The notes under the pieces are model-generated. The model was not told the origin of the DNA, did no database searches, and saw nothing but the letters and a program-made list of their open reading frames with translations. A DNA stretch of 64,000 bases from NCBI GenBank assembly GCA_030377965.1, contig JAUCGE010000009.1, forward strand, positions 1-64,000, given 5' to 3'. The first letter of the stretch is position 1. The number at the start of each line of letters is the position of its first letter. Made by a program: the position numbers and the translations under genes. Below are positions 1-64,000 of this stretch, in pieces. This stretch comes from Desulfobacterales bacterium HSG16. GTDB lineage: Bacteria > Desulfobacterota > Desulfobacteria > Desulfobacterales > HSG16.

Positions 1-158
1 TGTCATATGTCAAGGATTATCTTTTGCCAAATTATTAGACGTAATTTTTTAGGGCTAAAAACCATAAGTCATGTATAATCAGATTGTTATACAAAGGGCA
101 TTGATATAAGTGGTAAACTTGGGTTATATTGAAAATTGTTGTGCAAAAGTATACTGTT

Positions 159-995
159 TTAACGAACCAGAGGGACTCTGCCCACCTTGTGAAACGGAAA
201 TTTCCTATCGCCCAGTTTGGGGATATCGAAAGTCATATTTCCTGACAATTCATAATCAGGAGAAGAGTTTCTCAAAACTCTGTAAAGAGCCTGGCTGAAG
301 CTTGCAAAATCGATATTTAACGGGATGCTGATCTGAGATTTGCTTTTTTTTCCGATCCTGGAAACAGAATTTTTTATACCTGACGCTAACTGGCTGCCTC
401 CAAGTTTGATACCATAATCGAAAGCTTTGATATTTACGTCAAACTGGTTGGCGTTATCTATTTGCAGGTTGAACACCAATGATGCGCCTGTCAGAGAAAG
501 TTTTGAAATTTCCACCTGATTAAGAGAAACTTTCGGCAGATTCGGGATATTAAATTTTCCGTCAGTCTGGTAAGGCAATGCAAAAGGGCCTGCTGCAATC
601 GATCCGGTCAGGTCATAGGCTACCGAGTCGGTTTTTATAAAATCCATCATGGTTTCAAAAAGATCAAGATAGTTGAAAGTCACCGGCAATTCCAGCACAT
701 TGGAACTGGCTGCATCAATACGCAGGTATTTGTCAGTAACTCCGTTTACGAATTTTTTATTATTGATCTTAAGATCATATGATATCTTGCTCACGGAAAT
801 TCCCAGAGGATTGGAATTTTTCACCTTGAACCTGAAGATCGGAGTGGCCTCGAACAAAGAAATGCCGCTTAAAGACATGCCTTCGAAACTCACCTTTGGG
901 CTATCGATCAGCTCCATTTGCTGCAATGTTTCACAGCCGCTGATACAACTGACTGTAAATAGACAAAGTATAATTGATGCAATTCGTTTTTTCAT
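159..995 (-). CDS. Lipoprotein with two LEA14/WHy-type domains
   Basis: Predicted periplasmic lipoprotein of 278 residues. The N-terminus has a basic start, a hydrophobic stretch and the lipobox SCISGC, so it is probably lipidated at that Cys. Two similar halves follow (about residues 35-125 and 155-245). Each has a central element of the type FRFKVKNSNPLGI or FNLQIDNANQFDV, the hallmark of LEA_2/WHy beta-sandwich domains found in stress-related lipoproteins. I chose the ATG at 995 over a TTG two codons upstream because a GGAG lies at a good distance from the ATG. It is the last gene of the minus-strand operon, 19 bases after the HAD gene. LEA14 domains are linked to desiccation and envelope stress in other organisms; the role here is inferred. 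Confidence 0.8.
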   Translation of the reverse strand: MKKRIASIILCLFTVSCISGCETLQQMELIDSPKVSFEGMSLSGISLFEATPIFRFKVKNSNPLGISVSKISYDLKINNKKFVNGVTDKYLRIDAASSNVLELPVTFNYLDLFETMMDFIKTDSVAYDLTGSIAAGPFALPYQTDGKFNIPNLPKVSLNQVEISKLSLTGASLVFNLQIDNANQFDVNIKAFDYGIKLGGSQLASGIKNSVSRIGKKSKSQISIPLNIDFASFSQALYRVLRNSSPDYELSGNMTFDIPKLGDRKFPFHKVGRVPLVR

Positions 996-1014
996 GAACA
1001 AATCTCCATTTATT

Positions 1015-1737
1015 TCAGTAATGTTTATTTACGATATTTTCTGCCCATTCGAGCATATCTTCTGTTGCTGCATGAGAGGTTTTTTTCGAGCAATACCCGT
1101 TTTGTTGCGCTACAAATTTTAAAACATTCTCATGAGCGGTACACAAAGTTGCTGGATGAAAAGCCGCCTCAATCATATCCAGGTCATTTTTCTCATCTCC
1201 AATGACGATAAAAGGCGCAAAACCCAGTTGCCTGATACCCGCAAGTTTGCTCGGAACAGAAGGGTATATGAATACTTTTTTCGGTTCGGTATATATAAAT
1301 CCGGTTGTTCCGGATGCAGCCATCGCTTTTTTCACGGCAATCAGCGGAGAATCGATTTTATCGGGAACCCTTACGCCAAGACAGTTTTCATATTCTTCAA
1401 GCCTCTCCCATCCTTTCAATGCTTGAACCAGGGATTGCCAGGGGTCATGTTTCCTGTGTGCGGGTGCAGCACATGTCCGGCTCACCATGCCGTTTTCCAT
1501 TACAAAGCCTGCAAAACATGTATCGGATAATTGCTGTGTCAGTCTGCTTATGCTTGCTGCATTTCGTCCTGTGGCGATGATAATCGGCAGCTTCTGGCTG
1601 ATCCTTTCAAGAAGATTTCCTGCCTTTTTGCTCATGTATTGAAAGCCGCTGCTTCCTTTAACTGCTATGGCTTCTGGTTCAGGATGCAGAAGAGTGCCGT
1701 CGAGATCGACTGCCAGAGCGGGATTTTTCATAGCCAT
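1015..1737 (-). CDS. HAD-superfamily phosphatase of the Ter-type biosynthetic module
   Basis: Cytoplasmic HAD hydrolase, 240 residues. Motif I is VDLDGTLLH near the N-terminus, with both catalytic aspartates. Motif II is the T of PIIIATGR, and motif IV is GDEKNDLDM near residue 180. The layout with a cap between motifs II and III is Cof-like (C2 cap), typical of sugar-phosphate or nucleotide phosphatases. It lies downstream of two phosphoribosyltransferase genes. In Ter stress operons a HAD phosphatase of this sort sits with the same two PRTases and is thought to dephosphorylate a ribosylated intermediate, so the substrate suggestion comes from context only. No strong ribosome-binding site precedes the ATG. 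An in-frame ATG two codons later is an equally possible start. Confidence 0.82.
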   Translation of the reverse strand: MAMKNPALAVDLDGTLLHPEPEAIAVKGSSGFQYMSKKAGNLLERISQKLPIIIATGRNAASISRLTQQLSDTCFAGFVMENGMVSRTCAAPAHRKHDPWQSLVQALKGWERLEEYENCLGVRVPDKIDSPLIAVKKAMAASGTTGFIYTEPKKVFIYPSVPSKLAGIRQLGFAPFIVIGDEKNDLDMIEAAFHPATLCTAHENVLKFVAQQNGYCSKKTSHAATEDMLEWAENIVNKHY

Positions 1738-1751
1738 TTTTTAATAGATCT

Positions 1752-1811
1752 CAGGTTTTTGATAAATACTCGGTTTTTGGCAGATGCCCGGTTTTTGACA
1801 GATGCCCGGCA
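1752..1811. repeat. 18-bp tandem repeat, about 3.3 copies
   Basis: The 82-bp gap between the PRTase-PELOTA gene and the HAD gene is mostly a direct repeat with an 18-bp period. The GGTTTTTG core recurs at 1754, 1772 and 1790, with a partial GGCATTTT at 1808. The copies nearest 1800 are almost identical and the copy near 1755 has drifted. It sits within the operon, so it is transcribed. Copy number may vary between strains; no function is evident. Confidence 0.8.
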
Positions 1812-1819
1812 TTTTCCGC

Positions 1820-2872
1820 TCAATTTTTTTTGACTCTCAAAGAGCATGCCACAAAAGTTTTTAATTCGGCGAGTCGCAAATCATCGTAATTCACTTTTAC
1901 CCCGCGTTGTTCGGCCAGCAGAAGGAGAAGTTTGAAATTGCGGGAAACAAAATCTTTATCATGAAAAAAATAGAGTTCTTCCGGGTCGGCATTGATCAAA
2001 GCGCGGCAGACTTCGTTGGCGTGAATCCTCAAGTCTGTCTGTTTATAGAACGATTCTTTTGGTTTTTGAGCTGTTGTATCAAAATGATCGTTACATTGGG
2101 TGTCAGTTTTCGTTTCTGGTTTTGTTTCTGGTTTTACTCCTGCTTCCGGTTTGGGACATGTGGCCTGCCATGCTTTGACCACATCTTTTCGCCAGTACTT
2201 TTCAGCAAAAGAATAGGTTGCAAACAACTCGTTTTCACCTGTAAAAAATGTTCTGGAAAATCCTTGTGTCGCAACGCCGGTAAAACATGCACTCGGGCAG
2301 AAAATATCTTCTCGAACTCCTGAAAAATCGGCCCAGTTCCAGGGGTCGATCAGTACTGCCAGAGGCCCTAATCCTGTCTTTCTTATCTCCCTTGCAACTC
2401 CTCCCCGACCTGTCCAGCCATCAACGAATACGATTTTTCGATCTGGATATTCGGACTTGATTCGCGATAACGCTGTTTTGTCAATACCAAGCCCGGCAAA
2501 CAGTGAGACAGATACAGCGACAGAACCTGGCAATAACCTCACAAGCCAGTCTGCAACGGGTGTTCCAGCTCTTAAAATAGCAGGAAATATCAGGCGATTC
2601 GGATCTGGTTCGTGCATTAAAATCTCGCGGGCAAGACATATGGCTGCCTCTTTGATCCGATCATCATCAAGATGGTTTTTGACCGTTTCCCAGAATTCGC
2701 TGCTCAAGGGCGGTTCTGGTGAAGGAGTTTCCCAGAAAGTATTATCGCCAGTGTAGGCTCTATCAAGGGGACGAAAGAACTGGTGATCTTCAAAGGGATC
2801 AACCTGTCCGGCAAATTTTGCATAAACTGTCTGGTTCCACATTTTTGAAACCGGGGATGACTGGTCGATCAT
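1820..2872 (-). CDS. StiP-type phosphoribosyltransferase with C-terminal PELOTA-like domain
   Basis: A 350-residue protein. The N-terminal two thirds match the StiP/PRTase_1 family, once annotated as cysteine protease StiP but now viewed as a phosphoribosyltransferase. The PRPP-binding loop is visible as VFVDGWTGRGG near residue 150. The last ~80 residues (PEELYFFHDKDF...GVKVNYDDLRL) fit the small PELOTA-type RNA-binding domain that is fused to this enzyme in Ter systems. A linker of repeated KPET units separates the two. Its ATG overlaps the stop of the upstream PRTase gene by four bases (ATGA), implying translational coupling. Known Ter modules pair exactly these two PRTases. The reaction is inferred to be assembly of a nucleoside-like metabolite, and the substrate is unknown. 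Confidence 0.82.
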   Translation of the reverse strand: MIDQSSPVSKMWNQTVYAKFAGQVDPFEDHQFFRPLDRAYTGDNTFWETPSPEPPLSSEFWETVKNHLDDDRIKEAAICLAREILMHEPDPNRLIFPAILRAGTPVADWLVRLLPGSVAVSVSLFAGLGIDKTALSRIKSEYPDRKIVFVDGWTGRGGVAREIRKTGLGPLAVLIDPWNWADFSGVREDIFCPSACFTGVATQGFSRTFFTGENELFATYSFAEKYWRKDVVKAWQATCPKPEAGVKPETKPETKTDTQCNDHFDTTAQKPKESFYKQTDLRIHANEVCRALINADPEELYFFHDKDFVSRNFKLLLLLAEQRGVKVNYDDLRLAELKTFVACSLRVKKN

Positions 2873-3999
2873 GTATCAATCCGTATTATTGAAGTCAGAG
2901 GCATAGTTTCTATCCCTTTTTTTAAAAGGCAGTTTTCAAGTTCTATCGCTATTTTTGTATCCACAGGGTCATTGAGGATATAAATCGGGGTTTTGACAGA
3001 TTCGTAGTTGTAAAGATAATATTTATCACCATGGCCTGTTTGGCAGCATATGTCCATACGGCTTGTGATATGTTTTCCGTCGATCTCCCACGGACTCAAG
3101 GTGACATGATGAAAATCAAGTTCTGGATTTTGAATGGTCATTTGAAAAGCCAGATCCACAGCCTCTCCGATTACCAGCAGAGAACCTCTGGCTGTACCCT
3201 GAAAGTTTAGACTTACATCCGACAAGCTTCCTATAGCAGGTCTGTATTCGGGAAGAAGCCAGCCGGTTATGTCCCGGTTGTCCATATTATCGGCGCAATT
3301 TTCAAAATTTTCCTTGATTTCCAAAGATTCGTCATGCTCAATCCTGATACCCGATGCAGCTTCATTTTCCGGAGGCTTTCCGTTCAGTGGCTGCTCACGT
3401 ATGATCGATTCCACCAGATATTCGATGCCGCAGTTTTCAAGAATTGCTTCGAATTGGCGGGTATTCCACTGGCTTCGAATATCTGCGATTGCGAAAAAAC
3501 GGATGCGGCTTATTTTCATGAATCGTGACAGACACAGGGCAAGTCTTAAAACTGTTCTGCCCGTGGTCATTTCATCTTCAACGAACCATAGTTCGTCTGG
3601 ATGGTGTCCGGGCAGAGGCAAAATATGGTCGGGTGCGTGGGAATGGCTTTCGGTAAAACGTATTCCAGAAGAAGTTCTTCTGGTGGAACAGATCCAGTCA
3701 GCATCAATTCCCTGTTCTCTTACTATTTTATGACAAAGCCCGGACGGAATGATTCCCGATTCTGCCAGACCGGCTATGAGGATCTGTCCGGCAACTGGAG
3801 CCTTTTCCATGCTGTTTCGGATGATCGACTCAAAACCTGATGTCCATCTTTCGAAGACATCTGCACCTGCCCCGGCAAGCTTGCCGAGGCAGGAAAAAGT
3901 AGTCGCATCACGTCGTTTTGGGTTATTCTCTCTTTTGAGAGAAAACATTTCAGTTGCAAGGTCGATGTTTAACATAGGTAAATCAATGTCCTGAAGCAT
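2869..3999 (-). CDS. Phosphoribosyltransferase with TRSP domain (PRTase_2-TRSP)
   Basis: A 376-residue enzyme. The type I PRTase PRPP loop is clear as FVEDEMTTGRTVLRLA near residue 140, with the two acidic residues and the TTGRT turn. The C-terminal third holds the ARGSLLVIGEA stretch, which fits the TRSP domain that follows PRTase_2 in Ter-linked proteins. It overlaps the end of the upstream OmpA gene by 17 bases if the first ATG (3999) is used. A second ATG at 3975 would remove the overlap, and the start is not settled. It is followed without a gap by its usual partner, the PRTase-PELOTA gene. Expected to act in the cytoplasm on PRPP and an unknown base-like acceptor. Confidence 0.82.
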   Translation of the reverse strand: MLQDIDLPMLNIDLATEMFSLKRENNPKRRDATTFSCLGKLAGAGADVFERWTSGFESIIRNSMEKAPVAGQILIAGLAESGIIPSGLCHKIVREQGIDADWICSTRRTSSGIRFTESHSHAPDHILPLPGHHPDELWFVEDEMTTGRTVLRLALCLSRFMKISRIRFFAIADIRSQWNTRQFEAILENCGIEYLVESIIREQPLNGKPPENEAASGIRIEHDESLEIKENFENCADNMDNRDITGWLLPEYRPAIGSLSDVSLNFQGTARGSLLVIGEAVDLAFQMTIQNPELDFHHVTLSPWEIDGKHITSRMDICCQTGHGDKYYLYNYESVKTPIYILNDPVDTKIAIELENCLLKKGIETMPLTSIIRIDT

Positions 4000-5014
4000 T
4001 GATATAAATCTTGCAGATACGCCTGCGGGAATCCGGGATTGGATAGGGTGGTTTTACACTGGAAGGGATTTCTTCTCCGCGACCCTGGATTTCAGTATCA
4101 ATTCTTAATTTGTAAGTTCCTGCTTGCAGGTATTCGGAAATATGGGCGCTGATAAAGTCTGCTATGGTTTTTGCCCGATGTTCTGACAGACGTTTGTTCA
4201 GAAAACGCCGTCTTTCTGGATTTTTGGGCGGGACATCTGTTTCAATTCCCTTGCTAAGACGCTTTACAAGAGCAGAATTTCTTCCAAAACTCAATGAATC
4301 AGTAAAGCCTACAACACGAATCTGAAGCCGAACAACTTTATTTGCAGGAAAAACGAGACCTGAAATTCTTGTCTTCAAAACTGCTCTCAAAGAATTTTTC
4401 CCCCGCTCGGACAAGTCGTATCTGCCCAGGCTAAAAGTTATATCTGAATGAAGAACTTCGGTCAGATGAGTTGAGACCTTCTGACTGATATTTATGATTT
4501 CGTCCAGGTCGCTCAATACCTTTGAGATGGAGACAAGATTGCCTTCTTCGTCAAAGGCGTTGGCAAATGCAAGTACTGCATCAAGTTTGGGAATCTCATC
4601 CTTTAAAGGATTGTCAGGGTCCTGCCCTACTTTTTTCTGTAGCTGTGTTTTGACTTTCATAGCGAGTGCAGAGACGGTATCCCGATAATAGCGTTTTAAA
4701 ATCGTTCTTGATGATAAAATGCTTGATTCCGACAAATTAAATGCTTTTTTCCTGCTTCGTTTTTTCAAATATTTCTTTGCATCTTCCAGTTGTTTTTTAG
4801 CAGACGAAAACAAATCAGGGTAGTCTGTCTGTACTTCCAGTCCCTTGACCACTTCAAAATGTTTGTCAGCTTCCGCTACACGATCTCCTGCCTGTTCAAG
4901 GGTGGGCAAGGTTGCACATCCAGTCAAGACCAGTACAGATAGACAAAAAATCAGGGCAAAAAGTCCTGATAAGCCCTGGCAGAATCGAATGCCGGGTATA
5001 AAAGAATTTTTCAT
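3983..5014 (-). CDS. OmpA-family outer-membrane lipoprotein with helical N-terminal region
   Basis: A lipoprotein of 343 residues from the chosen start. The signal region ends in the lipobox VLTGC. A long helical region (about 25-200), rich in Lys, Ala and Glu, resembles DUF4398-type helices. The C-terminal part carries an OmpA/MotB peptidoglycan-binding domain, with the GFTDSLS turn and the NKRLSEHRAKTIADFI helix containing the expected N..LS..RA pattern. It should tether the outer membrane to peptidoglycan. I chose the ATG at 5014 rather than one 17 codons earlier: it has AAGG ten bases upstream, clears the previous gene's stop (5031) and starts directly at the signal peptide. An insertion in the domain (GIETDVPPKNPERR) is typical of this family. 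Confidence 0.87.
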   Translation of the reverse strand: MKNSFIPGIRFCQGLSGLFALIFCLSVLVLTGCATLPTLEQAGDRVAEADKHFEVVKGLEVQTDYPDLFSSAKKQLEDAKKYLKKRSRKKAFNLSESSILSSRTILKRYYRDTVSALAMKVKTQLQKKVGQDPDNPLKDEIPKLDAVLAFANAFDEEGNLVSISKVLSDLDEIINISQKVSTHLTEVLHSDITFSLGRYDLSERGKNSLRAVLKTRISGLVFPANKVVRLQIRVVGFTDSLSFGRNSALVKRLSKGIETDVPPKNPERRRFLNKRLSEHRAKTIADFISAHISEYLQAGTYKLRIDTEIQGRGEEIPSSVKPPYPIPDSRRRICKIYINASGH

Positions 5015-5030
5015 AATCTGTAAACCTTTT

Positions 5031-6749
5031 CTAGAATACCTTTGATTTTCTGAGTTGAATTTCATTTTCCTTGCCTTTCCGGGCGTTCTTTATTTCCAAT
5101 ATGTGATCGTCGAAAGATGTCCCTTTTCCCAATTCGATTTCAATTTTCTTCATATCGGAAATTATTTTATTCATGACCTCTATTATTTCCAGGGCCACAT
5201 CAATGTCTTCTTGTTCTTTTATTTTGAGCTGCTCATAGAGTTTATTATTTGCATCAAGGCTTTTTTTCAAATCTGAGAGCCTTGTCAGATCAAATTGTTT
5301 TTCAGATTTTCCTATATCGCTTACAACTCGGTCATAGATCGGTCTGATCAATGCTTCGTTTTTTGAGTTTAAAACCCGGTCTGCCAGATATAGATAATCT
5401 GTCCATGCTCTTTTAGCATCCTCGTTCCTGCCTTCTTCAAAGGCTTGATCGCCTTCTCTCAGATAGTGGCGAAGAATTGCAAGCTGTTTTTTTTCTGCGC
5501 GGGCATTACCCGGTGAGATCTTCAAAACCTTCGTGTAAATATCGAAAGCATTTTTGTCTTCGGGCATTTTCAGGCTGCCTGCGGCAAAAAGGTTGTCAGC
5601 CTTTTTTAAAAGAGAACGGATATTCTCCTGCCTGCGTATGCGTTTTCTGATTGAGGCTGCCTGGGAACGATATTTTGAATTTGGCAGCAATTCGCTTACA
5701 GTATCCACAATATAAAGGTATTGCTCGTAAAACTGGATAGCCCTGGAAAATCTTCTGGCAGTCCACGCTGAATCGCCCCATTTTCTGTAATATTTCATCA
5801 TTTCCCGTATCCTGGATCTGGCGCTGCGGTTGGTCAGATCCTCGGCAAGCACATCCATATAAATGTCGAACGCATTTTTTTTCTTTGGTAATGTAAAGTG
5901 CTGGGCTATAAAATAGGTATCGGCTTTTTTTAATTTTTCCTTGAGACTATCAACATTCTTACCAATATGATTTATCTGCTGTTTGTCTATTTCAATCGTT
6001 TTAGCAAGCTTATGATCATCGAATGTTCGAACCGCATATTCTCCTATTCGAAGATATTGCTGCCAGTGTTTCAGGCTTTTTGTGACTTTTTTGGTTTCAC
6101 GCTCCCGTATCGCCCATGACCGGTAAATATTCATAATCTTATAAATCAGTTCTTTTGCATTAAGATTTTCCGGTTCAGCCCGTATTATGGTGCGGCAATA
6201 ATCGAAGGCATTATCGCCTTTGGGAAGCGTGTACCGCTTTTTTTGAAAACAGGTCTCAGCAGATGTAAGAATCTGATCAATGGTAAAAAGGCCCTCAACA
6301 GATTGATTTTCCGGTTTTTTATCCTGCTCCGCCTTTTTTTTCAATTGTTTTTTTTTTGCGGCTTCAGAAGTTTTGTTCGGCTTGGGAACGAAGTTCAACA
6401 TCGCTTCAATGGTTTTTCCATCAATGATTTCGATTGTTTTCGTTACAGGCTCGTGTTCCTTGACCACACCGCGTAACAGAATCTGGCCGGTCGGTAGATA
6501 TTCCCGCGTAAGGGGTCGACTCGGATGGGCAAGCCCTTCAATTTTTCCATTAAGGTAAATTTTCACATTGGGCATATTCACCATAATCTTCAAGTGTCCT
6601 CCTGAAGGTTTTTCAGCAGCTTCAGGAGTATCAATTGAAGGCTGGCCGGATTCAGAGGAAACCGGTCCGGCGGCACGCGCAAAAACAGGCCATATAAGCA
6701 TCGAGCAGATGATGATGACGGACAGTAAACGTTTTTCAGACATCGTCAT
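5031..6749 (-). CDS. Secreted PEGA-domain protein with three TPR-like repeats
   Basis: A 572-residue protein with a cleavable-looking signal peptide (LLSVIIICSMLIWPVFARAA). A PEGA-type beta domain follows (about 52-115; KIYLNGKIEG ... LPTGQILLRG). Three repeats then begin with the same signature, ETCFQKKRYTLPKGDNAFDY, DTYFIAQHFTLPKKKNAFDI and DNLFAAGSLKMPEDKNAFDI, each followed by a helix pair. They look like TPR-class repeats with an unusual conserved LPKxxNAFDxY loop. The C-terminus is a coiled-coil-like Lys/Glu-rich helix. No catalytic motif is visible, so a scaffold role in the periplasm is likely. An ATG two codons in (6743) is also possible. It lies 16 bases before the OmpA lipoprotein and may bind it or the upstream VIT/VWA protein (inference). 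Confidence 0.78.
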   Translation of the reverse strand: MTMSEKRLLSVIIICSMLIWPVFARAAGPVSSESGQPSIDTPEAAEKPSGGHLKIMVNMPNVKIYLNGKIEGLAHPSRPLTREYLPTGQILLRGVVKEHEPVTKTIEIIDGKTIEAMLNFVPKPNKTSEAAKKKQLKKKAEQDKKPENQSVEGLFTIDQILTSAETCFQKKRYTLPKGDNAFDYCRTIIRAEPENLNAKELIYKIMNIYRSWAIRERETKKVTKSLKHWQQYLRIGEYAVRTFDDHKLAKTIEIDKQQINHIGKNVDSLKEKLKKADTYFIAQHFTLPKKKNAFDIYMDVLAEDLTNRSARSRIREMMKYYRKWGDSAWTARRFSRAIQFYEQYLYIVDTVSELLPNSKYRSQAASIRKRIRRQENIRSLLKKADNLFAAGSLKMPEDKNAFDIYTKVLKISPGNARAEKKQLAILRHYLREGDQAFEEGRNEDAKRAWTDYLYLADRVLNSKNEALIRPIYDRVVSDIGKSEKQFDLTRLSDLKKSLDANNKLYEQLKIKEQEDIDVALEIIEVMNKIISDMKKIEIELGKGTSFDDHILEIKNARKGKENEIQLRKSKVF

Positions 6750-6853
6750 AGAATCCTGTTTTAAAAATGTTAAAGTTCATATTAAATCCTTATTATATAC
6801 AGAATCTGATAAGGATTGCAATGGGGAAATAGCAGTTTTTATTTTTTCATCGA

Positions 6854-9154
6854 CTATCGGATCGAATATACATGAGTACCAATTTTGACCTGTACCTTCC
6901 TGCCAACCGAAAGCCATGCACCTGCATCAGGATGTTTTTTTATCAATTCAAAGTAGTTATCCGTCCCAAACACTATCTTTTTAACATCATTTTTCGATGT
7001 TTCGGCTGCTTTGGCATCCATCCATTCTTCCCCGTTCCAGTAAAATGCCCGGCCTCTGATAAAGCGCGTAATCTGACCGTCTTGTTTTTTCTGTTTTTTT
7101 CCTTTTTCACCGATTTGTGATGCCATATCAGCCTCGAACATGGCTGATTCCGGTGACTCTGCATTTTTCAGGGCATTTGCAGCCTTTGCGGAACCAACTC
7201 CAGAATATCCAGACCTGTCTTTTTTAAAGGAATCAAACTTTTTTTTAAGTTCACGGCGGGCAGGTTCTGCTTTTGCCGGACTTGTTCGGGGCAACAGAGG
7301 GCGGCCCTGTTGATTTGCAGTTCGTATGACTTCATCTTCCATTATCAGATAGGATGTATAAGGTGTCACAATACCGTATCGTCTGGCAAGCCAGACAGCC
7401 TCGTCTACAAGTTCTTTTGCCTCGCCATTGAGCCGAATCTGGTCAAGAAGATATCCAGTGCGCCGTGTTGCCCACAATCTAGGAATGAAATCATGAGCCA
7501 AGGCGCTGCCAGGTTTTGGAAAAATTGTCTCATCTGCAATTTCAACCTGTCTGTTGTTGAACATTCCGTTTAAAACGAGCGCTCCATCTCCTGTTCCGCT
7601 GTAACGTCCGAGCAGTACTAGCTGATCTCCCTTGAAAATATCAGGCAGTACCGATGGATAAATCCTGCCTGCCCGAACGCCTCCGGTAATTTTCAAGCTG
7701 ATGTTCGTAAGTACCGGGTTATCGATTCTTTCAAAAAATCGTGATACCTTGACTTCGATATCCTCTTCAGGCAGAACATACTGGCTTGAACCTTTTGTTT
7801 TCTGTGTAATATTATCAAGCAGATGGGCGTTGATATCCACCCCAATGCCAAAGCAGAAAACCCGCACAAAGCGTTTTGTGACAACTCTTGAAAGAGAATC
7901 GATAATTTCTGCGTTTTTTATATTGCCGATGGTTGGCTTGCCGTCTGTGAGAAAAATAACATAACAGGGCCTGGCAGAAACCGAGTGTTCTCTGGCCGAC
8001 TTAACGGCCTTGACCAGAGCGTCCTCTATGGCTGTGCCTCCTCGCGGCTTGAATTGGTCAATTTTTTTGATTGCATGTTTCCGCTTGCTCTTACTGGCAT
8101 CCACAAGCCCGCCGAACATGGCCTGGGCCTCGGTACTGAACCTGATTACCTCGAACCTGTCCTTTTTATTAAGGTTGGTGATGCAATATGCCAGAGCCTT
8201 TTTTGCCTGCTTTAACTTGGGTCCCAACATGGAACCAGATGTGTCGAGTACGAAAATTATATCCTTGAAAACGACTTCTTTTTTTTCTGCCATAAGACCG
8301 GGGGATGCGAGCAGAAGAAAATAACCATCTTCACCGTCTTTTTCGTTATATGCCATAAGATCGAGTGAGATATTTCTACCTTTTTCAGGTTCAACGGAAT
8401 AATAAAGCGCAAAATCAGTGTCCGGTCTGACATCGTTCTGCTCGAAACTGACCGTTGCTCTGTAATCCCCTTTTCGGCTCAAATCAACCTTATGGCTTGG
8501 AGAATAGACCGACTTTATAGGCCGCTTTGATTCTATAGATGCTTGCAGGCTGACTGTTCGGATGGGAAGGGATGAAAATTTTTCAGTATTGAGAGGGTAC
8601 ACATACTCAATCAATCCAGTATCGCTTTTCATGACCTCGGTATATCGAAGTTTTATCCTCTTGTCGCTGTTCGGCTCAATGGGAAAAATCCGTACTTTGA
8701 AAGCTCCCTGTCCTGCATATTCGAGCAGGGCTGGATCTTCCATTCTTCTGACTATATCCTCATAAATCCTGCGTGCCTTGTCCGCATCAAGAAGTTCGGC
8801 TGTAACCTGTCTGCCATTGATATCCATCGAAAATTCGTCGATCTGTGCATTTCTGGGGATAGGAAACAGGTAGGTTCCTTCCATCTGGGTCAGATTGGAG
8901 TTATGAAAAACCTGGTCAACCTGGGTAACAGCCACCTGGCCCTTAATTTTTATATCCACCTTATGGTACACTATGGCAAGGGGAGCAAAAGGAAAAGGCC
9001 GGTTTATGGGCGGCGGCCTGGGTACTGGATATGGCCGAATCTGCGGATGGTGTTTGACGATGATCATTCCGTCTGCAACAGCTATGGAACAAAAGGCTGC
9101 AAACAGGGTCAACATGGTCAGAATTAATATGGCCGGGATATGACGCAATCTCAT
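6854..9154 (-). CDS. Secreted VIT and von Willebrand A domain protein
   Basis: A 766-residue protein from the chosen ATG, with a signal peptide (HIPAILILTMLTLFAAFCSI). A VIT domain occupies about residues 50-180 (KIKGQVAVTQVDQVFHN). A VWA domain follows with an intact metal-binding MIDAS: DTSGSM near residue 305 and TDGKPTIG in the fourth motif. The rest resembles the inter-alpha-trypsin-inhibitor-like bacterial proteins. No LPXTG motif or C-terminal anchor is present, so it is soluble in the periplasm or exported. The start at 9154 has AGGAGG upstream. A longer reading frame to 9211 would begin upstream of the promoter found here, which excludes it. As first gene of the operon it brings a VWA protein to a Ter-like enzyme set, and Ter systems also use VWA proteins. 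Confidence 0.88.
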   Translation of the reverse strand: MRLRHIPAILILTMLTLFAAFCSIAVADGMIIVKHHPQIRPYPVPRPPPINRPFPFAPLAIVYHKVDIKIKGQVAVTQVDQVFHNSNLTQMEGTYLFPIPRNAQIDEFSMDINGRQVTAELLDADKARRIYEDIVRRMEDPALLEYAGQGAFKVRIFPIEPNSDKRIKLRYTEVMKSDTGLIEYVYPLNTEKFSSLPIRTVSLQASIESKRPIKSVYSPSHKVDLSRKGDYRATVSFEQNDVRPDTDFALYYSVEPEKGRNISLDLMAYNEKDGEDGYFLLLASPGLMAEKKEVVFKDIIFVLDTSGSMLGPKLKQAKKALAYCITNLNKKDRFEVIRFSTEAQAMFGGLVDASKSKRKHAIKKIDQFKPRGGTAIEDALVKAVKSAREHSVSARPCYVIFLTDGKPTIGNIKNAEIIDSLSRVVTKRFVRVFCFGIGVDINAHLLDNITQKTKGSSQYVLPEEDIEVKVSRFFERIDNPVLTNISLKITGGVRAGRIYPSVLPDIFKGDQLVLLGRYSGTGDGALVLNGMFNNRQVEIADETIFPKPGSALAHDFIPRLWATRRTGYLLDQIRLNGEAKELVDEAVWLARRYGIVTPYTSYLIMEDEVIRTANQQGRPLLPRTSPAKAEPARRELKKKFDSFKKDRSGYSGVGSAKAANALKNAESPESAMFEADMASQIGEKGKKQKKQDGQITRFIRGRAFYWNGEEWMDAKAAETSKNDVKKIVFGTDNYFELIKKHPDAGAWLSVGRKVQVKIGTHVYSIR

Positions 9155-9176
9155 GAATACACCTCCTGTACACCTT

Positions 9177-9205
9177 GTTATATTGTAAAGAGTGGCATCA
9201 AGCAA
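9177..9205 (-). promoter_or_regulatory. Sigma70-type promoter for the VIT/VWA-PRTase operon
   Basis: On the minus strand TTGCTT (9200-9205) and TATAAC (9177-9182) are separated by 17 bases. This sits 22 bases upstream of the chosen start and just ahead of an AGGAGG. It is the only convincing promoter found for the run of seven minus-strand genes below it. Confidence 0.6.
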
Positions 9206-9323
9206 AATCAACCGGACAGTCAGGAACTCATCAGCCCGTATATATCTGACACATTGGACTAAAAAGATGAAAAAATCAAGACAGGTGATTAAAGTTTTTT
9301 TATTTATAAGACTTCAAAAAAAG

Positions 9324-10469
9324 CTATTTTTTCTTATAAATCCTTTCATAAAAATTATTGTAATAATTAATCATCCGCCCTATTTCATGCTTCTGTTCCA
9401 CCTTTTTCCTTGAGTTTTTTCCCAGTCTCAAAGAAAGACCGTCTTCAGTCAAAACCCTTATAATGCACTGAGCAAGTTGTTCTGGATTCCTTGGCGGGGC
9501 AAGAAGGCCATTATAACCATGCTGGACGAATTCGTTATTGCCCGGCACATCCGTTGTGACAATAGGCAGGCCGCAAGCTCCTGCTTCGAGCAGGCATAGA
9601 GGGAGTCCTTCATACAGAGATGGCAGGACAAACATATCGAAACATTCCAGCAACTCGGGTACATCCTGTCGATATCCGAGAAAACGAACGGATTTTTCGA
9701 TTCCCAGATCAAGAGTCAGACGTTCCAATTCTGATTTTGCCTCGGATATCGCACCTGCAATAACGCATACAGCGTTCGGTACGGATTGGGCCACGTCTTT
9801 CATGGCTAGAACCAGTGTGCCATGATCTTTCTGGGGCCTCAATACGGAAATATTGCCAATTATCCTGGTGTCGGGTTTAAGGTTCAGCTCTTTGTGAAGC
9901 ATTTTGCTTTTATTTTTTCCGCTGGATTCATAATGTCTTACATCAATGCCGTTAGGAATCGTGGTGATACGGTTTTTTATTGTTTTGAAATCTTTTTGAT
10001 TGACCAGTGCAAGGTGTTCGGCAATGCTGACAAAAGCGTCTGTTGCAGGCAGCATGACAGAGTTCATCAGGTATGCCTTTGGAAAACTGCTCTCTTCCAT
10101 TCTAAGATCAATATGTTCACTGTGAACAAACAATGGTTTTGGAGGTTTTGGGAAAAGATGCATTGCCATCCAGGTATATAAAAGAGGCCCCTGGCCATGA
10201 GTATGAACAATATCAATATCATTTTGCCTGAATATTCTTCTCAATTTAAATGGCAGGGAAAAATCCTTGCCACTTTTTTTCTGCGTTTTGAAATATTTAA
10301 CCTGGGCTTCTTCAAGAATCGGAACTAGTGATCCATCACCAGCCAGCCCGCACAGCATGGCATTGAACCTGGTTTTGTCAACATTTTTGCAGATTTCAGC
10401 AGCAAGCCTTTCCGCCCCGCCCACATGCATTGAATTAACCACAAAAAGAATATTTATTTTTGAACTCAA
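9324..10469 (-). CDS. GT4-family glycosyltransferase, TTG start
   Basis: A 381-residue GT-B glycosyltransferase of family GT4. The N-terminal domain opens with NILFVVNSMHVGGAERL, where GGAER is the usual acceptor-side motif. The C-terminal domain has RPQKDHGTLVLAM and the nucleotide-sugar binding LPSLYEGLPLCLLEAGACG, with the two glutamates of the EX7E motif. It probably acts at the inner face of the membrane in polysaccharide or lipid-glycan assembly; donor and acceptor are unknown. I chose the TTG at 10469 because AAAGGGG precedes it and the domain starts five codons later. A longer frame begins inside a probable promoter. No other sugar genes are adjacent. Confidence 0.85.
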   Translation of the reverse strand: MSSKINILFVVNSMHVGGAERLAAEICKNVDKTRFNAMLCGLAGDGSLVPILEEAQVKYFKTQKKSGKDFSLPFKLRRIFRQNDIDIVHTHGQGPLLYTWMAMHLFPKPPKPLFVHSEHIDLRMEESSFPKAYLMNSVMLPATDAFVSIAEHLALVNQKDFKTIKNRITTIPNGIDVRHYESSGKNKSKMLHKELNLKPDTRIIGNISVLRPQKDHGTLVLAMKDVAQSVPNAVCVIAGAISEAKSELERLTLDLGIEKSVRFLGYRQDVPELLECFDMFVLPSLYEGLPLCLLEAGACGLPIVTTDVPGNNEFVQHGYNGLLAPPRNPEQLAQCIIRVLTEDGLSLRLGKNSRKKVEQKHEIGRMINYYNNFYERIYKKK

Positions 10470-10532
10470 GATGTTTCCCCTTTCATTTTCGGGTCGGTTG
10501 TTTCCGCATCTGTGTCCTGCCGAGGCTTTGTT

Positions 10533-10559
10533 CGTATAACAGGAGCTAACCGATGTCAA
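10533..10559 (-). promoter_or_regulatory. Possible promoter of the glycosyltransferase gene
   Basis: Minus-strand TTGACA (10554-10559) and TATACG (10533-10538) are 15 bases apart, shorter than ideal. It overlaps the longer alternative reading frame of the glycosyltransferase, favouring the TTG start at 10469. It is divergent from the promoter at 10594-10622. Confidence 0.35.
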
Positions 10560-10593
10560 CGCATGAGATTGTAAATGAATAGAGACTTTAGGC

Positions 10594-10622
10594 TTGAAGT
10601 AATCGTTTATTTACATTAATAT
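10594..10622 (+). promoter_or_regulatory. Sigma70-type promoter for the dehydrogenase-TrpD operon
   Basis: TTGAAG (10594-10599) and TAATAT (10617-10622) are spaced by 17 bases. Transcription would start near 10629, downstream of the ATG at 10621. The dehydrogenase must therefore start at the later ATG (10708). Confidence 0.5.
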
Positions 10623-10707
10623 GCTTTGTAGAATGCTGTCTGATCAACATGAAATGAACTTTTTTGGGGGTACGTTGAGGCTGCACCCGTCTTTTGAAAG
10701 AACAGTG

Positions 10708-11673
10708 ATGAAAGCGATTCAACTTAAAAATATGACCTGCCTGAAATATATGCAGGTCAAGATGCCGGAACCTGCTGAAAATGAAGTTCTTTTGCAGATA
10801 TCCCATTGTGCATTGTGCAGGACAGACGCTAAAATGTGGAAAATGGGGCAGCGAGATCTTCGCCTGCCCCGCATCCTCGGACATGAGATATGCGGTGTTT
10901 CCACTGAAAGCGGCAGGCGTTTTGTCGTATGGCCGGGCAGGTCATGCAAAAAATGCGAGCCATGTCGAAATGGTTTTGAAAACCTATGTAAATCAATGCA
11001 GATACTCGGATTTCATGCGGACGGCGGGTTAGCCGAATATGTAGCAGTTCCGAAAGAGAGCCTGATTCCGATACCGGAAAAACTGCCCGGAGATATCGCA
11101 TGCCTGGCCGAACCTCTGGCGTGTACAATCAATGCCATGGTAAGTTCGCAGGTGCTTTTAGGAGACAAAGCTCTGGTTTTTGGAGCAGGCCCGGTGGGTC
11201 TGCTGACATGCCTTGCCCTGAAAGTGCATGGAAGCACACCTTATATTATCGATATTGAGCCTGATCGATGCGCTCAAACCCAACAATTTCAGGATAAACT
11301 TGGTATAAGATGTGCGACAGTTTTCGATGCCAGGGATTTCGATGTCTGTATCAACGCTGCTCCATCCCTTGACACCTTTGTCAAAGGGCTTGATTATCTC
11401 AAAGATTGCGGCAAATTCTGTCTTTTTTCCGGCTTTGATAGAAATGACATGCTTTCAGCATCAAGCCTGAACGAAATACATTATCGACAGCTAAAAATTT
11501 TTGGCGCTTACGGATGTACTCGTATTCAAATGGAAAATGCTATAGGAATACTCGTAAAATATCAGAAAGCTGTAAGACTGCTCATCGAAAGGCATATTCG
11601 TCTAAAGGATGTTCCTGCAATCCTGCCACAAATTTTAGAAAGCAAAACAATGAAGTTTATTGTAAAATTTTAA
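10708..11673 (+). CDS. Zinc-dependent medium-chain dehydrogenase
   Basis: A 321-residue MDR-family oxidoreductase. Catalytic zinc ligands are seen in CALCRTDAKMW and LGHEICG. The structural zinc lobe has four cysteines in CKKCEPCRNGFENLC. The Rossmann fold has VFGAGPVGLLTC near residue 160, and an acidic residue in DIEPD suggests NAD over NADP. It should oxidise or reduce an alcohol or polyol; the substrate is unknown. The start at 10708 gives MKAIQL, a common MDR beginning. It is first in an operon with a TrpD-like phosphoribosyltransferase 36 bases downstream. That pairing hints that it acts on a phosphoribosylated or aromatic intermediate, but this is inference only. Confidence 0.87.
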   Translation: MKAIQLKNMTCLKYMQVKMPEPAENEVLLQISHCALCRTDAKMWKMGQRDLRLPRILGHEICGVSTESGRRFVVWPGRSCKKCEPCRNGFENLCKSMQILGFHADGGLAEYVAVPKESLIPIPEKLPGDIACLAEPLACTINAMVSSQVLLGDKALVFGAGPVGLLTCLALKVHGSTPYIIDIEPDRCAQTQQFQDKLGIRCATVFDARDFDVCINAAPSLDTFVKGLDYLKDCGKFCLFSGFDRNDMLSASSLNEIHYRQLKIFGAYGCTRIQMENAIGILVKYQKAVRLLIERHIRLKDVPAILPQILESKTMKFIVKF

Positions 11674-11709
11674 CCGAATTAATACTCAAAGTCAGAAAAA
11701 GGAAAATCA

Positions 11710-12777
11710 ATGTCGTCAGAAGCTCAATTACGTGAATTCGGAAGTCTTATCTGTTCTGTTGCTGCCGGTAAATTCATTTCCAGAGAGGCTGCCTGTGAGG
11801 CATATAGACAGATCATTTTAAATGAACAACCGGAACTTCAACAGGGTGCGTTTCTAATGGCCCACATAGCCAGAGGGCCTTCTATCGAAGAGCTTTCCGG
11901 TGTGTGGGATGCTTTGGACAAGTATGATACTGCCAAGATCGAAATAAAAAAAACAGATGTTGTCTGCGATATAGTCGGAACAGGCTCAGACCCGGTTAAA
12001 ACCATCAATTGTTCCACACCTGCATCTTTTATTGCCGCAGCCTGCGGACTCCCCATTGCAAAAAAAGGGGCGAGATTGGTTACTGGTGTGTCAGGAGCCT
12101 CGGACATTCTTGAAATTCTGGGTATTGATTTAAACGCTCCTTTGAGAAAAGCCGAAGAATGCCTTGATAAACACGGAATCTGTTATCTGCCGGGAGAAGC
12201 GTTTTTAAAATCAGGCTGGGCAAGACTGATCAGATCCATGCGGTTTACCTCGGCATTCAATATTATCGGCCCATTGACTTGTCCCTGTGAACAGACAAAC
12301 ACTGTGGTTATTGGTGCATATTCTCCTGATGTATGTGATCAATTGATCGCTATATTGAAACAGATCCGCATGAAATCGGCCATTGCTCCTTTCGGGATGG
12401 TAGAAGGAATGGATGACAAAATGGGCATGGATGAATTTTCCCTGTCTGGGCATACAAGGGTGGTGGAGCTAAAAAATGGTGATATCGAAACATATGTGGT
12501 GACACCAGAAGATTTCGGTTTGAAACAAGTCGATATTTCTGCTATTGCATCGGGAAAGACAGCGCATGAGAATGCCGGGCGCATCATGGACACACTCAAA
12601 GGGCAATATGATACGGATGACGCTAAGTTTTTCTGCATGAATGCCGGCGCTGCTCTGTACATTTCAGACATTGCAAAAGATTACGCTGCGGGTACAAATA
12701 TGGCGATGGAAGCACTTGCCAGCGGAAAGGCACTTGAAAAATTTGAACGGCTTAAAGAAGTTCAGGGGTGTGTTTAA
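11710..12777 (+). CDS. Divergent anthranilate phosphoribosyltransferase-like protein (TrpD family)
   Basis: A 355-residue protein with the full TrpD/nucleoside-phosphorylase class II fold pattern. The PRPP loop is GTGSDPVKTINCSTPASF, where canonical TrpD has GTGGDG..TFNIST. The second glycine loop reads KKGARLVTGVSGASD in place of KHGNRSVSSKSGSAD. The metal-binding acidic pair is kept (GMDEFSLSG), and so is the Arg before the FNIIGPLT element. No other trp gene is present. The altered PRPP loop and lone context suggest a paralogue acting on another aromatic amine or base rather than tryptophan synthesis. An ordinary TrpD cannot be excluded. It follows the zinc dehydrogenase by 36 bases. Confidence 0.8.
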   Translation: MSSEAQLREFGSLICSVAAGKFISREAACEAYRQIILNEQPELQQGAFLMAHIARGPSIEELSGVWDALDKYDTAKIEIKKTDVVCDIVGTGSDPVKTINCSTPASFIAAACGLPIAKKGARLVTGVSGASDILEILGIDLNAPLRKAEECLDKHGICYLPGEAFLKSGWARLIRSMRFTSAFNIIGPLTCPCEQTNTVVIGAYSPDVCDQLIAILKQIRMKSAIAPFGMVEGMDDKMGMDEFSLSGHTRVVELKNGDIETYVVTPEDFGLKQVDISAIASGKTAHENAGRIMDTLKGQYDTDDAKFFCMNAGAALYISDIAKDYAAGTNMAMEALASGKALEKFERLKEVQGCV

Positions 12778-12790
12778 AAAGAATATTTTT

Positions 12791-13426
12791 ATGATATTGA
12801 AATTTAGGGGAGTACGATTCGCACTCATCGTTTTATTATGTCTGATGCTGACCAATATGCTGCGTAATTCTGGGGATTATAATGTCCCAATGGTCAACCC
12901 TGACAATATCTGTGAAATTTTCGCAACATGCCCCCAATGGTATAAAAGCGCGCTTACAGCGAGCAGGAAATGGGGAATTCCGATTCCTGTGATGATGGCT
13001 ATCATGTATCAGGAATCGAGTTTCAGGGCCAATGCCAGGCCCCCGAGAAGCACGATTCTTTTCATTTTACCAGGACCCAGGCCATCTACCGCATACGGAT
13101 ACTCCCAGGCGCTGAACGGCACATGGGACAGATATCTTACACAGACAGGGAAAAAGCATGGAGACAGAGACAACTTTTCCGATGCTATTGATTTCATTGG
13201 CTGGTATTGCTACACGAGTTTCAGAGAATGCGGTATCGATAAAAATGATGTCTATAGCATGTATCTGGCCTATCATGAGGGTCAGAGAGGTTTTATGAAC
13301 AAGACTTACAGAAAAAAATCATGGCTCTGCGATGTGAGCAGGAGAGTCAGAAAAAAAAGGGATATTTATATCCGTCAGATGTCCGAATGTTCCGCAAATC
13401 GAGGAAAATGGCTTTCCATGCCTTAG
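12791..13426 (+). CDS. Membrane-anchored lytic transglycosylase (SLT domain)
   Basis: A 211-residue protein. An N-terminal signal-anchor (FALIVLLCLMLTNML) is followed by an SLT-type lysozyme-like domain. The catalytic glutamate is in MMAIMYQESSF, the second motif is TAYGYSQAL, and AYHEG is the third. The SLT domain is compact, with an unusual Pro/Arg-rich insert (ANARPPRSTILFILPGPRP) between motifs I and II. It should cleave peptidoglycan glycan strands on the periplasmic side. The ATG at 12791 lies 13 bases past the TrpD-like stop; a longer frame upstream would overlap that gene and lose the signal. Its TAG stop lies in a copy of the repeat described at 13423-13584. Confidence 0.82.
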   Translation: MILKFRGVRFALIVLLCLMLTNMLRNSGDYNVPMVNPDNICEIFATCPQWYKSALTASRKWGIPIPVMMAIMYQESSFRANARPPRSTILFILPGPRPSTAYGYSQALNGTWDRYLTQTGKKHGDRDNFSDAIDFIGWYCYTSFRECGIDKNDVYSMYLAYHEGQRGFMNKTYRKKSWLCDVSRRVRKKRDIYIRQMSECSANRGKWLSMP

Positions 13427-13584
13427 GGTCGTGGATGAAATTAATTCCATAAGATTGCGCCGAATTTGGATCTGTTTTACGGCGCAGTATGGGTGGATAC
13501 TTATTGTCTGTACCCATCAATACAACGCAGAAAACAGATTACAGGCAAGCAAGGTTGTGGAAGTTATTTCATCCACAGCCCTTA
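13423..13584. repeat. Two copies of a GTGGATGAAAT palindromic repeat between convergent genes
   Basis: The 142-bp gap between the convergent transglycosylase and cheB genes is bounded by two copies of one repeat. The better copy (13551-13584) reads, on the minus strand, GGGCTGTGGATGAAATAACT followed by TCCACAACC, forming a ten-base stem. The copy at 13423-13452 is degenerate and in opposite orientation. A third copy is at 56037-56072. Both stop codons (TAG at 13424-13426; TGA at 13569-13571) fall inside the repeat. It may act as a two-way terminator, though there is no clear T-tract. Confidence 0.7.
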
Positions 13585-14657
13585 TCCCTGTTCATATATG
13601 AAATGATTGTATCCGCAATATTCGAAAGTGGAACAATTTCATCCACGCAGCCGCTATCTATCGCACTTCTGGGCATTCCCCACACGACGCTGGACGATTC
13701 ATCTTGAACAATAATATGAGCGCCTGCTCTTTTCAGAGATTTGACACCGATTTTACCATCTGCCCCCATTCCGGTAAGTACGATACCAATGACGTTTCTG
13801 CCATAGACTGCTGCTGCGGACCTGAAAAAGATATTTATTGAGGGACGGCAGCCATTTTCCGGTGGCTGCTGGTTCATGATAAGACCAGTTTCCTTGTCGA
13901 ATCTGCGTACCAGCATATGGCTGCCGCCTGGTGCTATATAAACGAATTTCGGATTTATAATTTTTCCGTGTTTACCTTCAACGACTGTGTATAGACATTT
14001 TTTATCCAGACTTCTGGCAAGTGAATCTGTGAATTTTGGCGGCATATGCTGAACTACAAGGATTGGGATATCGATTTTTTCGCATAATGCGGGCAAAATT
14101 TCGCCCAAAGCTCTTGGCCCGCCAGTTGAAGATCCAATGAGAATCGCCTGAATGGATGAGGGACTGTCAGTCTGTGTTGATCGCTGAGGAGTAATTGGAA
14201 CGGAGCAGATTTTCATCGAAGAAGGTTTAGCCTTTTTGCCAGTATATTGACGGAGTTTTGGCAGCAATTGGTTCCGAATGATTTCTATCCCTGCTTCGGA
14301 ATTTTTTGCTTCCGGTTTTGTAATGAAATCGAAGGCTCCTGCTTCCAGAGCCTTTATGGTAACATCTGCTCCATGTTCCGTGAATGAGCTGATCATGATG
14401 ACACCGACAGGAGGAGTATCCGGGGTTGTGCTATTGATTTTCCGTATGGCATTCAACACAGAAAGTCCGTCCATCCCCGGCATTTCGACATCAAGAGTTA
14501 CTATATCTGGACGCTTTCTGCGGATGAATTCCAATGCCTTGGTTCCGTTGAAGACAGATCCGATGATTTCTACATGGTCGATGCCTTCCAGGCTTTTTTC
14601 TAACGCGCTTCTGAAAATTCTGGAATCATCAACGATCAGTACTTTTATTTTTGACAT
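13569..14657 (-). CDS. cheB: Chemotaxis response regulator protein-glutamate methylesterase CheB
   Basis: A 362-residue CheB. The REC domain (about 4-125) has VDDSRIF and the phospho-acceptor in VTLDVEMPGMDG. The methylesterase domain (about 170-355) has the nucleophile Ser in LIGSSTGGPRAL, the His in VQHMPPKFTDSLA and the Asp in GMGADGKIG, so it is complete. It removes methyl groups from, or deamidates, MCP glutamates. It is the last gene of the chemosensory operon. The usual partner CheR is not in the window. Its last codons (KGCG) and TGA are supplied by a repeat copy, so the C-terminus may have been altered by the repeat. Confidence 0.95.
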   Translation of the reverse strand: MSKIKVLIVDDSRIFRSALEKSLEGIDHVEIIGSVFNGTKALEFIRRKRPDIVTLDVEMPGMDGLSVLNAIRKINSTTPDTPPVGVIMISSFTEHGADVTIKALEAGAFDFITKPEAKNSEAGIEIIRNQLLPKLRQYTGKKAKPSSMKICSVPITPQRSTQTDSPSSIQAILIGSSTGGPRALGEILPALCEKIDIPILVVQHMPPKFTDSLARSLDKKCLYTVVEGKHGKIINPKFVYIAPGGSHMLVRRFDKETGLIMNQQPPENGCRPSINIFFRSAAAVYGRNVIGIVLTGMGADGKIGVKSLKRAGAHIIVQDESSSVVWGMPRSAIDSGCVDEIVPLSNIADTIISYMNRDKGCG

Positions 14658-14669
14658 ATTTTTATCCGG

Positions 14670-14799
14670 TTATATTTTTCCCAACTTGAATCTGCCAGCC
14701 ATGTTTTGCAGTTGAACAGCAACTTTTGTCAGGTCTTGGGACGAGGTTTCGACCTGGCGTGCGACGGAAGTCTGTCACATTATTTGCTGCAATAAGACT
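14670..14799 (-). pseudogene. Remnant C-terminus of a second methyl-accepting chemotaxis protein
   Basis: The minus strand encodes IAANNVTD and then, after a 5-base net deletion, VARQVETSSQDLTKVAVQLQ followed by NMAGRFKLGKI and a stop at 14670. The intact MCP next to it ends with IASNNVTD ... [20 protein letters not shown], so this is a frameshifted relic of a close paralogue. Only about 43 codons survive. It ends 12 bases before cheB, suggesting that cheB once followed this second MCP gene directly. Confidence 0.85.
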
Positions 14800-14828
14800 A
14801 TCCCCCTGTTCTTTTTTAATCCTTTAAT

Positions 14829-14966
14829 TAAGTACCTGTGCAAAAATTCTGTGACATTTTTTCGTAGGGTGGGCAAAAGCGAAGCGTTGCCCACCATTTG
14901 TTTGACCGCTGGGCGCTGTTGTTTCTACCCAGCATGGATGTTAAAAAATTTTTGGTGAGGTACTTA
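14829..14966. mobile_element. 138-bp MITE-like element at the MCP stop codon
   Basis: The ends form imperfect terminal inverted repeats: TAAGTACCT (14829-14837) against AGGTACTTA (14958-14966), extending to 22 matches in 28 positions. The interior holds a second palindrome around 14863-14893 (GGTGGGCAAAAGCGAAGCG followed by TTGCCCACC). There is no reading frame for a transposase. The right-hand TAA is itself the stop codon of the MCP gene. The element sits exactly between the intact MCP and the MCP relic. Target-site duplications are not clear. Confidence 0.6.
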
Positions 14967-17072
14967 TACAGCATCGACTTTGAACCTGTCTGCCATTTCC
15001 TGCAGTTGGGCAGCGACGTTTGCCAGTTCGCCGGACGAAGTTTCAACCTGCTTTATACCAGATGATATATCTGTGACATTATTTGAGGCAATGCCAGCAC
15101 TTTCGGATATGTCATTAACGCCCTTTGCCATTTCAGCGATGGAAGAAGCAATCGTGCGAACACCGTCATTTGCCTGTTGAACGCTTGCGGATATCTCATT
15201 TGATGTAATGGTCTGCTGTTCCACTGATTGAGATATCATATTGGAAGATTTGTCGATTTCACTGATAATGCCAGAAATATTGCCAATAGCCTGGGTGGTT
15301 TCCTTCGTGCTGCTCTGCACTCCTTTTATACGCCTGGCAATATCCTCTGCGGACTGTCCACTCTGATTCGCCAGTTCCTTTATTTCGCTTGCCACGACGG
15401 CAAATCCTTTTCCGGCATTGCCTGCTGAAGCAGCTTCAATGGTGGCGTTTAATGCCAGCAGGTTGGTCTGCTGTGCAATCTGCTTGATCACTTCCGTCAC
15501 TTCCCCGATCTCGTTTGCTGCCTGTCCCAGATCATTGATGGTTTTTGTGGCAGAATTGGACATTTCCATAGCTTTTTGCGAAATATCAGAACCCTGTTTT
15601 GCATTTTTGGCTATATCGCCGATGGATGAACTCATCTCCTCTATGGCCGAGGCAATGGAATTTATGATCGTAGACATCTGTTCTGCCGTGGAGGAAACCC
15701 CCTGGGCGTTGACGCTCATCTGTTCGACTGCTGATGCCACTGTATCAATGCCAATCGATGTTTCTTCAGATCTACTGGCAAGCTGGGTGGAAACAGCGGA
15801 CATTTCTTCTGAAGATCCAGCGAGATTTTCGGCGTTTTCCTTTATTTGAAGCAGCATATCGGCCAGATCTCTCGCAGATTTGTTCATGGCCTCGCCAAGT
15901 TCTCCGATTTCATCCTGAGTGTTAAACGTCATTCTTCCGCTCATGTCTCCTTGAGCTATGGCTTTTGCAAATTTCACTGTCTGTTTTATCTTTTCCGTTA
16001 TCATGCCTTTGACTATTATCCATAGAATGATCAGGGCGATAACAAGACAAGTGATACCCATTCCAATCATTTTCCACATCTGATTAAACGCATGATTCAT
16101 CTGCTGGTTGGCTGCGTCAGTGACTTGTTCCATGGGAATATTGATATTGAAGCTCCAGGGCGTGACAGTGCGTCCGACTTTCAACGGAATGAAAACAGCT
16201 ATCCTGCCCTCGTCCATTTCCGCTATTTTTTCACCTTTTTTAATATATTCCAAGTCTTCCTGCCAGTTTTTATGGATATTACTCATAGGTTTACCAGCAA
16301 GCTCTGGTCTGTCCTTGACAGCAATCAATGTTCCACTATGACTGATCACAGAGCTTTGAGCCATACCATTATATAATTTTATATCGTCAACAATAGCTTG
16401 CAGGCTGTCCAGCCGGATATCGACACACGTAATTCCATAAAAAATATCGTTTTCGATGATTGGTACGACTAAAGATGTCATCAGAACGAGTTTACCCTGC
16501 ACTGGATAGATATAAGGTTCAATGATGCATTCTTTTTTTGTTTTTTTGGGAAGTTGATAATAGTCTCCCGGACCTTCTTTGTCATAATCCTGTGCAGGTT
16601 CGACCATAATTTTTCCAGTCTGATCACGACTCCAATAGGGTACAAACCGGCCGGTTTGATCATGGCCTGCAGCATTGACATATTCATGATCAAGATTGTC
16701 AAACGCTGCTTTTTCCCAGCAGGTAGCAAATCCCAAAAAATCAGGGTTTTTTTCCAGAACATTCTTAAGAATGCTGTTGATTTGTTTGGGGTTTAAAGGT
16801 TCCTTTTCTCCATCTTTTTTAATCACGCTCAATGTTTGAGCCAGGGTTCGAGCAGCGTCAATGGCTACCTCTAATTCAGTTTTGATATGGTTGGCGTATT
16901 CTCCGGCGACTGCCCCTGCGAAATGTTTGGCATCTTTAATGGCTTTGTTTCTGGTTTGCACAGCGTTGATTTTCATTGTTACCGCTGAATATGCGATAAT
17001 GAGACCGCAGGATAATACCATACAGATTCCTGCCCAGAAAGTGATTTTTATTTGAATACTTTTTTGTTTCAT
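14964..17072 (-). CDS. Methyl-accepting chemotaxis protein with dCache sensor domain
   Basis: A 702-residue transducer. A first membrane helix (about 10-30) precedes a periplasmic double-Cache domain (about 35-330; includes [20 protein letters not shown]). A second membrane helix ([20 protein letters not shown]) leads into HAMP (about 360-410) and a long MCP signalling domain to residue 690. The hairpin tip reads [23 protein letters not shown]; the residue after AG is Asn, where most receptors have Glu. dCache domains bind small ligands such as amino acids or organic acids. AGGAG-like GGAGAAAATT precedes the ATG. The stop codon lies in the MITE-like element, and a frameshifted copy of its tail lies beyond. 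It follows cheW by 16 bases. Confidence 0.94.
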
Positions 17073-17088
17073 AATTTTCTCCGATATT

Positions 17089-17580
17089 TTATTTGTTATG
17101 TTTTTCTTCTATTTTTTTGAGCAGTTCCATAGAATTTAGAATCACCATAAGCTCGTTTTCCAGTTTGCATATTCCTTCGGCGAAGTCGGAAAAATGATGC
17201 AGGGTTTTGTCATGAATATTATGATCTGTTTTTCCAAGTGCTTCAATTCGCTCCCACCTCGTTTCCACAACATCTCCGATAAAATCTACCAGAATTCCAA
17301 ATGCTTCACCCACATGGGGTTTGAACAGCAGAATCTGGCTTGAATCGTCAATTGATTTATGTCCGAATCCCAGGAGTACCCGCAGGTCGATAACCAGATG
17401 TACCTGTCCCCGGATATTGACAAATCCTTTTACATCTTCCGTAGCATGAGATACAGGAGTAAAATTCACTAAAGGGTGAATTTCCTTGATATCGGTCACC
17501 TTTATTCCAAATAAACGCTGGGCGATTTTGAAGGTGCAGAACAACTGACATTCATTCGCGGCTCCATCCGTATTTTGCAT
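17089..17580 (-). CDS. cheW: CheW-type chemosensory adaptor
   Basis: A 163-residue single CheW domain: [20 protein letters not shown] at the start, then [18 protein letters not shown], the signature region, and [13 protein letters not shown]. It links MCP and CheA in the signalling array in the cytoplasm. A strong AAGGAGAGTTTTTA precedes the ATG. It sits between cheA (94 bases upstream) and the MCP gene (16 bases downstream), the usual arrangement for a dedicated array. The C-terminal tail (~25 residues) is longer than the core fold needs. Confidence 0.93.
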
Positions 17581-17674
17581 TAAAAACTCTCCTTTATTCT
17601 GTTCTGTACAGGCAAATATAACATACCTTCTGATGCCCCTTGATTACATGAAAAGACAGGACTCTGTATTGTGT

Positions 17675-20650
17675 TTACCTATGCAATAATTCTGAAACAT
17701 TGATGAGTAGAGCTTCTCTGTCCAGTTTCACCTGATAGGCATCGAATCCCACATCTTCTGTCCGGTCTCTATCTTCAGCAGAATCGAGTGCAGTCAGGGC
17801 GATTGCAGAAATTTTCGGTGTATTACTTTCATTTCTGACATATTCCATGAACGTCCAGCCGTCCATGACAGGCATATCAATATCTGATATGATTAAGTCG
17901 AATTTTTTTTCACCCATTTTTTCAATTGCCACTTTTCCGTTTTCAACTGCCGTGACTTCATAACCTTCTCCCTCAAGATATCCTGTAAGCAGATTACGAA
18001 AAAAAATCATATCTTCCACAAGAAGCAGTTTTTTATGTTCCTCGGGCGGAGGTGCATTCTTTTTTCTATCATCAAACCAGTCTGGTTCTGCCAGTTCGAT
18101 CAAGCAATATATATCTATAAACAGAGTCATGCGGTTTCTGATAATGGCAGTACCCAGCAAACCCTTTTCCATATAGCTTTTCACATTCAAATCGGTATCT
18201 GCACTGGCAGTATCCACGACTGCGGAAGTAAGAATTCCAAAAGGCCGCCGGATGTGTCTGGGCAGAAGCAGACGCATTTGTTCATGATCGCTGCATGGAG
18301 AAACATTCAGATATTGATCCAGACGAAGAATCAGGGTAGAAATTCCATCAATATTGATAAATTCTCTGGTTCCCACTTTTTCGATTGCAGAAAGCTTTAT
18401 CTCTTCCACCCTTCGAATCATGGGAAGCGGGATGGCAAATTGTTCATGAGGGCCGTTTGTAAACAGAAGGACGGTCTGTTTTTCATCTATGATATTTACG
18501 GTTTCATCCACTTTCCCCTCATGCAGATTGAAGCGGACACCAGCATGCTCTGCCAATCCTTCAACATTGAGTATCAGCGTCACTGATCCGTCTCCCATGA
18601 TAGTAGTTCCAGAATAGATATTCAGTTCTTTGAGCGCCTGATGCATGGGATTTACAACAATTTCCTCAACTCCTATAATGTGATCTACAACAAGGCCGTA
18701 TCGTTTTTTTCCAATTTTGACTACTGCAAAATTGAGCATTTTTACAGGAAAATCATTGCTTTTTATGGCACGTTCTGCTCTTTCTCCATAAACCTTGGCA
18801 ATATCAGATCTGGCTTCTTCCGTAAATGAGACAGCCTGCTTGAGTACCTCGTTTAACCTGACGATTGGAAGAAGCCGATCTCTGAGCCGAAACACTTCCT
18901 GGTTTCCGGCACATTCGATTCGAGTGTACACTTCTTCGTTATACAGGCACAACAATTCTTTTATGTTGATCTGTGGTATAGCGTAACGAAGGCTTGCGAC
19001 TTCTACGATCATGCATGGAATAATGGCAAGGGTCAAAGGAATTCTGAGATAGACCATAGTCCCTTTTCCCGGACAGGATTCGATCTCTATGGAACCTCCG
19101 ATTCTTTCCACGCCGGTTTTGACAACATCCATTCCAACGCCTCTGCCGGATATATCGCTGATATTATCGACAGTTGAGAATCCAGGTAAGAGGATAAGGT
19201 TTATGATATCTTTGTCATTCATTGCTGATACGTCTTCTTCTGTTTTCAACCCCGCATAGATAGCTTTTGATTTTATGACAGCGGTGTCCATCCCTTTTCC
19301 ATCATCATTGATCTGAATATGAATCTGACCTGCTTCATGAAATGCGTGAACATGGATATAGCCGGTTGCCGGTTTTCCGATTTTTTTCCGGATATCCGGT
19401 GCCTCAATACCATGATCACAGGCATTCCTGATCAGATGAGTAAGCGGATCAGTAAGGGCCTCAAGAATTGTCTTGTCCAGTTCAACCTCACTGCCGGAAG
19501 TCTCAATTTCGATCCGCCTGTTAAGTTTCACGGAAAGATCCCGGACGATTCTGGGCAGTTTGGAGAACAGATTTTCGACAGGCTGCATCCGTGTCTCCAT
19601 AACAGTTTCCTGGAGTTCTGTGGTGACCATGTTCAATTGTTGAGATATTTTCTGATAAGTCTGGTCAGATTTTGTCATGGTCAGTAAATTGTTCCTTACA
19701 AGTACCATTTCCCCTGCAATTTTCATCAATTGATCCAGAAGATGCACTCGTATCCGTACAGTATCACTATGACCGCGTGTTTCCGGGACAATCGGTTTCT
19801 GATCTGATAAAGTGTCTTTGATTTCATCATGTGGATCTTTTGATATTTTTTTCAGATAAGAGTCTGATATAGCATTTGTTTTTTCAGGTTTGCTGATTTC
19901 TAAAATATCATTGGAATCAAGGGTGGCCATCTCTTCGATCAAACCGGTTTCAAGATCTGTTGCATAGAGAGCAAAATACATAAGCGGAGTATCTGAAAAA
20001 TCCAGGTCAAAATTCAACGCCCCTGTTTCAATTTTTGTGTCGACAAACATTCCTTTGTTTAACAGGTTCCGTATCAGTGAAAGGGCTTTAATCCCTTTTT
20101 TTTTCTCAATTTCGTGCAGATTAAATTTTAAAAGATAAAGATGAGTATAATCGGAAAGAATATTCTCAAGCTTGAATTCGCTGACTGCAAAATCGATATC
20201 GTTTCCCATAGTATCGGTAAGCACTACTGATGATGCCATTTTTTTACGAGTTTCTACATTGCCGACCGAATTGATAAAACTTCCTATCCTTTTTAATATT
20301 CGGCCAATGTCCATGCTGTTGCTCGTTTCTATATCATCAAGCATGCTTTGTAATATATCATTACCCGTAAGCAGAGCGTCTATAACTTCGGATTCAGGCC
20401 GGATATCGAGTTTTCGCATCATATGGAGCAAGGTCTCCATACTGTGCGTAAGTTCGACTATTCCTGTGTATCCGAGAAACCCGGCTGCTCCTTTGATGGA
20501 ATGGACACCGCGAAAAATTTTTGCGATCAATTCCAGATCAGGATTTACAGATTGAGTCTCCAGCTTTACCAGATCTCGATCTACGCTTTCTACATGTTCT
20601 CTTGCCTCATCCAGAAAATCTTCTTTCAAATCGCTGATTTCATTATTCAT
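17675..20650 (-). CDS. cheA: Hybrid chemotaxis histidine kinase CheA-CheW-CheW-REC
   Basis: A 991-residue CheA-type kinase. Domains in order: Hpt/P1 (about 1-105; phospho-His in GVHSIKGAAGF), a variable region to about 290, dimerisation P3 (RVHLLDQLMKIAGEMVLVRN), CheA-type HATPase (HLIRNACDHGIEAP, NDDGKGMD, ISGRGVGMD), a first CheW-like domain (about 540-690), a second (about 705-855), and a C-terminal REC with the acceptor Asp in LIISDIDMPVMDGW. Duplicate CheW domains and a fused REC are typical of non-flagellar or alternative chemosensory systems. The REC may serve as output or phosphate sink because no free CheY lies nearby. GAGGTGAA precedes the ATG, 17 bases after the upstream gene. Confidence 0.94.
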   Translation of the reverse strand: MNNEISDLKEDFLDEAREHVESVDRDLVKLETQSVNPDLELIAKIFRGVHSIKGAAGFLGYTGIVELTHSMETLLHMMRKLDIRPESEVIDALLTGNDILQSMLDDIETSNSMDIGRILKRIGSFINSVGNVETRKKMASSVVLTDTMGNDIDFAVSEFKLENILSDYTHLYLLKFNLHEIEKKKGIKALSLIRNLLNKGMFVDTKIETGALNFDLDFSDTPLMYFALYATDLETGLIEEMATLDSNDILEISKPEKTNAISDSYLKKISKDPHDEIKDTLSDQKPIVPETRGHSDTVRIRVHLLDQLMKIAGEMVLVRNNLLTMTKSDQTYQKISQQLNMVTTELQETVMETRMQPVENLFSKLPRIVRDLSVKLNRRIEIETSGSEVELDKTILEALTDPLTHLIRNACDHGIEAPDIRKKIGKPATGYIHVHAFHEAGQIHIQINDDGKGMDTAVIKSKAIYAGLKTEEDVSAMNDKDIINLILLPGFSTVDNISDISGRGVGMDVVKTGVERIGGSIEIESCPGKGTMVYLRIPLTLAIIPCMIVEVASLRYAIPQINIKELLCLYNEEVYTRIECAGNQEVFRLRDRLLPIVRLNEVLKQAVSFTEEARSDIAKVYGERAERAIKSNDFPVKMLNFAVVKIGKKRYGLVVDHIIGVEEIVVNPMHQALKELNIYSGTTIMGDGSVTLILNVEGLAEHAGVRFNLHEGKVDETVNIIDEKQTVLLFTNGPHEQFAIPLPMIRRVEEIKLSAIEKVGTREFINIDGISTLILRLDQYLNVSPCSDHEQMRLLLPRHIRRPFGILTSAVVDTASADTDLNVKSYMEKGLLGTAIIRNRMTLFIDIYCLIELAEPDWFDDRKKNAPPPEEHKKLLLVEDMIFFRNLLTGYLEGEGYEVTAVENGKVAIEKMGEKKFDLIISDIDMPVMDGWTFMEYVRNESNTPKISAIALTALDSAEDRDRTEDVGFDAYQVKLDREALLINVSELLHR

Positions 20651-20667
20651 ATTTTTTTCACCTCACA

Positions 20668-22917
20668 TCACTCGATTCTGTATGACTCGTCCATATGTGC
20701 CATTCGGAACAGCTCGGCTATATCCCTGGTTGCATTCATGATTTCAAGTTCGCTACCTGCATCGCTGTCCGACAACATTCTGGCAAGAATAATGAATGCA
20801 CTCAATCCAACCGAGTCGATATCCTCAACCTTTGACAGGTCAAAACGGTATTGAGTGTATCCCTCATCGGTCAGTTGTTTGAGAAGTGAACGAAATTCAT
20901 CTATTTCAGAAGCGACAATATCACCGGACGGAATGATGATAATTCGCTTGTTTTCTTTTCTTGTATCAAAACAAGTCTTCTGGTAAATAACATGATAAAC
21001 GGTGATTCGGTTGCCAGCCGCATTGAACTCGATCTCCTCGCTGAAGGCTTTTATAAACGGATATCCCCTCTTTCTAACTTGATATTTGTTTTCCGGTATG
21101 GACATGTTTAAGGCTTCATAATCAAAGCCATTTCCCTCGTCTTCGACAATTATCTTGAACAGGGAATTTTGCATTTGAAGGATATTGCATACAATCTGTT
21201 TTTCAGGATTGTTTCTATTTCCATGTTCCACAGCATTGATGAGAAGTTCCCGTAATATGAGATTTATGCCTGAAAACGCTTTAAATCCGAGTTTTAAGAG
21301 AAAAACTTTGGTTTCCTGTATTATACAGTTTATAAGTTTCATATCGGATGATATACGAAAATCAATTGTGGCATCACCTCTTCTTACCTGGAAAATATCA
21401 GACAGGTCAGATTCAGCGATCAGATCGGCTTCATCAACTGCTGATATTTTGGTAACATTTACAGTTGATTGCCGCCGCTTGATGATATCTGCCACAATAC
21501 CTGCCGGGTTGATAAATTTCGATTTCTCTTTTTTGACTATCAAACTATTGCTGCACACAAGTCCGGCAAACTGTGTATCCACAAGCTTTGTGAGATCTAC
21601 AATTTTTCCAATTCCCATTTTTTCATGCATATATCGTTGTATTTTATCCAGATCTTCGATGACCGGGAATAAATCATGAGTTCGTATGCCTGTGGGCTGT
21701 GTCAGTATTTTTTTCAAAATCAAGGGATTGAGTCCAAGACTGCCCTGGGGGTCCAGAAAATCTACAGCTATCCGGGCTGCTTCTTCTGGATTTGTATCAA
21801 TATGCTCTCCCGCTTGTGCAAGCAGATCGACAAATTCATAAACCGCATCAGGATTTGCATCAACAAATTCCTGGCGCATGGCCACTACGCAGCATGGATG
21901 ATTTTCCCATAGATCACCCGAATAAAACATCAGTTCGCTGATTCCATCATCAATGGCTTTGGAACCAAAAGGTTCTGCCACTGCAAAACCGCATGAGTTT
22001 AGATTTTTCCGGAGAAATTCCGACATTTTGACGGGAGGTACGACTTCAAAGAATACATCAACTCCCGGCCTGCCTACAGGTCCGAGGGTCAATCCGATTT
22101 CATGTAGAAACATATCGGCTAACATGTGATGAACGGACATGGTATGAGGAAGAAAAAATACTCTTGATTTAAAATATTCATGAAGGGATTGCAGCCTGTC
22201 TTCGGCTATATTCCGCACACAGATACTTCCGTTTTTATGGGCAAGAAGTACAATTTTTAACGGAATACCGATACTGAAAAGATCCATAGCCAATGGCGCG
22301 AGAAGAAACGCTGCATCCGCTTCTTTTTTTTCCAGAGAATCCTGGACAGAATTCCAACTGGACATACAACAGGTGTTGAGTTCAAAATATTTCGGGCTGA
22401 CTTTTTCAGTGTCGATCATATGCTTCAAGACTCCAAGAGCTAAGTGATCGGTCACCTGAATATGAGCGATTGTCATCTGTACTTTTTGAGGAGTATGCTT
22501 TTTTTCAGGCAAAATGTCTGCCTGATTTTTAGGGGAAAAAATCGAATCGATGATTTTTCCTAAATCCGAGGATGTGAACGGTTTTGTAAGAAAATAGTCA
22601 GCACCTTTTTCCATGGCTTTTCTGGCCTGTTCTTTTTCACCCTGAGCTGTTGCCATGATAAAAGGTATTTTATGATGTTTTTTATCTGCACGTACCCTTA
22701 AAAGGAATTCATAACCGCTCATTTCCGGCATGTTCCAATCGCTGATGATCAATTCCACATCATTTTCTTCTTCCAGTTTGCGTATGGCATCCAAACCGTT
22801 ATCTGCAATAATTATGTCATGTATCCCCAGCTCTTTGAGGGCTTCTATTTCCAATTTTCGAGTTAATTCGAAATCTTCGGCCAGAAGAATCTTTGTCACT
22901 TTTTTCTTTTCAGCCAT
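20668..22917 (-). CDS. REC - NasS/NrtA-like binding domain - HATPase - STAS fusion protein
   Basis: A 749-residue four-part protein with no signal peptide or membrane helix. REC is at about 8-130 (LAEDFELTRK; acceptor Asp in LIISDWNMPEMSGYEF). About 150-440 resembles nitrate/bicarbonate binding proteins of the CmpA/NrtA/NasS group (VQMTIAHIQVTDHLALGVLK; SSWNSVQDSLEKKEADAAF; closing KIVDLTKLVDTQFA). About 510-640 is an RsbW-like HATPase with LRELLINAVEHGN and EDEGNGFD. About 655-749 is STAS, with the phosphorylatable Ser near 702 in DIDSVGLSAF. Kinase and its likely substrate are thus in one chain. Inferred role: a cytoplasmic metabolite-sensing switch coupled to the array. The next gene upstream encodes a matching PP2C phosphatase. 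I know of no named family with this order. Confidence 0.85.
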   Translation of the reverse strand: MAEKKKVTKILLAEDFELTRKLEIEALKELGIHDIIIADNGLDAIRKLEEENDVELIISDWNMPEMSGYEFLLRVRADKKHHKIPFIMATAQGEKEQARKAMEKGADYFLTKPFTSSDLGKIIDSIFSPKNQADILPEKKHTPQKVQMTIAHIQVTDHLALGVLKHMIDTEKVSPKYFELNTCCMSSWNSVQDSLEKKEADAAFLLAPLAMDLFSIGIPLKIVLLAHKNGSICVRNIAEDRLQSLHEYFKSRVFFLPHTMSVHHMLADMFLHEIGLTLGPVGRPGVDVFFEVVPPVKMSEFLRKNLNSCGFAVAEPFGSKAIDDGISELMFYSGDLWENHPCCVVAMRQEFVDANPDAVYEFVDLLAQAGEHIDTNPEEAARIAVDFLDPQGSLGLNPLILKKILTQPTGIRTHDLFPVIEDLDKIQRYMHEKMGIGKIVDLTKLVDTQFAGLVCSNSLIVKKEKSKFINPAGIVADIIKRRQSTVNVTKISAVDEADLIAESDLSDIFQVRRGDATIDFRISSDMKLINCIIQETKVFLLKLGFKAFSGINLILRELLINAVEHGNRNNPEKQIVCNILQMQNSLFKIIVEDEGNGFDYEALNMSIPENKYQVRKRGYPFIKAFSEEIEFNAAGNRITVYHVIYQKTCFDTRKENKRIIIIPSGDIVASEIDEFRSLLKQLTDEGYTQYRFDLSKVEDIDSVGLSAFIILARMLSDSDAGSELEIMNATRDIAELFRMAHMDESYRIE

Positions 22918-22956
22918 TTTATTCCTTTCTTATTCCTGTCCAATCTCATGTTGAAT

Positions 22957-24216
22957 TTATGGAATTTCAAATCCTAATAACAGAATATCGTCTTTTGGTT
23001 TACCCCTGCAGAATTTGAGCAGATCATTCCAGACCATGGAAATCGTTTCATCAATGGGCAGATTCCGGTATTTAAAGATCAAGTCGTTCAGCCCTTTTGC
23101 ATACAGTTTTTCGCGTTTTCCTGTTTTTGTGTTGAATCTGGATGTGTTGGGTACGCCGTCCGTATGTACAAACAATCGGTCTCCGGTACTCAAATGTATC
23201 TGTTCGGATATAAAGCTTATATCGGATTGCAGGCCCAGCGGGGTTCCACCGCTTGTAAAAATTTGTTCGGGAAAAGAGTCATTTTTTCTATGAATAACAG
23301 CCCAGGGATGACCGGCTGATAACATTTCACAAGATTTTTCATCAAGACGGATACGGGTAAAAAGCCCTGTAATCATCTGTTTTTCATTCCCGCTTTTTAA
23401 AAGATGTCGATTCAATAATGTAAATAATGTGATTCCATTATCTTCTTTGTAACAGTTTTCATCGAAAAAGGCTTTCAGGAGAATCGTATGATAAGATGAT
23501 CCTATGTCATGACCGGCTACGTCGGCAACAAGAATACTCAAAGTGCTGCCGTTTTCCTTGATATCTATGAAATCACCGCCGAGTTCTGCTGCTGACTGCT
23601 GCCGCCAGCTTAAATCGAGCGGGAACTTATTGTCCTGTTTCAGGTCAATTATATTGTGATAAATATCCATAGCCGAATTGAGCTGACTCTGCATTTTTTT
23701 AAGGTAGGTTTCGTAGCTTTCAAGAATGTGGTCTACTTTGGATTGCCGGTCAGTTTTATCCTGGTTCATGTTCTTTTCATAATTTTGCCTGATTTTTAAA
23801 TGTGCGCGAAGCCTTGCTTCCAGCCTTTCAGGATTAAAAGGTTTTGTCAGAAAATCCACAGCTCCCGTCTCAAAACCTCTGACTTCATCTTTAACTCCGT
23901 CTCTGGCAGTCAGAAAAATTACAGGAATGTTGCAAGTTCGATCATCATTTTTCAACTGTCTGCAAACCTCATATCCGTCCATTCCCGGCATCATTATATC
24001 CAGCAGAATGATATCCGGCCGGTTTTTAGAAAATGAAATTTCAAGTGCCTTAGAACCGTTCGTGGCCGCAACGGGAGTATATTTTCCTTTCAAAAATCCC
24101 GACAGAATCCGGATGTTTTCCGGTTGATCATCCACGATTAAGATTACAGGTTTTGAATCACTTACAGGCGATTCCATTTCTCCTCCCATGCTTGAAATTG
24201 AGGTTTTTCTATCCAT
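22957..24216 (-). CDS. Response-regulator PP2C/SpoIIE-type phosphatase
   Basis: A 419-residue protein. REC is at about 20-140 (ILIVDDQPENIR; acceptor Asp in IILLDIMMPGMDGYEV), followed by a helical linker (about 145-200) and a SpoIIE/RsbU PP2C domain (about 205-418). The metal ligands are visible in AAELGGDFID, VADVAGHDIGS and FVHTDGVPN, so it should be active. RsbU-type enzymes dephosphorylate STAS anti-anti-sigma proteins. The only STAS domain in the region is on the next gene's product, its expected substrate by context. It is preceded by the hybrid kinase gene (18 bases) and followed by the REC-binding-HATPase-STAS gene (39 bases). AAAGGATAAG lies upstream of the ATG. Confidence 0.92.
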   Translation of the reverse strand: MDRKTSISSMGGEMESPVSDSKPVILIVDDQPENIRILSGFLKGKYTPVAATNGSKALEISFSKNRPDIILLDIMMPGMDGYEVCRQLKNDDRTCNIPVIFLTARDGVKDEVRGFETGAVDFLTKPFNPERLEARLRAHLKIRQNYEKNMNQDKTDRQSKVDHILESYETYLKKMQSQLNSAMDIYHNIIDLKQDNKFPLDLSWRQQSAAELGGDFIDIKENGSTLSILVADVAGHDIGSSYHTILLKAFFDENCYKEDNGITLFTLLNRHLLKSGNEKQMITGLFTRIRLDEKSCEMLSAGHPWAVIHRKNDSFPEQIFTSGGTPLGLQSDISFISEQIHLSTGDRLFVHTDGVPNTSRFNTKTGKREKLYAKGLNDLIFKYRNLPIDETISMVWNDLLKFCRGKPKDDILLLGFEIP

Positions 24217-24234
24217 TACATACTTATCCTTTAA

Positions 24235-27200
24235 TCAATCTGATTCAAGCAAAATATTCATGATTCCGGCAATTTTTTCAATCGTTATCAGCGCTTCATC
24301 GAAATCATATGCCCCTATCTGTTCTTCAAGCTTTTTGACTTCTTCCATTGCATCTGTACCATGAAGGTATTCCGGCAAAGATTTTATTATATCTTCAACT
24401 TCTGTTCTGTTTAATTTCACAGCATCATAAAGATCGAGCAAAAGATGCCTTATTTCTTCCTCACTCCGACATTTTTGTTTCACTGATAAAGAATTTTTGT
24501 TTGATACAAGGGCTATAGACTGCTCATACAATTTTGCGGATGTCAGGATTTGGATCAGGGCATGATGGAGGCGATCAAGACAGGATGAAATTCTGGTATG
24601 ATCGGAACCATCATTGTCCGCTGCCATTTTTTTTAACATGGATTCCATCTCCAGGGCCGCGTCGTACAATTCCGTAGCTGATAGATTTCCAGCCACTCCT
24701 TTAAGTGCATGAATTCTATTTTGGGCTTTTTCAATCTTGCCGGTTTTAATCCAATTTTTGACATGCAGGTGGATATCTGAGAAATGTACTAATTTTTTCA
24801 ACAGGTTCAACAGCAATTCAGTATTCCCTCGTGTTCTCTGCAAAGCGGTTGGAATATCAACGCTCGAAAACGTATCAATAAAAAAATGTGTGGGTACTGG
24901 CATCGAGTCGACATTGTGGGAACAAGCAGGAAAATCTTTTCGATTTTTCTTATCCGTTTCACCTCCTCGGCAGATCCATTTACAGAGAATTTTGGCCAAC
25001 TGCCTAGGATCAATAGGTTTTTTAATATAGTCATTCATTCCTGCTTCAAGGCATTTTTTCCTGTCACCCTGCATGGCATGGGCGGTCATGGCAATTATTG
25101 GAATTTTTTGTTGTTTCAGACTGTTCAGATTTTTCTTATCTATATTTGATTCCAGAATTCTGATTTGTTTCGTAGCCTCGTATCCGTTCATTTTCGGCAT
25201 CTGCACATCCATCAGAACTGCGTCATAATCGAATTGAAAGACAGCATCTATTGCCCCAAAACCATCTTCTGCTGTATCAACCTGGATTCCTTCATATTCC
25301 AATAGATGCTGCATCATTTCCCGATTGATTTCATTATCTTCCACAAGAAGTACTTTTGCGGCATACTGAGATCCAATTATGCAGAATTTTTCGTTTCCCA
25401 TCCTGGAAGCTTCGGATATGTCCTTTTTACTTCTTTTTTCAAGCAGTATCGTAAGATAAAAAGCGCTGCCTTTATATTGCTCGCTTTCCAATCGAATATC
25501 TCCGTCCATCATTTCAGCCAGTTGTTTTGATATGGCAAGTCCCAGGCCGGTTCCATGATATCTCCTGGCAGAAGAATCATCCACCTGTGTAAAAGCTGAA
25601 AAAATATCTTTGATATTTTCTTTCGGTATTCCGATCCCAGTGTCTTTTACAACAAAAGTGAGCCTTACAGAGTCTTGTATCTCCTCTAATACACGAACGT
25701 TGATGTCAATCATGCCTGAATGCGTAAATTTCAAAGCATTATTTGTCAAATTCAGCAGTATCTGCTTGATACGAATAGGATCTCCGAAAAGAACGGGCGG
25801 AACATCTGGACTTATTTCAATATTCAATTTTACATTTTTCTGGCTTGCCTGAAGCGTAAACATGTAGGATATTTCATCAAAAATCTCCTTTAATCGAAAT
25901 GCCTGTTGAAAAATATCCAGTTTTCCAGCTTCAATTTTCGAGAAATCCAGGATATCGTCAATCACTCTCAGCAAGGTGTCCGATGCAGATCGTATTCTTT
26001 CGATATAATCTAGCTGTCTTCGCGTCAGATCCGTTCTCATTGTCAGATACGTAAATCCTGAAATTGCATTCATTGGTGTCCGGATTTCATGGCTCATGTT
26101 CGCAAGAAACCTGCTTTTTGCCCGGTTTGCAATATCTGCCCCTTCCTTTGCCTTTTTCAATTCTTCCTTCGCCCGTTTCTGTTCTGTAATATCCACATGA
26201 GTTCCGACAAGGCGGACATATTGTCCGTCAACATCAAGTTTTGCAAATGCTCGTGAAAGAATATGTCGGTATGCGCCGTCTTTGTGGAGCATCTTAAATT
26301 CAATGCTGAACTGATCTGTTCTGCCGGAAAGATAATCTTCCACAAGTGCAAACGTTCTCTTTTTGTCTTCAGAATCGACCAGTCTTTCAAAAGCTGATAA
26401 ATGATTTTCGATTTCATCTTCGTCATAGCCCAGCATCTCTTTCCAACGGGGCGAATAATAAATTTTGTTTGTTTGCAGGTTCCAGTCCCATAGCCCGTCA
26501 TTGGCACCCCGCATAGCGAGTTCAAGCCGTTCCCTGTTTTTTTCCAGGGCTTTTTCCACCCTTCTGCGCTCTTTTATCTCCAGCTTTAAATTCTCGTTGG
26601 CTTTTATCAGTTCAGCGGTTCGTTCTTCCACGCCTTTTTCAAGTTCTTCATGAGCTTTTTTAAGTGCCTCTTCGGCTCGCCTTCGCTCTATAATTTCCAA
26701 TTCCAGATCCGCATTGGCTTTGAGCAGCGAAGTAGTACGTTCCTTTACATGCTGTTCCAATTCATCCCTGGATCGATAAAGGGCATCTTCTGTGCAGCGG
26801 TGTTCGGCAATTTCCAATTGCAGTCGGGCATTTTGTTCTTCCATGCGTTTTTGCAGATATCTTGTACGCAGATGATTTTTCACCCGGCATTGCACTTCTT
26901 CGGTCAGAAAAGGTTTATCAATGAAATCAACCGCACCCAGAGAAAGCGCTTTTATCTTATTGATCGGGTCGTTCATGGCACTGATGAAAATAACGGGGAT
27001 ATCACGGGTATTTTCATTTTCTTTCAGCCATTGACATACTTCATATCCGGACATTTCCGGCATTTTTATGTCGAGAAGAATCAAATCAGGAGGCTGGGAT
27101 TTAACACTTTCCAGAGCACTCTGACCATCAGCGAACCCTATGACATTGTACCCTTCGTTTTCAAGGATTTCGATAAGGATAAGAATATCTGTCATAACGC

Positions 27201-27252
27201 CGTCGACAACCAGAATATTTGCTGTGGACGTATCAAAGTAAAAATGATTCAT
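24235..27252 (-). CDS. Hybrid histidine kinase REC-coiled coil-PAS-HisKA-HATPase-REC-Hpt
   Basis: A 1005-residue cytoplasmic kinase; no membrane segment is seen. The N-terminal REC (about 10-125) has the acceptor Asp in LILLDIKMPEMSG but its acid pocket reads VVDGVM, with one Asp replaced by Gly. Three coiled-coil repeats of the kind ERTxxLxKANxxLxLEI run to about 260, then PAS with PAC (NDGLWDWNLQT). HisKA has FLANMSHEIRTPMNA, and HATPase has NLTNNALKFT and HGTGLGLAISKQL. A second REC has VLLVEDNEINRE and MDVQMPKMNGYEA. The C-terminal Hpt His is in IHALKGVAGNLS. I chose 27252 because GGAGGGACA precedes that ATG. It is first in the chemosensory operon and probably phosphorylates the REC domains encoded downstream (inference). 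Confidence 0.92.
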   Translation of the reverse strand: MNHFYFDTSTANILVVDGVMTDILILIEILENEGYNVIGFADGQSALESVKSQPPDLILLDIKMPEMSGYEVCQWLKENENTRDIPVIFISAMNDPINKIKALSLGAVDFIDKPFLTEEVQCRVKNHLRTRYLQKRMEEQNARLQLEIAEHRCTEDALYRSRDELEQHVKERTTSLLKANADLELEIIERRRAEEALKKAHEELEKGVEERTAELIKANENLKLEIKERRRVEKALEKNRERLELAMRGANDGLWDWNLQTNKIYYSPRWKEMLGYDEDEIENHLSAFERLVDSEDKKRTFALVEDYLSGRTDQFSIEFKMLHKDGAYRHILSRAFAKLDVDGQYVRLVGTHVDITEQKRAKEELKKAKEGADIANRAKSRFLANMSHEIRTPMNAISGFTYLTMRTDLTRRQLDYIERIRSASDTLLRVIDDILDFSKIEAGKLDIFQQAFRLKEIFDEISYMFTLQASQKNVKLNIEISPDVPPVLFGDPIRIKQILLNLTNNALKFTHSGMIDINVRVLEEIQDSVRLTFVVKDTGIGIPKENIKDIFSAFTQVDDSSARRYHGTGLGLAISKQLAEMMDGDIRLESEQYKGSAFYLTILLEKRSKKDISEASRMGNEKFCIIGSQYAAKVLLVEDNEINREMMQHLLEYEGIQVDTAEDGFGAIDAVFQFDYDAVLMDVQMPKMNGYEATKQIRILESNIDKKNLNSLKQQKIPIIAMTAHAMQGDRKKCLEAGMNDYIKKPIDPRQLAKILCKWICRGGETDKKNRKDFPACSHNVDSMPVPTHFFIDTFSSVDIPTALQRTRGNTELLLNLLKKLVHFSDIHLHVKNWIKTGKIEKAQNRIHALKGVAGNLSATELYDAALEMESMLKKMAADNDGSDHTRISSCLDRLHHALIQILTSAKLYEQSIALVSNKNSLSVKQKCRSEEEIRHLLLDLYDAVKLNRTEVEDIIKSLPEYLHGTDAMEEVKKLEEQIGAYDFDEALITIEKIAGIMNILLESD

Positions 27253-27606
27253 TGTCCCTCCGTTTTTTAATTTTAGTTTCTGTCGATGAATCACTTTGCT
27301 GGATATCTCCATCAAAATTCATGTTGAGATTGAATCCAAAAGGCAAATTTAATATTTTAATTCAATATCCCGGGCAGCCACAATTTCTTATATCTATTGT
27401 TTACCTCAGAGTTTTTTTGCTTATCCAGAAACACTTCTGGATAAGCTGCATTGAATATCGTATTATATCTGCAAAGTGATTATTTTGCAAATACGGGTTC
27501 AGGTCTTTGATTATATAGAAGATTTTTTGCATGGTTTTCCATCGACTTTTTTACGGATTTACCGCCTGATGTTTTCATCGGGCGTTTCAGACAGGAGAGC
27601 AGTACG
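27253..27606. promoter_or_regulatory. Divergent intergenic region with a 12-bp-stem palindrome
   Basis: This 354-bp gap separates the minus-strand chemosensory operon from the plus-strand radical SAM gene. At 27419-27446 there is a perfect inverted repeat, GCTTATCCAGAA, four bases, TTCTGGATAAGC. No T-tract follows on either strand, so it looks more like an operator or attenuator than a terminator. A weak plus-strand promoter (TTGCAA at 27485, GATTAT at 27509, 18 apart) may serve the radical SAM gene. I found no clear promoter for the chemosensory operon. Confidence 0.45.
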
Positions 27607-29592
27607 ATGAAAGTTTTATTATTACAACTTCCGATACCACAACTCAATTTTGGCCGTCAGACCGGGAATATACCACTTGGAGCAGCATGCCTTGCACAGG
27701 CCGCAGAGCGTTCTTTTGCCGATACCATCAACGTTACAGTTCTTTCCGAAAGCATTGCCTCGTATTCAGGCGATTCTGCCATCATTTCTCATATTGTAGA
27801 TGAAAAACCGGATATAGTCGGGTTTACTGTTTATAACTGGAACCTGGATCGTTCACTTCATATTGCCGGGGAAATCAAGAATAAACTTGATGTCCGAATA
27901 ATTTTCGGCGGCCCTGAAATTACGGCTGACAATCCTGCGATAAAATCCGAAAATATAGATTTTGCAGTTTTCGGCGAAGGTGAAGCTCTTTTTGTCAGGC
28001 TTATAGAAAATCTTTCCCTGTTTGAAGAAAAACAGGGAACTGAGAGTTGTGCATCCTTGTTTAAAACTGCAAAAAGTCCCTATCTTTCAAATCTTCTTGA
28101 TCCGCACATTGAAAATATGATGCTGTTAGAAACCCAGCGGGGTTGTCCCTATCGCTGCGGGTACTGCTATTATAACAAGGCGCGGAGCAGTGTTGTTGCT
28201 GTAGATGACGAATTAGTGATAGACGCTGTCAGATGGGCAGTAGAACTTGATATAGCGGAAGTTTTTCTGCTTGATCCTTCTCTTAACGCACGACCCGGAT
28301 TAAAATCTTTTGTCGATAAAATAGCAAAGATAAATAAAAATCGGAAAATATCTTTTTTAAGCGAAATAAGGGCAGAGGGAATTGATAAATCTCTGGCAGA
28401 AAGTTTTGCTGACGCAGGCTTTGCAGAATTTGAAATAGGGCTTCAAAGTACAAATCCAAAAGCGCTGAAGATAATGAACCGGCCTACGGATACGGACAGA
28501 TTTTTAAAGGGTGTGAAAAATCTTCAAGAAGTTGGAATCCGTGCAAAAGTCGATTTGATAATCGGTCTTCCAGGGGACGATATCGACGGTTTCAAGAAAT
28601 CCGTAGATTTTGTGGCTGACCATTTTATGGCTGACCATTTTATGGATGGTTCAGACATGAATCAACAGAGCATTTGCGAGGATATCCAGGTTTTTTTTCT
28701 CTCTGTGCTGCCGGGAACAGACTTCAGGAAAAACAGTGAGAAACTTAAATTAAAATATGATCAGCGTCCCCCATATGCGGTCATTAAAACCTCTGACTTT
28801 AATGAGGAAGATATGCTTCAAGCTTTTTTTTATGCGGAAGATCGTTTTGATATATGTCTGCAACCGGAACCGGATCTTGATCTTTGTTATAAATCAGGAA
28901 AGGTTTTTGATTCTGATAGTAAAACATCAGGGACAAAAATCTGCAAAACAGAATTTTATGCTCCAGACATAATAAAAACCCATGATGACAGGCCATATAT
29001 CCGCAGGATAGTATTAGACAGCGACAGTAGACTGCCTTTATTTCAAATCGAGGAAATGGCAAAAAGACTGACCCATCCATATCAGGTCTTTTTCATGCAG
29101 GGGGTAAAAGATGTGGAATATATGTGTCGGGTTCTTGAAATCGTGACAAAAGAAAATCCGCATACACCTTTTGAGGTCGTCTTCATATGCCCGAAATTTT
29201 CCTTTAAGGCGGAGGTCTTTGAGCAAGCCATGAAACTTGACCGGCCTTTATACCTCGATCTTGATCTGCCTGCCTATGGAAGCCGTTCCGTTCTTTTTAC
29301 TGTAGCGACAGATGAGACAGAGCCCTGGTTTGGCGGGATAATGAAACGCCAGGTTTTTTACTGGAAGGAAGACAGACTTCCGACTCAAGACGATTTTTCT
29401 AAAATGGGAAATCTTGACGGGGTTTTGATGGACAATCAAATTTCGGTTGAGCAATGGCAGAAGTGGCAGGATGAATTTGCCTCAAAAGCTTTTGAAATTA
29501 TGCCGGTAACATTTGCTGATATCCGGCTTCAAAACCGCTGGTTTAATCTTACGACTCCTGATGGATACTGGAAAGAAATGGTGACAGGATAG
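27607..29592 (+). CDS. B12-binding-type radical SAM protein
   Basis: A 661-residue protein. The N-terminal B12-binding-like Rossmann domain covers about 1-135 (LLLQLPIPQLNFGRQTGNIP; VGFTVYNWNL; IIFGGPEIT). The radical SAM barrel (about 170-400) carries the cluster motif in RGCPYRCGYCYYN, CxxxCxxC, near residue 180. ELEIGLQS-like EFEIGLQSTNPKALKIMNRP is the usual follow-on motif. The C-terminal ~260 residues are less conserved and I cannot assign them. The classic DxHxxG cobalamin motif is not seen, so cobalamin may bind base-off or not at all. Substrate unknown. AGGAG lies nine bases upstream of the ATG. It stands alone between the chemosensory operon and the PAS gene. Confidence 0.88.
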   Translation: MKVLLLQLPIPQLNFGRQTGNIPLGAACLAQAAERSFADTINVTVLSESIASYSGDSAIISHIVDEKPDIVGFTVYNWNLDRSLHIAGEIKNKLDVRIIFGGPEITADNPAIKSENIDFAVFGEGEALFVRLIENLSLFEEKQGTESCASLFKTAKSPYLSNLLDPHIENMMLLETQRGCPYRCGYCYYNKARSSVVAVDDELVIDAVRWAVELDIAEVFLLDPSLNARPGLKSFVDKIAKINKNRKISFLSEIRAEGIDKSLAESFADAGFAEFEIGLQSTNPKALKIMNRPTDTDRFLKGVKNLQEVGIRAKVDLIIGLPGDDIDGFKKSVDFVADHFMADHFMDGSDMNQQSICEDIQVFFLSVLPGTDFRKNSEKLKLKYDQRPPYAVIKTSDFNEEDMLQAFFYAEDRFDICLQPEPDLDLCYKSGKVFDSDSKTSGTKICKTEFYAPDIIKTHDDRPYIRRIVLDSDSRLPLFQIEEMAKRLTHPYQVFFMQGVKDVEYMCRVLEIVTKENPHTPFEVVFICPKFSFKAEVFEQAMKLDRPLYLDLDLPAYGSRSVLFTVATDETEPWFGGIMKRQVFYWKEDRLPTQDDFSKMGNLDGVLMDNQISVEQWQKWQDEFASKAFEIMPVTFADIRLQNRWFNLTTPDGYWKEMVTG

Positions 29593-29639
29593 TTTTTTGT
29601 ATTCAGGGAAATTCACAGCAAAAGGTTATATTATCAACG

Positions 29640-29682
29640 GGCGGCAGTCCGCCGCGAAAGATGGCGGGGACGAAACCCCGCC
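29640..29682. repeat. Pair of GC-rich hairpins between convergent genes
   Basis: Two stem-loops lie 10 bases apart: GGCGG-CAGT-CCGCC (29640-29653) and GGCGGGG-ACGAAA-CCCCGCC (29663-29682). They are far more GC-rich than their surroundings and lie between the 3' ends of the radical SAM and PAS genes. This is typical of an extragenic palindromic repeat. They could stop transcription from both sides, but no T-tract follows. Confidence 0.65.
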
Positions 29683-29734
29683 CTATCATATCTGGTATTT
29701 GATTTGTTGGGAAATCCCTTATTGAAAATTTTGA

Positions 29735-30490
29735 CTATGCCTGTCTCAACACATCATCAATCAGCCTTGAATCGGTAACATCCATGAAATAACCAAGGAC
29801 TGCCTGTCGTCCCTGATGATGAACTGGAGCAACGGTTTCTGATATCCATTTGAAATCACCAACTTTATCCAGAACCCTGTACTGGTAGGATTCTGATCTC
29901 TCTCCTTTGAGCATCTTAACTGCCAGATCCCGTACCCGGTCACGGTCGTCTGGATATACCACGTTAAGGGAATAAACACCGATCAGTTCATCTTCTGCAA
30001 GTCCGATTATTTCCTGATATTTCTTGTTTGTGAAAATTATTTTTCCATCTTGAACCATATAAATGCCTACAGGCGAATTTACAAAAGAAGCCCTGAATTG
30101 TTCGATTTCCGTAATATCCATGAAATTGCCCAGAACAGCGCGTTTTCCCTTATAGTTTATGGATGCCACGGATTCCATGATCCATTTTACAGCCCCGGTT
30201 TTGGTCGTCACTCTGAAACGATATGAGGCTGTTCTTTCTTTTCTGAGCATGGCAATCGCTTTTTCCTTTGCCTGACCCTGGTCTTCCGCAACCACGACAT
30301 TCATGGGATTGCTGCCCGTCAATTCTTCTTCGCTATATCCCGTGGTTTCCTGAAACATAGTGTTGGACAAGACTATTACACCATCCTGCACCACATAGAT
30401 TCCTATGGGAGAACTCATTAATGCGTTCAGAATATCTCCGCCATTTTCGGATTTACTACCTGCTGTCTGGTCGTTTTCTTTTGTAGGCAT
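29735..30490 (-). CDS. Tandem PAS-domain protein without output domain
   Basis: A 251-residue cytoplasmic protein of two consecutive PAS/PAC units (about 20-130 and 135-245). Each has the same landmarks: SPIGIYVVQDGVIVLSNTMF and SPVGIYMVQDGKIIFTNKKY, then a GNFMDITE or GYFMDVTD end. The two halves are close to each other, indicating recent duplication. There is no kinase, GGDEF or other effector after the second PAS; the protein stops eight residues later. It may be a free sensor or a truncated kinase. No kinase remnant is found in the 140 bases beyond the stop. The ATG at 30490 follows AGGAGG by nine bases; an earlier in-frame start overlaps that site. Confidence 0.85.
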   Translation of the reverse strand: MPTKENDQTAGSKSENGGDILNALMSSPIGIYVVQDGVIVLSNTMFQETTGYSEEELTGSNPMNVVVAEDQGQAKEKAIAMLRKERTASYRFRVTTKTGAVKWIMESVASINYKGKRAVLGNFMDITEIEQFRASFVNSPVGIYMVQDGKIIFTNKKYQEIIGLAEDELIGVYSLNVVYPDDRDRVRDLAVKMLKGERSESYQYRVLDKVGDFKWISETVAPVHHQGRQAVLGYFMDVTDSRLIDDVLRQA

Positions 30491-30729
30491 TCTCCATATC
30501 CTCCTGGTAAACAATATCTCTGGAAACTGTCGTTTTTTTCATCTCAAACGACACCTGAAATTTTAATTTTTTTCTATCCGGTCTTGAAAAAATCCTCTAA
30601 CGATTCAAATGGATCACAATTCGTCATTTTTTAAGAGACAAAATATTCAAGTTCGTGTATATCCATTACCGATCAGCTTGATAAGTATCAGGAATATTGA
30701 TTGAGGTCAAACCCAAAGGAACAAAAAAT

Positions 30730-31794
30730 ATGTCTGAAAATCTAATATTTATGGCAGGGAAAAATGCCTTTGCAAAGATTCGGGAAAACGGACTGAGTCC
30801 CGACGATATAGCGGTGATGACAGGCGCTGCCGGAGGGCCTAAGTGGCTGGTCATGTCCAATCTTGACCGCTTCTTATTTTCCTCCTGGTTCAAAGACAGG
30901 AAAAAACCACTTTATTTGATCGGATCTTCATCCGGTTCATGGCGATTTGCTTCCGTGTCACAGGCAGATCCACTTTCTGCAATAGACCGTTTTCAATATG
31001 CCTATACCAGGCAGCAATACGATGGTGTACCATCACCTGAAATTGTCAGCCAGACAGCATTGGAAATTCTTGACCATATTTTATTAGAAAAAGGAGCGGA
31101 AGAAATTCTTGCCCATCCTTTTATTCGGATGTGCGTCATGACGGTTCGATGTAAAGGGCTTGCAGCAAATGATAAAAAGTCCGCAATTCTTCCGGCAATG
31201 GCAGCAGCTTTTATTTTAAACGGAATGAGCAGAAAATGGCTTAAATTCTTCTTTGAACGAGCTTTTTTTCATGATTTGAGGGATAAACCGCCTTATCTGG
31301 ACGATACGGGCATTAAAACTGAAATGATACCTATGACAAGGGGGAACCTTAAATTTGCATTGCTCGCTTCAGGTTCTATACCCCTTGTCATGTCGGGTGT
31401 GAAGAATATTTCCGGAGCGCCGGATGGAACATACCGGGATGGAGGTGTTATCGACTATCACATGGATCTTCCCATAAATCCCGGACAGGGGATTATTTTT
31501 TTCCCCCATTATACGAACACGATAACACCGGGATGGCTGGACAAGAAACTTTCCTGGCGAAGACCGCAGCATTTAGACAACACACTTATGGTTGCACCGT
31601 CAGAAAAATTTGTAAAGAAACTCCCATATGAAAAAATCCCGGACAGGAACGATTTTCATAAATTTGAAGGTCGGGATAAAGAGCGGATCAAGTATTGGGA
31701 AGAAGCCGTGGAACTAAACAAATGCCTGGCTGATGAATTCAACGATGCTGTATCAACAGGTAAGATTGCAAACATGGTCAGGCTGATGAAGTAA
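30730..31794 (+). CDS. Patatin-like phospholipase
   Basis: A 354-residue patatin-fold acyl hydrolase. The oxyanion-hole region is TGAAGGPKWLVMSNLDRF, the nucleophile is in LIGSSSGSWRFAS (GxSxG), and the catalytic Asp is in YRDGGVIDYHMDLP. The Ser-Asp dyad is therefore complete. Patatins cleave acyl groups from phospholipids or other lipids. There is no signal peptide, so it acts in the cytoplasm or is exported by another route. The start at 30730 has AAAGGAA upstream and an earlier frame start has none. Its 3' end overlaps that of the convergent HExxH gene by 17 bases. Confidence 0.87.
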   Translation: MSENLIFMAGKNAFAKIRENGLSPDDIAVMTGAAGGPKWLVMSNLDRFLFSSWFKDRKKPLYLIGSSSGSWRFASVSQADPLSAIDRFQYAYTRQQYDGVPSPEIVSQTALEILDHILLEKGAEEILAHPFIRMCVMTVRCKGLAANDKKSAILPAMAAAFILNGMSRKWLKFFFERAFFHDLRDKPPYLDDTGIKTEMIPMTRGNLKFALLASGSIPLVMSGVKNISGAPDGTYRDGGVIDYHMDLPINPGQGIIFFPHYTNTITPGWLDKKLSWRRPQHLDNTLMVAPSEKFVKKLPYEKIPDRNDFHKFEGRDKERIKYWEEAVELNKCLADEFNDAVSTGKIANMVRLMK

Positions 31795-32260
31795 GAACGG
31801 GGTTGCAAATTTTCATGGCAACACGCTCTGCTTCGAGTTCAAGAGGAGAATTGTTATAGCCGAATTTAAGGCATTCGGTCAGATACTGTCGAAGAAATAA
31901 ATCAATTCCGCCCAGGCGTTCATACTGGGCGGTATGTGTAAACTCATGAACTATCAAGTCTCGTAGAAATTGACCGCCTGACCGAATATAAATACCATAC
32001 CCAAGAGTCATACCCGAAGTCCTGGTCGTGACAAGATCAACTTTTTCCCCTATTTCCCGGATCATGGGATCTTCGGGCATCGGGATCTGCTGTACAACGA
32101 GTATCCGGATTCTGTCCGGATGCAGCACTCCTGCAAGTTCTGCATCCTCAGCCTGTTCAGATGTGAGCTGTCTGCCCCTGGCCAGGATATATTCTTCCTG
32201 TTCTTTTGCCCAGCCGCAAACAAGGGGAAATATGGATTCAAATAATTCTTCCGAAATCAT
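31778..32260 (-). CDS. Small putative zinc metallopeptidase-like protein (HExxH)
   Basis: A 160-residue protein with LIVHEFTHTAQYERLGG, an HExxH zinc motif, at about residue 105. A downstream acidic helix (LELEAERVAMKI) could give the third ligand. It resembles the DUF4157-like minimal peptidases found in many bacteria. No signal peptide or membrane segment is seen. The chosen ATG at 32260 is preceded by AAAGGAAATTC and clears the end of the Cys-rich gene at 32277; the longer form would overlap it. Substrate unknown. Confidence 0.7.
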   Translation of the reverse strand: MISEELFESIFPLVCGWAKEQEEYILARGRQLTSEQAEDAELAGVLHPDRIRILVVQQIPMPEDPMIREIGEKVDLVTTRTSGMTLGYGIYIRSGGQFLRDLIVHEFTHTAQYERLGGIDLFLRQYLTECLKFGYNNSPLELEAERVAMKICNPVLTSSA

Positions 32261-32276
32261 GAATTTCCTTTTTACT

Positions 32277-32480
32277 TCAGACTTTCTTTTCCTGAACCAG
32301 GCGGGCAAAGAGTTCAAATGATCTATCATAGGTCAGTTCCGCATCTGCCGGAAAACAGCAGGCAGGCAATTGCCGCATGTTCAAATGATACTTGAGGCAG
32401 TCGCAGCAGACACCTTTACGGGTACAGGGTTCATATGTGCAGTTACACGATTTGAGATTTTGTTCTTTTTTACATTCCAT
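32277..32480 (-). CDS. Small cysteine-rich protein, DUF6485-like
   Basis: A 67-residue protein with eight cysteines, including CNCTYEPCTRKGVCCDC followed by YH. I recognise this pattern as that of DUF6485 proteins, common in anaerobes and clostridia; the assignment is from memory. The cysteines suggest metal binding, probably zinc or iron. GGAG lies ten bases before the ATG. It is co-directional with the HExxH gene, 16 bases upstream of it, so they are likely co-transcribed. Confidence 0.72.
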   Translation of the reverse strand: MECKKEQNLKSCNCTYEPCTRKGVCCDCLKYHLNMRQLPACCFPADAELTYDRSFELFARLVQEKKV

Positions 32481-32576
32481 GATGAGTTTTCTCCTGCTTT
32501 AGATTCATAGTTATATTTGCCGGGAGTTTAGCAATATCCAGCGAGATTGTAAAGGAGATTTGGTTGTGGGTTATTT

Positions 32577-32759
32577 TTATCTTTGCATGGAATATTTTTT
32601 TGAAATAATCTCTTCATATTCTGAGAGAATATCAGTTGTAATGGAAATAGCAAATTTCTGATGAATTAATTTCTGAAAGATCCAATGATACTTAGATTTA
32701 CTGGAGATCGCAACCAATAACACATTTGTATCAATTACAAACTTTTGATTAGTTTCCAT
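32577..32759 (-). pseudogene. Truncated PIN-domain toxin
   Basis: This 60-codon frame begins METNQKFVIDTNVLLVAISS, the start of a COG1569-type PIN toxin with its first active-site Asp (VIDTNVLL). It ends after EYEEIISKKYSMQR, where intact relatives run to about 140 residues and hold the remaining acidic residues. No continuation is seen in other frames in the next ~90 bases. Its start lies inside the 3' end of the antitoxin frame, the usual overlap of such pairs. It is probably non-functional. Confidence 0.8.
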
Positions 32760-32988
32760 TCAGCCAATCTTCCATTGTATCTCTTGACATTCCCTTTTGC
32801 TCTCAGATTTTATCAGCTTCATTAATGGCTTTTTCAGCATAATAATCAGCTAAAATTTTTTTCAATTCTATTAATTCATCCATTTCCAAATTCGTAGAAT
32901 ATAGTTTTATCAATTCCATTTGGACATTGCTTAGAGATTGTGGATTGATATTTGTGCTGTTTGTTCCTTTATACTCAACAAAAGGCAT
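32749..32988 (-). pseudogene. Antitoxin of the PIN pair with a premature TGA
   Basis: The frame starts MPFVEYKGTNSTNINPQ after a strong GGAGGTGAGAAT. It reads to AINEADKI and meets TGA at 32803-32805. Reading past that codon gives EQKGMSRDTMEDWLNGN and a stop at 32749. Relatives of this antitoxin family have Trp at that position (DKIW followed by a similar tail), so TGG has become TGA. The extended frame overlaps the toxin start. A 61-residue shortened protein may still be made. Confidence 0.82.
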
Positions 32989-33207
32989 ATTCTCACCTCC
33001 TTCATTTGTCAGAATATTTCGTTTTTCTCTGTATATAACAATAAACGAACAGTTATTTCAAATCAAGTATATACTGCAATTTATAAAAGGATATCGACGG
33101 TTCAACCACAGATAATCAAGAGTGGGGCTGGCATAAATTTTGTCAAACTGCCTTTTCAGAAACGATTAATTATTTTTCATGCATGCAGAGACCTGTAAAA
33201 TACGATA

Positions 33208-33275
33208 AATTGTTTCATGTGAAACATTGAAACGCACAAAACAAACAATGGAAAAATGTTTCACATGAAACAATT
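33208..33275. promoter_or_regulatory. Inverted pair of parS-like sites
   Basis: The 16-mer TGTTTCATGTGAAACA occurs at 33211-33226 and its reverse complement at 33257-33272. The consensus ParB-binding parS is TGTTTCACGTGAAACA, one base different. The matching part of the inverted pair extends to 21 bases each (33208-33228 and 33255-33275), with a 26-base spacer. No gene covers them. They could be bound by ParB, or be a stem-loop of an extragenic element. Confidence 0.55.
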
Positions 33276-33295
33276 CAATCATATGTGATTCAGCG

Positions 33296-33400
33296 CGTAG
33301 GTTGGGTTGAGCGATAGCGAAACCCAACATAAACGATCTGCCATCATATTGCGGATGGACATATTGAATTGTTGGGTTTCGTTCCTCAACCCAGCCTACG
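33296..33400. repeat. 105-bp palindromic element with 35-bp terminal inverted repeats (copy R1)
   Basis: The ends are CGTAGGTTGGGTTGAGCGAT and, inverted, CGTAGGCTGGGTTGAGGAAC, both running into GCGAAACCCAACA-like sequence. The centre contains ACGATCTGCC...TTGCGGATGGAC. Decayed copies of the centre and right end lie at 34322 and 34845. It abuts the 3' end of the nuclease-like gene. No coding potential. Confidence 0.72.
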
Positions 33401-33419
33401 GAACTCAAAATGCAAAAGG

Positions 33420-34301
33420 TTATTGATATCGATTGTCCTTTGCTTTGAGTTCGCGCAGACACTCTTCGATTTCTTCTATCTTGAGTCCGGCCATTCGTTC
33501 TTTCATGGTAAGCCCGGCCATTCGTTCTTTCATGGTAAGCCCATCCATCCGCTCTTTCGGGCTGTATCTGGACAACATTTTTTCTACCGGCGTATTTGGA
33601 ATGATAAATTCATCCAGCATTTTTGCCATGAATGTCTTTTCTTCCTTTGTAAATTCCATGTCTGGATCACCTCCTTTAGAAAACAAAAAATTTGCCACTT
33701 TGAACAGAAATTTCTGAAGATTTTCTGGCAATCGAGCAATCCCGGTTTGCTTCAGGATATCAAATGCCATCAGTTTTTCCTTTTTCTTGCTGGCAAAAAT
33801 TTTGGAAAATGCATTGTACGTATTGTCTGCCAAATCATTCAATGAAATGACGGTGATAAGGTTCAATACCGGATATTCACTTTTAAAAATACCTTTCTGA
33901 TGTCCGCTGGAATATCCAAATGAATTCAAAGTATTCTTCGATGGTGTCTTTGCGCTTACCAGAAACATCTGGAGTTCATGTTTTTCCAGCTTCCAATGAT
34001 CCTTGTAAAAAGCCCAGTAACCTACGGCTTTGCAGAAAATTTCTTCATTCAAGGATTCCGTATATTTGAATTCAATCAGAATATGATCTGCATCGCTTTG
34101 TCTTACGCCGTCCGATAGAAATCTCAATTGCTCCTGTGTCCATTGTTCATAGGGCTTTCTGATTATGACTATATCGGATTCAGGCGGATCTGTCATTATA
34201 GGAAATTCGGTATGAACTTCTATCCCAAGAGGAGACAAAGTCTCTTTGAACCAACTTCCAAACCATCTATGCCACCTGATTTCACTTGATTTTTTTTCCA
34301 T
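33420..34301 (-). CDS. PD-(D/E)XK nuclease-like protein with short C-terminal repeats (intact copy)
   Basis: A 293-residue protein of unknown name. The N-terminal ~110 residues fit a PD-(D/E)XK fold: an acidic residue in PPESDIVIIRKP, then DADHILIEFKYTESL, which gives the ExK pair, and a helix with a Trp/Tyr-rich patch (AVGYWAFYKDHWK). The rest is helical. Near the end, ERMDGLTMK, ERMAGLTMK and ERMAGLKIE form three tandem 9-residue repeats, probably variable by slippage. Proteins of this look are often multicopy in repeat-rich genomes and transposon-derived; that is inference. A damaged second copy lies 640 bp upstream (34942-35564), sharing near-identical sequence. Confidence 0.65.
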   Translation of the reverse strand: MEKKSSEIRWHRWFGSWFKETLSPLGIEVHTEFPIMTDPPESDIVIIRKPYEQWTQEQLRFLSDGVRQSDADHILIEFKYTESLNEEIFCKAVGYWAFYKDHWKLEKHELQMFLVSAKTPSKNTLNSFGYSSGHQKGIFKSEYPVLNLITVISLNDLADNTYNAFSKIFASKKKEKLMAFDILKQTGIARLPENLQKFLFKVANFLFSKGGDPDMEFTKEEKTFMAKMLDEFIIPNTPVEKMLSRYSPKERMDGLTMKERMAGLTMKERMAGLKIEEIEECLRELKAKDNRYQ

Positions 34302-34321
34302 ATGGTTTTATTATCCTCATA

Positions 34322-34405
34322 ACGAATAGCCAACATCAACGATCTGCCTTCATGTTACGGATGGACTCATTACATTGTCGGGCTTCTTTCCTCAATCCAA
34401 CTATG
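34322..34405. repeat. Degenerate copy of the palindromic element (R2)
   Basis: The stretch ACGATCTGCCTTCATGTTACG GATGGAC... followed by CTTTCCTCAATCCAACTATGG matches the middle and right end of the element at 33296-33400, with many changes and no left inverted end. It lies just upstream of the intact nuclease-like gene. Confidence 0.55.
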
Positions 34406-34486
34406 GGACTGAATAATTCAGGCAGAATCAATCTTTTTGTTGGTTCCAATAATTGTGGAAAAAATTCTGTTTCACGCCACATCTAA
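34406..34486 (+). pseudogene. Fragment of an AAA/OLD-type ATPase Walker A region
   Basis: The plus strand encodes LNNSGRINLFVGSNNCGKNS and then VSRHI before a stop at 34486. This is the P-loop segment of OLD/RecF-like AAA ATPases (normally INxFVGxNNxGKTS). The conserved T after GK has become N. No further ATPase sequence follows, as the minus-strand HicB-like gene takes over. It is a relic, not a gene. Confidence 0.7.
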
Positions 34487-34693
34487 CATGGGTCGAACTC
34501 GCGGGGCGGGTAATGGCCTGTTCTCTGATTCAAAATGACGAATGACATCCTCAACCACCTCACACAAATCATTGTAAACTTGAACTGGATCATCCCCGTG
34601 AATTCCAGTAATGAGATCCGGGCATTTGCCAAGGTACACATGGTCTTCATCACTCCATTCAACCCATTTATGATACTGATCGCCTGACTTCAT
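34472..34693 (-). CDS. Orphan HicB-like antitoxin
   Basis: A 73-residue protein with the HicB fold pattern: VEWSDEDHVYLGKCPDL and then a helix of the VYNDLCEVVEDVIRHF type. It ends RPLPAPRV. It lacks a C-terminal DNA-binding domain and no HicA toxin gene adjoins it. AGAGGTGATGAA precedes the ATG. It may be an orphan antitoxin or a phage-defence leftover. Its 3' end overlaps the ATPase fragment on the other strand by 15 bases. Confidence 0.75.
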   Translation of the reverse strand: MKSGDQYHKWVEWSDEDHVYLGKCPDLITGIHGDDPVQVYNDLCEVVEDVIRHFESENRPLPAPRVRPMLDVA

Positions 34694-34844
34694 TTCATCA
34701 CCTCTTTGATTGCTTACCGTACTTGCTTCTCTTGATAAGATTTTGAATCCTCACCAGGTTTCCCACTTAGAGTTACAGCGCCCGGGAATAGCGGATGTAC
34801 ATATTTTTTATGAGATCCTTTTCCGCCGCTTTTCATTTCGCAAA

Positions 34845-34936
34845 ACCCAACATCAACGGTCTGCCCTCATATTGCAGATGGACTATTGAATTGTTGAATA
34901 TCATTCCTCAACTCAGCCTACGGAATTCAAAATGTA
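34845..34936. repeat. Degenerate copy of the palindromic element (R3)
   Basis: AACCCAACATCAACGGTCTG CC...TTGCAGATGGACTATTGAATTG and a closing CTCAACTCAGCCTACGG match the centre and right end of the element at 33296-33400. It holds the same position relative to the second nuclease-like copy as R1 holds to the first. The pair was therefore copied as one unit. Confidence 0.65.
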
Positions 34937-34941
34937 AAAGG

Positions 34942-35564
34942 TTATTGATAACGATTGTCCTTTGCTTTGAGTTCGCGCAGACACTCTTCGATCTCTTTTA
35001 TTTTGAGTCCGGCCATTCGTTCTTTCGGACTGTATCTGGACAACATTTTTTCTACCGGCGTATTTGGAATGATAAATTCATCCAGCATCTTTGCCATGAA
35101 TTTTTTTTCTTCCTGTGTAAATTCCATGTCTGGATCACCTCCTTTAGAAAATAAAAAATTTGCCACTTTGAGCAGAAACTTCTGAACATTTTCTGGCAAT
35201 CGAGCAATTCCGGTTTGCTTCAAGATACCAAATGCAATCAGTTTTTCTTTTTTCTTGCTGGCAAAAATTTTGGAAAACGCGTTGTATGTATTATCTGACA
35301 AATCATTCAATGAAATGATGGTGATAAGGTTCAATACCGGATATTCGCTTTTAAAAATACCTTTCTCATGTCCGCTGGAATATCCAAATGAATTCAAAGT
35401 ATTCTTCGATGGTGTCTTTGCACTTACTATAAACATCTGGAGTTCATGTTTTTCCAGTTTCCAGTGATCCTTGTAAAAAGCCCAGTAGCCTCCGGCCTTG
35501 CAGAAAATTTCTTCATTTAAAGATTCCGTCTATGCCTCCTGATTTCACTTGATTTTTTTTCCAT
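34942..35564 (-). pseudogene. Deleted second copy of the PD-(D/E)XK-like gene
   Basis: The 5' end (ATG at 35564) reads MEKKSSEIRRHRR and then goes out of frame. Codons for TESLNEEIFCKAGGYWAFYK follow at once in another frame. The intact gene has about 65 more codons between these points, which hold the nuclease acid residues. From there the match continues to the end with few changes, except that the tandem 9-residue repeats are reduced to one. A 164-codon open frame (34942-35433) remains but lacks the catalytic core. Confidence 0.85.
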
Positions 35565-35727
35565 ACGGTTTTGTTATCCTAATAATTCACAGTTGACAGT
35601 GTTTGCAAGTATAGCTTTCGCCTTTTTTTCTCTGCACATTATGAATCCAGATTATCGTATTTCCATCAATGTGTCAATCCCACCATTATTTCACAATTAA
35701 AAACATCCAGTAAATACAACCCAAAGC

Positions 35728-35756
35728 TTGAAAATCACCCCATAATCGTATATAAC
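35728..35756 (+). promoter_or_regulatory. Sigma70-type promoter for the giant-protein operon
   Basis: TTGAAA (35728-35733) and TATAAC (35751-35756) are separated by 17 bases. The expected start of transcription is near 35763, giving a leader of about 50 bases to the ATG at 35812. Confidence 0.6.
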
Positions 35757-35811
35757 AAAATCCATGCGATGCATTTGATGATTAACTCTCCACCATAAGG
35801 ATGTGACAAGC

Positions 35812-38800
35812 ATGAAAACCAGATTTTTCACTTCTATTGCCGCCCCTATCCTGTCAATTGCCCTTATCTTCATTTTGATCTCTCAGACTGTTTTTGCCCA
35901 ATCTGATCAAATGCAAATTCCTGAGACTCTGACGGAACAAAAAGTTTATATCCCCTATGATAAACTTGAAACAGTACTGGACAATCAGGAAAAAGGAGTA
36001 TTCATTCCGTATTCCGATTTCTTGAAATTATGGGAAAAAGCCACGAGGAAAAAGCCTGAAAAAAAGATCCCTCCTCCGCCTGTTGATGCAGCCATCATTC
36101 ATTCCCAATATACTGGAACAGTGGAAAAAGATGTGATTCGGTTTCAGGGGCAATTGAAAATATCGGCTATCAAAGAAGAATGGGCAAAACTTCTTCTTGA
36201 TTTTACCGATATCGCAATTCGAAAGATCACTATAGACGGTAAACCTCCATTGCTTAATCCTGTCAAGAAAGGGCTTGAACTCATTATTCCGGAAAAAGGG
36301 GAATACCTTGTAAATATCGATTTTGCTGTAAAAATCGAATCTCTTCCTGATAAATTTATTTCATCATTTAAACTTCCGTCAGCACCTCTTATCAAAATGG
36401 ATCTTAGATTTTCGGACAAAGACCTTGATGTGCGAATCGAGCCTATGCTTTCTGAAAAAACAGGATCTTCCGAGGATCATTCTCTTATATCCGCGTTTTT
36501 ACCGCCCCAGGGCAAAGTACAAGTTAGCTGGTTGGCAAAATCTGAGAAAAAAACCGCTCAAGCCCTTATTTTTGCAAAGACTTCATCCATGCTCAAAATT
36601 GAGGAGTCAGTATATTCCATTGATACTGACATCCAGTTTTCTGTAATCCAGGCAAAAACAGGCAATTTCAATGTTCAACTGCCAGAGGGTTTGAGCATTG
36701 TAAATGTCAAAGGGGAAAATATACGACAATGGGATACAGATGATAACGGAATGCTTCTTGTTACTCTGTTTAAAAAAATCGAAGGCAATTATAAACTGAG
36801 CCTTAAAACGGAATTATATCGAGATCCGGCCCAAAAGAAGTTTGCCTATCCCGCCATTAAAATTCCTGATGCAAAACGGGAAGAAGGCATCATTGCAGTC
36901 AATGCCGCTCCGTCTTTGAAGGTCAAGATGGAAGGAACGTCAAAAGTCACTCAGGTTGATTCGGACGATAATCAATTGTTTGCCTTTCAATATTTCAGAC
37001 ATCCTTTTGAACTTAAATTTTCGATATCTGAAATCAAGCCCGAGATCAGGGCATATATCAAAACTCGTGTCCATATAGGAGAACATATCATTGCTGTCAA
37101 CAGCGAAATTCTGTATAATATCAAAGGCGCAGGAGTGTTTTTTCTTGATCTGATCATACCTGAAACTTTTTCGGTTTCCGATGTGGGCAATCAAAAAACG
37201 GTGGAAAGCTATTCGATTTCAAAAACTGAGGGTAAACGTGTCATGCATGTGGTTTTAAAAGCAAGGGCGTTTGGCAAGTTTGCCCTTCCTGTGCATATGG
37301 AAAAACCCAGGTCATCCGATGATCTGTCTTTTCAGCTACCCCAGATTTCCTGTATGAATATTCAAAGAGAAGAAGGAATAATTGCCCTGTCTTTACGCAA
37401 AAACCTGAAAATGTCCACCCGTGATACAAAAGGTCTTGTTCCTGTCAATCCTCGATCATTGCAAAATGCGGGGTTTTCGCCGGAAAGCAGATTAAGCGAA
37501 CTTGTGGCAGGATACAGGTTTACGGGAAACGAATATGGAGCCACACTCGATATTGAAAAAAGGAAAACCCGTGTCACAGCAGCAGTTGAGCGGGGTGTCA
37601 TAATTGAGGAAACCGGGATTACGACCACTGATATTATAAGATACAATATTTTGTTTGCTCCAATACGAACCTTGAAAATCGAGGTTCCGGCAGACCTTGG
37701 AAAAGATGCACGGATTTTCGGTAAAAATATCAAGGAAAAACGATTTAATATAGAAAAAAAGGATTCGGGTAAAAAAGATATCGGAATATGGGAGATTGAT
37801 CTTCATTCTCCTGTAATGGACAATTATTCCTTTTCCATAAAAATGGAAAAACGTTTTGATGAGATACAGGCGACACAGACCAGGGAACTGGATATGCCGA
37901 TGATCAGAGTTCTGGATGTATTTTACGAGTCCGGCCATATCTCAATATCAAAAAGTCCAAATCTTCAGGTGGAACCGGAACAGCTCTTAAATTTAAAACC
38001 TGTCGATACAAAAGAATTGCCTGCTGCTATGAAGCGGGTGTCGAGCGCACTTGCTTTCAAGTATTTGAGCCATCCTTATTCCATCAAATTCAGAGCGACA
38101 CGCCATGATTATGAAAAAGTGTTAAATGGCGTTGTGACACATGCACACTTTGATATCGTGGCATCTAAAGAAGGAATTGCAAAGACAGAATCTATTTTCA
38201 GGATAAAACATTCCAACCGGCAGAGTGTGGAAATAAAAATGCCGGAAAATCATACAAGAACATATGCCGTATTCATCTCCGGGAAAAAAGCGAGTATTTC
38301 CAAAGGATCGGACAAATTTACAAAAATATTGATGTTTCCAAAAAATATCAAGCCGGGAAAAGAATTCACAGTCAGGATGATTTACGAGTCCGAGCTTAAA
38401 AAAGATCTGGGCAAAGCAGGTCTTTTCCGAGTCGAGGCTGCTGAAATAAAGGATATTCCCATACTTAAAATATCCTGGCGGCTATATCTGCCTCGAGGAT
38501 TTTCATATCTTCATATGGACGGAAGTGTCCATTCTGACAGAGCATGGTTTACCCTCTTTGATGATATAAATACCGGTATCATGTCGAGTAATGTCTATGC
38601 CCGAAAATCGGTGCAGACCAATTATAATAAAATTCCGGCTCAAAATGACGAAGCAGGACTTGCTGGGTTGGATGTGGAGCTTGTAAGAGAAGGCAGATTA
38701 TATTATTTTTCCAAGCTCGACAAAGATGCATGGCTTAATATTCTATACGTGAAAAGAAGCTTGTTATTCAAAATAGGCGTTGTATTTTTCGCTGTTTTTA

Positions 38801-39204
38801 CAGCATTGTTTATATACCTTCCAACAAAAATAACCGTGAAAAACACAGTCTTTTTTGCCATTCTGATTGCGGTTGCTTTTTTTGTAAAAATATTTGTGCC
38901 GCAGGGTTTTAAATTGATCATATGGTGGATCATATGGGCTGCATTTTTATCGGCAGCTTTTTATTTTGTCCGCCATACACATCAGGTACTCAGATTTAAA
39001 TGGCCTTTCAAGCGAATATTTGCATCAACTATAGATGAAAAACCTCGGAAGGAATCAACACTCATAGTATCAGCCAGGCCAAAACCATATAAATCTACAC
39101 CAGGCGAATCTACACCAGGCGAATCTACACCGGGCGAAGAAAAAACAGATACAAAAGATTCTCGTAAACAGGAAGAAAAGCCGGACAAGGGTGAAGACAA
39201 ATGA
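35812..39204 (+). CDS. Large extracytoplasmic beta-rich protein with C-terminal membrane segments (unknown family)
   Basis: A 1130-residue protein I do not recognise. A signal peptide (IAAPILSIALIFILISQTVFA) is followed by two 'IPY' motifs, KVYIPYDKLETV and KGVFIPYSDFLKLWEK. A long region of alternating short beta strands runs to about residue 980. Within it, segments of the type LPEGLSIVNVKGENIRQWD recur in drifted form, suggesting repeated beta-sandwich modules. Near the end three membrane helices are seen (IGVVFFAVFTALFIYLP; FFAILIAVAFFVKIF; WWIIWAAFLSAAFYFV), then a Lys/Glu-rich tail with three STPGE units. AAGGA precedes the ATG at 35812, favoured over one three codons earlier. Its TGA overlaps the next ATG (ATGA). 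It is homologous to both halves of that next protein. Confidence 0.8.
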   Translation: MKTRFFTSIAAPILSIALIFILISQTVFAQSDQMQIPETLTEQKVYIPYDKLETVLDNQEKGVFIPYSDFLKLWEKATRKKPEKKIPPPPVDAAIIHSQYTGTVEKDVIRFQGQLKISAIKEEWAKLLLDFTDIAIRKITIDGKPPLLNPVKKGLELIIPEKGEYLVNIDFAVKIESLPDKFISSFKLPSAPLIKMDLRFSDKDLDVRIEPMLSEKTGSSEDHSLISAFLPPQGKVQVSWLAKSEKKTAQALIFAKTSSMLKIEESVYSIDTDIQFSVIQAKTGNFNVQLPEGLSIVNVKGENIRQWDTDDNGMLLVTLFKKIEGNYKLSLKTELYRDPAQKKFAYPAIKIPDAKREEGIIAVNAAPSLKVKMEGTSKVTQVDSDDNQLFAFQYFRHPFELKFSISEIKPEIRAYIKTRVHIGEHIIAVNSEILYNIKGAGVFFLDLIIPETFSVSDVGNQKTVESYSISKTEGKRVMHVVLKARAFGKFALPVHMEKPRSSDDLSFQLPQISCMNIQREEGIIALSLRKNLKMSTRDTKGLVPVNPRSLQNAGFSPESRLSELVAGYRFTGNEYGATLDIEKRKTRVTAAVERGVIIEETGITTTDIIRYNILFAPIRTLKIEVPADLGKDARIFGKNIKEKRFNIEKKDSGKKDIGIWEIDLHSPVMDNYSFSIKMEKRFDEIQATQTRELDMPMIRVLDVFYESGHISISKSPNLQVEPEQLLNLKPVDTKELPAAMKRVSSALAFKYLSHPYSIKFRATRHDYEKVLNGVVTHAHFDIVASKEGIAKTESIFRIKHSNRQSVEIKMPENHTRTYAVFISGKKASISKGSDKFTKILMFPKNIKPGKEFTVRMIYESELKKDLGKAGLFRVEAAEIKDIPILKISWRLYLPRGFSYLHMDGSVHSDRAWFTLFDDINTGIMSSNVYARKSVQTNYNKIPAQNDEAGLAGLDVELVREGRLYYFSKLDKDAWLNILYVKRSLLFKIGVVFFAVFTALFIYLPTKITVKNTVFFAILIAVAFFVKIFVPQGFKLIIWWIIWAAFLSAAFYFVRHTHQVLRFKWPFKRIFASTIDEKPRKESTLIVSARPKPYKSTPGESTPGESTPGEEKTDTKDSRKQEEKPDKGEDK

Positions 39205-42200
39205 GTATACCCAGTTATATGAAAATCCTCGTTCCCACGCTCCGTGCAGGAATGCAGAGCGGACGATTTTCGTCCCGCTGCGATAAATACAGAACGCCTG
39301 TGAAAAATTCCTGCGTTCCGCATGGAAACGAGAATGCGGATACATTATCTATCTGGAAATCCCTGAAAGCCTGTTTTTTTATCTTTGCTGTCTTTGTTGT
39401 TGTTTCAGCCATTGTATTTCAGGCAAAAGATTCTGATGCAAAACAGACCAGACAGGATAATACCCTTAAAGAACATATCATAAGAATTCCTGTTTCTGAC
39501 ATGAAGGCGGTGACGGACAAACAAGCCGAAGGCATTTTTATCCCTTATAGTGAATATCGTGATCTTTACGAACGTGCAAAAAAAGCCTTTTTCAGTAAAA
39601 AAGGCGAAAAAAATAATATGATGCCTTCTCAAATGCCGTTTATAACACAGGCTATTATAAAAGGTAAGTACAGGAAAAATTTGATTAGATTTTCGGCCAG
39701 TTTTATCATTGTAAATAATCGAGAAGAACCAGTTAAAATGCCCTTGTCGTTCAAAAAGGTAAAGCTTCGGACAATTAGTCTTAATAAAAATCCTGTTCAT
39801 CTTGAAGACAAAAATGGGATTCCGATTATCTTGATTTCAGAACCCGGTGTTCATGAACTCTCTGTTGAATTTGATGTGGATGTTCGATTTCATGCCAAAA
39901 AGGCTGTGGTAGAATTTGAGATTCCAGAGCCTGTTATGGGTGAAATAGAAATCGTGTCAACAGATATGGCTGATATCCGTTTTTCCGGGCTTCCCATGAT
40001 GGCAAAAACCCCAATTTCGGTTTTATCCAGCCATATTAAATTCGGTCATATTAAATTCGGTCATACGACATCCGATCATATGAAACCGGGCCAGATCATA
40101 AACAAAAACAGATATAAGATTGCAGGTTTTATCGGGCAGCAATCGCAAATTTCTGTGCTGATCGATCAAAAAGCTTTGCGTGAAGATACTGGTCAATACA
40201 TATCTTCGATGGAACAGCACAGATTATATGTTTCCGATGATATTATCAATGCCCGTTTGGATTACAAGATCGACGTAAAGGGTGCAGCCCTTGCCCATCT
40301 TAATCTTGAAATTCCATCAATGCTTCATATCCTTGATCTTTCAGGGCCTGCCATATCCGGGTGGAAACGTTTTGAAAATACTGTGCGTGTCGATTTTTAT
40401 ACGCCTGTAACCAGAAGTACGCGGATGAAAATCAAAGCATATCAGTATATGAACTCGAACACAAAATCAGGTACGGCCGCCGATGTCAGAGCTTCTTATA
40501 AAGATATAAAAATTGAGGATCTTTTCAAACGAAGGGGTGAACTTGCAATCTATTATGCAGACCATATACGGATGAAAATCGAAAATCATGCCAATTGTCG
40601 TATATTTTCCGACTCTTATACCACAGGCGCAAATGACCCTGATTTTCCGGCTGACAAGTATACATTATTCAGGCGGTATCAACTGTTTCATCTGCCTGCG
40701 AAAATCGATTTTTCGATTTCAAAACCAAAATCTTCTATTTTTGTTGCAGTACAACAGAGTTTTAAAATATCCAAATCGAAACTTACGCTTGATGCTCAAC
40801 TGACATTGTCTGGATTTTTAAAACCGGTTTCCCGATTCGTTTTTTCCTGGCCGTCTGGATACTTTGTAAAAAAAGCGGAGGCTGTAATAAACGGAAAAAA
40901 GATCATTATTTCTCATGAAAAAGACGCAGCAGGCAAATCTCTTATAGTTGAAACCGGTAAGTATGCAGGAATGAAAGACTCAATCCGGTTTATATTTCAA
41001 TCTGAAATGATCCGTAATTTTGATTCTGAGGCATCAAGATTTCAAAAAGTCGATATTCCTGTCATAATGTTTTCAGATGCTGATAAAATTAAAGGAACAT
41101 TTTCAATATTACTGGATGAAAAACTTGAAATCGAAGATGTCAGTGTCAAAGGTCTTACCCCTTCCAACACTAACGCCTGCGATGCCAGGATTTCAACACC
41201 TGTTGATGAAGACAGACTTGAAAAATTTATTTATGATTTTTCAGCAGCAGCGAATGTGTCGGGAGTAGCCCGTGTGGTCGAGAAAAAGGCTCATGTTGGT
41301 TCTCAAAGCGTTATTTATGTCAGCATAGATGAAGATATAATACAGGCAAACGCTTTTGTCCGATATAATATCTCAAAACCTGGAGTAAAGGATTTTTATA
41401 TTGCTGTTTCAAAGTGGAAAGGAAGCAAGATAGATATAAAAGGCGCTGATATAAAGGAAAAAAATAGAATTACAAATATTTCAAAAAGTCGCTTGAAAGA
41501 GATGGATTCAGCAAAAAAATATTCGGATGATACATTTGAGATATGGCATGTAATATTACAAAAGGAATTTGCGGGTGAATATGTTCTTCATGTCAATTAT
41601 CAAAAAAAGGCTGCGGCATTCAGCAATTTTTCAGATCTTCCCCTGCCGGTTCCGCTGAATGTTGGAAGTGATAACGGGTACATTGTTATCGAAGCCGGGC
41701 CAAATACTGACATTCGGGTAGAAAAAGAAGGACTGAACGAAATTGAGTCCCACGAATGTCCGAAATGGCCTCCATACGAACCATCAAGGCGCGTCATCAA
41801 ATCCTTGAGATATTTTGTACGCTCTTTTACCTGTCGGATAAAAGTCTCTGCTCAAAAAGAAATGCCCGTGCTTTCTGCTATCGCACAACAGGAAAAGATT
41901 CGGATTGTCATTGGAAAAGATTCGGACATGTTTTTTGAATACAGATACCTGATTAAAAATTCCGGGCTGCAATTTCTCAATATGACATTACCTGTTGGAT
42001 ATACCCTGTGGGGAGCAGAAATTAATAACAAGGGGATAAAGCCTCGTAGAAAATTGAGGTTGAACAGAAAAATGCTGGCAGACAAAAATTTGGGCAAAAA
42101 TTCAGGCAATCTTTTGATTCCTCTGCCTTTGCAAAACGGGGAAGATGTTTTCAATCTGAGGCTTTTTGGAATTATTGAAAATACCCGTAATCAAAGCTCG

Positions 42201-45200
42201 TGGAGTTTGAACAGTTTTCAAAGTATCACCATGAAAATTCCCTGCCTTGAGTCCGAGGTTGAAATAAATTATCCAGATACATGGTCGCTGTTTACAGCCA
42301 GAGGCAATTTTCCAGATTTGGAGCGGCCAACAGAGAATGCTGTCTTTTTTGACTGCATAAAGACATTTTTTAGTGGAATTAGCTGTATGAAATACAGCGC
42401 ACATAAACTGCCTCCTTCTGTTAAAGAAAAAACGGCAATGATGTCAAGAGAAAGGGATCAAATGCTGCAATTAGAGTCGTCCCGCATAGGCAGTGATGTT
42501 AATGCTCCCGGAATGCCGGTTGACAGGATATCAGGAATGGGAGAAAGCAAGGATGCCATGCGTGATTCTGATAAAGGGGCATATCTAAAACAAAAAAAAT
42601 CTGAAGCATCTTATGTTAAAATCAAAGGACTTTCATCTCTTAGCTTCGACTTTGCAGGATCAGGCACATTGGTTACATTTAAAAAAAACTGGGGCAATGC
42701 GGATATAAATATCAGATTCATTCCCGATGGTTTTAAGCAGTCTGTTCGCTTTTTTATGCTTATCCTGTTTTTTACTATTGGTTGGTTTCTTAGAAAAAAA
42801 GGAGTACTGCATCCCTTCAAGTATATGATTTTTATAACGATCATATTTACTCTCTTGTCATATGCAGGCACAAAGCATCTTATTTTTGTATTTAACGGCG
42901 CTGTTCAGGGAGCTTTTTTCTGGTGGGTTGCCTCAATTTTTTTCAGGCATGAAAAAGATGCTGGGCAGCAGCATAACCTGGCAAAATCGGCTGCTATCAT
43001 CTGTTTTGTCATTATAATTAACCCTCTTTGTTTTGTAGAAAACGCGGATGCAAAAAAACCGGAGGTCTTTCCCGAAACTAAAATTTATATTCCTTACGAG
43101 CCGTCTTTTGAGCATGCAGACGAATTTTTGCCTGATGAACCTGGAGACGGCAAAAATGATCCGGTATATATCCCCACTCAGGATTATTTTAATCTGAAAT
43201 TTATTGCTGATCCGCCGGATCATCTTCCTCAAAAGGAAGTGGTGTTCGACAATCCTTTTGATATCGCCTGTATGGAGACAACAGGGCAGATTGAAAACGA
43301 TCAGGCAAGGTTCATGACCCGGATTGATCTTGATATAAACCGGGAAAACTGGGTCATGGTTCAGCTTCCCTTTAAAAATATATATGTGGATGAAATAAAG
43401 CTCGACAGCCGAAAAGTTCCGGTAATAAACCGTTTAGATACATATGAAATTCCTGTATTTGGCAAAGGCAGGCATATGATAACCATTACTTACGAAACCA
43501 GGATCGTTTCATTGCAGGGCAGACAGAAAATAGATTTTATTTTTCCAAAAATTCTCTGTTCTGAATTTGTCATAAACCTGAGTGCAAAAGATGTGATAAC
43601 CGATATCGCACATCCTGGATCAGGTTATGAAATAAAAAAGAATATGACAGGCCATGAAATAAATTTTTCCGGGGCCGGACAAAACAGGTTTTCCATGTCC
43701 TGGTTTCCAAGACGGGTCTCTGATATAAAACAAGCTCCCCTTAATTTCATCGAATGCCGTGTTCGTATGTTCATGGAAGAAGATCATTTGAATTTCAATC
43801 AAAATTGTGTGATCAGGACTGAAAAAGGAATTCCTGGCTCCATTTCCTTTACCATGCCTCCGGAACTAATTGTCGAAGACCTTGTTTCGGAAAGCGTGAG
43901 AGAATGGAAAATAGACAGGATAAATGGACAATTTATTCTTTTTGTAATTTTCAAACAGGATGTAAAATCTCAGAATATCAATCTTGAAATAAAAGGAAAA
44001 CAATTCATTACCCCGAAAAAATCTGTGGACGTATTATTTTTAAAACCTTTTCCTGTGCATCGGATTCATGGAACATTGGAAATTTACGGAAACAGACAGT
44101 TCAAGGTTCTGGTAAATGACATAAAGAATCTCAAACCTTCGTTTAAGGATGGGAATACGGGAAACAAAAAATCTCGAATTAGAGGGTCGTGGCAGATGAA
44201 AAAACGTTTTGATTTCATAAGCTCTGATATACATGCTGAAATTTTGTATCAGGCGGTTGAAAAATTCGCGACAGGCAAAATATCCTACGGATATCATGTG
44301 TTTGAAAATCGAATTTACCTGAAACTCGCAGCAGATATTGATGTCAGGAGCGGCGCAATCGATTCTATTAGTTTTAAAATGCCGGAAGGGTATATGGTAT
44401 CTGAAATCAGAGCAAAGGATATCTCAGATCCTGTAATAGATCAAAAACAGAGTCCGAAAAAAGAGAAATTTGCCCATATTTTTTTCAGGCATTCAGTCAA
44501 AGGAAAAATAAAGGTTTACGGAGTGTTTGAAAAGCCTTTGTCCGATTTGAACAAAGTTTCAATCGAGGCTGTAACAATAGATGAACTTGATAAACTTGCG
44601 GGCAGTGTCGTATCTGTATTTTTTCCCGAAGGATATAAAATAAGACAAAAAAAAATCGAAGGAATTACTGCTGCTGCTGTTCCAGGATCAAATCGGAATC
44701 AGGCGGATTCGACGACCGAAAAAAATGTACGATACGACTATGATTCAAAGACAGCTCATTTCAAAGCTTTGTTTGATGTCGAAAAAAGTGATCCAGTAGT
44801 TGATGTGGTGAAAGTTAATTTCATCAAGGCTATGGATAACCGGATTGATGTGCGGACATTGTGCATACTCGATATCAGACATGCTCCATCAGATCGGTTT
44901 CTTATCCGGATACCTGTATTTTTAAAAGACAGAGTCAATATAAAAGGAGATAATATCAGCGCTATTTTCAAGCAGGAGGATAAAATTGGTAACGTTGAAA
45001 TTACTGTCCGATTTGCTCCAAAGATAAGGCAATCTTGTATGCTGGAATTGTCATATTCACATTATCTGACTGACAGTGATGATTTTTTTCTTCCTGATAT
45101 AAGTTTTCCAGAGGCTGCCAACACAATGGAATTTATCGCAGTTGAAACAGATACATCCAGCCCTTTGAAGCCTCTGATTGAAGGCCGGCTTTATGAAATT

Positions 45201-46820
45201 GGGAAAGAACGTATTCCAGCTTTGCCTGAAGGAGCCAGGCCGGAGAATATCTTGTGGGCATTCAGATCAGGAAAAGCAGATGAACACAGGTTTGGAGTTA
45301 GACTCGAACGCCTTGAAACAGAAAAAACCGTTCCAATTCGAATCCTTCGCCAGGACATTGAATCTTTGATTGTTTCCGACGGCTTTGCTCTCAATGAAGT
45401 AAAGCTCAAGATCAAAAATCGCAGTCTTCAGTTTTTACCAGTTGATTTTCCCAAAGGATCTGAAATCTGGAGTGTCATGGTAGCTGGTCAGCCAGTCAGA
45501 CCGGTAGAAGGCAAAACCGATAGAAAAGGTTTGAAATCGATTTTGATACCCCTTGTTAAAAACGAAACCGGCGAAAGAGATTTTCATGTCCGGATTCTCT
45601 TTGTACTCCCCCTGCCTTCTACGATGAAAACAATGGGAAATCTTTCACCTCCCATGATTAAAATTCCAAATATCGCTGTCGGAAAAAGCACCTGGACACT
45701 TTTTCTTCCCGAAGTTTATACATATCATAAATTTGAGCATAACATGAACGATACTTCATGGTCTCTTATAGAAGCTGATAAAGCTCTCGAACTGGCCAAC
45801 GAATTCACATACTGGACCCAGATAGCATCCACTTCTACCGGTGGTTTGAATAAAAACGCTCTTGACAACCGTCAGCGGGTTCTTGCGGAATTCAAGAATC
45901 AGGAAATGCAGGCACAGAACTATCGCCGATATGATTACGATTATGGAGCAGGTAGAAATTCCAGTTCAATCATATTCCAGGCCAAGGAATTGATAAGGAA
46001 AAATCAGGCACTGCCTGTTGATGGCAGGATGCATGCAGAACCAAAGCTTCCGAAAAGCAAATCTGGCAAAATAAAAACAGAGCAAAGAGCGCAGGTCAAA
46101 GGGTGGCAGATTCAGACACAGTCCTTTGCAGATCAGAAAGATGTGGGGGTTTCCATCTCCAATTTGATGAAAGTGCAGCAGGACTTGAAATCAAAAGAAT
46201 CCATAAGAAAGCCTGCCAAAATAAAGGGAAGGAAGAAAAAATCTTTGAAACGTCGTAAATCTGAGGTTCAAAAGATTCAAATGGCTCAAAAGAGAATAGT
46301 CGATCTGAAACCGGCTGGCAGAAGACAGATAGCAAAAGAAGATGCCTATGGATGGGACAACGAAAAAACGCAAGCTGTTGATATACATGAAGATGGTCTG
46401 TACGAGCCTATGGAAGAAATGGAAGAACCATCTGCAGCAGTAACAAATCAGGTTGATGCCGGCCTTGGATATGAGGCAAATCGATCCGAGGCCGAAAAAC
46501 CAGCCAGGCCGCAAAAACCAAGCATGCCTCAAAAACCAGCCCCTGTCCAGCAGTCAATCTTGAAACACAAGCCGGCGCAGCCTCTTGTTCAGAGTATGCT
46601 GATAAAGGGTATGAGGTCTATGGATATCAAGATTCCGGAAAAAGGCAGGCGATTTCATTTTATGAAGCTTGGCGGCAATCCAGAATTATCTGTTTCTTAT
46701 ATTAAAAAAAGCTTTTATACCAGCCTGGGTTTTGTTCTTTTTTTGTGCGGCATAATCGTGGTTTCGATTTTTATTCTGAGACGAAGGATTTTATCAAATA
46801 AGAGAATCAGCATGAAATAA
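39201..46820 (+). CDS. Giant two-unit extracytoplasmic beta-rich membrane protein (unknown family)
   Basis: A 2539-residue protein. Residues 1-50 derive largely from an inserted palindrome. A signal-like helix follows (ACFFIFAVFVVVSAIVF), then IIRIPVSDMKAV and EGIFIPYSEYRDLYER at about 94-125 open unit 1. Unit 1 ends with membrane helices at about 1182-1255 (FFMLILFFTIGWFL and others). A second signal-like helix (about 1263-1283; AAIICFVIIINPLCF) leads straight to ETKIYIPYEPSF and PVYIPTQDYFNLKF, opening unit 2. The end has a Lys/Gln-rich coiled region, a PQKPSMPQKPAP linker and a final membrane helix (SLGFVLFLCGIIVVSIFIL). The layout implies fusion of two ancestral genes like the upstream one. 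No catalytic motif is seen; a surface or periplasmic structural role is likely. Confidence 0.8.
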   Translation: MSIPSYMKILVPTLRAGMQSGRFSSRCDKYRTPVKNSCVPHGNENADTLSIWKSLKACFFIFAVFVVVSAIVFQAKDSDAKQTRQDNTLKEHIIRIPVSDMKAVTDKQAEGIFIPYSEYRDLYERAKKAFFSKKGEKNNMMPSQMPFITQAIIKGKYRKNLIRFSASFIIVNNREEPVKMPLSFKKVKLRTISLNKNPVHLEDKNGIPIILISEPGVHELSVEFDVDVRFHAKKAVVEFEIPEPVMGEIEIVSTDMADIRFSGLPMMAKTPISVLSSHIKFGHIKFGHTTSDHMKPGQIINKNRYKIAGFIGQQSQISVLIDQKALREDTGQYISSMEQHRLYVSDDIINARLDYKIDVKGAALAHLNLEIPSMLHILDLSGPAISGWKRFENTVRVDFYTPVTRSTRMKIKAYQYMNSNTKSGTAADVRASYKDIKIEDLFKRRGELAIYYADHIRMKIENHANCRIFSDSYTTGANDPDFPADKYTLFRRYQLFHLPAKIDFSISKPKSSIFVAVQQSFKISKSKLTLDAQLTLSGFLKPVSRFVFSWPSGYFVKKAEAVINGKKIIISHEKDAAGKSLIVETGKYAGMKDSIRFIFQSEMIRNFDSEASRFQKVDIPVIMFSDADKIKGTFSILLDEKLEIEDVSVKGLTPSNTNACDARISTPVDEDRLEKFIYDFSAAANVSGVARVVEKKAHVGSQSVIYVSIDEDIIQANAFVRYNISKPGVKDFYIAVSKWKGSKIDIKGADIKEKNRITNISKSRLKEMDSAKKYSDDTFEIWHVILQKEFAGEYVLHVNYQKKAAAFSNFSDLPLPVPLNVGSDNGYIVIEAGPNTDIRVEKEGLNEIESHECPKWPPYEPSRRVIKSLRYFVRSFTCRIKVSAQKEMPVLSAIAQQEKIRIVIGKDSDMFFEYRYLIKNSGLQFLNMTLPVGYTLWGAEINNKGIKPRRKLRLNRKMLADKNLGKNSGNLLIPLPLQNGEDVFNLRLFGIIENTRNQSSWSLNSFQSITMKIPCLESEVEINYPDTWSLFTARGNFPDLERPTENAVFFDCIKTFFSGISCMKYSAHKLPPSVKEKTAMMSRERDQMLQLESSRIGSDVNAPGMPVDRISGMGESKDAMRDSDKGAYLKQKKSEASYVKIKGLSSLSFDFAGSGTLVTFKKNWGNADINIRFIPDGFKQSVRFFMLILFFTIGWFLRKKGVLHPFKYMIFITIIFTLLSYAGTKHLIFVFNGAVQGAFFWWVASIFFRHEKDAGQQHNLAKSAAIICFVIIINPLCFVENADAKKPEVFPETKIYIPYEPSFEHADEFLPDEPGDGKNDPVYIPTQDYFNLKFIADPPDHLPQKEVVFDNPFDIACMETTGQIENDQARFMTRIDLDINRENWVMVQLPFKNIYVDEIKLDSRKVPVINRLDTYEIPVFGKGRHMITITYETRIVSLQGRQKIDFIFPKILCSEFVINLSAKDVITDIAHPGSGYEIKKNMTGHEINFSGAGQNRFSMSWFPRRVSDIKQAPLNFIECRVRMFMEEDHLNFNQNCVIRTEKGIPGSISFTMPPELIVEDLVSESVREWKIDRINGQFILFVIFKQDVKSQNINLEIKGKQFITPKKSVDVLFLKPFPVHRIHGTLEIYGNRQFKVLVNDIKNLKPSFKDGNTGNKKSRIRGSWQMKKRFDFISSDIHAEILYQAVEKFATGKISYGYHVFENRIYLKLAADIDVRSGAIDSISFKMPEGYMVSEIRAKDISDPVIDQKQSPKKEKFAHIFFRHSVKGKIKVYGVFEKPLSDLNKVSIEAVTIDELDKLAGSVVSVFFPEGYKIRQKKIEGITAAAVPGSNRNQADSTTEKNVRYDYDSKTAHFKALFDVEKSDPVVDVVKVNFIKAMDNRIDVRTLCILDIRHAPSDRFLIRIPVFLKDRVNIKGDNISAIFKQEDKIGNVEITVRFAPKIRQSCMLELSYSHYLTDSDDFFLPDISFPEAANTMEFIAVETDTSSPLKPLIEGRLYEIGKERIPALPEGARPENILWAFRSGKADEHRFGVRLERLETEKTVPIRILRQDIESLIVSDGFALNEVKLKIKNRSLQFLPVDFPKGSEIWSVMVAGQPVRPVEGKTDRKGLKSILIPLVKNETGERDFHVRILFVLPLPSTMKTMGNLSPPMIKIPNIAVGKSTWTLFLPEVYTYHKFEHNMNDTSWSLIEADKALELANEFTYWTQIASTSTGGLNKNALDNRQRVLAEFKNQEMQAQNYRRYDYDYGAGRNSSSIIFQAKELIRKNQALPVDGRMHAEPKLPKSKSGKIKTEQRAQVKGWQIQTQSFADQKDVGVSISNLMKVQQDLKSKESIRKPAKIKGRKKKSLKRRKSEVQKIQMAQKRIVDLKPAGRRQIAKEDAYGWDNEKTQAVDIHEDGLYEPMEEMEEPSAAVTNQVDAGLGYEANRSEAEKPARPQKPSMPQKPAPVQQSILKHKPAQPLVQSMLIKGMRSMDIKIPEKGRRFHFMKLGGNPELSVSYIKKSFYTSLGFVLFLCGIIVVSIFILRRRILSNKRISMK
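39225..39335. repeat. 111-bp palindromic element inserted in frame in the giant gene
   Basis: The ends are ATCCTCGTTCCCACGCTCCG and, inverted, ATTCTCGTTTCCATGCGGAA, matching at 22 of 29 positions. The centre has the palindrome GGACGATTTTCGTCC (39261-39275). This CTCGTTCCCACGCTCCG type of sequence is a known kind of extragenic repeat. At 111 bp it is a multiple of three and has no stop in the gene's frame, so it adds 37 codons before the signal helix. Confidence 0.8.
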
Positions 46821-47697
46821 GGGGTAATCGCCTTAAAATTTCATCTGCTGCCACTCCGCCAAAAAGGATAATGGAGATAGCGCTGTTCATATGAAAAAAT
46901 GCGACAGGAACCCTGCTCAAATCATCTGGTTTGACCATTTTATGTTCAGCATAATATAGACCGGCTATAATAATCACTGCCAGGTTATAAGCATAGTTCA
47001 TTTTAAATGATTGAGAAATCATGATAAGAAAAAAGATCGAAAAAATATGCAGGACAGATGAAATCAGAAGAGACCGCCTGATACCGAACCTGACAGGCAT
47101 GGAAAACAGCCCTTCTTCTTTATCGAACTGCATATCCTGGCAGGAAAAGAGAATATCGAATCCTGCTATATAAGTCATCAGTGCCAGAGAAAAATAGAGA
47201 ATTGGCCAGTGAAAGTTCCCGGCAAGCGCAATCCAGGTTCCGAGAGGAGCTAAGGATATGGCAAATCCGAGATAGATATGGGCAAACCAGGTAAACCGCT
47301 TTGTATAGGAATAGGACAAAAGAATAGCGAGTACTGGAAATGAAAGGTAAAAGCATAGTTTCGACAACATTGCTGCTGCAAAAATAAAAAGAATTGAAAA
47401 AAGAATTACAAAACCAGCTGCGGCCGATACGGAAAGTTTTCCCGCCGGAATTTCCCTTTGAGCAGTACGGGGATTTTTTGAATCGAATCTTAAATCCACA
47501 ATTCGATTGAATCCCATTGCAGCGGATCTTGCGCCTGCCATAGCCAGCAGAATCCAGAAAATACTTTTAAGTGTCACTGGGCTGACCCGGTTGGCAAGCA
47601 CTGCCGCTGAAAGAGCAAATGGCAGTGCGAACAGCGTATGACTGAACTTGATCATACGGCCATAGACCGTTATTCGTTCGATAAAATGCTTTAACAT
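46807..47697 (-). CDS. UbiA-family prenyltransferase, probably menaquinone-pathway (MqnP-like)
   Basis: A 296-residue integral membrane enzyme with about eight to nine helices. The first Asp-rich motif is GFNRIVDLRFDSKNPRTAQR (NRxxDxxxDxxNxRT). The second is SCQDMQFDKEEG (DxxxD). These bind the prenyl diphosphate through magnesium. Its likely role is attachment of the polyprenyl tail to the naphthoate or benzoate ring. Enzymes annotated as putative 4-hydroxybenzoate polyprenyltransferase of this kind act in futalosine menaquinone synthesis in anaerobes. No other quinone gene is nearby. Its ATG overlaps the stop of the hybrid kinase gene by seven bases, an odd partner. Its 3' end overlaps the giant gene's by 14 bases. 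Confidence 0.88.
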   Translation of the reverse strand: MLKHFIERITVYGRMIKFSHTLFALPFALSAAVLANRVSPVTLKSIFWILLAMAGARSAAMGFNRIVDLRFDSKNPRTAQREIPAGKLSVSAAAGFVILFSILFIFAAAMLSKLCFYLSFPVLAILLSYSYTKRFTWFAHIYLGFAISLAPLGTWIALAGNFHWPILYFSLALMTYIAGFDILFSCQDMQFDKEEGLFSMPVRFGIRRSLLISSVLHIFSIFFLIMISQSFKMNYAYNLAVIIIAGLYYAEHKMVKPDDLSRVPVAFFHMNSAISIILFGGVAADEILRRLPLISC

Positions 47698-50600
47698 TTT
47701 TCAAATTCTTTAATCTGTTTCAATATTTTCAATGCCTCATCAAAATCGAATTGTCCGATAAAATCACCCAGATTGTCAAATCGTTCTGCCTGGTCTTTAT
47801 CTTGTGGTTCCTGACTTGCAGAAATCAAGGCTTTGATTTCTGTAAAACAGGCTTCCGCTTCAACCGGGGCCATTTCCAAAAGGCTCGCTTCGAGAGAATC
47901 CAGAAGATCTACAAGGCTGGTCTGATCCAAAATATCTGAAAAATTTTCAGCGGTATCAGATTCTTCTGCCTCGTTGGCTTCAAGAAAGGACTTTATTGTC
48001 AAAAGAGCTTCTTCCGTTTTTTCCAGATTAACTGCCATTACTTCCTGATCTTTTTTGACGCAGGCATTTTCCAGAACTCTTGCTGCATTTTCCAGGTCTT
48101 TGGCTGAAATATTTCCAGCAGCACCTTTTATGGAATGAGCCATTATTCTGGCATCATCGTATTTTTCTTTTTCAATCAAATCTTTGAATGAAAAAGAAAA
48201 GTTTTTATTTTCATCGTAAAAACCTTTGACAATTTTTAAAAAAAGATCACCTTCACCTCCGATACGTTTTATTCCTGCCTGAATATCGAATCCGGAAAAT
48301 TCGATGGCACACAGACGATCTGATACGTTATCGCCGGATACATTATCACCGGATACAGGCTCATCTGTTGGTATCTGGCTGATTTCGATATTATATGGTT
48401 TTTGCGGCAGATTGTTTAAAATTGCTGTAAACAATTCCTGCCTGTTGATAGGTTTTGCCACATATCCGTTCATCCCGGCTTCGATACATCTGTCTTTATC
48501 TCCAGACATGACATGAGCGGTCATGGCTATAATTGGTAAATCTTTTATTCCGAGTTTTTTGCGGATGATTCTGGTGGCTTCAAGTCCATCAAGCACCGGC
48601 ATCTGTATATCCATCAGCACAATATCAAATTTTTCATTTTTTACAGCCTCCACGGCCTCCTGTCCGTTTACTCTGTTCTCGACATTATTTATGCCTGCCC
48701 GATTAAGAATTGCCGTTGCAACACGTTGATTTGTAGAATTGTCTTCGACCAGCAGGACATGAACATCTGAAAAAATTTCATGAAAATCTGAATCTTTTTC
48801 GACTTTTTTCAGTTTTGTGGATTCCTGCCCGAAAATTTTCAGCATGGCATCCAGAAGAATCGACTGTCTGACCGGTTTTTTTAAAAATCTTTCAACACCG
48901 ATTTCTTCAGTTCTGTTAAACTCGTCCGAGCCATGATTCTGGCTACCAATCATAAGAATGGGTGGAGTTTCGATACTGTATGCCTTGATCTTTTTTAAAA
49001 CCTGGATACCTCCATTATCAAGCAGATCATAATCTATGATCAGCAGGTCGAAGTTCTCCTGATCTTTGAGGGCGTTATCATATATCGAAACAGCTTCATA
49101 CCCTGTTTTTACGCAAAATGTCCTGCATCCAAAAGATACCAGAAACCGCATCAAAATGGATCTTGAAGATGAATTGCTATCAGCGAGCATGACTTTTATA
49201 TCTTGCAGGATATGATTATCTTCTTCAGAAACCTGGGAAAAAGATGCTGTGAAGAAAAAAGCAGCTCCCTTTTTGTGGTCACTTTCGATCCATATACTGC
49301 CGTCCATCATGTTAACTATTCGTTTGCATATGGCAAGCCCTAGACCTGTTCCTCCGTACTTGCGGGTCGTAGAACCGTCTGCCTGAATAAAAGCATCGAA
49401 AAGCTTGGCGCAAATATCAGGATGTATACCTATCCCTGTATCCTTGACAGAAAACAAGAGTTCAATCTTATCTGGTTTGGTTTGATTCAGTTTTTCAAAT
49501 TCAAGTTTTTCAGGATTAAAATATTCAAGTTTTTCAAGATCACAATCCTTAATATCAAAATTTTCGGGTAGATTTTTAATAGAAACGCGGATTTCACCCT
49601 GCTGGGTAAATTTGAAGGCATTTGCTATGAGATTGATCAATACCTGGCGCAGACGAAGAGGATCTCCGATGATCTTTTGGGGAACATTCGGATCTATATC
49701 CACTATAAAATCGAGATTTTTTTCAGAGATTTTTTCAAAGAAAATATCATAAATATCATCAACAATTTCGGTTAAAGAAAAAGGAATGTAATCGAAATGG
49801 AGCCTGCCTGCTTCTATCTTTGAAAAATCGAGAATATCGTTTATAAGTCCTAACAGAGATTTTGCAGACATAAGGACAATATTGAGATATTCCTCCTGTC
49901 CTTCTTCAGGACTTGTATCAATGGCCAGTTCACAGGCTCCGATAATTCCGTTCATGGGAGTCCTGATCTCATGGCTCATGTTGGCAAGAAATTCTCCTTT
50001 GGCAATACTTGCCGCCTCTGCTTTGCTGGCCAGGTGTCGGGCATTTTCCATTGCAACTTTCAGGCTCTGGTTAGCCTCTTTGAGCTGCCATGTACGCTGG
50101 GTAACTCGTTCTTCAAGTTCTTCGGCAAGATTCCTGAGTATCTTTTCTGTTTTTTTGCGCTCTGTAATGTCTGAAACCAGCGCAAAAATTCCTGTGAGAT
50201 TTCCATCTGCATCCCGAATAAGGGATCTGGACAGACTCACCTCTATCATGCTTCCATCTTTTTTCTTTCTGATGAGTTCGGTATAAGGCAGTTGTTCTCC
50301 TCTGAGGGCTTTTTCATGCAGTTGTCTGAACTCTTTTTGATTAGCCTTTGGAATTATGGGATTTTCCCTTCCAAGCACATCTTCTTCCGTCCAACCGAAA
50401 GTTTTTTCAGCAGCCTGGTTCCATATCATAATTTTCCCATCCATATCCATAGCAATAATAGGAATCGGAGAAGCTTGAATCAAAGATGCCAGAGTCTGGT
50501 TCATTTCCTGGAGTTGGGCTTCCACCAGACACCGCTCTTCAATATCTTTATTAAGTTTTTCATTTAATTCTGCCAGTTCGGAGGTTCTCTGGCTGACTTT

Positions 50601-51140
50601 TTGCTCAAGATTTTCCTGTATCTCAAAAATCCGGCGTTCGTTGAGCCATTTGGAACTCAGAGATGATGCAAACTGAAAAATTTCCTGTGGATGAAAGGGC
50701 TTTTGAATATAGAGCAGTTTATGAACAGGAGGTATCCGCCTGGCGATCTGCACCGGATTAATATCCGAATAACCTGTTACAATCACGATTTCTATATGAG
50801 AATCAAGCTTGCGGATTCTTTCGGCTGTCAGGATACCATCAGGGCCGGGGGGCATATTTACATCAAGAAATGCAACGGAAAAAGGACGCAGCTCCCGCAA
50901 TGAATCTTTGACAGCAGCAACGGCTTCGTTTCCCTGTCTGCATGACACGACTTCGAATCGCATGTTTGGTTCATTTAAAGCAGGTGCTGTTCCAAAAAGT
51001 CTGCCTTTCAGAGCATCCATTTCTAATGATAGCTGATCCTGATCTTCTTCTGGATACAGAACATCGTTGTATAGATCAAGAATAAACGGCTCGTCATCCG
51101 CTGCAAGAATCCGTACCTGATCCGGCACAATTTCGTTCAT
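47691..51140 (-). CDS. Hybrid histidine kinase REC-PAS-HisKA-HATPase-REC-REC-Hpt
   Basis: A 1149-residue cytoplasmic kinase. The N-terminal REC has ILAADDEPFILD, with an unusual ~35-residue insertion (about 25-60) before the strand carrying the acceptor in AFLDVNMPPGPDG. A coiled coil (to about 240) and PAS/PAC (SPIPIIAMDMDGKIMIWNQA) follow. HisKA has FLANMSHEIRTPMNG. HATPase has NLIANAFKFT and GGTGLGLAICKRI. A first C-terminal REC (KVMLADSNSSSRS) has a drifted acid pocket and may be a pseudo-receiver; the second is canonical (VLLVEDNSTNQRV; LMDIQMPVLDG). The Hpt His is in MAHSIKGAAGNIS. AGAGG precedes the ATG at 51140, ten bases after the CHASE4 kinase stop. The two kinases likely form one relay. 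Confidence 0.92.
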   Translation of the reverse strand: MNEIVPDQVRILAADDEPFILDLYNDVLYPEEDQDQLSLEMDALKGRLFGTAPALNEPNMRFEVVSCRQGNEAVAAVKDSLRELRPFSVAFLDVNMPPGPDGILTAERIRKLDSHIEIVIVTGYSDINPVQIARRIPPVHKLLYIQKPFHPQEIFQFASSLSSKWLNERRIFEIQENLEQKVSQRTSELAELNEKLNKDIEERCLVEAQLQEMNQTLASLIQASPIPIIAMDMDGKIMIWNQAAEKTFGWTEEDVLGRENPIIPKANQKEFRQLHEKALRGEQLPYTELIRKKKDGSMIEVSLSRSLIRDADGNLTGIFALVSDITERKKTEKILRNLAEELEERVTQRTWQLKEANQSLKVAMENARHLASKAEAASIAKGEFLANMSHEIRTPMNGIIGACELAIDTSPEEGQEEYLNIVLMSAKSLLGLINDILDFSKIEAGRLHFDYIPFSLTEIVDDIYDIFFEKISEKNLDFIVDIDPNVPQKIIGDPLRLRQVLINLIANAFKFTQQGEIRVSIKNLPENFDIKDCDLEKLEYFNPEKLEFEKLNQTKPDKIELLFSVKDTGIGIHPDICAKLFDAFIQADGSTTRKYGGTGLGLAICKRIVNMMDGSIWIESDHKKGAAFFFTASFSQVSEEDNHILQDIKVMLADSNSSSRSILMRFLVSFGCRTFCVKTGYEAVSIYDNALKDQENFDLLIIDYDLLDNGGIQVLKKIKAYSIETPPILMIGSQNHGSDEFNRTEEIGVERFLKKPVRQSILLDAMLKIFGQESTKLKKVEKDSDFHEIFSDVHVLLVEDNSTNQRVATAILNRAGINNVENRVNGQEAVEAVKNEKFDIVLMDIQMPVLDGLEATRIIRKKLGIKDLPIIAMTAHVMSGDKDRCIEAGMNGYVAKPINRQELFTAILNNLPQKPYNIEISQIPTDEPVSGDNVSGDNVSDRLCAIEFSGFDIQAGIKRIGGEGDLFLKIVKGFYDENKNFSFSFKDLIEKEKYDDARIMAHSIKGAAGNISAKDLENAARVLENACVKKDQEVMAVNLEKTEEALLTIKSFLEANEAEESDTAENFSDILDQTSLVDLLDSLEASLLEMAPVEAEACFTEIKALISASQEPQDKDQAERFDNLGDFIGQFDFDEALKILKQIKEFEKC

Positions 51141-51150
51141 TACAAAGCCT

Positions 51151-53058
51151 CTATACCTGTTTTGAATAATCAGCGGAAAGTTGCTTGGGCAGTACAATAT
51201 GAAAACAAACGCCCCTGGATAAACCGTCGTTACTGGCATATATCCTGCCATCCATAAGGGCTATCGTATTGGCACACCAGTGCAGCCCGATACTTGATAG
51301 ATGAATTTCTTTTTTTGTGGAATATCCTCGTTCGAAAATTCTGCTCATATCTTTTTGATTTATACCTCCCCCGTTATCGCAAATGCTTATGTGAATCATA
51401 TTTTTTTCATTTTTTTCAACATCTGCTTTAATCTGGATCTGTCCATTTTTGATTGCCAAAGCCTGAATGGATTCCACTGCATTGGACAAAATCTGAACCA
51501 GAATCTGGGTCAGCTCTATTCGTCTGGTCATAACAATTTCATCAGCAGAAACATTCTTATCAATACAAATTTTTATTGAATCATCCGAATCAGCCTCTGA
51601 CATTTGAATGGCATCCTGAATCATATCTGAAATAATGGCAGGCTCAGATACGTGTTCTATGGAAGCCCAATGTCTGTGGGCATCCAATATAGTTTCAATA
51701 TGGCCGATCTGTTTTGCAATATCGTTCAGCCCCACTGTGGTACTGACAGCGGTTTCCGCAAACTGTCTGTTAGCTAGAATCATAAACCGGATCATGTCCT
51801 GCCTGCGTTGTTTGTCTCCACTCTCCTGTTGCTCAAGTTCTTTGCCGGCCATCTCGGTTTCTGTGACAGGCAGTTTGTTGAAGCTGGCTTTCAGCCGGTC
51901 AACATTTCCTACTATTTCAATCAAGGAATTTCTGACATTGTGGATTATGTCAACAGACATGCGAGCCATTCCTGAGTAATAGGACTGATCGAGCAATTTT
52001 TTTTTCGATTCGGATAATTTCCTCAGCATTTTATCAAATTCTTTAGCCAGAGTTCCAATTTCATTCCTGCCAGAATCGACAGGTATGGAGAAATAACCGC
52101 TTTTTCCAAGTGACAGAACCTGATTTTTCAGATGAGTTATTGGCCCTACGACAAATTTTTGCAATAATAAAAGCATTATAAAAAGAAGGCTGATACCTGC
52201 AGTCAGTATTGAGATAAGGGCATATTCTATCGCAACTTTTCCCTTTGCCGTGATTTTTCGTGATATGGTTGCTTTCATCAAAAGCGCCGGTTTCCCCTCA
52301 ACATCTTGAAAAGCTGAATAAACAGCTATGTATTCATCGTTTTTTTCTTCGATAAAAAAAGGGGCGCTGTCTGTTAAACGGTTTGCTGTTTCTTTGTGTC
52401 TGTCTGGCGTTTTCCTGGATTGTATGGGAAAAATGGTAAAATTAACACGTATCTGTTCCACAAAAGTTTTTACCATACTGTCATCTAAAAAACGCCCCAT
52501 GATCAAAAAACCCTTTGGAGGTCCTTCGTTATCGTTATTTAAGATAGGCCGTGACGCTACAAGCATAGGCCCCTTACTGGTCATGAAAATCCCGGTAAGT
52601 TTAACGGATTCAAGGGGGATACTTTTGGTTTTATATTTTATCAAAGGATGAGATTTCAAAATATTTTTTTCGGGAAATTCCAAAAGATCCAATCGGGTTC
52701 CCTTCCTGTAATCATATATTTCTCCCCATATCACACGGCCTTCAATATCACATATATATATAAGGTTCAGACTGTTTACAGAAAAATTGCTGTGCGGCAG
52801 ATTTCTTTCCACGTAATCTTTGGAAGCAGTTTGAACGAACGTATATGTCTCATCCCATGCAGACCAGTCATGGCAGAGAGAATCTAAGTGATGGATATCT
52901 CTTTGGACAGCCTGCATTACTCGCATGGCATCCTTTTTTGCTTCATCATGCTCCAATGATACAAAAATAGGGTAAATAACTTGTTGCTGGATATAAAGCT
53001 CAAAAGTTCCATACAAAAGAAAAATTCCAAACAGGATAAAGACAACTTTTGATTTCAA
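51151..53058 (-). CDS. CHASE4-HAMP sensor histidine kinase, TTG (or ATT) start
   Basis: A 635-residue membrane kinase. An N-terminal membrane helix (VVFILFGIFLLYGTFEL) is followed by a CHASE4 periplasmic domain (about 35-250; signature HDWSAWDETYTFV). A second helix (YALISILTAGISLLFIMLLLL) leads into HAMP (about 300-350). The phospho-acceptor helix reads MARMSVDIIHNVRNSL, an H-box of the HNxxN kind rather than HExxT/N. HATPase has LSNAVESIQAL, DNGGGIN and FERGYSTK. No ATG precedes the first helix in frame. TTG at 53058 is the nearest candidate but lies ~20 bases from the AGAGG; an ATT at 53070 has ideal spacing. CHASE4 ligand unknown. First gene of a three-gene operon. Confidence 0.88.
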   Translation of the reverse strand: MKSKVVFILFGIFLLYGTFELYIQQQVIYPIFVSLEHDEAKKDAMRVMQAVQRDIHHLDSLCHDWSAWDETYTFVQTASKDYVERNLPHSNFSVNSLNLIYICDIEGRVIWGEIYDYRKGTRLDLLEFPEKNILKSHPLIKYKTKSIPLESVKLTGIFMTSKGPMLVASRPILNNDNEGPPKGFLIMGRFLDDSMVKTFVEQIRVNFTIFPIQSRKTPDRHKETANRLTDSAPFFIEEKNDEYIAVYSAFQDVEGKPALLMKATISRKITAKGKVAIEYALISILTAGISLLFIMLLLLQKFVVGPITHLKNQVLSLGKSGYFSIPVDSGRNEIGTLAKEFDKMLRKLSESKKKLLDQSYYSGMARMSVDIIHNVRNSLIEIVGNVDRLKASFNKLPVTETEMAGKELEQQESGDKQRRQDMIRFMILANRQFAETAVSTTVGLNDIAKQIGHIETILDAHRHWASIEHVSEPAIISDMIQDAIQMSEADSDDSIKICIDKNVSADEIVMTRRIELTQILVQILSNAVESIQALAIKNGQIQIKADVEKNEKNMIHISICDNGGGINQKDMSRIFERGYSTKKEIHLSSIGLHWCANTIALMDGRIYASNDGLSRGVCFHIVLPKQLSADYSKQV

Positions 53059-53383
53059 TGAGTTTAAAATGAAAGCCTACCTCTCCCATGTTTTAAAAAG
53101 AGTTATTTGAAAGCCTGTTAAGTCTTTCTGTAAAAGTTCTGTCATATTGCAGAGACTGCTTTAGCTGCATGATGGCAGGTTTTGAATTTGTTTATGACAA
53201 CAGAAAACTGACCCGCCTGGTTGTTTCATTTTATGCTGTGAAACTTTTGCACAGAGAGTTATCTTATCAGAAGAAGGGAAAAAATGCAATATGGATAAAA
53301 AGCATGTTTTTTTGATGTTCAACCTTAATACCTGAAGAATTCTGCCTGAAAAAGATGGATGAACGCCTGCAAAAAGCCTGTCC

Positions 53384-53411
53384 TTGCAAATATTGAAACT
53401 TATGATATAAT
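53384..53411 (+). promoter_or_regulatory. Sigma70-type promoter of the KamA-family gene
   Basis: TTGCAA (53384-53389) and a perfect TATAAT (53406-53411) are 16 bases apart. AAGGAGG lies just before the ATG at 53445, so the leader is about 28 bases. The rest of the 386-bp divergent gap (53059-53444) shows no gene and no further signal that I can support. Confidence 0.65.
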
Positions 53412-53444
53412 AGATCGGTTGTCCTAACAAAACAAGGAGGTATT

Positions 53445-55244
53445 ATGGACAAGAAAAAAATAAGAACAAAACTGCTTAAACTGCTCGATCATGCGCCGCC
53501 ACTGAAAGAAATATTTCTTTCAGATGAATCTGTTGACATAAAACGTAACAAAATTCGCTATTTTCTGTCTGACACACTTATAGCCACATTTGATGATAAT
53601 CCGGCTATTCCGCCCCTTGAATGGGTACTTGCAAGAAACGCTGTCAATGTATTCCGCTCGGTATTGTCCAACAGGAGCGAAAGACTGGTCGGTTTCAGTC
53701 TGCTTGAGTATATTAACGGACTTTTGCACAAAGAATCTTATGATGGGTTTGAAGCTCCTGATCCCGGTTTTTTCTGCGAACTTGAACATCTTTTGCTGGG
53801 AATAAGCGGTAAAACCGGCATTTATCCCGAAAAACCACCTGCTTTCAAAAAATATAAGGGCAGAAAGGCTGCAAAATTGAGATCAGCGGATCTCTCCAGA
53901 ATGGCCCGCACAGGAAAGCGCTATATGAAGGAATATTCCTGCGGACTGGACAAAGAAATAGCCAGAAAGCGCAGCGAGAACAAAACCAGGATATTGAAAT
54001 ATTTCAAGGCCACGGAATTTGAATGGGAAAAATGGACATGGCATACCCGGCATATCATCAGGGATGTCAATACCTTGAATGATCTTATACAACTAACAGA
54101 AGAAGAATTTGAGGCTGTCCGGCTGGCCAAAAAAAATAAAATACCGTTTGGTATTACACCCTATTATCTTTCTCTGATGGATAAAGAATCAGGCCGTGAG
54201 CTGGATTATGCAGTTAGGGCACAGGTTATCCCATCTCTTGACTACGTTACTAAAATTAAAAGAAACAGGGATGACAAGCAATGTTCGATGGATTTCATGG
54301 TCGAAAGCGATACTTCTCCAATTGAAGGAATTACAAGGAGATATCCCAATATCGTTATATTGAAACCCATAATGACATGCCCTCAGATCTGTGTTTACTG
54401 CCAGAGAAACTGGGAAATTGAAGATGTCTATTCCAGGCAGGCTGCTCTTTCAAAAGAAAAACTGGATAAAGCTATCATGTGGATAGCCGAAACGCCTGAA
54501 ATCAGTGAGGTACTCATTACCGGCGGAGATCCTTTACTGTTGTCCAATGACAAGCTCGAAGGAATGTTGAAAAAGATATCAAGAATCGGTCATGTGGAAA
54601 GAATTCGGATTGGCACAAGAACGCCTGTCACCCTTCCCCAGCGAATAACCGAATCTCTTGCAAGAACGATCAACCGTTTTCACAACCCCGGAAAGCGGGA
54701 AGTTATTATCATGACTCATTTCGAGCATCCATATGAGATCACTCCCCAGTCTATGGATGCGGTTCAGAAATTCCGGCGTCATGGCATGGAGGTCTATAAC
54801 CAGTTGGTGTACACCTTTTACAACTCGAAAAAATTCGAAGCTTCTTTTCTTCGTCATAAACTGCGCCTGACTGGCGTGACCCCATATTACACTTTCAATA
54901 CCAAGGGCAAGGACGAGACAGATGATTACCGTGTTCCCATAGCCAGACTGCTTCAGGAGCAGCACGAAGAGGCCAGGCTGCTGCCCGGAACCGTTCGTAC
55001 CGATGAAATCGTTTTTAATGTCCCGCGCCTGGGAAAAAATTATCTAAGGGCATCCCAGCACCATGACGTTATTTCAATTCTTCCAGACGGCAGGCGCGTA
55101 TACGAATTCCATCCCTGGGAAAAAAAACTGTCTCTGGTTGATACTTATGTCTATACTGATGTTTCTATTTATAAATATCTGAAAAGGCTCAGAGCAATCG
55201 GGGAAAATGTTGCCGAGTATAAAACGATCTGGCATTATTACTAA
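53445..55244 (+). CDS. KamA-family radical SAM protein (lysine 2,3-aminomutase-like)
   Basis: A 599-residue protein. The radical SAM motif is MTCPQICVYCQRNWE (CxxxCxxC) near residue 310. It is followed by EVLITGGDPLLLSNDKL and IRIGTRTPVTLPQRI, both hallmarks of the lysine 2,3-aminomutase group. The first ~200 residues are an extra N-terminal region, so the chain is longer than typical KamA (about 415-470). Family members move an amino group using SAM and PLP. I could not confirm the PLP lysine, so the substrate may not be lysine. It has its own promoter and a strong AAGGAGG, and no obvious partner genes. Confidence 0.88.
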   Translation: MDKKKIRTKLLKLLDHAPPLKEIFLSDESVDIKRNKIRYFLSDTLIATFDDNPAIPPLEWVLARNAVNVFRSVLSNRSERLVGFSLLEYINGLLHKESYDGFEAPDPGFFCELEHLLLGISGKTGIYPEKPPAFKKYKGRKAAKLRSADLSRMARTGKRYMKEYSCGLDKEIARKRSENKTRILKYFKATEFEWEKWTWHTRHIIRDVNTLNDLIQLTEEEFEAVRLAKKNKIPFGITPYYLSLMDKESGRELDYAVRAQVIPSLDYVTKIKRNRDDKQCSMDFMVESDTSPIEGITRRYPNIVILKPIMTCPQICVYCQRNWEIEDVYSRQAALSKEKLDKAIMWIAETPEISEVLITGGDPLLLSNDKLEGMLKKISRIGHVERIRIGTRTPVTLPQRITESLARTINRFHNPGKREVIIMTHFEHPYEITPQSMDAVQKFRRHGMEVYNQLVYTFYNSKKFEASFLRHKLRLTGVTPYYTFNTKGKDETDDYRVPIARLLQEQHEEARLLPGTVRTDEIVFNVPRLGKNYLRASQHHDVISILPDGRRVYEFHPWEKKLSLVDTYVYTDVSIYKYLKRLRAIGENVAEYKTIWHYY

Positions 55245-55366
55245 CAAAGCTGTATATCCACGGATAGTCCTGCCCTTTGCTCATGCGCCAGTTCCGAAGG
55301 TCTAAGTTTACGATACAAATTCCAGGTTGTGGCTATTTTTGTACATTATTCTTGTTGTTCAATGTC

Positions 55367-55978
55367 TCAGTCTTCATGTCCTGCTGTGTAGTGTTCCACA
55401 AGTTCTTCAATTGGCTGACCTGTTGATGTCATAGCCACAGGATTGATTGCAAGCAATCCTTTCCATGCCTGGATGGCTCCATCTTTATCGTTTACGTCGT
55501 GGAGCAGGACTATGCCTTTGTTAAAACGTGAAACCTCATGTTTGGGATTTGCAGCAATGGCCTTGTCAAAAGATTGAACAGCCTTCTGATATTGTTTGGT
55601 GCGTCGGTACATGACTCCAAGGTCAGTCAATACATCGGCATTATCCGGGGAGATCGCAAGTGATTTTTCATATGCATCAATGGCATTTTTGAATTGTCCG
55701 CTGTCGAAATAAAGGTTGCCCAACTGGATCAATGCCTTGTAATCTTCCGGATTTTTTGCCACTTGTTTTACAATACCATCTATCATCGCCGTCAGATTAC
55801 GGTCATTGCCCGGGGCAGGCTTATTTTGTGTCTGTTTATGAATACTGGCAGGCAATGCCGCTTTACCGGATTTGTAAACTCCGAAAAATACGCCTGAAAT
55901 AAAACCTGCAACAAGTGCAATCGATATTGCTATCAGCATGGTCTCTTTTTTTACGTAATTATTTTGTCTTGTCTCCAT
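55367..55978 (-). CDS. Membrane-anchored TPR protein
   Basis: A 203-residue protein. One N-terminal membrane helix (LIAISIALVAGFISGVFFGV) is followed by a short linker and three to four TPR units (about 75-185), for example ALIQLGNLYFDSGQFKNAID and VLTDLGVMYRRTKQYQKAVQ. The repeats probably face the periplasm and hold a protein partner. AAGGCAT precedes the ATG. It resembles the CcmH/CycH-like scaffold proteins common in Desulfobacterota, but no cytochrome biogenesis gene is near. Confidence 0.85.
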   Translation of the reverse strand: METRQNNYVKKETMLIAISIALVAGFISGVFFGVYKSGKAALPASIHKQTQNKPAPGNDRNLTAMIDGIVKQVAKNPEDYKALIQLGNLYFDSGQFKNAIDAYEKSLAISPDNADVLTDLGVMYRRTKQYQKAVQSFDKAIAANPKHEVSRFNKGIVLLHDVNDKDGAIQAWKGLLAINPVAMTSTGQPIEELVEHYTAGHED

Positions 55979-56036
55979 GTTTTTTTATGCCTTAATATTT
56001 TATTTGGTTGATGTGACTGAAAAATACAAAAATACG

Positions 56037-56072
56037 TTAGGGCTGTGGATGAAATAACTTCCACAACCCTTA
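56037..56072 (-). terminator. Hairpin repeat acting as probable terminator
   Basis: On the minus strand GGGTTGTGGA, ten bases, TCCACAGCCC forms a ten-base stem five bases past the stop of the 56077 gene, and TATTTTTG follows shortly after. It is the best-preserved copy of the repeat also present at 13423-13584. Confidence 0.55.
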
Positions 56073-56076
56073 TTTT

Positions 56077-56475
56077 TCAGTTGGTTTCAGTGTTTTTTGA
56101 AATTTTTTTCCCGCCAGCAAGGTATTCAGCAATTTCATCAACGCTTTTTATAAATTCGTAGGGTTCCTTGTTCTCCCATTTCCAAGTTTTTCCAATCACA
56201 AAATGTCTGACAGGAAGCTTGGAGGTGGTAACATTTATGGTATCAGATATTGTGGTAATCATCTGAACAGCCATCATACTGGAACTCTTGACACTGGAAA
56301 TTGCCCACAATTGATCTTTTATCTGCCAGACTTCCATGATCGAAATTGTCCATGAAGGGTTTGGAACAGCCAGATCAATTGAAATTTCGTATGTTTCCAT
56401 AATTTCTTCCGCCCATATTCCTGAATGTGTTAAAAGAATGAACACCAATGCAGATACAATGCATTTTTTGATCAT
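56077..56475 (-). CDS. Small secreted protein of unknown function
   Basis: A 132-residue protein with a clear signal peptide (CIVSALVFILLTHSGIWAEE). The mature part is about 110 residues of alternating strands (YEISIDLAVPNP, WTISIMEVWQI, MITTISDTINV) ending in a short helix and a Lys-rich tail. It has no cysteines after cleavage and no motif I recognise. GGAGTAAACG precedes the ATG. Likely periplasmic. Confidence 0.7.
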   Translation of the reverse strand: MIKKCIVSALVFILLTHSGIWAEEIMETYEISIDLAVPNPSWTISIMEVWQIKDQLWAISSVKSSSMMAVQMITTISDTINVTTSKLPVRHFVIGKTWKWENKEPYEFIKSVDEIAEYLAGGKKISKNTETN

Positions 56476-56599
56476 CGTTTACTCCATCTGCCGAAAAAAA
56501 AGCCAGGAAAACAACAATGCGGCTATAGCGTTGGAATCAAAATTGAAAAACAGAATGCAGTAACCGGCCTAAAACGATAAAAATCCGGTCGTTTCAATT

Positions 56600-56857
56600 T
56601 TATTTGGAGGGTTCATCAAATTTGAATCCACAGGTATCTGCTGTCAATGATTCAGAGCGGGTTCTTGGGTATTTCCGACAGCTCGGCGGACGCAATTTGT
56701 AAATAGTACAATAGCTGCTGCCGTCATCAGCATACTTGAGAAAAAAGCATGTATTTGGAAGATGGCAACACCGTCCGCACCTGACGCATTGGCCGGATCG
56801 AGTTTTGGATATCGGCAGCAGTACACTCGTTATAGATCTGATTAATTTTGCTTTCAT
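56600..56857 (-). CDS. YkgJ-type zinc/iron cysteine-cluster protein
   Basis: An 85-residue protein. RCGRCCHLPNTCFF and, later, YCTIYKLRPPSCRKYP match the YkgJ family, whose cysteines bind metal. It lies at the short end of family lengths, but the whole cluster is present. The ribosome site before the ATG is weak (AGAAG). Co-directional with, but 124 bases from, the secreted protein gene downstream. Confidence 0.8.
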   Translation of the reverse strand: MKAKLIRSITSVLLPISKTRSGQCVRCGRCCHLPNTCFFLKYADDGSSYCTIYKLRPPSCRKYPRTRSESLTADTCGFKFDEPSK

Positions 56858-57161
56858 TGGCTTCTATTAAAAAATCCGATGTGAATGATTAATGGAGATT
56901 CAATTCGTCAAGCTCCATATCTGACGTTATTTAAAGACCTTATAATAGCTTGCTATAGTGCAGATTGTGATCTGAGCATTGCAAGTTTTGTTTTAATCAG
57001 CGAACATAAATCAGAATCTTGATTGATGTCAAGAAAATATATCCCATTTCTATAGCAATAGCAGAAAAAGTGATGTTTATTTTTTATGTTTAATTTAAAA
57101 AACAGTAAGTTATATCTTTCAATTCATTGGAATAGCAATTTTTGAGATTCAGAAGCACCCA
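56858..57161. other. AT-rich gene-free stretch
   Basis: This 304-bp stretch lies between the SNF2 gene stop and the YkgJ gene start. It is clearly AT-rich, with no reading frame of note. The only structure seen is a small palindrome, ATAGC-TT-GCTAT, near 56945. It probably holds the promoter of the YkgJ gene, which I could not place. Confidence 0.5.
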
Positions 57162-59870
57162 TCAAAAAGGCATTTTAAACTTCATGGTTACCTCGCCGGT
57201 GTTCTGATCAATGGAGATCATTTTATGGTCATCACCTGTTGTTTCAATCTTTTTTCCTGTGGCCATTTCCATAAGTCCGCTTATAAACTGCATACCTGAA
57301 TTTAAAACCGCCTCTATTTTTTCAGGCGGTTGTTCCGCAAAACTTTGACCCTGCAAAGGGTCTCTGTTGCCGCCATCCCTTACGACTGCAGCCCCCTGCC
57401 TGTCCAAATGTTCCACAGTTGTTTCCTCTGCGCCATAATCGACCTTCTCATCTTTTTCAAGTACTTGAGGGTTCAGATAATGGGGAGTATCTTCGGGTAT
57501 TTCCTCCTGACTTTGAGACTGTGCCGGTGGAAGCAGAGCTTCTTCTCCCATCAACTCGCGCAATCTGTTGAGCAGTTCAGTACGTTTTTCACGGGAAAAC
57601 TCCACTTTGTCCGTGCCGCCGTCGAACACTCCTTTGAAAAGATCAGTTTTGAGTTGAATACCGGCTAAAATATTTTCCTCTATACTGCTTTTTGCAATCA
57701 AATTGACCACATTGATGGTTTTACTTTTCTGACCGATCCGGTTTACCCTTCCGATTCTCTGGTTCATTTTGGCAGGGTTCCAGGGCAGCTCGAAATTTAT
57801 CACGCAATCACCAGCCTGAAGATTCAATCCGGTTCCTCCAGCGTCCGTTGACAGAAACACCTTACAATCAGGATTGTCAGTAAATTCGTCTATGAGTGCC
57901 TGCCGTTTGTGTACCGGAACTTTTCCTGATAATTCCACAAACGGAATTTTAACTGAAGACAGATGCTTTGCGATAAGAAATGTCATTGTAGTCCATTCGC
58001 TGAAGATAACGACCTTTCTCCTGCTTTGTATCACAAGCTCATCAACAATCCCCTCAAGTTCTTTCAGTTTCGGGGAATGGTGGGTCTTCTTGTCGATCAG
58101 ATAGGTCGAATCACATACCATTCTCATGCAGAGCAGAAGCTCCATTATTCGACGCAGATCCATGGGAGTGATATGTTTCTTGTTCAAAATGGGAAGCAGA
58201 GACTGGACATAGCCCGCATGCATCTCTCTTTGCTCTTTAGTAAGATCTATGTAGTAATTATTGACGATTTCATCAGGAAGCTCGGTCAGTACTTCCTCTT
58301 TCCGCCTTCTTATAACGATATTTTTCAGCTTTTCATGTAAAACATTAAGATTCCTGTATCCCAATATTCGACCCTTTTTCTTTGCACTCAGCATAAAATG
58401 ATCTGCCGCGAACTGCCACAGCGGGGAGAGAAAATCAGTGTCAAGGAACTGAACTATGGAATATACATCTTCAAGCTTGTTTTCCAGGGGCGTACCGGTA
58501 AGGACAAGGGCATGTTTTCGCGGTATGCTCTTGACAGCATCGGCAGTTTTTGTGTTGAAGTTTTTTATACGCTGGGCTTCGTCCAGGATTATCAGATCCG
58601 GCTTGAACCTTGATATGATAGTAACATCCCGTAACACAGCTTCATAGTTGGTAATCTTGAACAGACTGTCATCATTTTCATAAGTTTCCCGGCGTTTCAA
58701 TGCAGAACCTGCGACAATGACACATTTTTCAGAAGTGAAACGTTCGATTTCCCGCTTCCATTGCTCTTTCAACGAAGCCACAGTCACCACTATGACCCGC
58801 TCAAAACCAAAGACCTTTTTTTTCAATTTTGAGATCATGATGGCCTGCAAGGTTTTGCCCAGACCCATTTCATCTCCGATAAGGGCAGCTTTTTTGTACA
58901 GGCAAAACTTTATTCCTTCTTTCTGATAAGGGTAGAGTTGTGATTCGACTTTGCCCATTTTCGGTAATCCAGACTTAGAAAGCTCGGCACTCTGGATGTC
59001 TGACATAGTATCATTTATTTTTTTTAAAACGATTTCCCTGACCCGCACTTTCTTATTCCCATCAATTCCAGATAAAAAATTCAGGAACTCGGCAATATCA
59101 GGTTTCGCAAAAAAGCCGTCTTTGTCAAAATATTTCGAAAGAAGCGGGGCAATATCCTTTATCTGTTTTTGAGGGCGTTCACAGAAAAGCCGGGGAACGC
59201 ATTTATCAGAATCCCAGAAGATATCGACAAAAGGGAATTTTTCTTTTTTAAGCTGTGTCTTGTATCCTCTTTTCTTTTTCAGGACATTACACATATAAAT
59301 CAGGTGTTTGCAGGTATTAAGCCGGTTTGTAAGAAAATCCGGGCATGAGCAGTGTCCGTTTTCGTTTTCCGGGTCATGGATTGTTACCTGATACTGCTTT
59401 CCCTCGGGTGTTTCCACCATATGCTCACCTTTGAACATATCGCCATATGTCGGAATGAACGATTCGCTCCCAGCCCGTTTACGCCTGTCTTTCATGGCCT
59501 GTTCTCTGATTTGTTCAGGTGTGAGATAAGCTTCTTCCGATTCCACATCAGGGACGGATTCTTTTTTTGCCTTGACCTGCTTGATATAATGCAACTGGTC
59601 ATGAACGTCCAGAAGTACGGCAACCGTATGTTTGCACCCGGAACCTGGATAGGGGCAGTCGCAAAAAGTTTTAAGCCCGGTGTCATGAAAATTGATGCGA
59701 GCTGTGTAATCTCCGTAGTTTCCATCCACATCATAAAGGAACGATCCGACATCTGTATCCGCATCAGCGCATAAAAACGCGCCATGTTCAAAAATTTTGC
59801 GGCCTCTCTGATAGATGATATCTGAATCGGCAACATTGGTGCGAATATAATCAGGTGTCAGGTCAAACAT
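57162..59870 (-). CDS. SNF2-family helicase with SWIM zinc fingers
   Basis: A 902-residue SWI2/SNF2 ATPase. Two SWIM-type zinc fingers lie at the N-terminus: FCDCPYPGSGCKHTV near residue 70 and HCSCPDFLTNRLNTCKH near 195. The helicase core follows: GDEMGLGKTLQAI (Walker A, about 335), IILDEAQRIKN (Walker B, DEAQ form), LTGTPLENKLEDVY, STDAGGTGLNLQ and QRIGRVNRIGQ in the second RecA lobe. The C-terminal ~110 residues are acidic and unassigned. These proteins remodel DNA-protein complexes, often in transcription recovery or defence. AGGAGG lies nine bases before the ATG. No neighbouring defence genes were found. Confidence 0.92.
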   Translation of the reverse strand: MFDLTPDYIRTNVADSDIIYQRGRKIFEHGAFLCADADTDVGSFLYDVDGNYGDYTARINFHDTGLKTFCDCPYPGSGCKHTVAVLLDVHDQLHYIKQVKAKKESVPDVESEEAYLTPEQIREQAMKDRRKRAGSESFIPTYGDMFKGEHMVETPEGKQYQVTIHDPENENGHCSCPDFLTNRLNTCKHLIYMCNVLKKKRGYKTQLKKEKFPFVDIFWDSDKCVPRLFCERPQKQIKDIAPLLSKYFDKDGFFAKPDIAEFLNFLSGIDGNKKVRVREIVLKKINDTMSDIQSAELSKSGLPKMGKVESQLYPYQKEGIKFCLYKKAALIGDEMGLGKTLQAIMISKLKKKVFGFERVIVVTVASLKEQWKREIERFTSEKCVIVAGSALKRRETYENDDSLFKITNYEAVLRDVTIISRFKPDLIILDEAQRIKNFNTKTADAVKSIPRKHALVLTGTPLENKLEDVYSIVQFLDTDFLSPLWQFAADHFMLSAKKKGRILGYRNLNVLHEKLKNIVIRRRKEEVLTELPDEIVNNYYIDLTKEQREMHAGYVQSLLPILNKKHITPMDLRRIMELLLCMRMVCDSTYLIDKKTHHSPKLKELEGIVDELVIQSRRKVVIFSEWTTMTFLIAKHLSSVKIPFVELSGKVPVHKRQALIDEFTDNPDCKVFLSTDAGGTGLNLQAGDCVINFELPWNPAKMNQRIGRVNRIGQKSKTINVVNLIAKSSIEENILAGIQLKTDLFKGVFDGGTDKVEFSREKRTELLNRLRELMGEEALLPPAQSQSQEEIPEDTPHYLNPQVLEKDEKVDYGAEETTVEHLDRQGAAVVRDGGNRDPLQGQSFAEQPPEKIEAVLNSGMQFISGLMEMATGKKIETTGDDHKMISIDQNTGEVTMKFKMPF

Positions 59871-60038
59871 AAACGATTCCTCCTACAGATTTGGTTTTTC
59901 TTGTGCAAATTTAAAAATGAAGAATTTTTTCACAAAGCATTATTACGGTCAAGGAAAAACAATATTCTGGACTATCAGTTGTCAATTTGAAAACATTATT
60001 TTATTTTTACCAAAATACGATCCATCCATGACCCTAAT

Positions 60039-60704
60039 TTATGTTTTATCTGCACCGTTTTTTTCAAAGCTTTCAAATGCCATGCTTGCAGTTCTCGGTA
60101 AAAATTTCCATTTGTCTGTTTCATGGCTGATTTTGGTTTTCTCCCCTGACTGTTCATTTACTTTATAAAACTCCCTGCTTATAGGCAGGCGCGTCTCATA
60201 GGACAATTTATCGAGAAAGGCATTCCAGTCCTTTATGGATAAAATATTGCTGTTTTCATTGATCAGTACATTGGGGACACCTTTTTTATCAACCAGATAC
60301 AGATAATGGTATGTAACTGTTTCAGACCTTATTTCACCGATCCACAGGATAAACTCAAAATTTTTTAGTTCAAAGATTTTTTCAGGGCTGCCGTCTATTT
60401 TCGGTCCTTGATGGATAAGAATTTTCTGCGTGATGATCAAGTGTTCTTTGAAAAATATCCTCGACAAAAAAAATAAAACGAGAAGGATAGCGATGATAAA
60501 AGGCAGGACAGGCCAGAGTTTTATACCATGCTGATACAACAGAATAGTGATAATCGTTCCCATACTGGCAAGGCCATAAAATATGAAAAAAAATACGAAC
60601 GGGAAGGGATAAAACAATCCGTAATAGAAATCGCTGCTCACAGGCATTTTTATAATTTTTTTCCTGACAGCACTTTTAAGCAGGCTTCCCATGTATGAAA
60701 TCAC
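60039..60704 (-). CDS. Two-helix membrane protein, PH-like, unknown function
   Basis: A 221-residue protein. Two close membrane segments (YPFPFVFFFIFYGLASMGTI and LWPVLPFIIAILLVLFFL) are followed by a soluble domain with strands such as HLIITQKILIHQG and FELKNFEFILWIGEI. It resembles bacterial PH-like membrane proteins, but the match is not certain. The start is GTG at 60704 or ATG at 60692 (MGSLLKS). No partner gene is adjacent; it is followed by the SNF2 gene 168 bases away. Confidence 0.65.
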   Translation of the reverse strand: MISYMGSLLKSAVRKKIIKMPVSSDFYYGLFYPFPFVFFFIFYGLASMGTIITILLYQHGIKLWPVLPFIIAILLVLFFLSRIFFKEHLIITQKILIHQGPKIDGSPEKIFELKNFEFILWIGEIRSETVTYHYLYLVDKKGVPNVLINENSNILSIKDWNAFLDKLSYETRLPISREFYKVNEQSGEKTKISHETDKWKFLPRTASMAFESFEKNGADKT

Positions 60705-60880
60705 CAGTTTAAACGTTTAAAGTCATAAGATCTTTGCATCTCGTTTTTACGGATACGCTGCCTGGCCGGATAAATCTTTAATGATTTACATTAACACAAA
60801 GGTGCAATATAACACCTTAATTTATTCACCACAATAGCTTATTCAAGCCTTTTGATAATATGAGCCATTACATAAAAAAA

Positions 60881-60909
60881 TTGCCCTTTACACTGTTATT
60901 TGTTACACT
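60881..60909 (+). promoter_or_regulatory. Possible promoter of the fatty acyl-AMP ligase gene
   Basis: TTGCCC (60881-60886) and TACACT (60904-60909) are 17 bases apart, in the AT-rich 305-bp divergent gap (60705-61009). The leader would be about 95 bases. No other signal is clear in the gap. Confidence 0.42.
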
Positions 60910-61009
60910 CATAAAATTTGAAAAATGAAAATCACAAGAAAGAGATTGCCCAAAAGAAACAGTATGGAAAAATTTGGAAAAACGTCATTTGTTGCATAAG
61001 GAGCTTAAA

Positions 61010-62875
61010 ATGAGCAACTATGGAAAGGGAGAATTACCTGGTACAGCATCCACTCTGGTCGAACTTCTTCGGAACAGGGCGATTGATCAGCCTGAAAAAA
61101 CAGCATTTATTTTTTTACAAGACGGTCATATCGAAAAAGACAGATTGACGTATAGCGTACTGGATCAAAAGGCTATGAGCATTGCAGCTCGGTTGCAGGC
61201 TATCGGGATCGGAACAGGTCAGCGGGCTTTGCTTCTTTATCCTCCTGGTATAGATTATATTGCCGCTTTCATGGGGTGTCTGTATGCAGGAGTTACGGCA
61301 GTTCCAGTATATCCTCCTCATCAGGCCCGGCCCGAACGTACTCTGCTCAGACTGGACAACGTTTTGAAAAGTGCAATGCCTGACATTTCCCTGACCATTG
61401 CTCCAATTCTTGATGTGATGAGAAAAAAATTTTCCAAAGATCCTTATTTGAACAAAATGTACTGGCTTGCTACCGATGATATTGAAGATGTTCATAAGGA
61501 ATGGAAAAATACGCCCGTATCCGAAGAAACCATTGCCTGTGTTCAATACACATCAGGAGCTAGCGGAAAGCCAAAAGGTGTGATGATCAGTCATGGAAAC
61601 CTTTTGCACAATGAAAAAATGCTTCAAAAGAGTTTTCAACTCGAAGAACAATCTAATATTGTCAGCTGGCTGCCCCTTTATCATGATATGGGTCTTGTGG
61701 GAAACATGGTTCTTGCTTTATATGCAGGCACACCATGTATTCTCCTGTCACAGATAGCTTTTCTAAAAGATCCCCTGCTCTGGCTTAAAGCCATATCTCA
61801 TTATAAAGCAGAATACAGCGGTTCCACTAATTCTGGTTATGAATTATGTATCCGCAAAATTGATACCAATGAAATAAATATTGATCTGAGTTGCTGGAAA
61901 ATAGCTTTTAATGGATTTGATCCAGTAAGAGCGGATACGATTGAAAGATTTTCCAAAAAATTTGCTTCATGCGGTTTTTCCAAAAAATCTTTTTTTCCCT
62001 TCTATGGCCTTGCAGAAGCTACTATGACTGCTTCATGCGGCATCAAAAACAACCTGCCGGTCGTTTGCAGGGTACAGGCAGGAGCAATTGAGAAGAATCT
62101 GATTATTCCGACTGTTGACAGTGGCGAGAAAACACGCATAATTGTTGGATGCGGCAATGTTGATTGTGAACAAAATATCGTGATAGCCAGTCCGGATACT
62201 CATAAATCCTGTAAACCGGATACAGTCGGAGAAATATGGATTTCAGGTAAAAATGTGGCAAAAGGCTATTGTGAGATGCCCGAAGAAACAAAAAAAACTT
62301 TTCAGGCATTTTTATCAGATACCGGAGAAGGGCCGTTTTTGCGTACAGGAGATCTTGGATTCATTCAAAACAATGAACTTTTTGTCACAGGAAAGCTCAA
62401 AGATATCATTGTCATCCAGGAGCGCATTTATTATCCCTACGCTATTGAGCTTATCGCTGAACAGAGCTATTCGAGGCTGCGTCCAGGATGCGTCGCTGCG
62501 TTTTCGACAAAAGTCAATGAAAAAAATCAGCTCATCATCGTTGCCGAGGCCGAGCTTCGTTTCAAGGAAGATGCGGACGGACAACCAGGAAAATCGTCCT
62601 ATTCAAAGCGCCGCACGGAGGTCATGCTGCCTGAATATACTCCGGCAGATCAGTCACCTTTAAAGCCGGATGAGGCATTTGCCACCATCCGCAATGCTAT
62701 AAAAAAAGAATTTGGACTGGAAGTATTCGAGATACTGCTCATCAGACTCGGAACTATTCCCAAAACTTCAAGCGGTAAAATCAAGCGCCATGCCTGTCGT
62801 GTGGGATTTCTCAAAGGAACTTTGAATACAGTAGCAAAGAGCTTGATCTCCTCAGATGACAGCCTGGCATTTTAA
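61010..62875 (+). CDS. Fatty acyl-AMP ligase (FAAL-type AMP-binding enzyme)
   Basis: A 621-residue adenylate-forming enzyme. The start region (ASTLVELLRNRAIDQPEKTA) and VTAVPVYPPHQARPERTLLR are typical of FAALs. The P-loop reads YTSGASGKPKGVMISHGNL, then WLPLYHDMGLVGN and FYGLAEATMTAS. The catalytic Lys near the end is in KTSSGKIKRHACR. FAALs activate a fatty acid as acyl-AMP and hand it to an acyl carrier protein. Here no ACP, PKS or thioesterase domain is fused, so the acceptor is elsewhere. AAGGAG lies seven bases before the ATG at 61010; an earlier in-frame ATG lacks a site. It may be co-transcribed with the VTT-flavoprotein gene. Confidence 0.9.
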   Translation: MSNYGKGELPGTASTLVELLRNRAIDQPEKTAFIFLQDGHIEKDRLTYSVLDQKAMSIAARLQAIGIGTGQRALLLYPPGIDYIAAFMGCLYAGVTAVPVYPPHQARPERTLLRLDNVLKSAMPDISLTIAPILDVMRKKFSKDPYLNKMYWLATDDIEDVHKEWKNTPVSEETIACVQYTSGASGKPKGVMISHGNLLHNEKMLQKSFQLEEQSNIVSWLPLYHDMGLVGNMVLALYAGTPCILLSQIAFLKDPLLWLKAISHYKAEYSGSTNSGYELCIRKIDTNEINIDLSCWKIAFNGFDPVRADTIERFSKKFASCGFSKKSFFPFYGLAEATMTASCGIKNNLPVVCRVQAGAIEKNLIIPTVDSGEKTRIIVGCGNVDCEQNIVIASPDTHKSCKPDTVGEIWISGKNVAKGYCEMPEETKKTFQAFLSDTGEGPFLRTGDLGFIQNNELFVTGKLKDIIVIQERIYYPYAIELIAEQSYSRLRPGCVAAFSTKVNEKNQLIIVAEAELRFKEDADGQPGKSSYSKRRTEVMLPEYTPADQSPLKPDEAFATIRNAIKKEFGLEVFEILLIRLGTIPKTSSGKIKRHACRVGFLKGTLNTVAKSLISSDDSLAF

Positions 62876-62878
62876 TGC

Positions 62879-62934
62879 GGGAAATCATGAAAGGGAAATC
62901 ATGAAAGGGACATCATGAAGGGGAAATCATCAAA
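62879..62934 (+). repeat. Four tandem 14-bp repeats forming coupled mini-ORFs
   Basis: The unit GGGAAATCATGAAA occurs at 62879, 62893, 62907 (GGGACATCATGAAG) and 62921 (with ATC in place of ATG). Each of the first three supplies a GGGA and an ATG (62887, 62901, 62915). The first two ATGs open five-codon frames, MKGKS and MKGTS, whose TGA overlaps the next ATG. The third opens the VTT-flavoprotein gene. Because 14 is not a multiple of three, loss or gain of a unit changes how the frames link. Confidence 0.85.
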
Positions 62935-64000
62935 AATAATTCTTGTATCGATCATAGCCATTCTGGTTGCGGTTTTTTTTGCATTCGATCTTCAAAATTA
63001 TCTTACCTTTGAATATCTAAAGTCCAGGCAGCAGGCTTTTCATGATTATTATATGAATCACACATTTTTCACAATTGTGATTTATATGATCACCTATATT
63101 ATTGTCACTGCCCTTTCTCTGCCGGGTGCGACCATCATGACTCTTGCAGGCGGGGCTATGTTCGGTCTGTGGACAGGGCTTGTACTGGTATCTTTTGCCA
63201 GTACCATCGGAGCAACTCTGGCTTTTATTGTTTCTCGATTTCTTTTGAAAGATTATGTGCAGGACAGATTCGGGGACAAATTGAAAGCCGTCAACGAAGG
63301 GGTTGAAAAAGACGGTTCTTTTTATCTGTTTACCCTGCGTCTTGTCCCCCTGTTTCCGTTTTTTGTTATAAATCTGGTCATGGCATTGACTCCCATCAGG
63401 GTCGCCGCTTTTTACATTGTCAGCCAGATCGGTATGCTGCCCGGTACCTTTGTTTATGTTAATGCAGGAACCCAGCTGGCACAAATTGAATCTGCAAGCG
63501 GTATTTTATCTCCCGGCCTGCTGCTTTCCTTTGTTCTGTTAGGTATTTTTCCTCTAATTGCAAAAAAATTCGTTATGTTTGTAAAAACCAGAAAAATTTT
63601 AAAGAACTATCCCCGACCCAAAAAATTTGACTATAATCTGGTGGTAATCGGCGCAGGTGCTGCCGGTCTTGTGACATCGTATATTGCCGCAACCGTCCGT
63701 GCTAAGGTGGCACTGATTGAAAAACATAAAATGGGCGGAGATTGTTTAAATACCGGATGTGTGCCGAGCAAGGCTTTGATCCGGTCGGCAAAGATTCTTT
63801 CCTATGTTAAACGGTCGGCGGACTTTGGATTCAACAAGGGAAATATCGAATTTGATTTCGCACAGGTAATGGAACGGGTGCAAAAGGTAATTGAAAAAAT
63901 TGAACCCCATGATTCAATTGAACGCTACACCCAATTGGGGGTGGAATGCATTCAGGGAGAGGCAAAAATCACATCGCCTTTTACGGTAGAAGTCAACGGG
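62915..64000 (+). CDS. VTT (SNARE-associated) - pyridine nucleotide-disulfide oxidoreductase fusion, partial
   Basis: The gene runs off the right edge; 362 codons are visible. The N-terminal helix (IILVSIIAILVAVFFAF) and a VTT/DedA-like membrane domain follow to about 235 (SLPGATIMTLAGGAMFGLW; RLVPLFPFFVINLVMAL). A flavoprotein domain then begins, with YNLVVIGAGAAGLVTSYIAA (FAD-binding GxGxxG) and the redox pair in GGDCLNTGCVPSKALIRSAK, as in mercuric reductase and dihydrolipoamide dehydrogenase. VTT-PNDR fusions occur in many proteobacteria; their substrate is not settled. The NAD and dimerisation domains should lie past the window. Start and expression are set by the tandem 14-bp repeats. 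Confidence 0.87.
   Translation, partial: MKGKSSKIILVSIIAILVAVFFAFDLQNYLTFEYLKSRQQAFHDYYMNHTFFTIVIYMITYIIVTALSLPGATIMTLAGGAMFGLWTGLVLVSFASTIGATLAFIVSRFLLKDYVQDRFGDKLKAVNEGVEKDGSFYLFTLRLVPLFPFFVINLVMALTPIRVAAFYIVSQIGMLPGTFVYVNAGTQLAQIESASGILSPGLLLSFVLLGIFPLIAKKFVMFVKTRKILKNYPRPKKFDYNLVVIGAGAAGLVTSYIAATVRAKVALIEKHKMGGDCLNTGCVPSKALIRSAKILSYVKRSADFGFNKGNIEFDFAQVMERVQKVIEKIEPHDSIERYTQLGVECIQGEAKITSPFTVEVNG

What the first reader, a model, noticed from the sequence alone, without database searches (positions are those of the whole stretch)
20668..22917. Four-part fusion: REC, NasS/NrtA-like binding domain, HATPase, STAS
A solute-binding domain without a signal peptide sits between a receiver and an anti-sigma-type kinase plus its own STAS substrate in one chain. 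NasS is a known cytoplasmic sensor of this binding-protein group, so the domain could sense an internal anion or metabolite and gate the kinase. Having kinase and STAS in cis is unusual and would make a self-contained switch.
Basis: partly seen in the sequence, partly recalled or inferred. Interest (0 to 1): 0.8.

Follow-up and report, generated by a model that had tools for sequence, protein, structure and literature searches.

The report
Cytosolic binding-protein sensor fused to partner switch
A real bacterial protein joins a CheY-like phosphorylation domain, an uptake-type ligand-binding domain kept inside the cell, and a kinase together with its usual target domain; it belongs to a widespread, apparently undescribed family of internal chemical sensors that mostly plug into chemotaxis-type signalling, so it may let cells steer behaviour by what has already been taken up.

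Summary
Window 20668-22917, minus strand, encodes 749 aa: REC, NMT1_2 binding domain, HATPase_c_2, STAS (Pfam). AlphaFold2 plus Foldseek confirm a type-II binding-protein fold (3un6, NrtA, CmpC regulatory domain, CmpA) and SpoIIAB/SpoIIAA folds. REC phosphorylation residues are intact; E557/N561 and S702 align with SpoIIAB E46/N50 and RsbV S56.

Two corrections. First, this is not a lone oddity. The REC-NMT core recurs in several phyla: REC-NMT-CheW (53 proteins in my set), REC-NMT alone (25, often in ABC-importer operons) and REC-NMT-HATPase-STAS (5). The last form always neighbours CheA and/or MCP genes, and a REC-PP2C phosphatase gene in 4 of 5. Kinase+STAS in cis also occurs without the sensor, and SipA (Actinoplanes) is a published precedent. 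Second, the pocket is not NasS-like: NrtA's nitrate lysine K269 is replaced by a Cys of a near-invariant His-Pro-Cys-Cys motif shared with adjacent Tat-exported importer binding proteins.

Best model: a cytosolic ligand sensor gating an HsbR/HsbA-type partner switch attached to a chemosensory array. Ligand, kinase activity and output are unproven. New variant of a known kind; the REC-SBP-CheW family looks undescribed.

The parts
20668..22917 (-). four-domain protein P0001, 749 aa: REC - NMT1_2 (type-II solute-binding) - HATPase_c_2 - STAS
   Evidence: ORF; Pfam; AF2 model pLDDT 88.5
22540..22896 (-). CheY-like receiver, residues 8-126; D15, D60 (phospho-acceptor), T90, K112 present
   Evidence: Pfam; invariant in 49 of 49 REC-bearing rows; CheY structures matched
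21553..22485 (-). cytosolic type-II solute-binding domain, residues 145-455
   Evidence: Pfam NMT1_2; PDB profile search; Foldseek
21889..21894 (-). Cys342-Cys343 (WENHPCC motif) at the position of NrtA Lys269 / CmpA Glu270
   Evidence: alignments; C342 in 49/49 and C343 in 48/49 REC-NMT rows; NrtA K269 and H196 from PMC8786288
20983..21390 (-). HATPase_c_2 (SpoIIAB/RsbW-type kinase domain), residues 510-645; E557, N561 (N box), D593-x-G-x-G (G1); G2 box partly degenerate (RGYPFI)
   Evidence: Pfam; alignment with SpoIIAB; Foldseek; alignment A7
20671..20967 (-). STAS domain, residues 651-749
   Evidence: Pfam; RsbV and TM1442 alignment; Foldseek
20812..20814 (-). Ser702 (DIDS-VG), aligned with RsbV Ser56; D-S invariant in all 9 HATPase-STAS sequences
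22957..24216 (-). REC-SpoIIE (PP2C) phosphatase, 419 aa, immediately upstream; presumed phosphatase of the STAS domain
   Evidence: Pfam; conserved upstream gene in L009, L015, L019 and next to NMT-less HATPase-STAS genes
24235..27315 (-). hybrid histidine kinase (REC, PAS, HisKA, HATPase, REC, Hpt), first gene of the run
   Evidence: Pfam
17675..20650 (-). CheA-REC (Hpt, dimerisation, HATPase, CheW domains, REC), 17 nt downstream of P0001
   Evidence: Pfam; same order in L013, L015, L019, and CheA without REC in L009
17089..17580 (-). CheW
   Evidence: Pfam
14964..17072 (-). methyl-accepting chemotaxis protein with PDC sensor
   Evidence: Pfam
13569..14657 (-). CheB (REC + methylesterase), end of the cluster
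   Evidence: Pfam

Best explanation
The protein is the sensor-and-switch subunit of a chemosensory partner-switching pathway. Shown: it carries an intact CheY-type receiver, a cytosolic type-II binding domain, an RsbW/SpoIIAB-type kinase domain and an RsbV/SpoIIAA-type STAS domain with its phospho-serine, and it is encoded between a REC-regulated PP2C phosphatase and CheA/CheW/MCP/CheB. Inferred: CheA, fed by the MCP, phosphorylates the receivers of the phosphatase and of this protein. A small ligand in the cytosol closes the two-lobed binding domain; together these inputs set whether the HATPase phosphorylates Ser702 of the STAS domain (in cis or within a dimer). The neighbouring PP2C reverses it. 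The STAS phosphorylation state then chooses a protein partner, as HsbA does in Pseudomonas. The binding domain thus reports what is already inside the cell, as the CmpC regulatory domain does for nitrate, and the MCP reports what is outside. In most relatives the same REC-binding-domain core ends in a CheW domain and would feed the array directly. The ligand is not nitrate; a ligand imported by the Tat-type SBP/ABC system that neighbours some relatives, possibly bound with a metal through the Cys-Cys/His pocket, is most likely.
For: Domains and folds. REC residues invariant 49/49, CC motif 49/49 and 48/49. S702 = RsbV S56; E557/N561 = SpoIIAB E46/N50. Operon order PP2C - P0001 type - CheA-REC - CheW - MCP in the window, L015 and L019, and similar in L009 and L013. 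The same locus without NMT in L134-L136: REC-PP2C, 250-aa HATPase-STAS, CheA-REC, CheW, MCP, so the partner switch exists without the added sensor. REC-NMT-CheW is the majority form. REC-NMT genes next to NMT1-type importers: SBP gene near 16 of 25 'alone' forms; those Tat-exported SBPs share the SW / HxNGS / S-x-H / NHPCC signature. Such an SBP is found in only 1 of 390 sampled genomes of the phylum at E<=1e-50. Precedents: CmpC regulatory domain senses cytosolic nitrate and gates its ATPases (PMC13249358); HsbR/HsbA (PMC5085249); HATPase+STAS in one chain in SipA (PMC10733313).
Against: No biochemistry exists. The paralogue L002 has Gln at the catalytic Glu position and a separate intact HATPase gene beside it, so kinase activity of the fused domain is not essential everywhere. 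The G2 box of P0001 is degenerate (GYPF). No anti-sigma or sigma target is in the operon, and FlgM was not found in the genome (MAG 80% complete). The window operon has no importer, so the ligand link comes from relatives. AF2 pTM 0.66 leaves the domain arrangement uncertain.
Confidence: 0.5

Rival explanations
1. The binding domain is a NasS-like sensor of nitrate, nitrite or bicarbonate.
For: Fold matches NrtA, CmpA and the CmpC/NrtC regulatory domains; His263 and Trp188 keep positions aligned with conserved NrtA/CmpA pocket regions; NasS is cytosolic (PMC3795266).
Against: NrtA K269, one of the two basic residues balancing nitrate (PMC8786288), is Cys343 here, and CmpA's Glu270 is absent too; CC is near-invariant in the family; the closest solved relative is 3un6. 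NasS keeps all nitrate ligands and pairs with an ANTAR protein (PMC3795266).
Confidence: 0.08
2. The binding domain is a metal or thiol-redox sensor: vicinal Cys342-Cys343 with His227/His258/His263 bind a soft metal or react with sulfide or oxidants, and this gates the kinase.
For: Conserved Cys-Cys plus several conserved His; 3un6, crystallised 'with Zin[c]' by its title, shares the CC, P-H-x-x-S-x-H and equivalent His positions (alignment); neighbouring importer SBPs carry Tat signals, often used by proteins folded with cofactors.
Against: Zn ligands of 3un6 were not inspected (no coordinates available here); the same residues could line an organic-ligand pocket; Zn may be a crystallisation artefact.
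Confidence: 0.25
3. HATPase and STAS in this chain are mainly a binding scaffold: the HATPase holds the STAS domain (as in SipA) and the real kinase and output lie elsewhere.
For: E557 replaced by Gln in L002, which has a separate HATPase gene; degenerate G2 box; in SipA the two domains bind each other constitutively (PMC10733313).
Against: E557, N561, G1 box and Ser702 are intact in the window copy and in L013, L015, L019 and L134-L135; a PP2C phosphatase gene is adjacent in 4 of 5 loci, expected only if STAS is phosphorylated.
Confidence: 0.25
4. The NMT domain regulates an importer by docking to it (like the CmpC regulatory domain) rather than sensing for signalling.
For: REC-NMT alone forms are often encoded inside importer operons.
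Against: P0001 and the other HATPase-STAS forms have no importer genes nearby (0 of 5) and the usual fusion partner is CheW.
Confidence: 0.07

Closest known systems
HptB-HsbR-HsbA partner switch (Pseudomonas aeruginosa)
   Same: REC-controlled PP2C phosphatase, HATPase serine kinase and STAS protein, linked to chemotaxis/flagellar genes; STAS phosphorylation chooses the partner (PMC5085249)
   Different: HsbR has REC-PP2C-HATPase in one chain and a separate STAS HsbA; here PP2C is separate, HATPase and STAS are joined, and a binding domain with its own REC is added. The same genome also holds an HsbR-like REC-PP2C-HATPase plus STAS pair on contig C260.
SipA (Actinoplanes missouriensis)
   Same: RsbW-like and STAS domains in one chain that bind each other (PMC10733313)
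   Different: Reverse order (STAS first), no REC, no binding domain, no chemosensory operon.
CmpC / NrtC C-terminal regulatory domain
   Same: Cytosolic NrtA-type binding domain fused in cis to an ATP-using protein and gating it by ligand (PMC13249358)
   Different: Gates ABC transporter NBDs, not a GHKL serine kinase; lacks the CC motif at the K269 position.
NasS (NasS-NasT)
   Same: Signal-less NrtA-type cytosolic sensor (PMC3795266)
   Different: Separate protein that releases an ANTAR regulator; keeps nitrate residues that are replaced here.
CheV (CheW-REC coupling protein)
   Same: REC and CheW in one chain at the array (own knowledge)
   Different: The family here is REC-SBP-CheW, with a ligand-binding domain between and reversed order.

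Membership tests
Type-II solute-binding protein / NMT1_2 (PF13379) | two-lobed fold and Pfam model over the cut-off | tested here: met
   93.4 bits vs cut-off 24.7; Foldseek to 3un6, 2g29, 2i48
NasS | cytosolic NrtA-type domain without signal peptide | tested here: met
   domain starts at residue ~145 after a receiver
NasS | nitrate-coordinating residues of NrtA (K269, H196) kept | tested here: not met
   K269 position is Cys343, H196 position is His263 by homologous motifs
NasS | ANTAR partner NasT encoded nearby | tested here: not met
   none among the neighbouring genes annotated with Pfam
CheY-like receiver | D15, D60, T90, K112 (acidic pocket, phospho-Asp, Thr, Lys) | tested here: met
RsbW/SpoIIAB serine kinase | N-box Glu and Asn, G1 box | tested here: met
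   E557, N561, D593-x-G-x-G aligned with SpoIIAB
RsbW/SpoIIAB serine kinase | intact G2 box | tested here: inconclusive
   first Gly kept, second replaced (RGYPFI); G-x-G kept in L002 and L134
RsbW/SpoIIAB serine kinase | phosphorylates a STAS serine | not testable with these tools
   needs biochemistry
RsbV/SpoIIAA antagonist | phospho-acceptor Ser after Asp | tested here: met
   D701-S702 aligned with RsbV S56; invariant in 9 sequences
HsbR/HsbA partner switch | REC-PP2C-HATPase in one chain with a separate STAS | tested here: not met
   REC-PP2C separate; HATPase-STAS joined
HsbR/HsbA partner switch | all four functions (REC, PP2C, HATPase, STAS) together in one locus | tested here: met
   window 20668-24216
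SipA-type cis anti-sigma/antagonist | RsbW-like and STAS domains in one chain | tested here: met
   order differs from SipA
SipA-type cis anti-sigma/antagonist | partner sigma factor with STAS domain encoded nearby | tested here: not met
   no sigma factor among the annotated neighbours

The most novel reading that the evidence does not exclude
REC-NMT proteins are an undescribed, multi-phylum class of cytosolic chemosensory subunits. An ABC-importer binding domain is re-used inside the cell, phospho-controlled by a receiver, and plugged into interchangeable outputs (CheW coupling domain, HATPase-STAS partner switch, or none beside its cognate importer), so that the internal level of an imported ligand, probably bound with the help of a Cys-Cys/His site, sets the state of a chemosensory array or of a cis partner switch.
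Probability: 0.4. Interest if true: 0.8.

Novelty: new variant of a known kind. Interest (0 to 1): 0.6.

Why it matters
Chemosensory arrays are usually described as reading the periplasm through MCPs, with binding proteins helping from outside. A soluble binding-protein domain inside the cell, welded to CheW or to a partner switch and to its own receiver, would give a direct route from nutrient uptake to array or switch output. The modular set (CheW, HATPase-STAS, standalone) makes ligand gating testable by swapping one core between outputs. The conserved Cys-Cys pocket and the neighbouring Tat-type importers give a concrete way to find the ligand.

Tried and rejected
My first worry, that the STAS phospho-serine was lost (D-S-V-G instead of D-S-S-G), was wrong: the acceptor is the Ser directly after Asp, by alignment with RsbV S56. 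Nitrate/bicarbonate sensing was rejected on the K269/E270 position. A single-genome or assembly artefact was rejected by recurrence. THI5/HMP synthase was considered because Foldseek lists Thi5 at ~12% identity; not pursued, since the nearest hits are uptake SBPs and regulatory domains. Looking for the ligand by wider importer context failed: only 1 of 390 sampled genomes had the Tat-type SBP at E<=1e-50. A HEAT-REC neighbour of the NMT-less loci as common target was not supported in the own genome (empty answer of limited weight). FlgM as target: not found. Literature searches with the REC/NMT1/CheW/STAS terms found no description of the family, but the library holds open-licence papers only. 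Promoter and terminator scans gave no more promoter-like sites than shuffles (34 vs 33.9).

Full report
WHAT IS THERE. The interval 20668-22917 is one open reading frame of 749 codons on the minus strand. Pfam finds, all above the curated cut-offs, a receiver (residues 10-123), an NMT1_2 solute-binding domain (143-384), a HATPase_c_2 domain (546-640) and a STAS domain (655-746). The AlphaFold2 model is confident in all four domains (mean pLDDT 88.5, pTM 0.66; weak spots only around residues 140-142 and 489-503, the linkers). Foldseek places the middle domain with 3un6, NrtA (2g29), the NrtC and CmpC cytosolic regulatory domains and CmpA. The C-terminal 250 residues match SpoIIAB and SpoIIAA, the two partners of one crystal complex, and RsbV.

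KEY RESIDUES. Receiver D15, D60, T90 and K112 are invariant in the 49 REC-bearing rows of alignment A5 (the two remaining rows are HATPase-STAS-only proteins and are misaligned in that region). S702 aligns with Ser56 of RsbV. E557 and N561 align with E46 and N50 of SpoIIAB (their catalytic roles are from general knowledge). D-S is invariant in nine HATPase-STAS sequences. The G2 box is partly degenerate (RGYPFI). In the paralogue L002 the Glu is Gln, and a separate 146-aa HATPase with the Glu is encoded just upstream.

THE POCKET IS NOT NITRATE-LIKE. The profile of the four own NMT domains matches 3un6 best (2.7e-22), then the CmpC regulatory domain (1e-8) and NrtA (1e-7). The family motif W-E-N-H-P-C-C aligns with H-P-E-E of CmpA and H-P-G-K of the CmpC domain. 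By position this is CmpA Glu270 / NrtA Lys269, the residue that balances the nitrate charge (PMC8786288); the numbering match is inferred from the alignment, not read off a structure. C342 is present in 49 of 49 and C343 in 48 of 49 REC-NMT rows. The same CC occurs in 3un6, whose PDB title says 'with Zin[c]', and in the Tat-signal importer SBPs next to some relatives. Metal or soft-ligand binding is a suggestion only.

OPERON. Transcribed together on the minus strand: hybrid histidine kinase (27315-24235), REC-SpoIIE phosphatase (24216-22957), P0001 (22917-20668), CheA-REC (20650-17675), CheW (17580-17089), MCP (17072-14964), with CheB (14657-13569) after a 306-nt gap. The paralogue locus L009 has REC-PP2C, HATPase, REC-NMT-HATPase-STAS, CheA, MCP. 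L015 and L019 have REC-PP2C, REC-NMT-HATPase-STAS, CheA-REC, CheW, a periplasmic NMT1-type binding protein, MCP. L013 has the fusion, CheA-REC and CheW.

WHERE IT CAME FROM. A scan of 84,980 species genomes with the NMT profile returned 79 loci, mostly Desulfobacteraceae and relatives, also Ignavibacteriota, Chloroflexota, KSB1, Spirochaetota, Nitrospirota and Latescibacterota. Home-made HMMs gave, with the own genome, 53 REC-NMT-CheW, 25 REC-NMT, 5 REC-NMT-HATPase-STAS and one REC-NMT with a PP2C-like tail. In a sample of the own phylum 21 of 395 genomes carry the core (E<=1e-60); outside the own genome the frame lengths fit CheW forms. In the NMT tree the HATPase-STAS forms lie inside the family and need two label changes, with one origin not excluded. 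Separately, other genomes of the phylum have the same PP2C/CheA/CheW locus with a HATPase-STAS protein of 250 aa and no sensor (L134-L136), with HATPase and STAS as two genes (L138, L140), or even REC-PP2C-HATPase-STAS in one chain (L141). The simplest reading, an inference, is that a REC-NMT core from the CheW family was joined to an existing HATPase-STAS gene of a chemosensory partner-switch locus.

LINK TO IMPORTERS. NMT-type SBP genes without REC lie in the loci of 16 of 25 REC-NMT-alone proteins and 5 of 53 CheW forms; an ABC ATPase plus permease were found near 7 and 3 of them (contig ends limit these counts). The Tat-type SBP was found at E<=1e-50 in only 1 of 390 sampled phylum genomes, so its frequent presence beside REC-NMT genes is unlikely to be chance, though the loci are not independent (many from Desulfotignum and Desulfobacula). 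The own genome has eight NMT1_2 domains, four of them in REC fusions.

MECHANISM. Shown: parts, folds, residues, gene order. Inferred from precedent: a cytosolic NrtA-type domain can gate an ATP-using partner on ligand binding (CmpC, PMC13249358). REC-PP2C, HATPase and STAS form a phosphorylation-dependent partner switch (HsbR/HsbA, PMC5085249). A RsbW-like and a STAS domain in one chain bind each other (SipA, PMC10733313). Hence the proposal that CheA phosphorylation and cytosolic ligand together set phosphorylation of S702, read out by an unknown partner. Rough step confidences: folds 0.95, membership of the operon 0.95, ligand binding 0.75, S702 phosphorylation by this HATPase 0.6, ligand gating 0.5, strictly intramolecular transfer 0.35.

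NOVELTY. Each principle has a precedent, so this is a new variant of a known kind. The combination, and the broader REC-SBP-CheW family, were not found in the literature held here, which covers open-licence papers only. The genome is a fragmented 80%-complete MAG (408 contigs), so absences such as FlgM carry little weight.

Noticed in passing
window 35803-39204 (+) and 39201-46820 (+): Two adjacent large exported, membrane-anchored proteins (1133 and 2539 aa) with no Pfam or PADLOC match; they are distant homologues of each other, and the larger contains two copies of the smaller one's core (BLASTP 1e-39 and 4e-23).
   Followed up: partly
window 57162-59870 (-): SNF2-type helicase resembling DpdE/ZorD defence models in PADLOC (2e-67); could equally be an ordinary SNF2 protein.
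   Followed up: no
L141:6417-8330: REC-PP2C-HATPase-STAS in one 637-aa chain, an entire partner switch including the phosphatase, followed by an Hpt-STAS protein.
   Followed up: partly
L134:6746-8383, L135:3702-5339, L140:12533-14167: A HEAT-repeat protein with a C-terminal receiver (544-545 aa) lies beside the sensor-less PP2C/HATPase-STAS/CheA locus in two families; possible target or scaffold, not found in the own genome.
   Followed up: partly
L064:5101-5748 and 14 similar loci: Acidic protein of unknown family, typically about 20 nt downstream of standalone REC-NMT genes, in 15 loci; no Pfam match.
   Followed up: no
L025:1-3589: Tandem REC-NMT proteins with divergent PP2C-like tails that my HMM hits but Pfam does not.
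   Followed up: no
L091:3812-4774 and relatives: Small NMT1_2 proteins (~300-350 aa) apparently without signal peptide encoded in the same importer operons as REC-NMT; at least L091's lacks the CC motif.
   Followed up: partly
own genome C183 (L002:1038-1478 and 1492-3744): The paralogous fusion has Gln at the catalytic Glu position while a separate intact HATPase gene lies just upstream, suggesting division of labour.
   Followed up: partly
own genome C260 (L155): A canonical HsbR-like REC-PP2C-HATPase (598-aa frame) with a STAS gene next to it: the organism also has the standard arrangement.
   Followed up: partly
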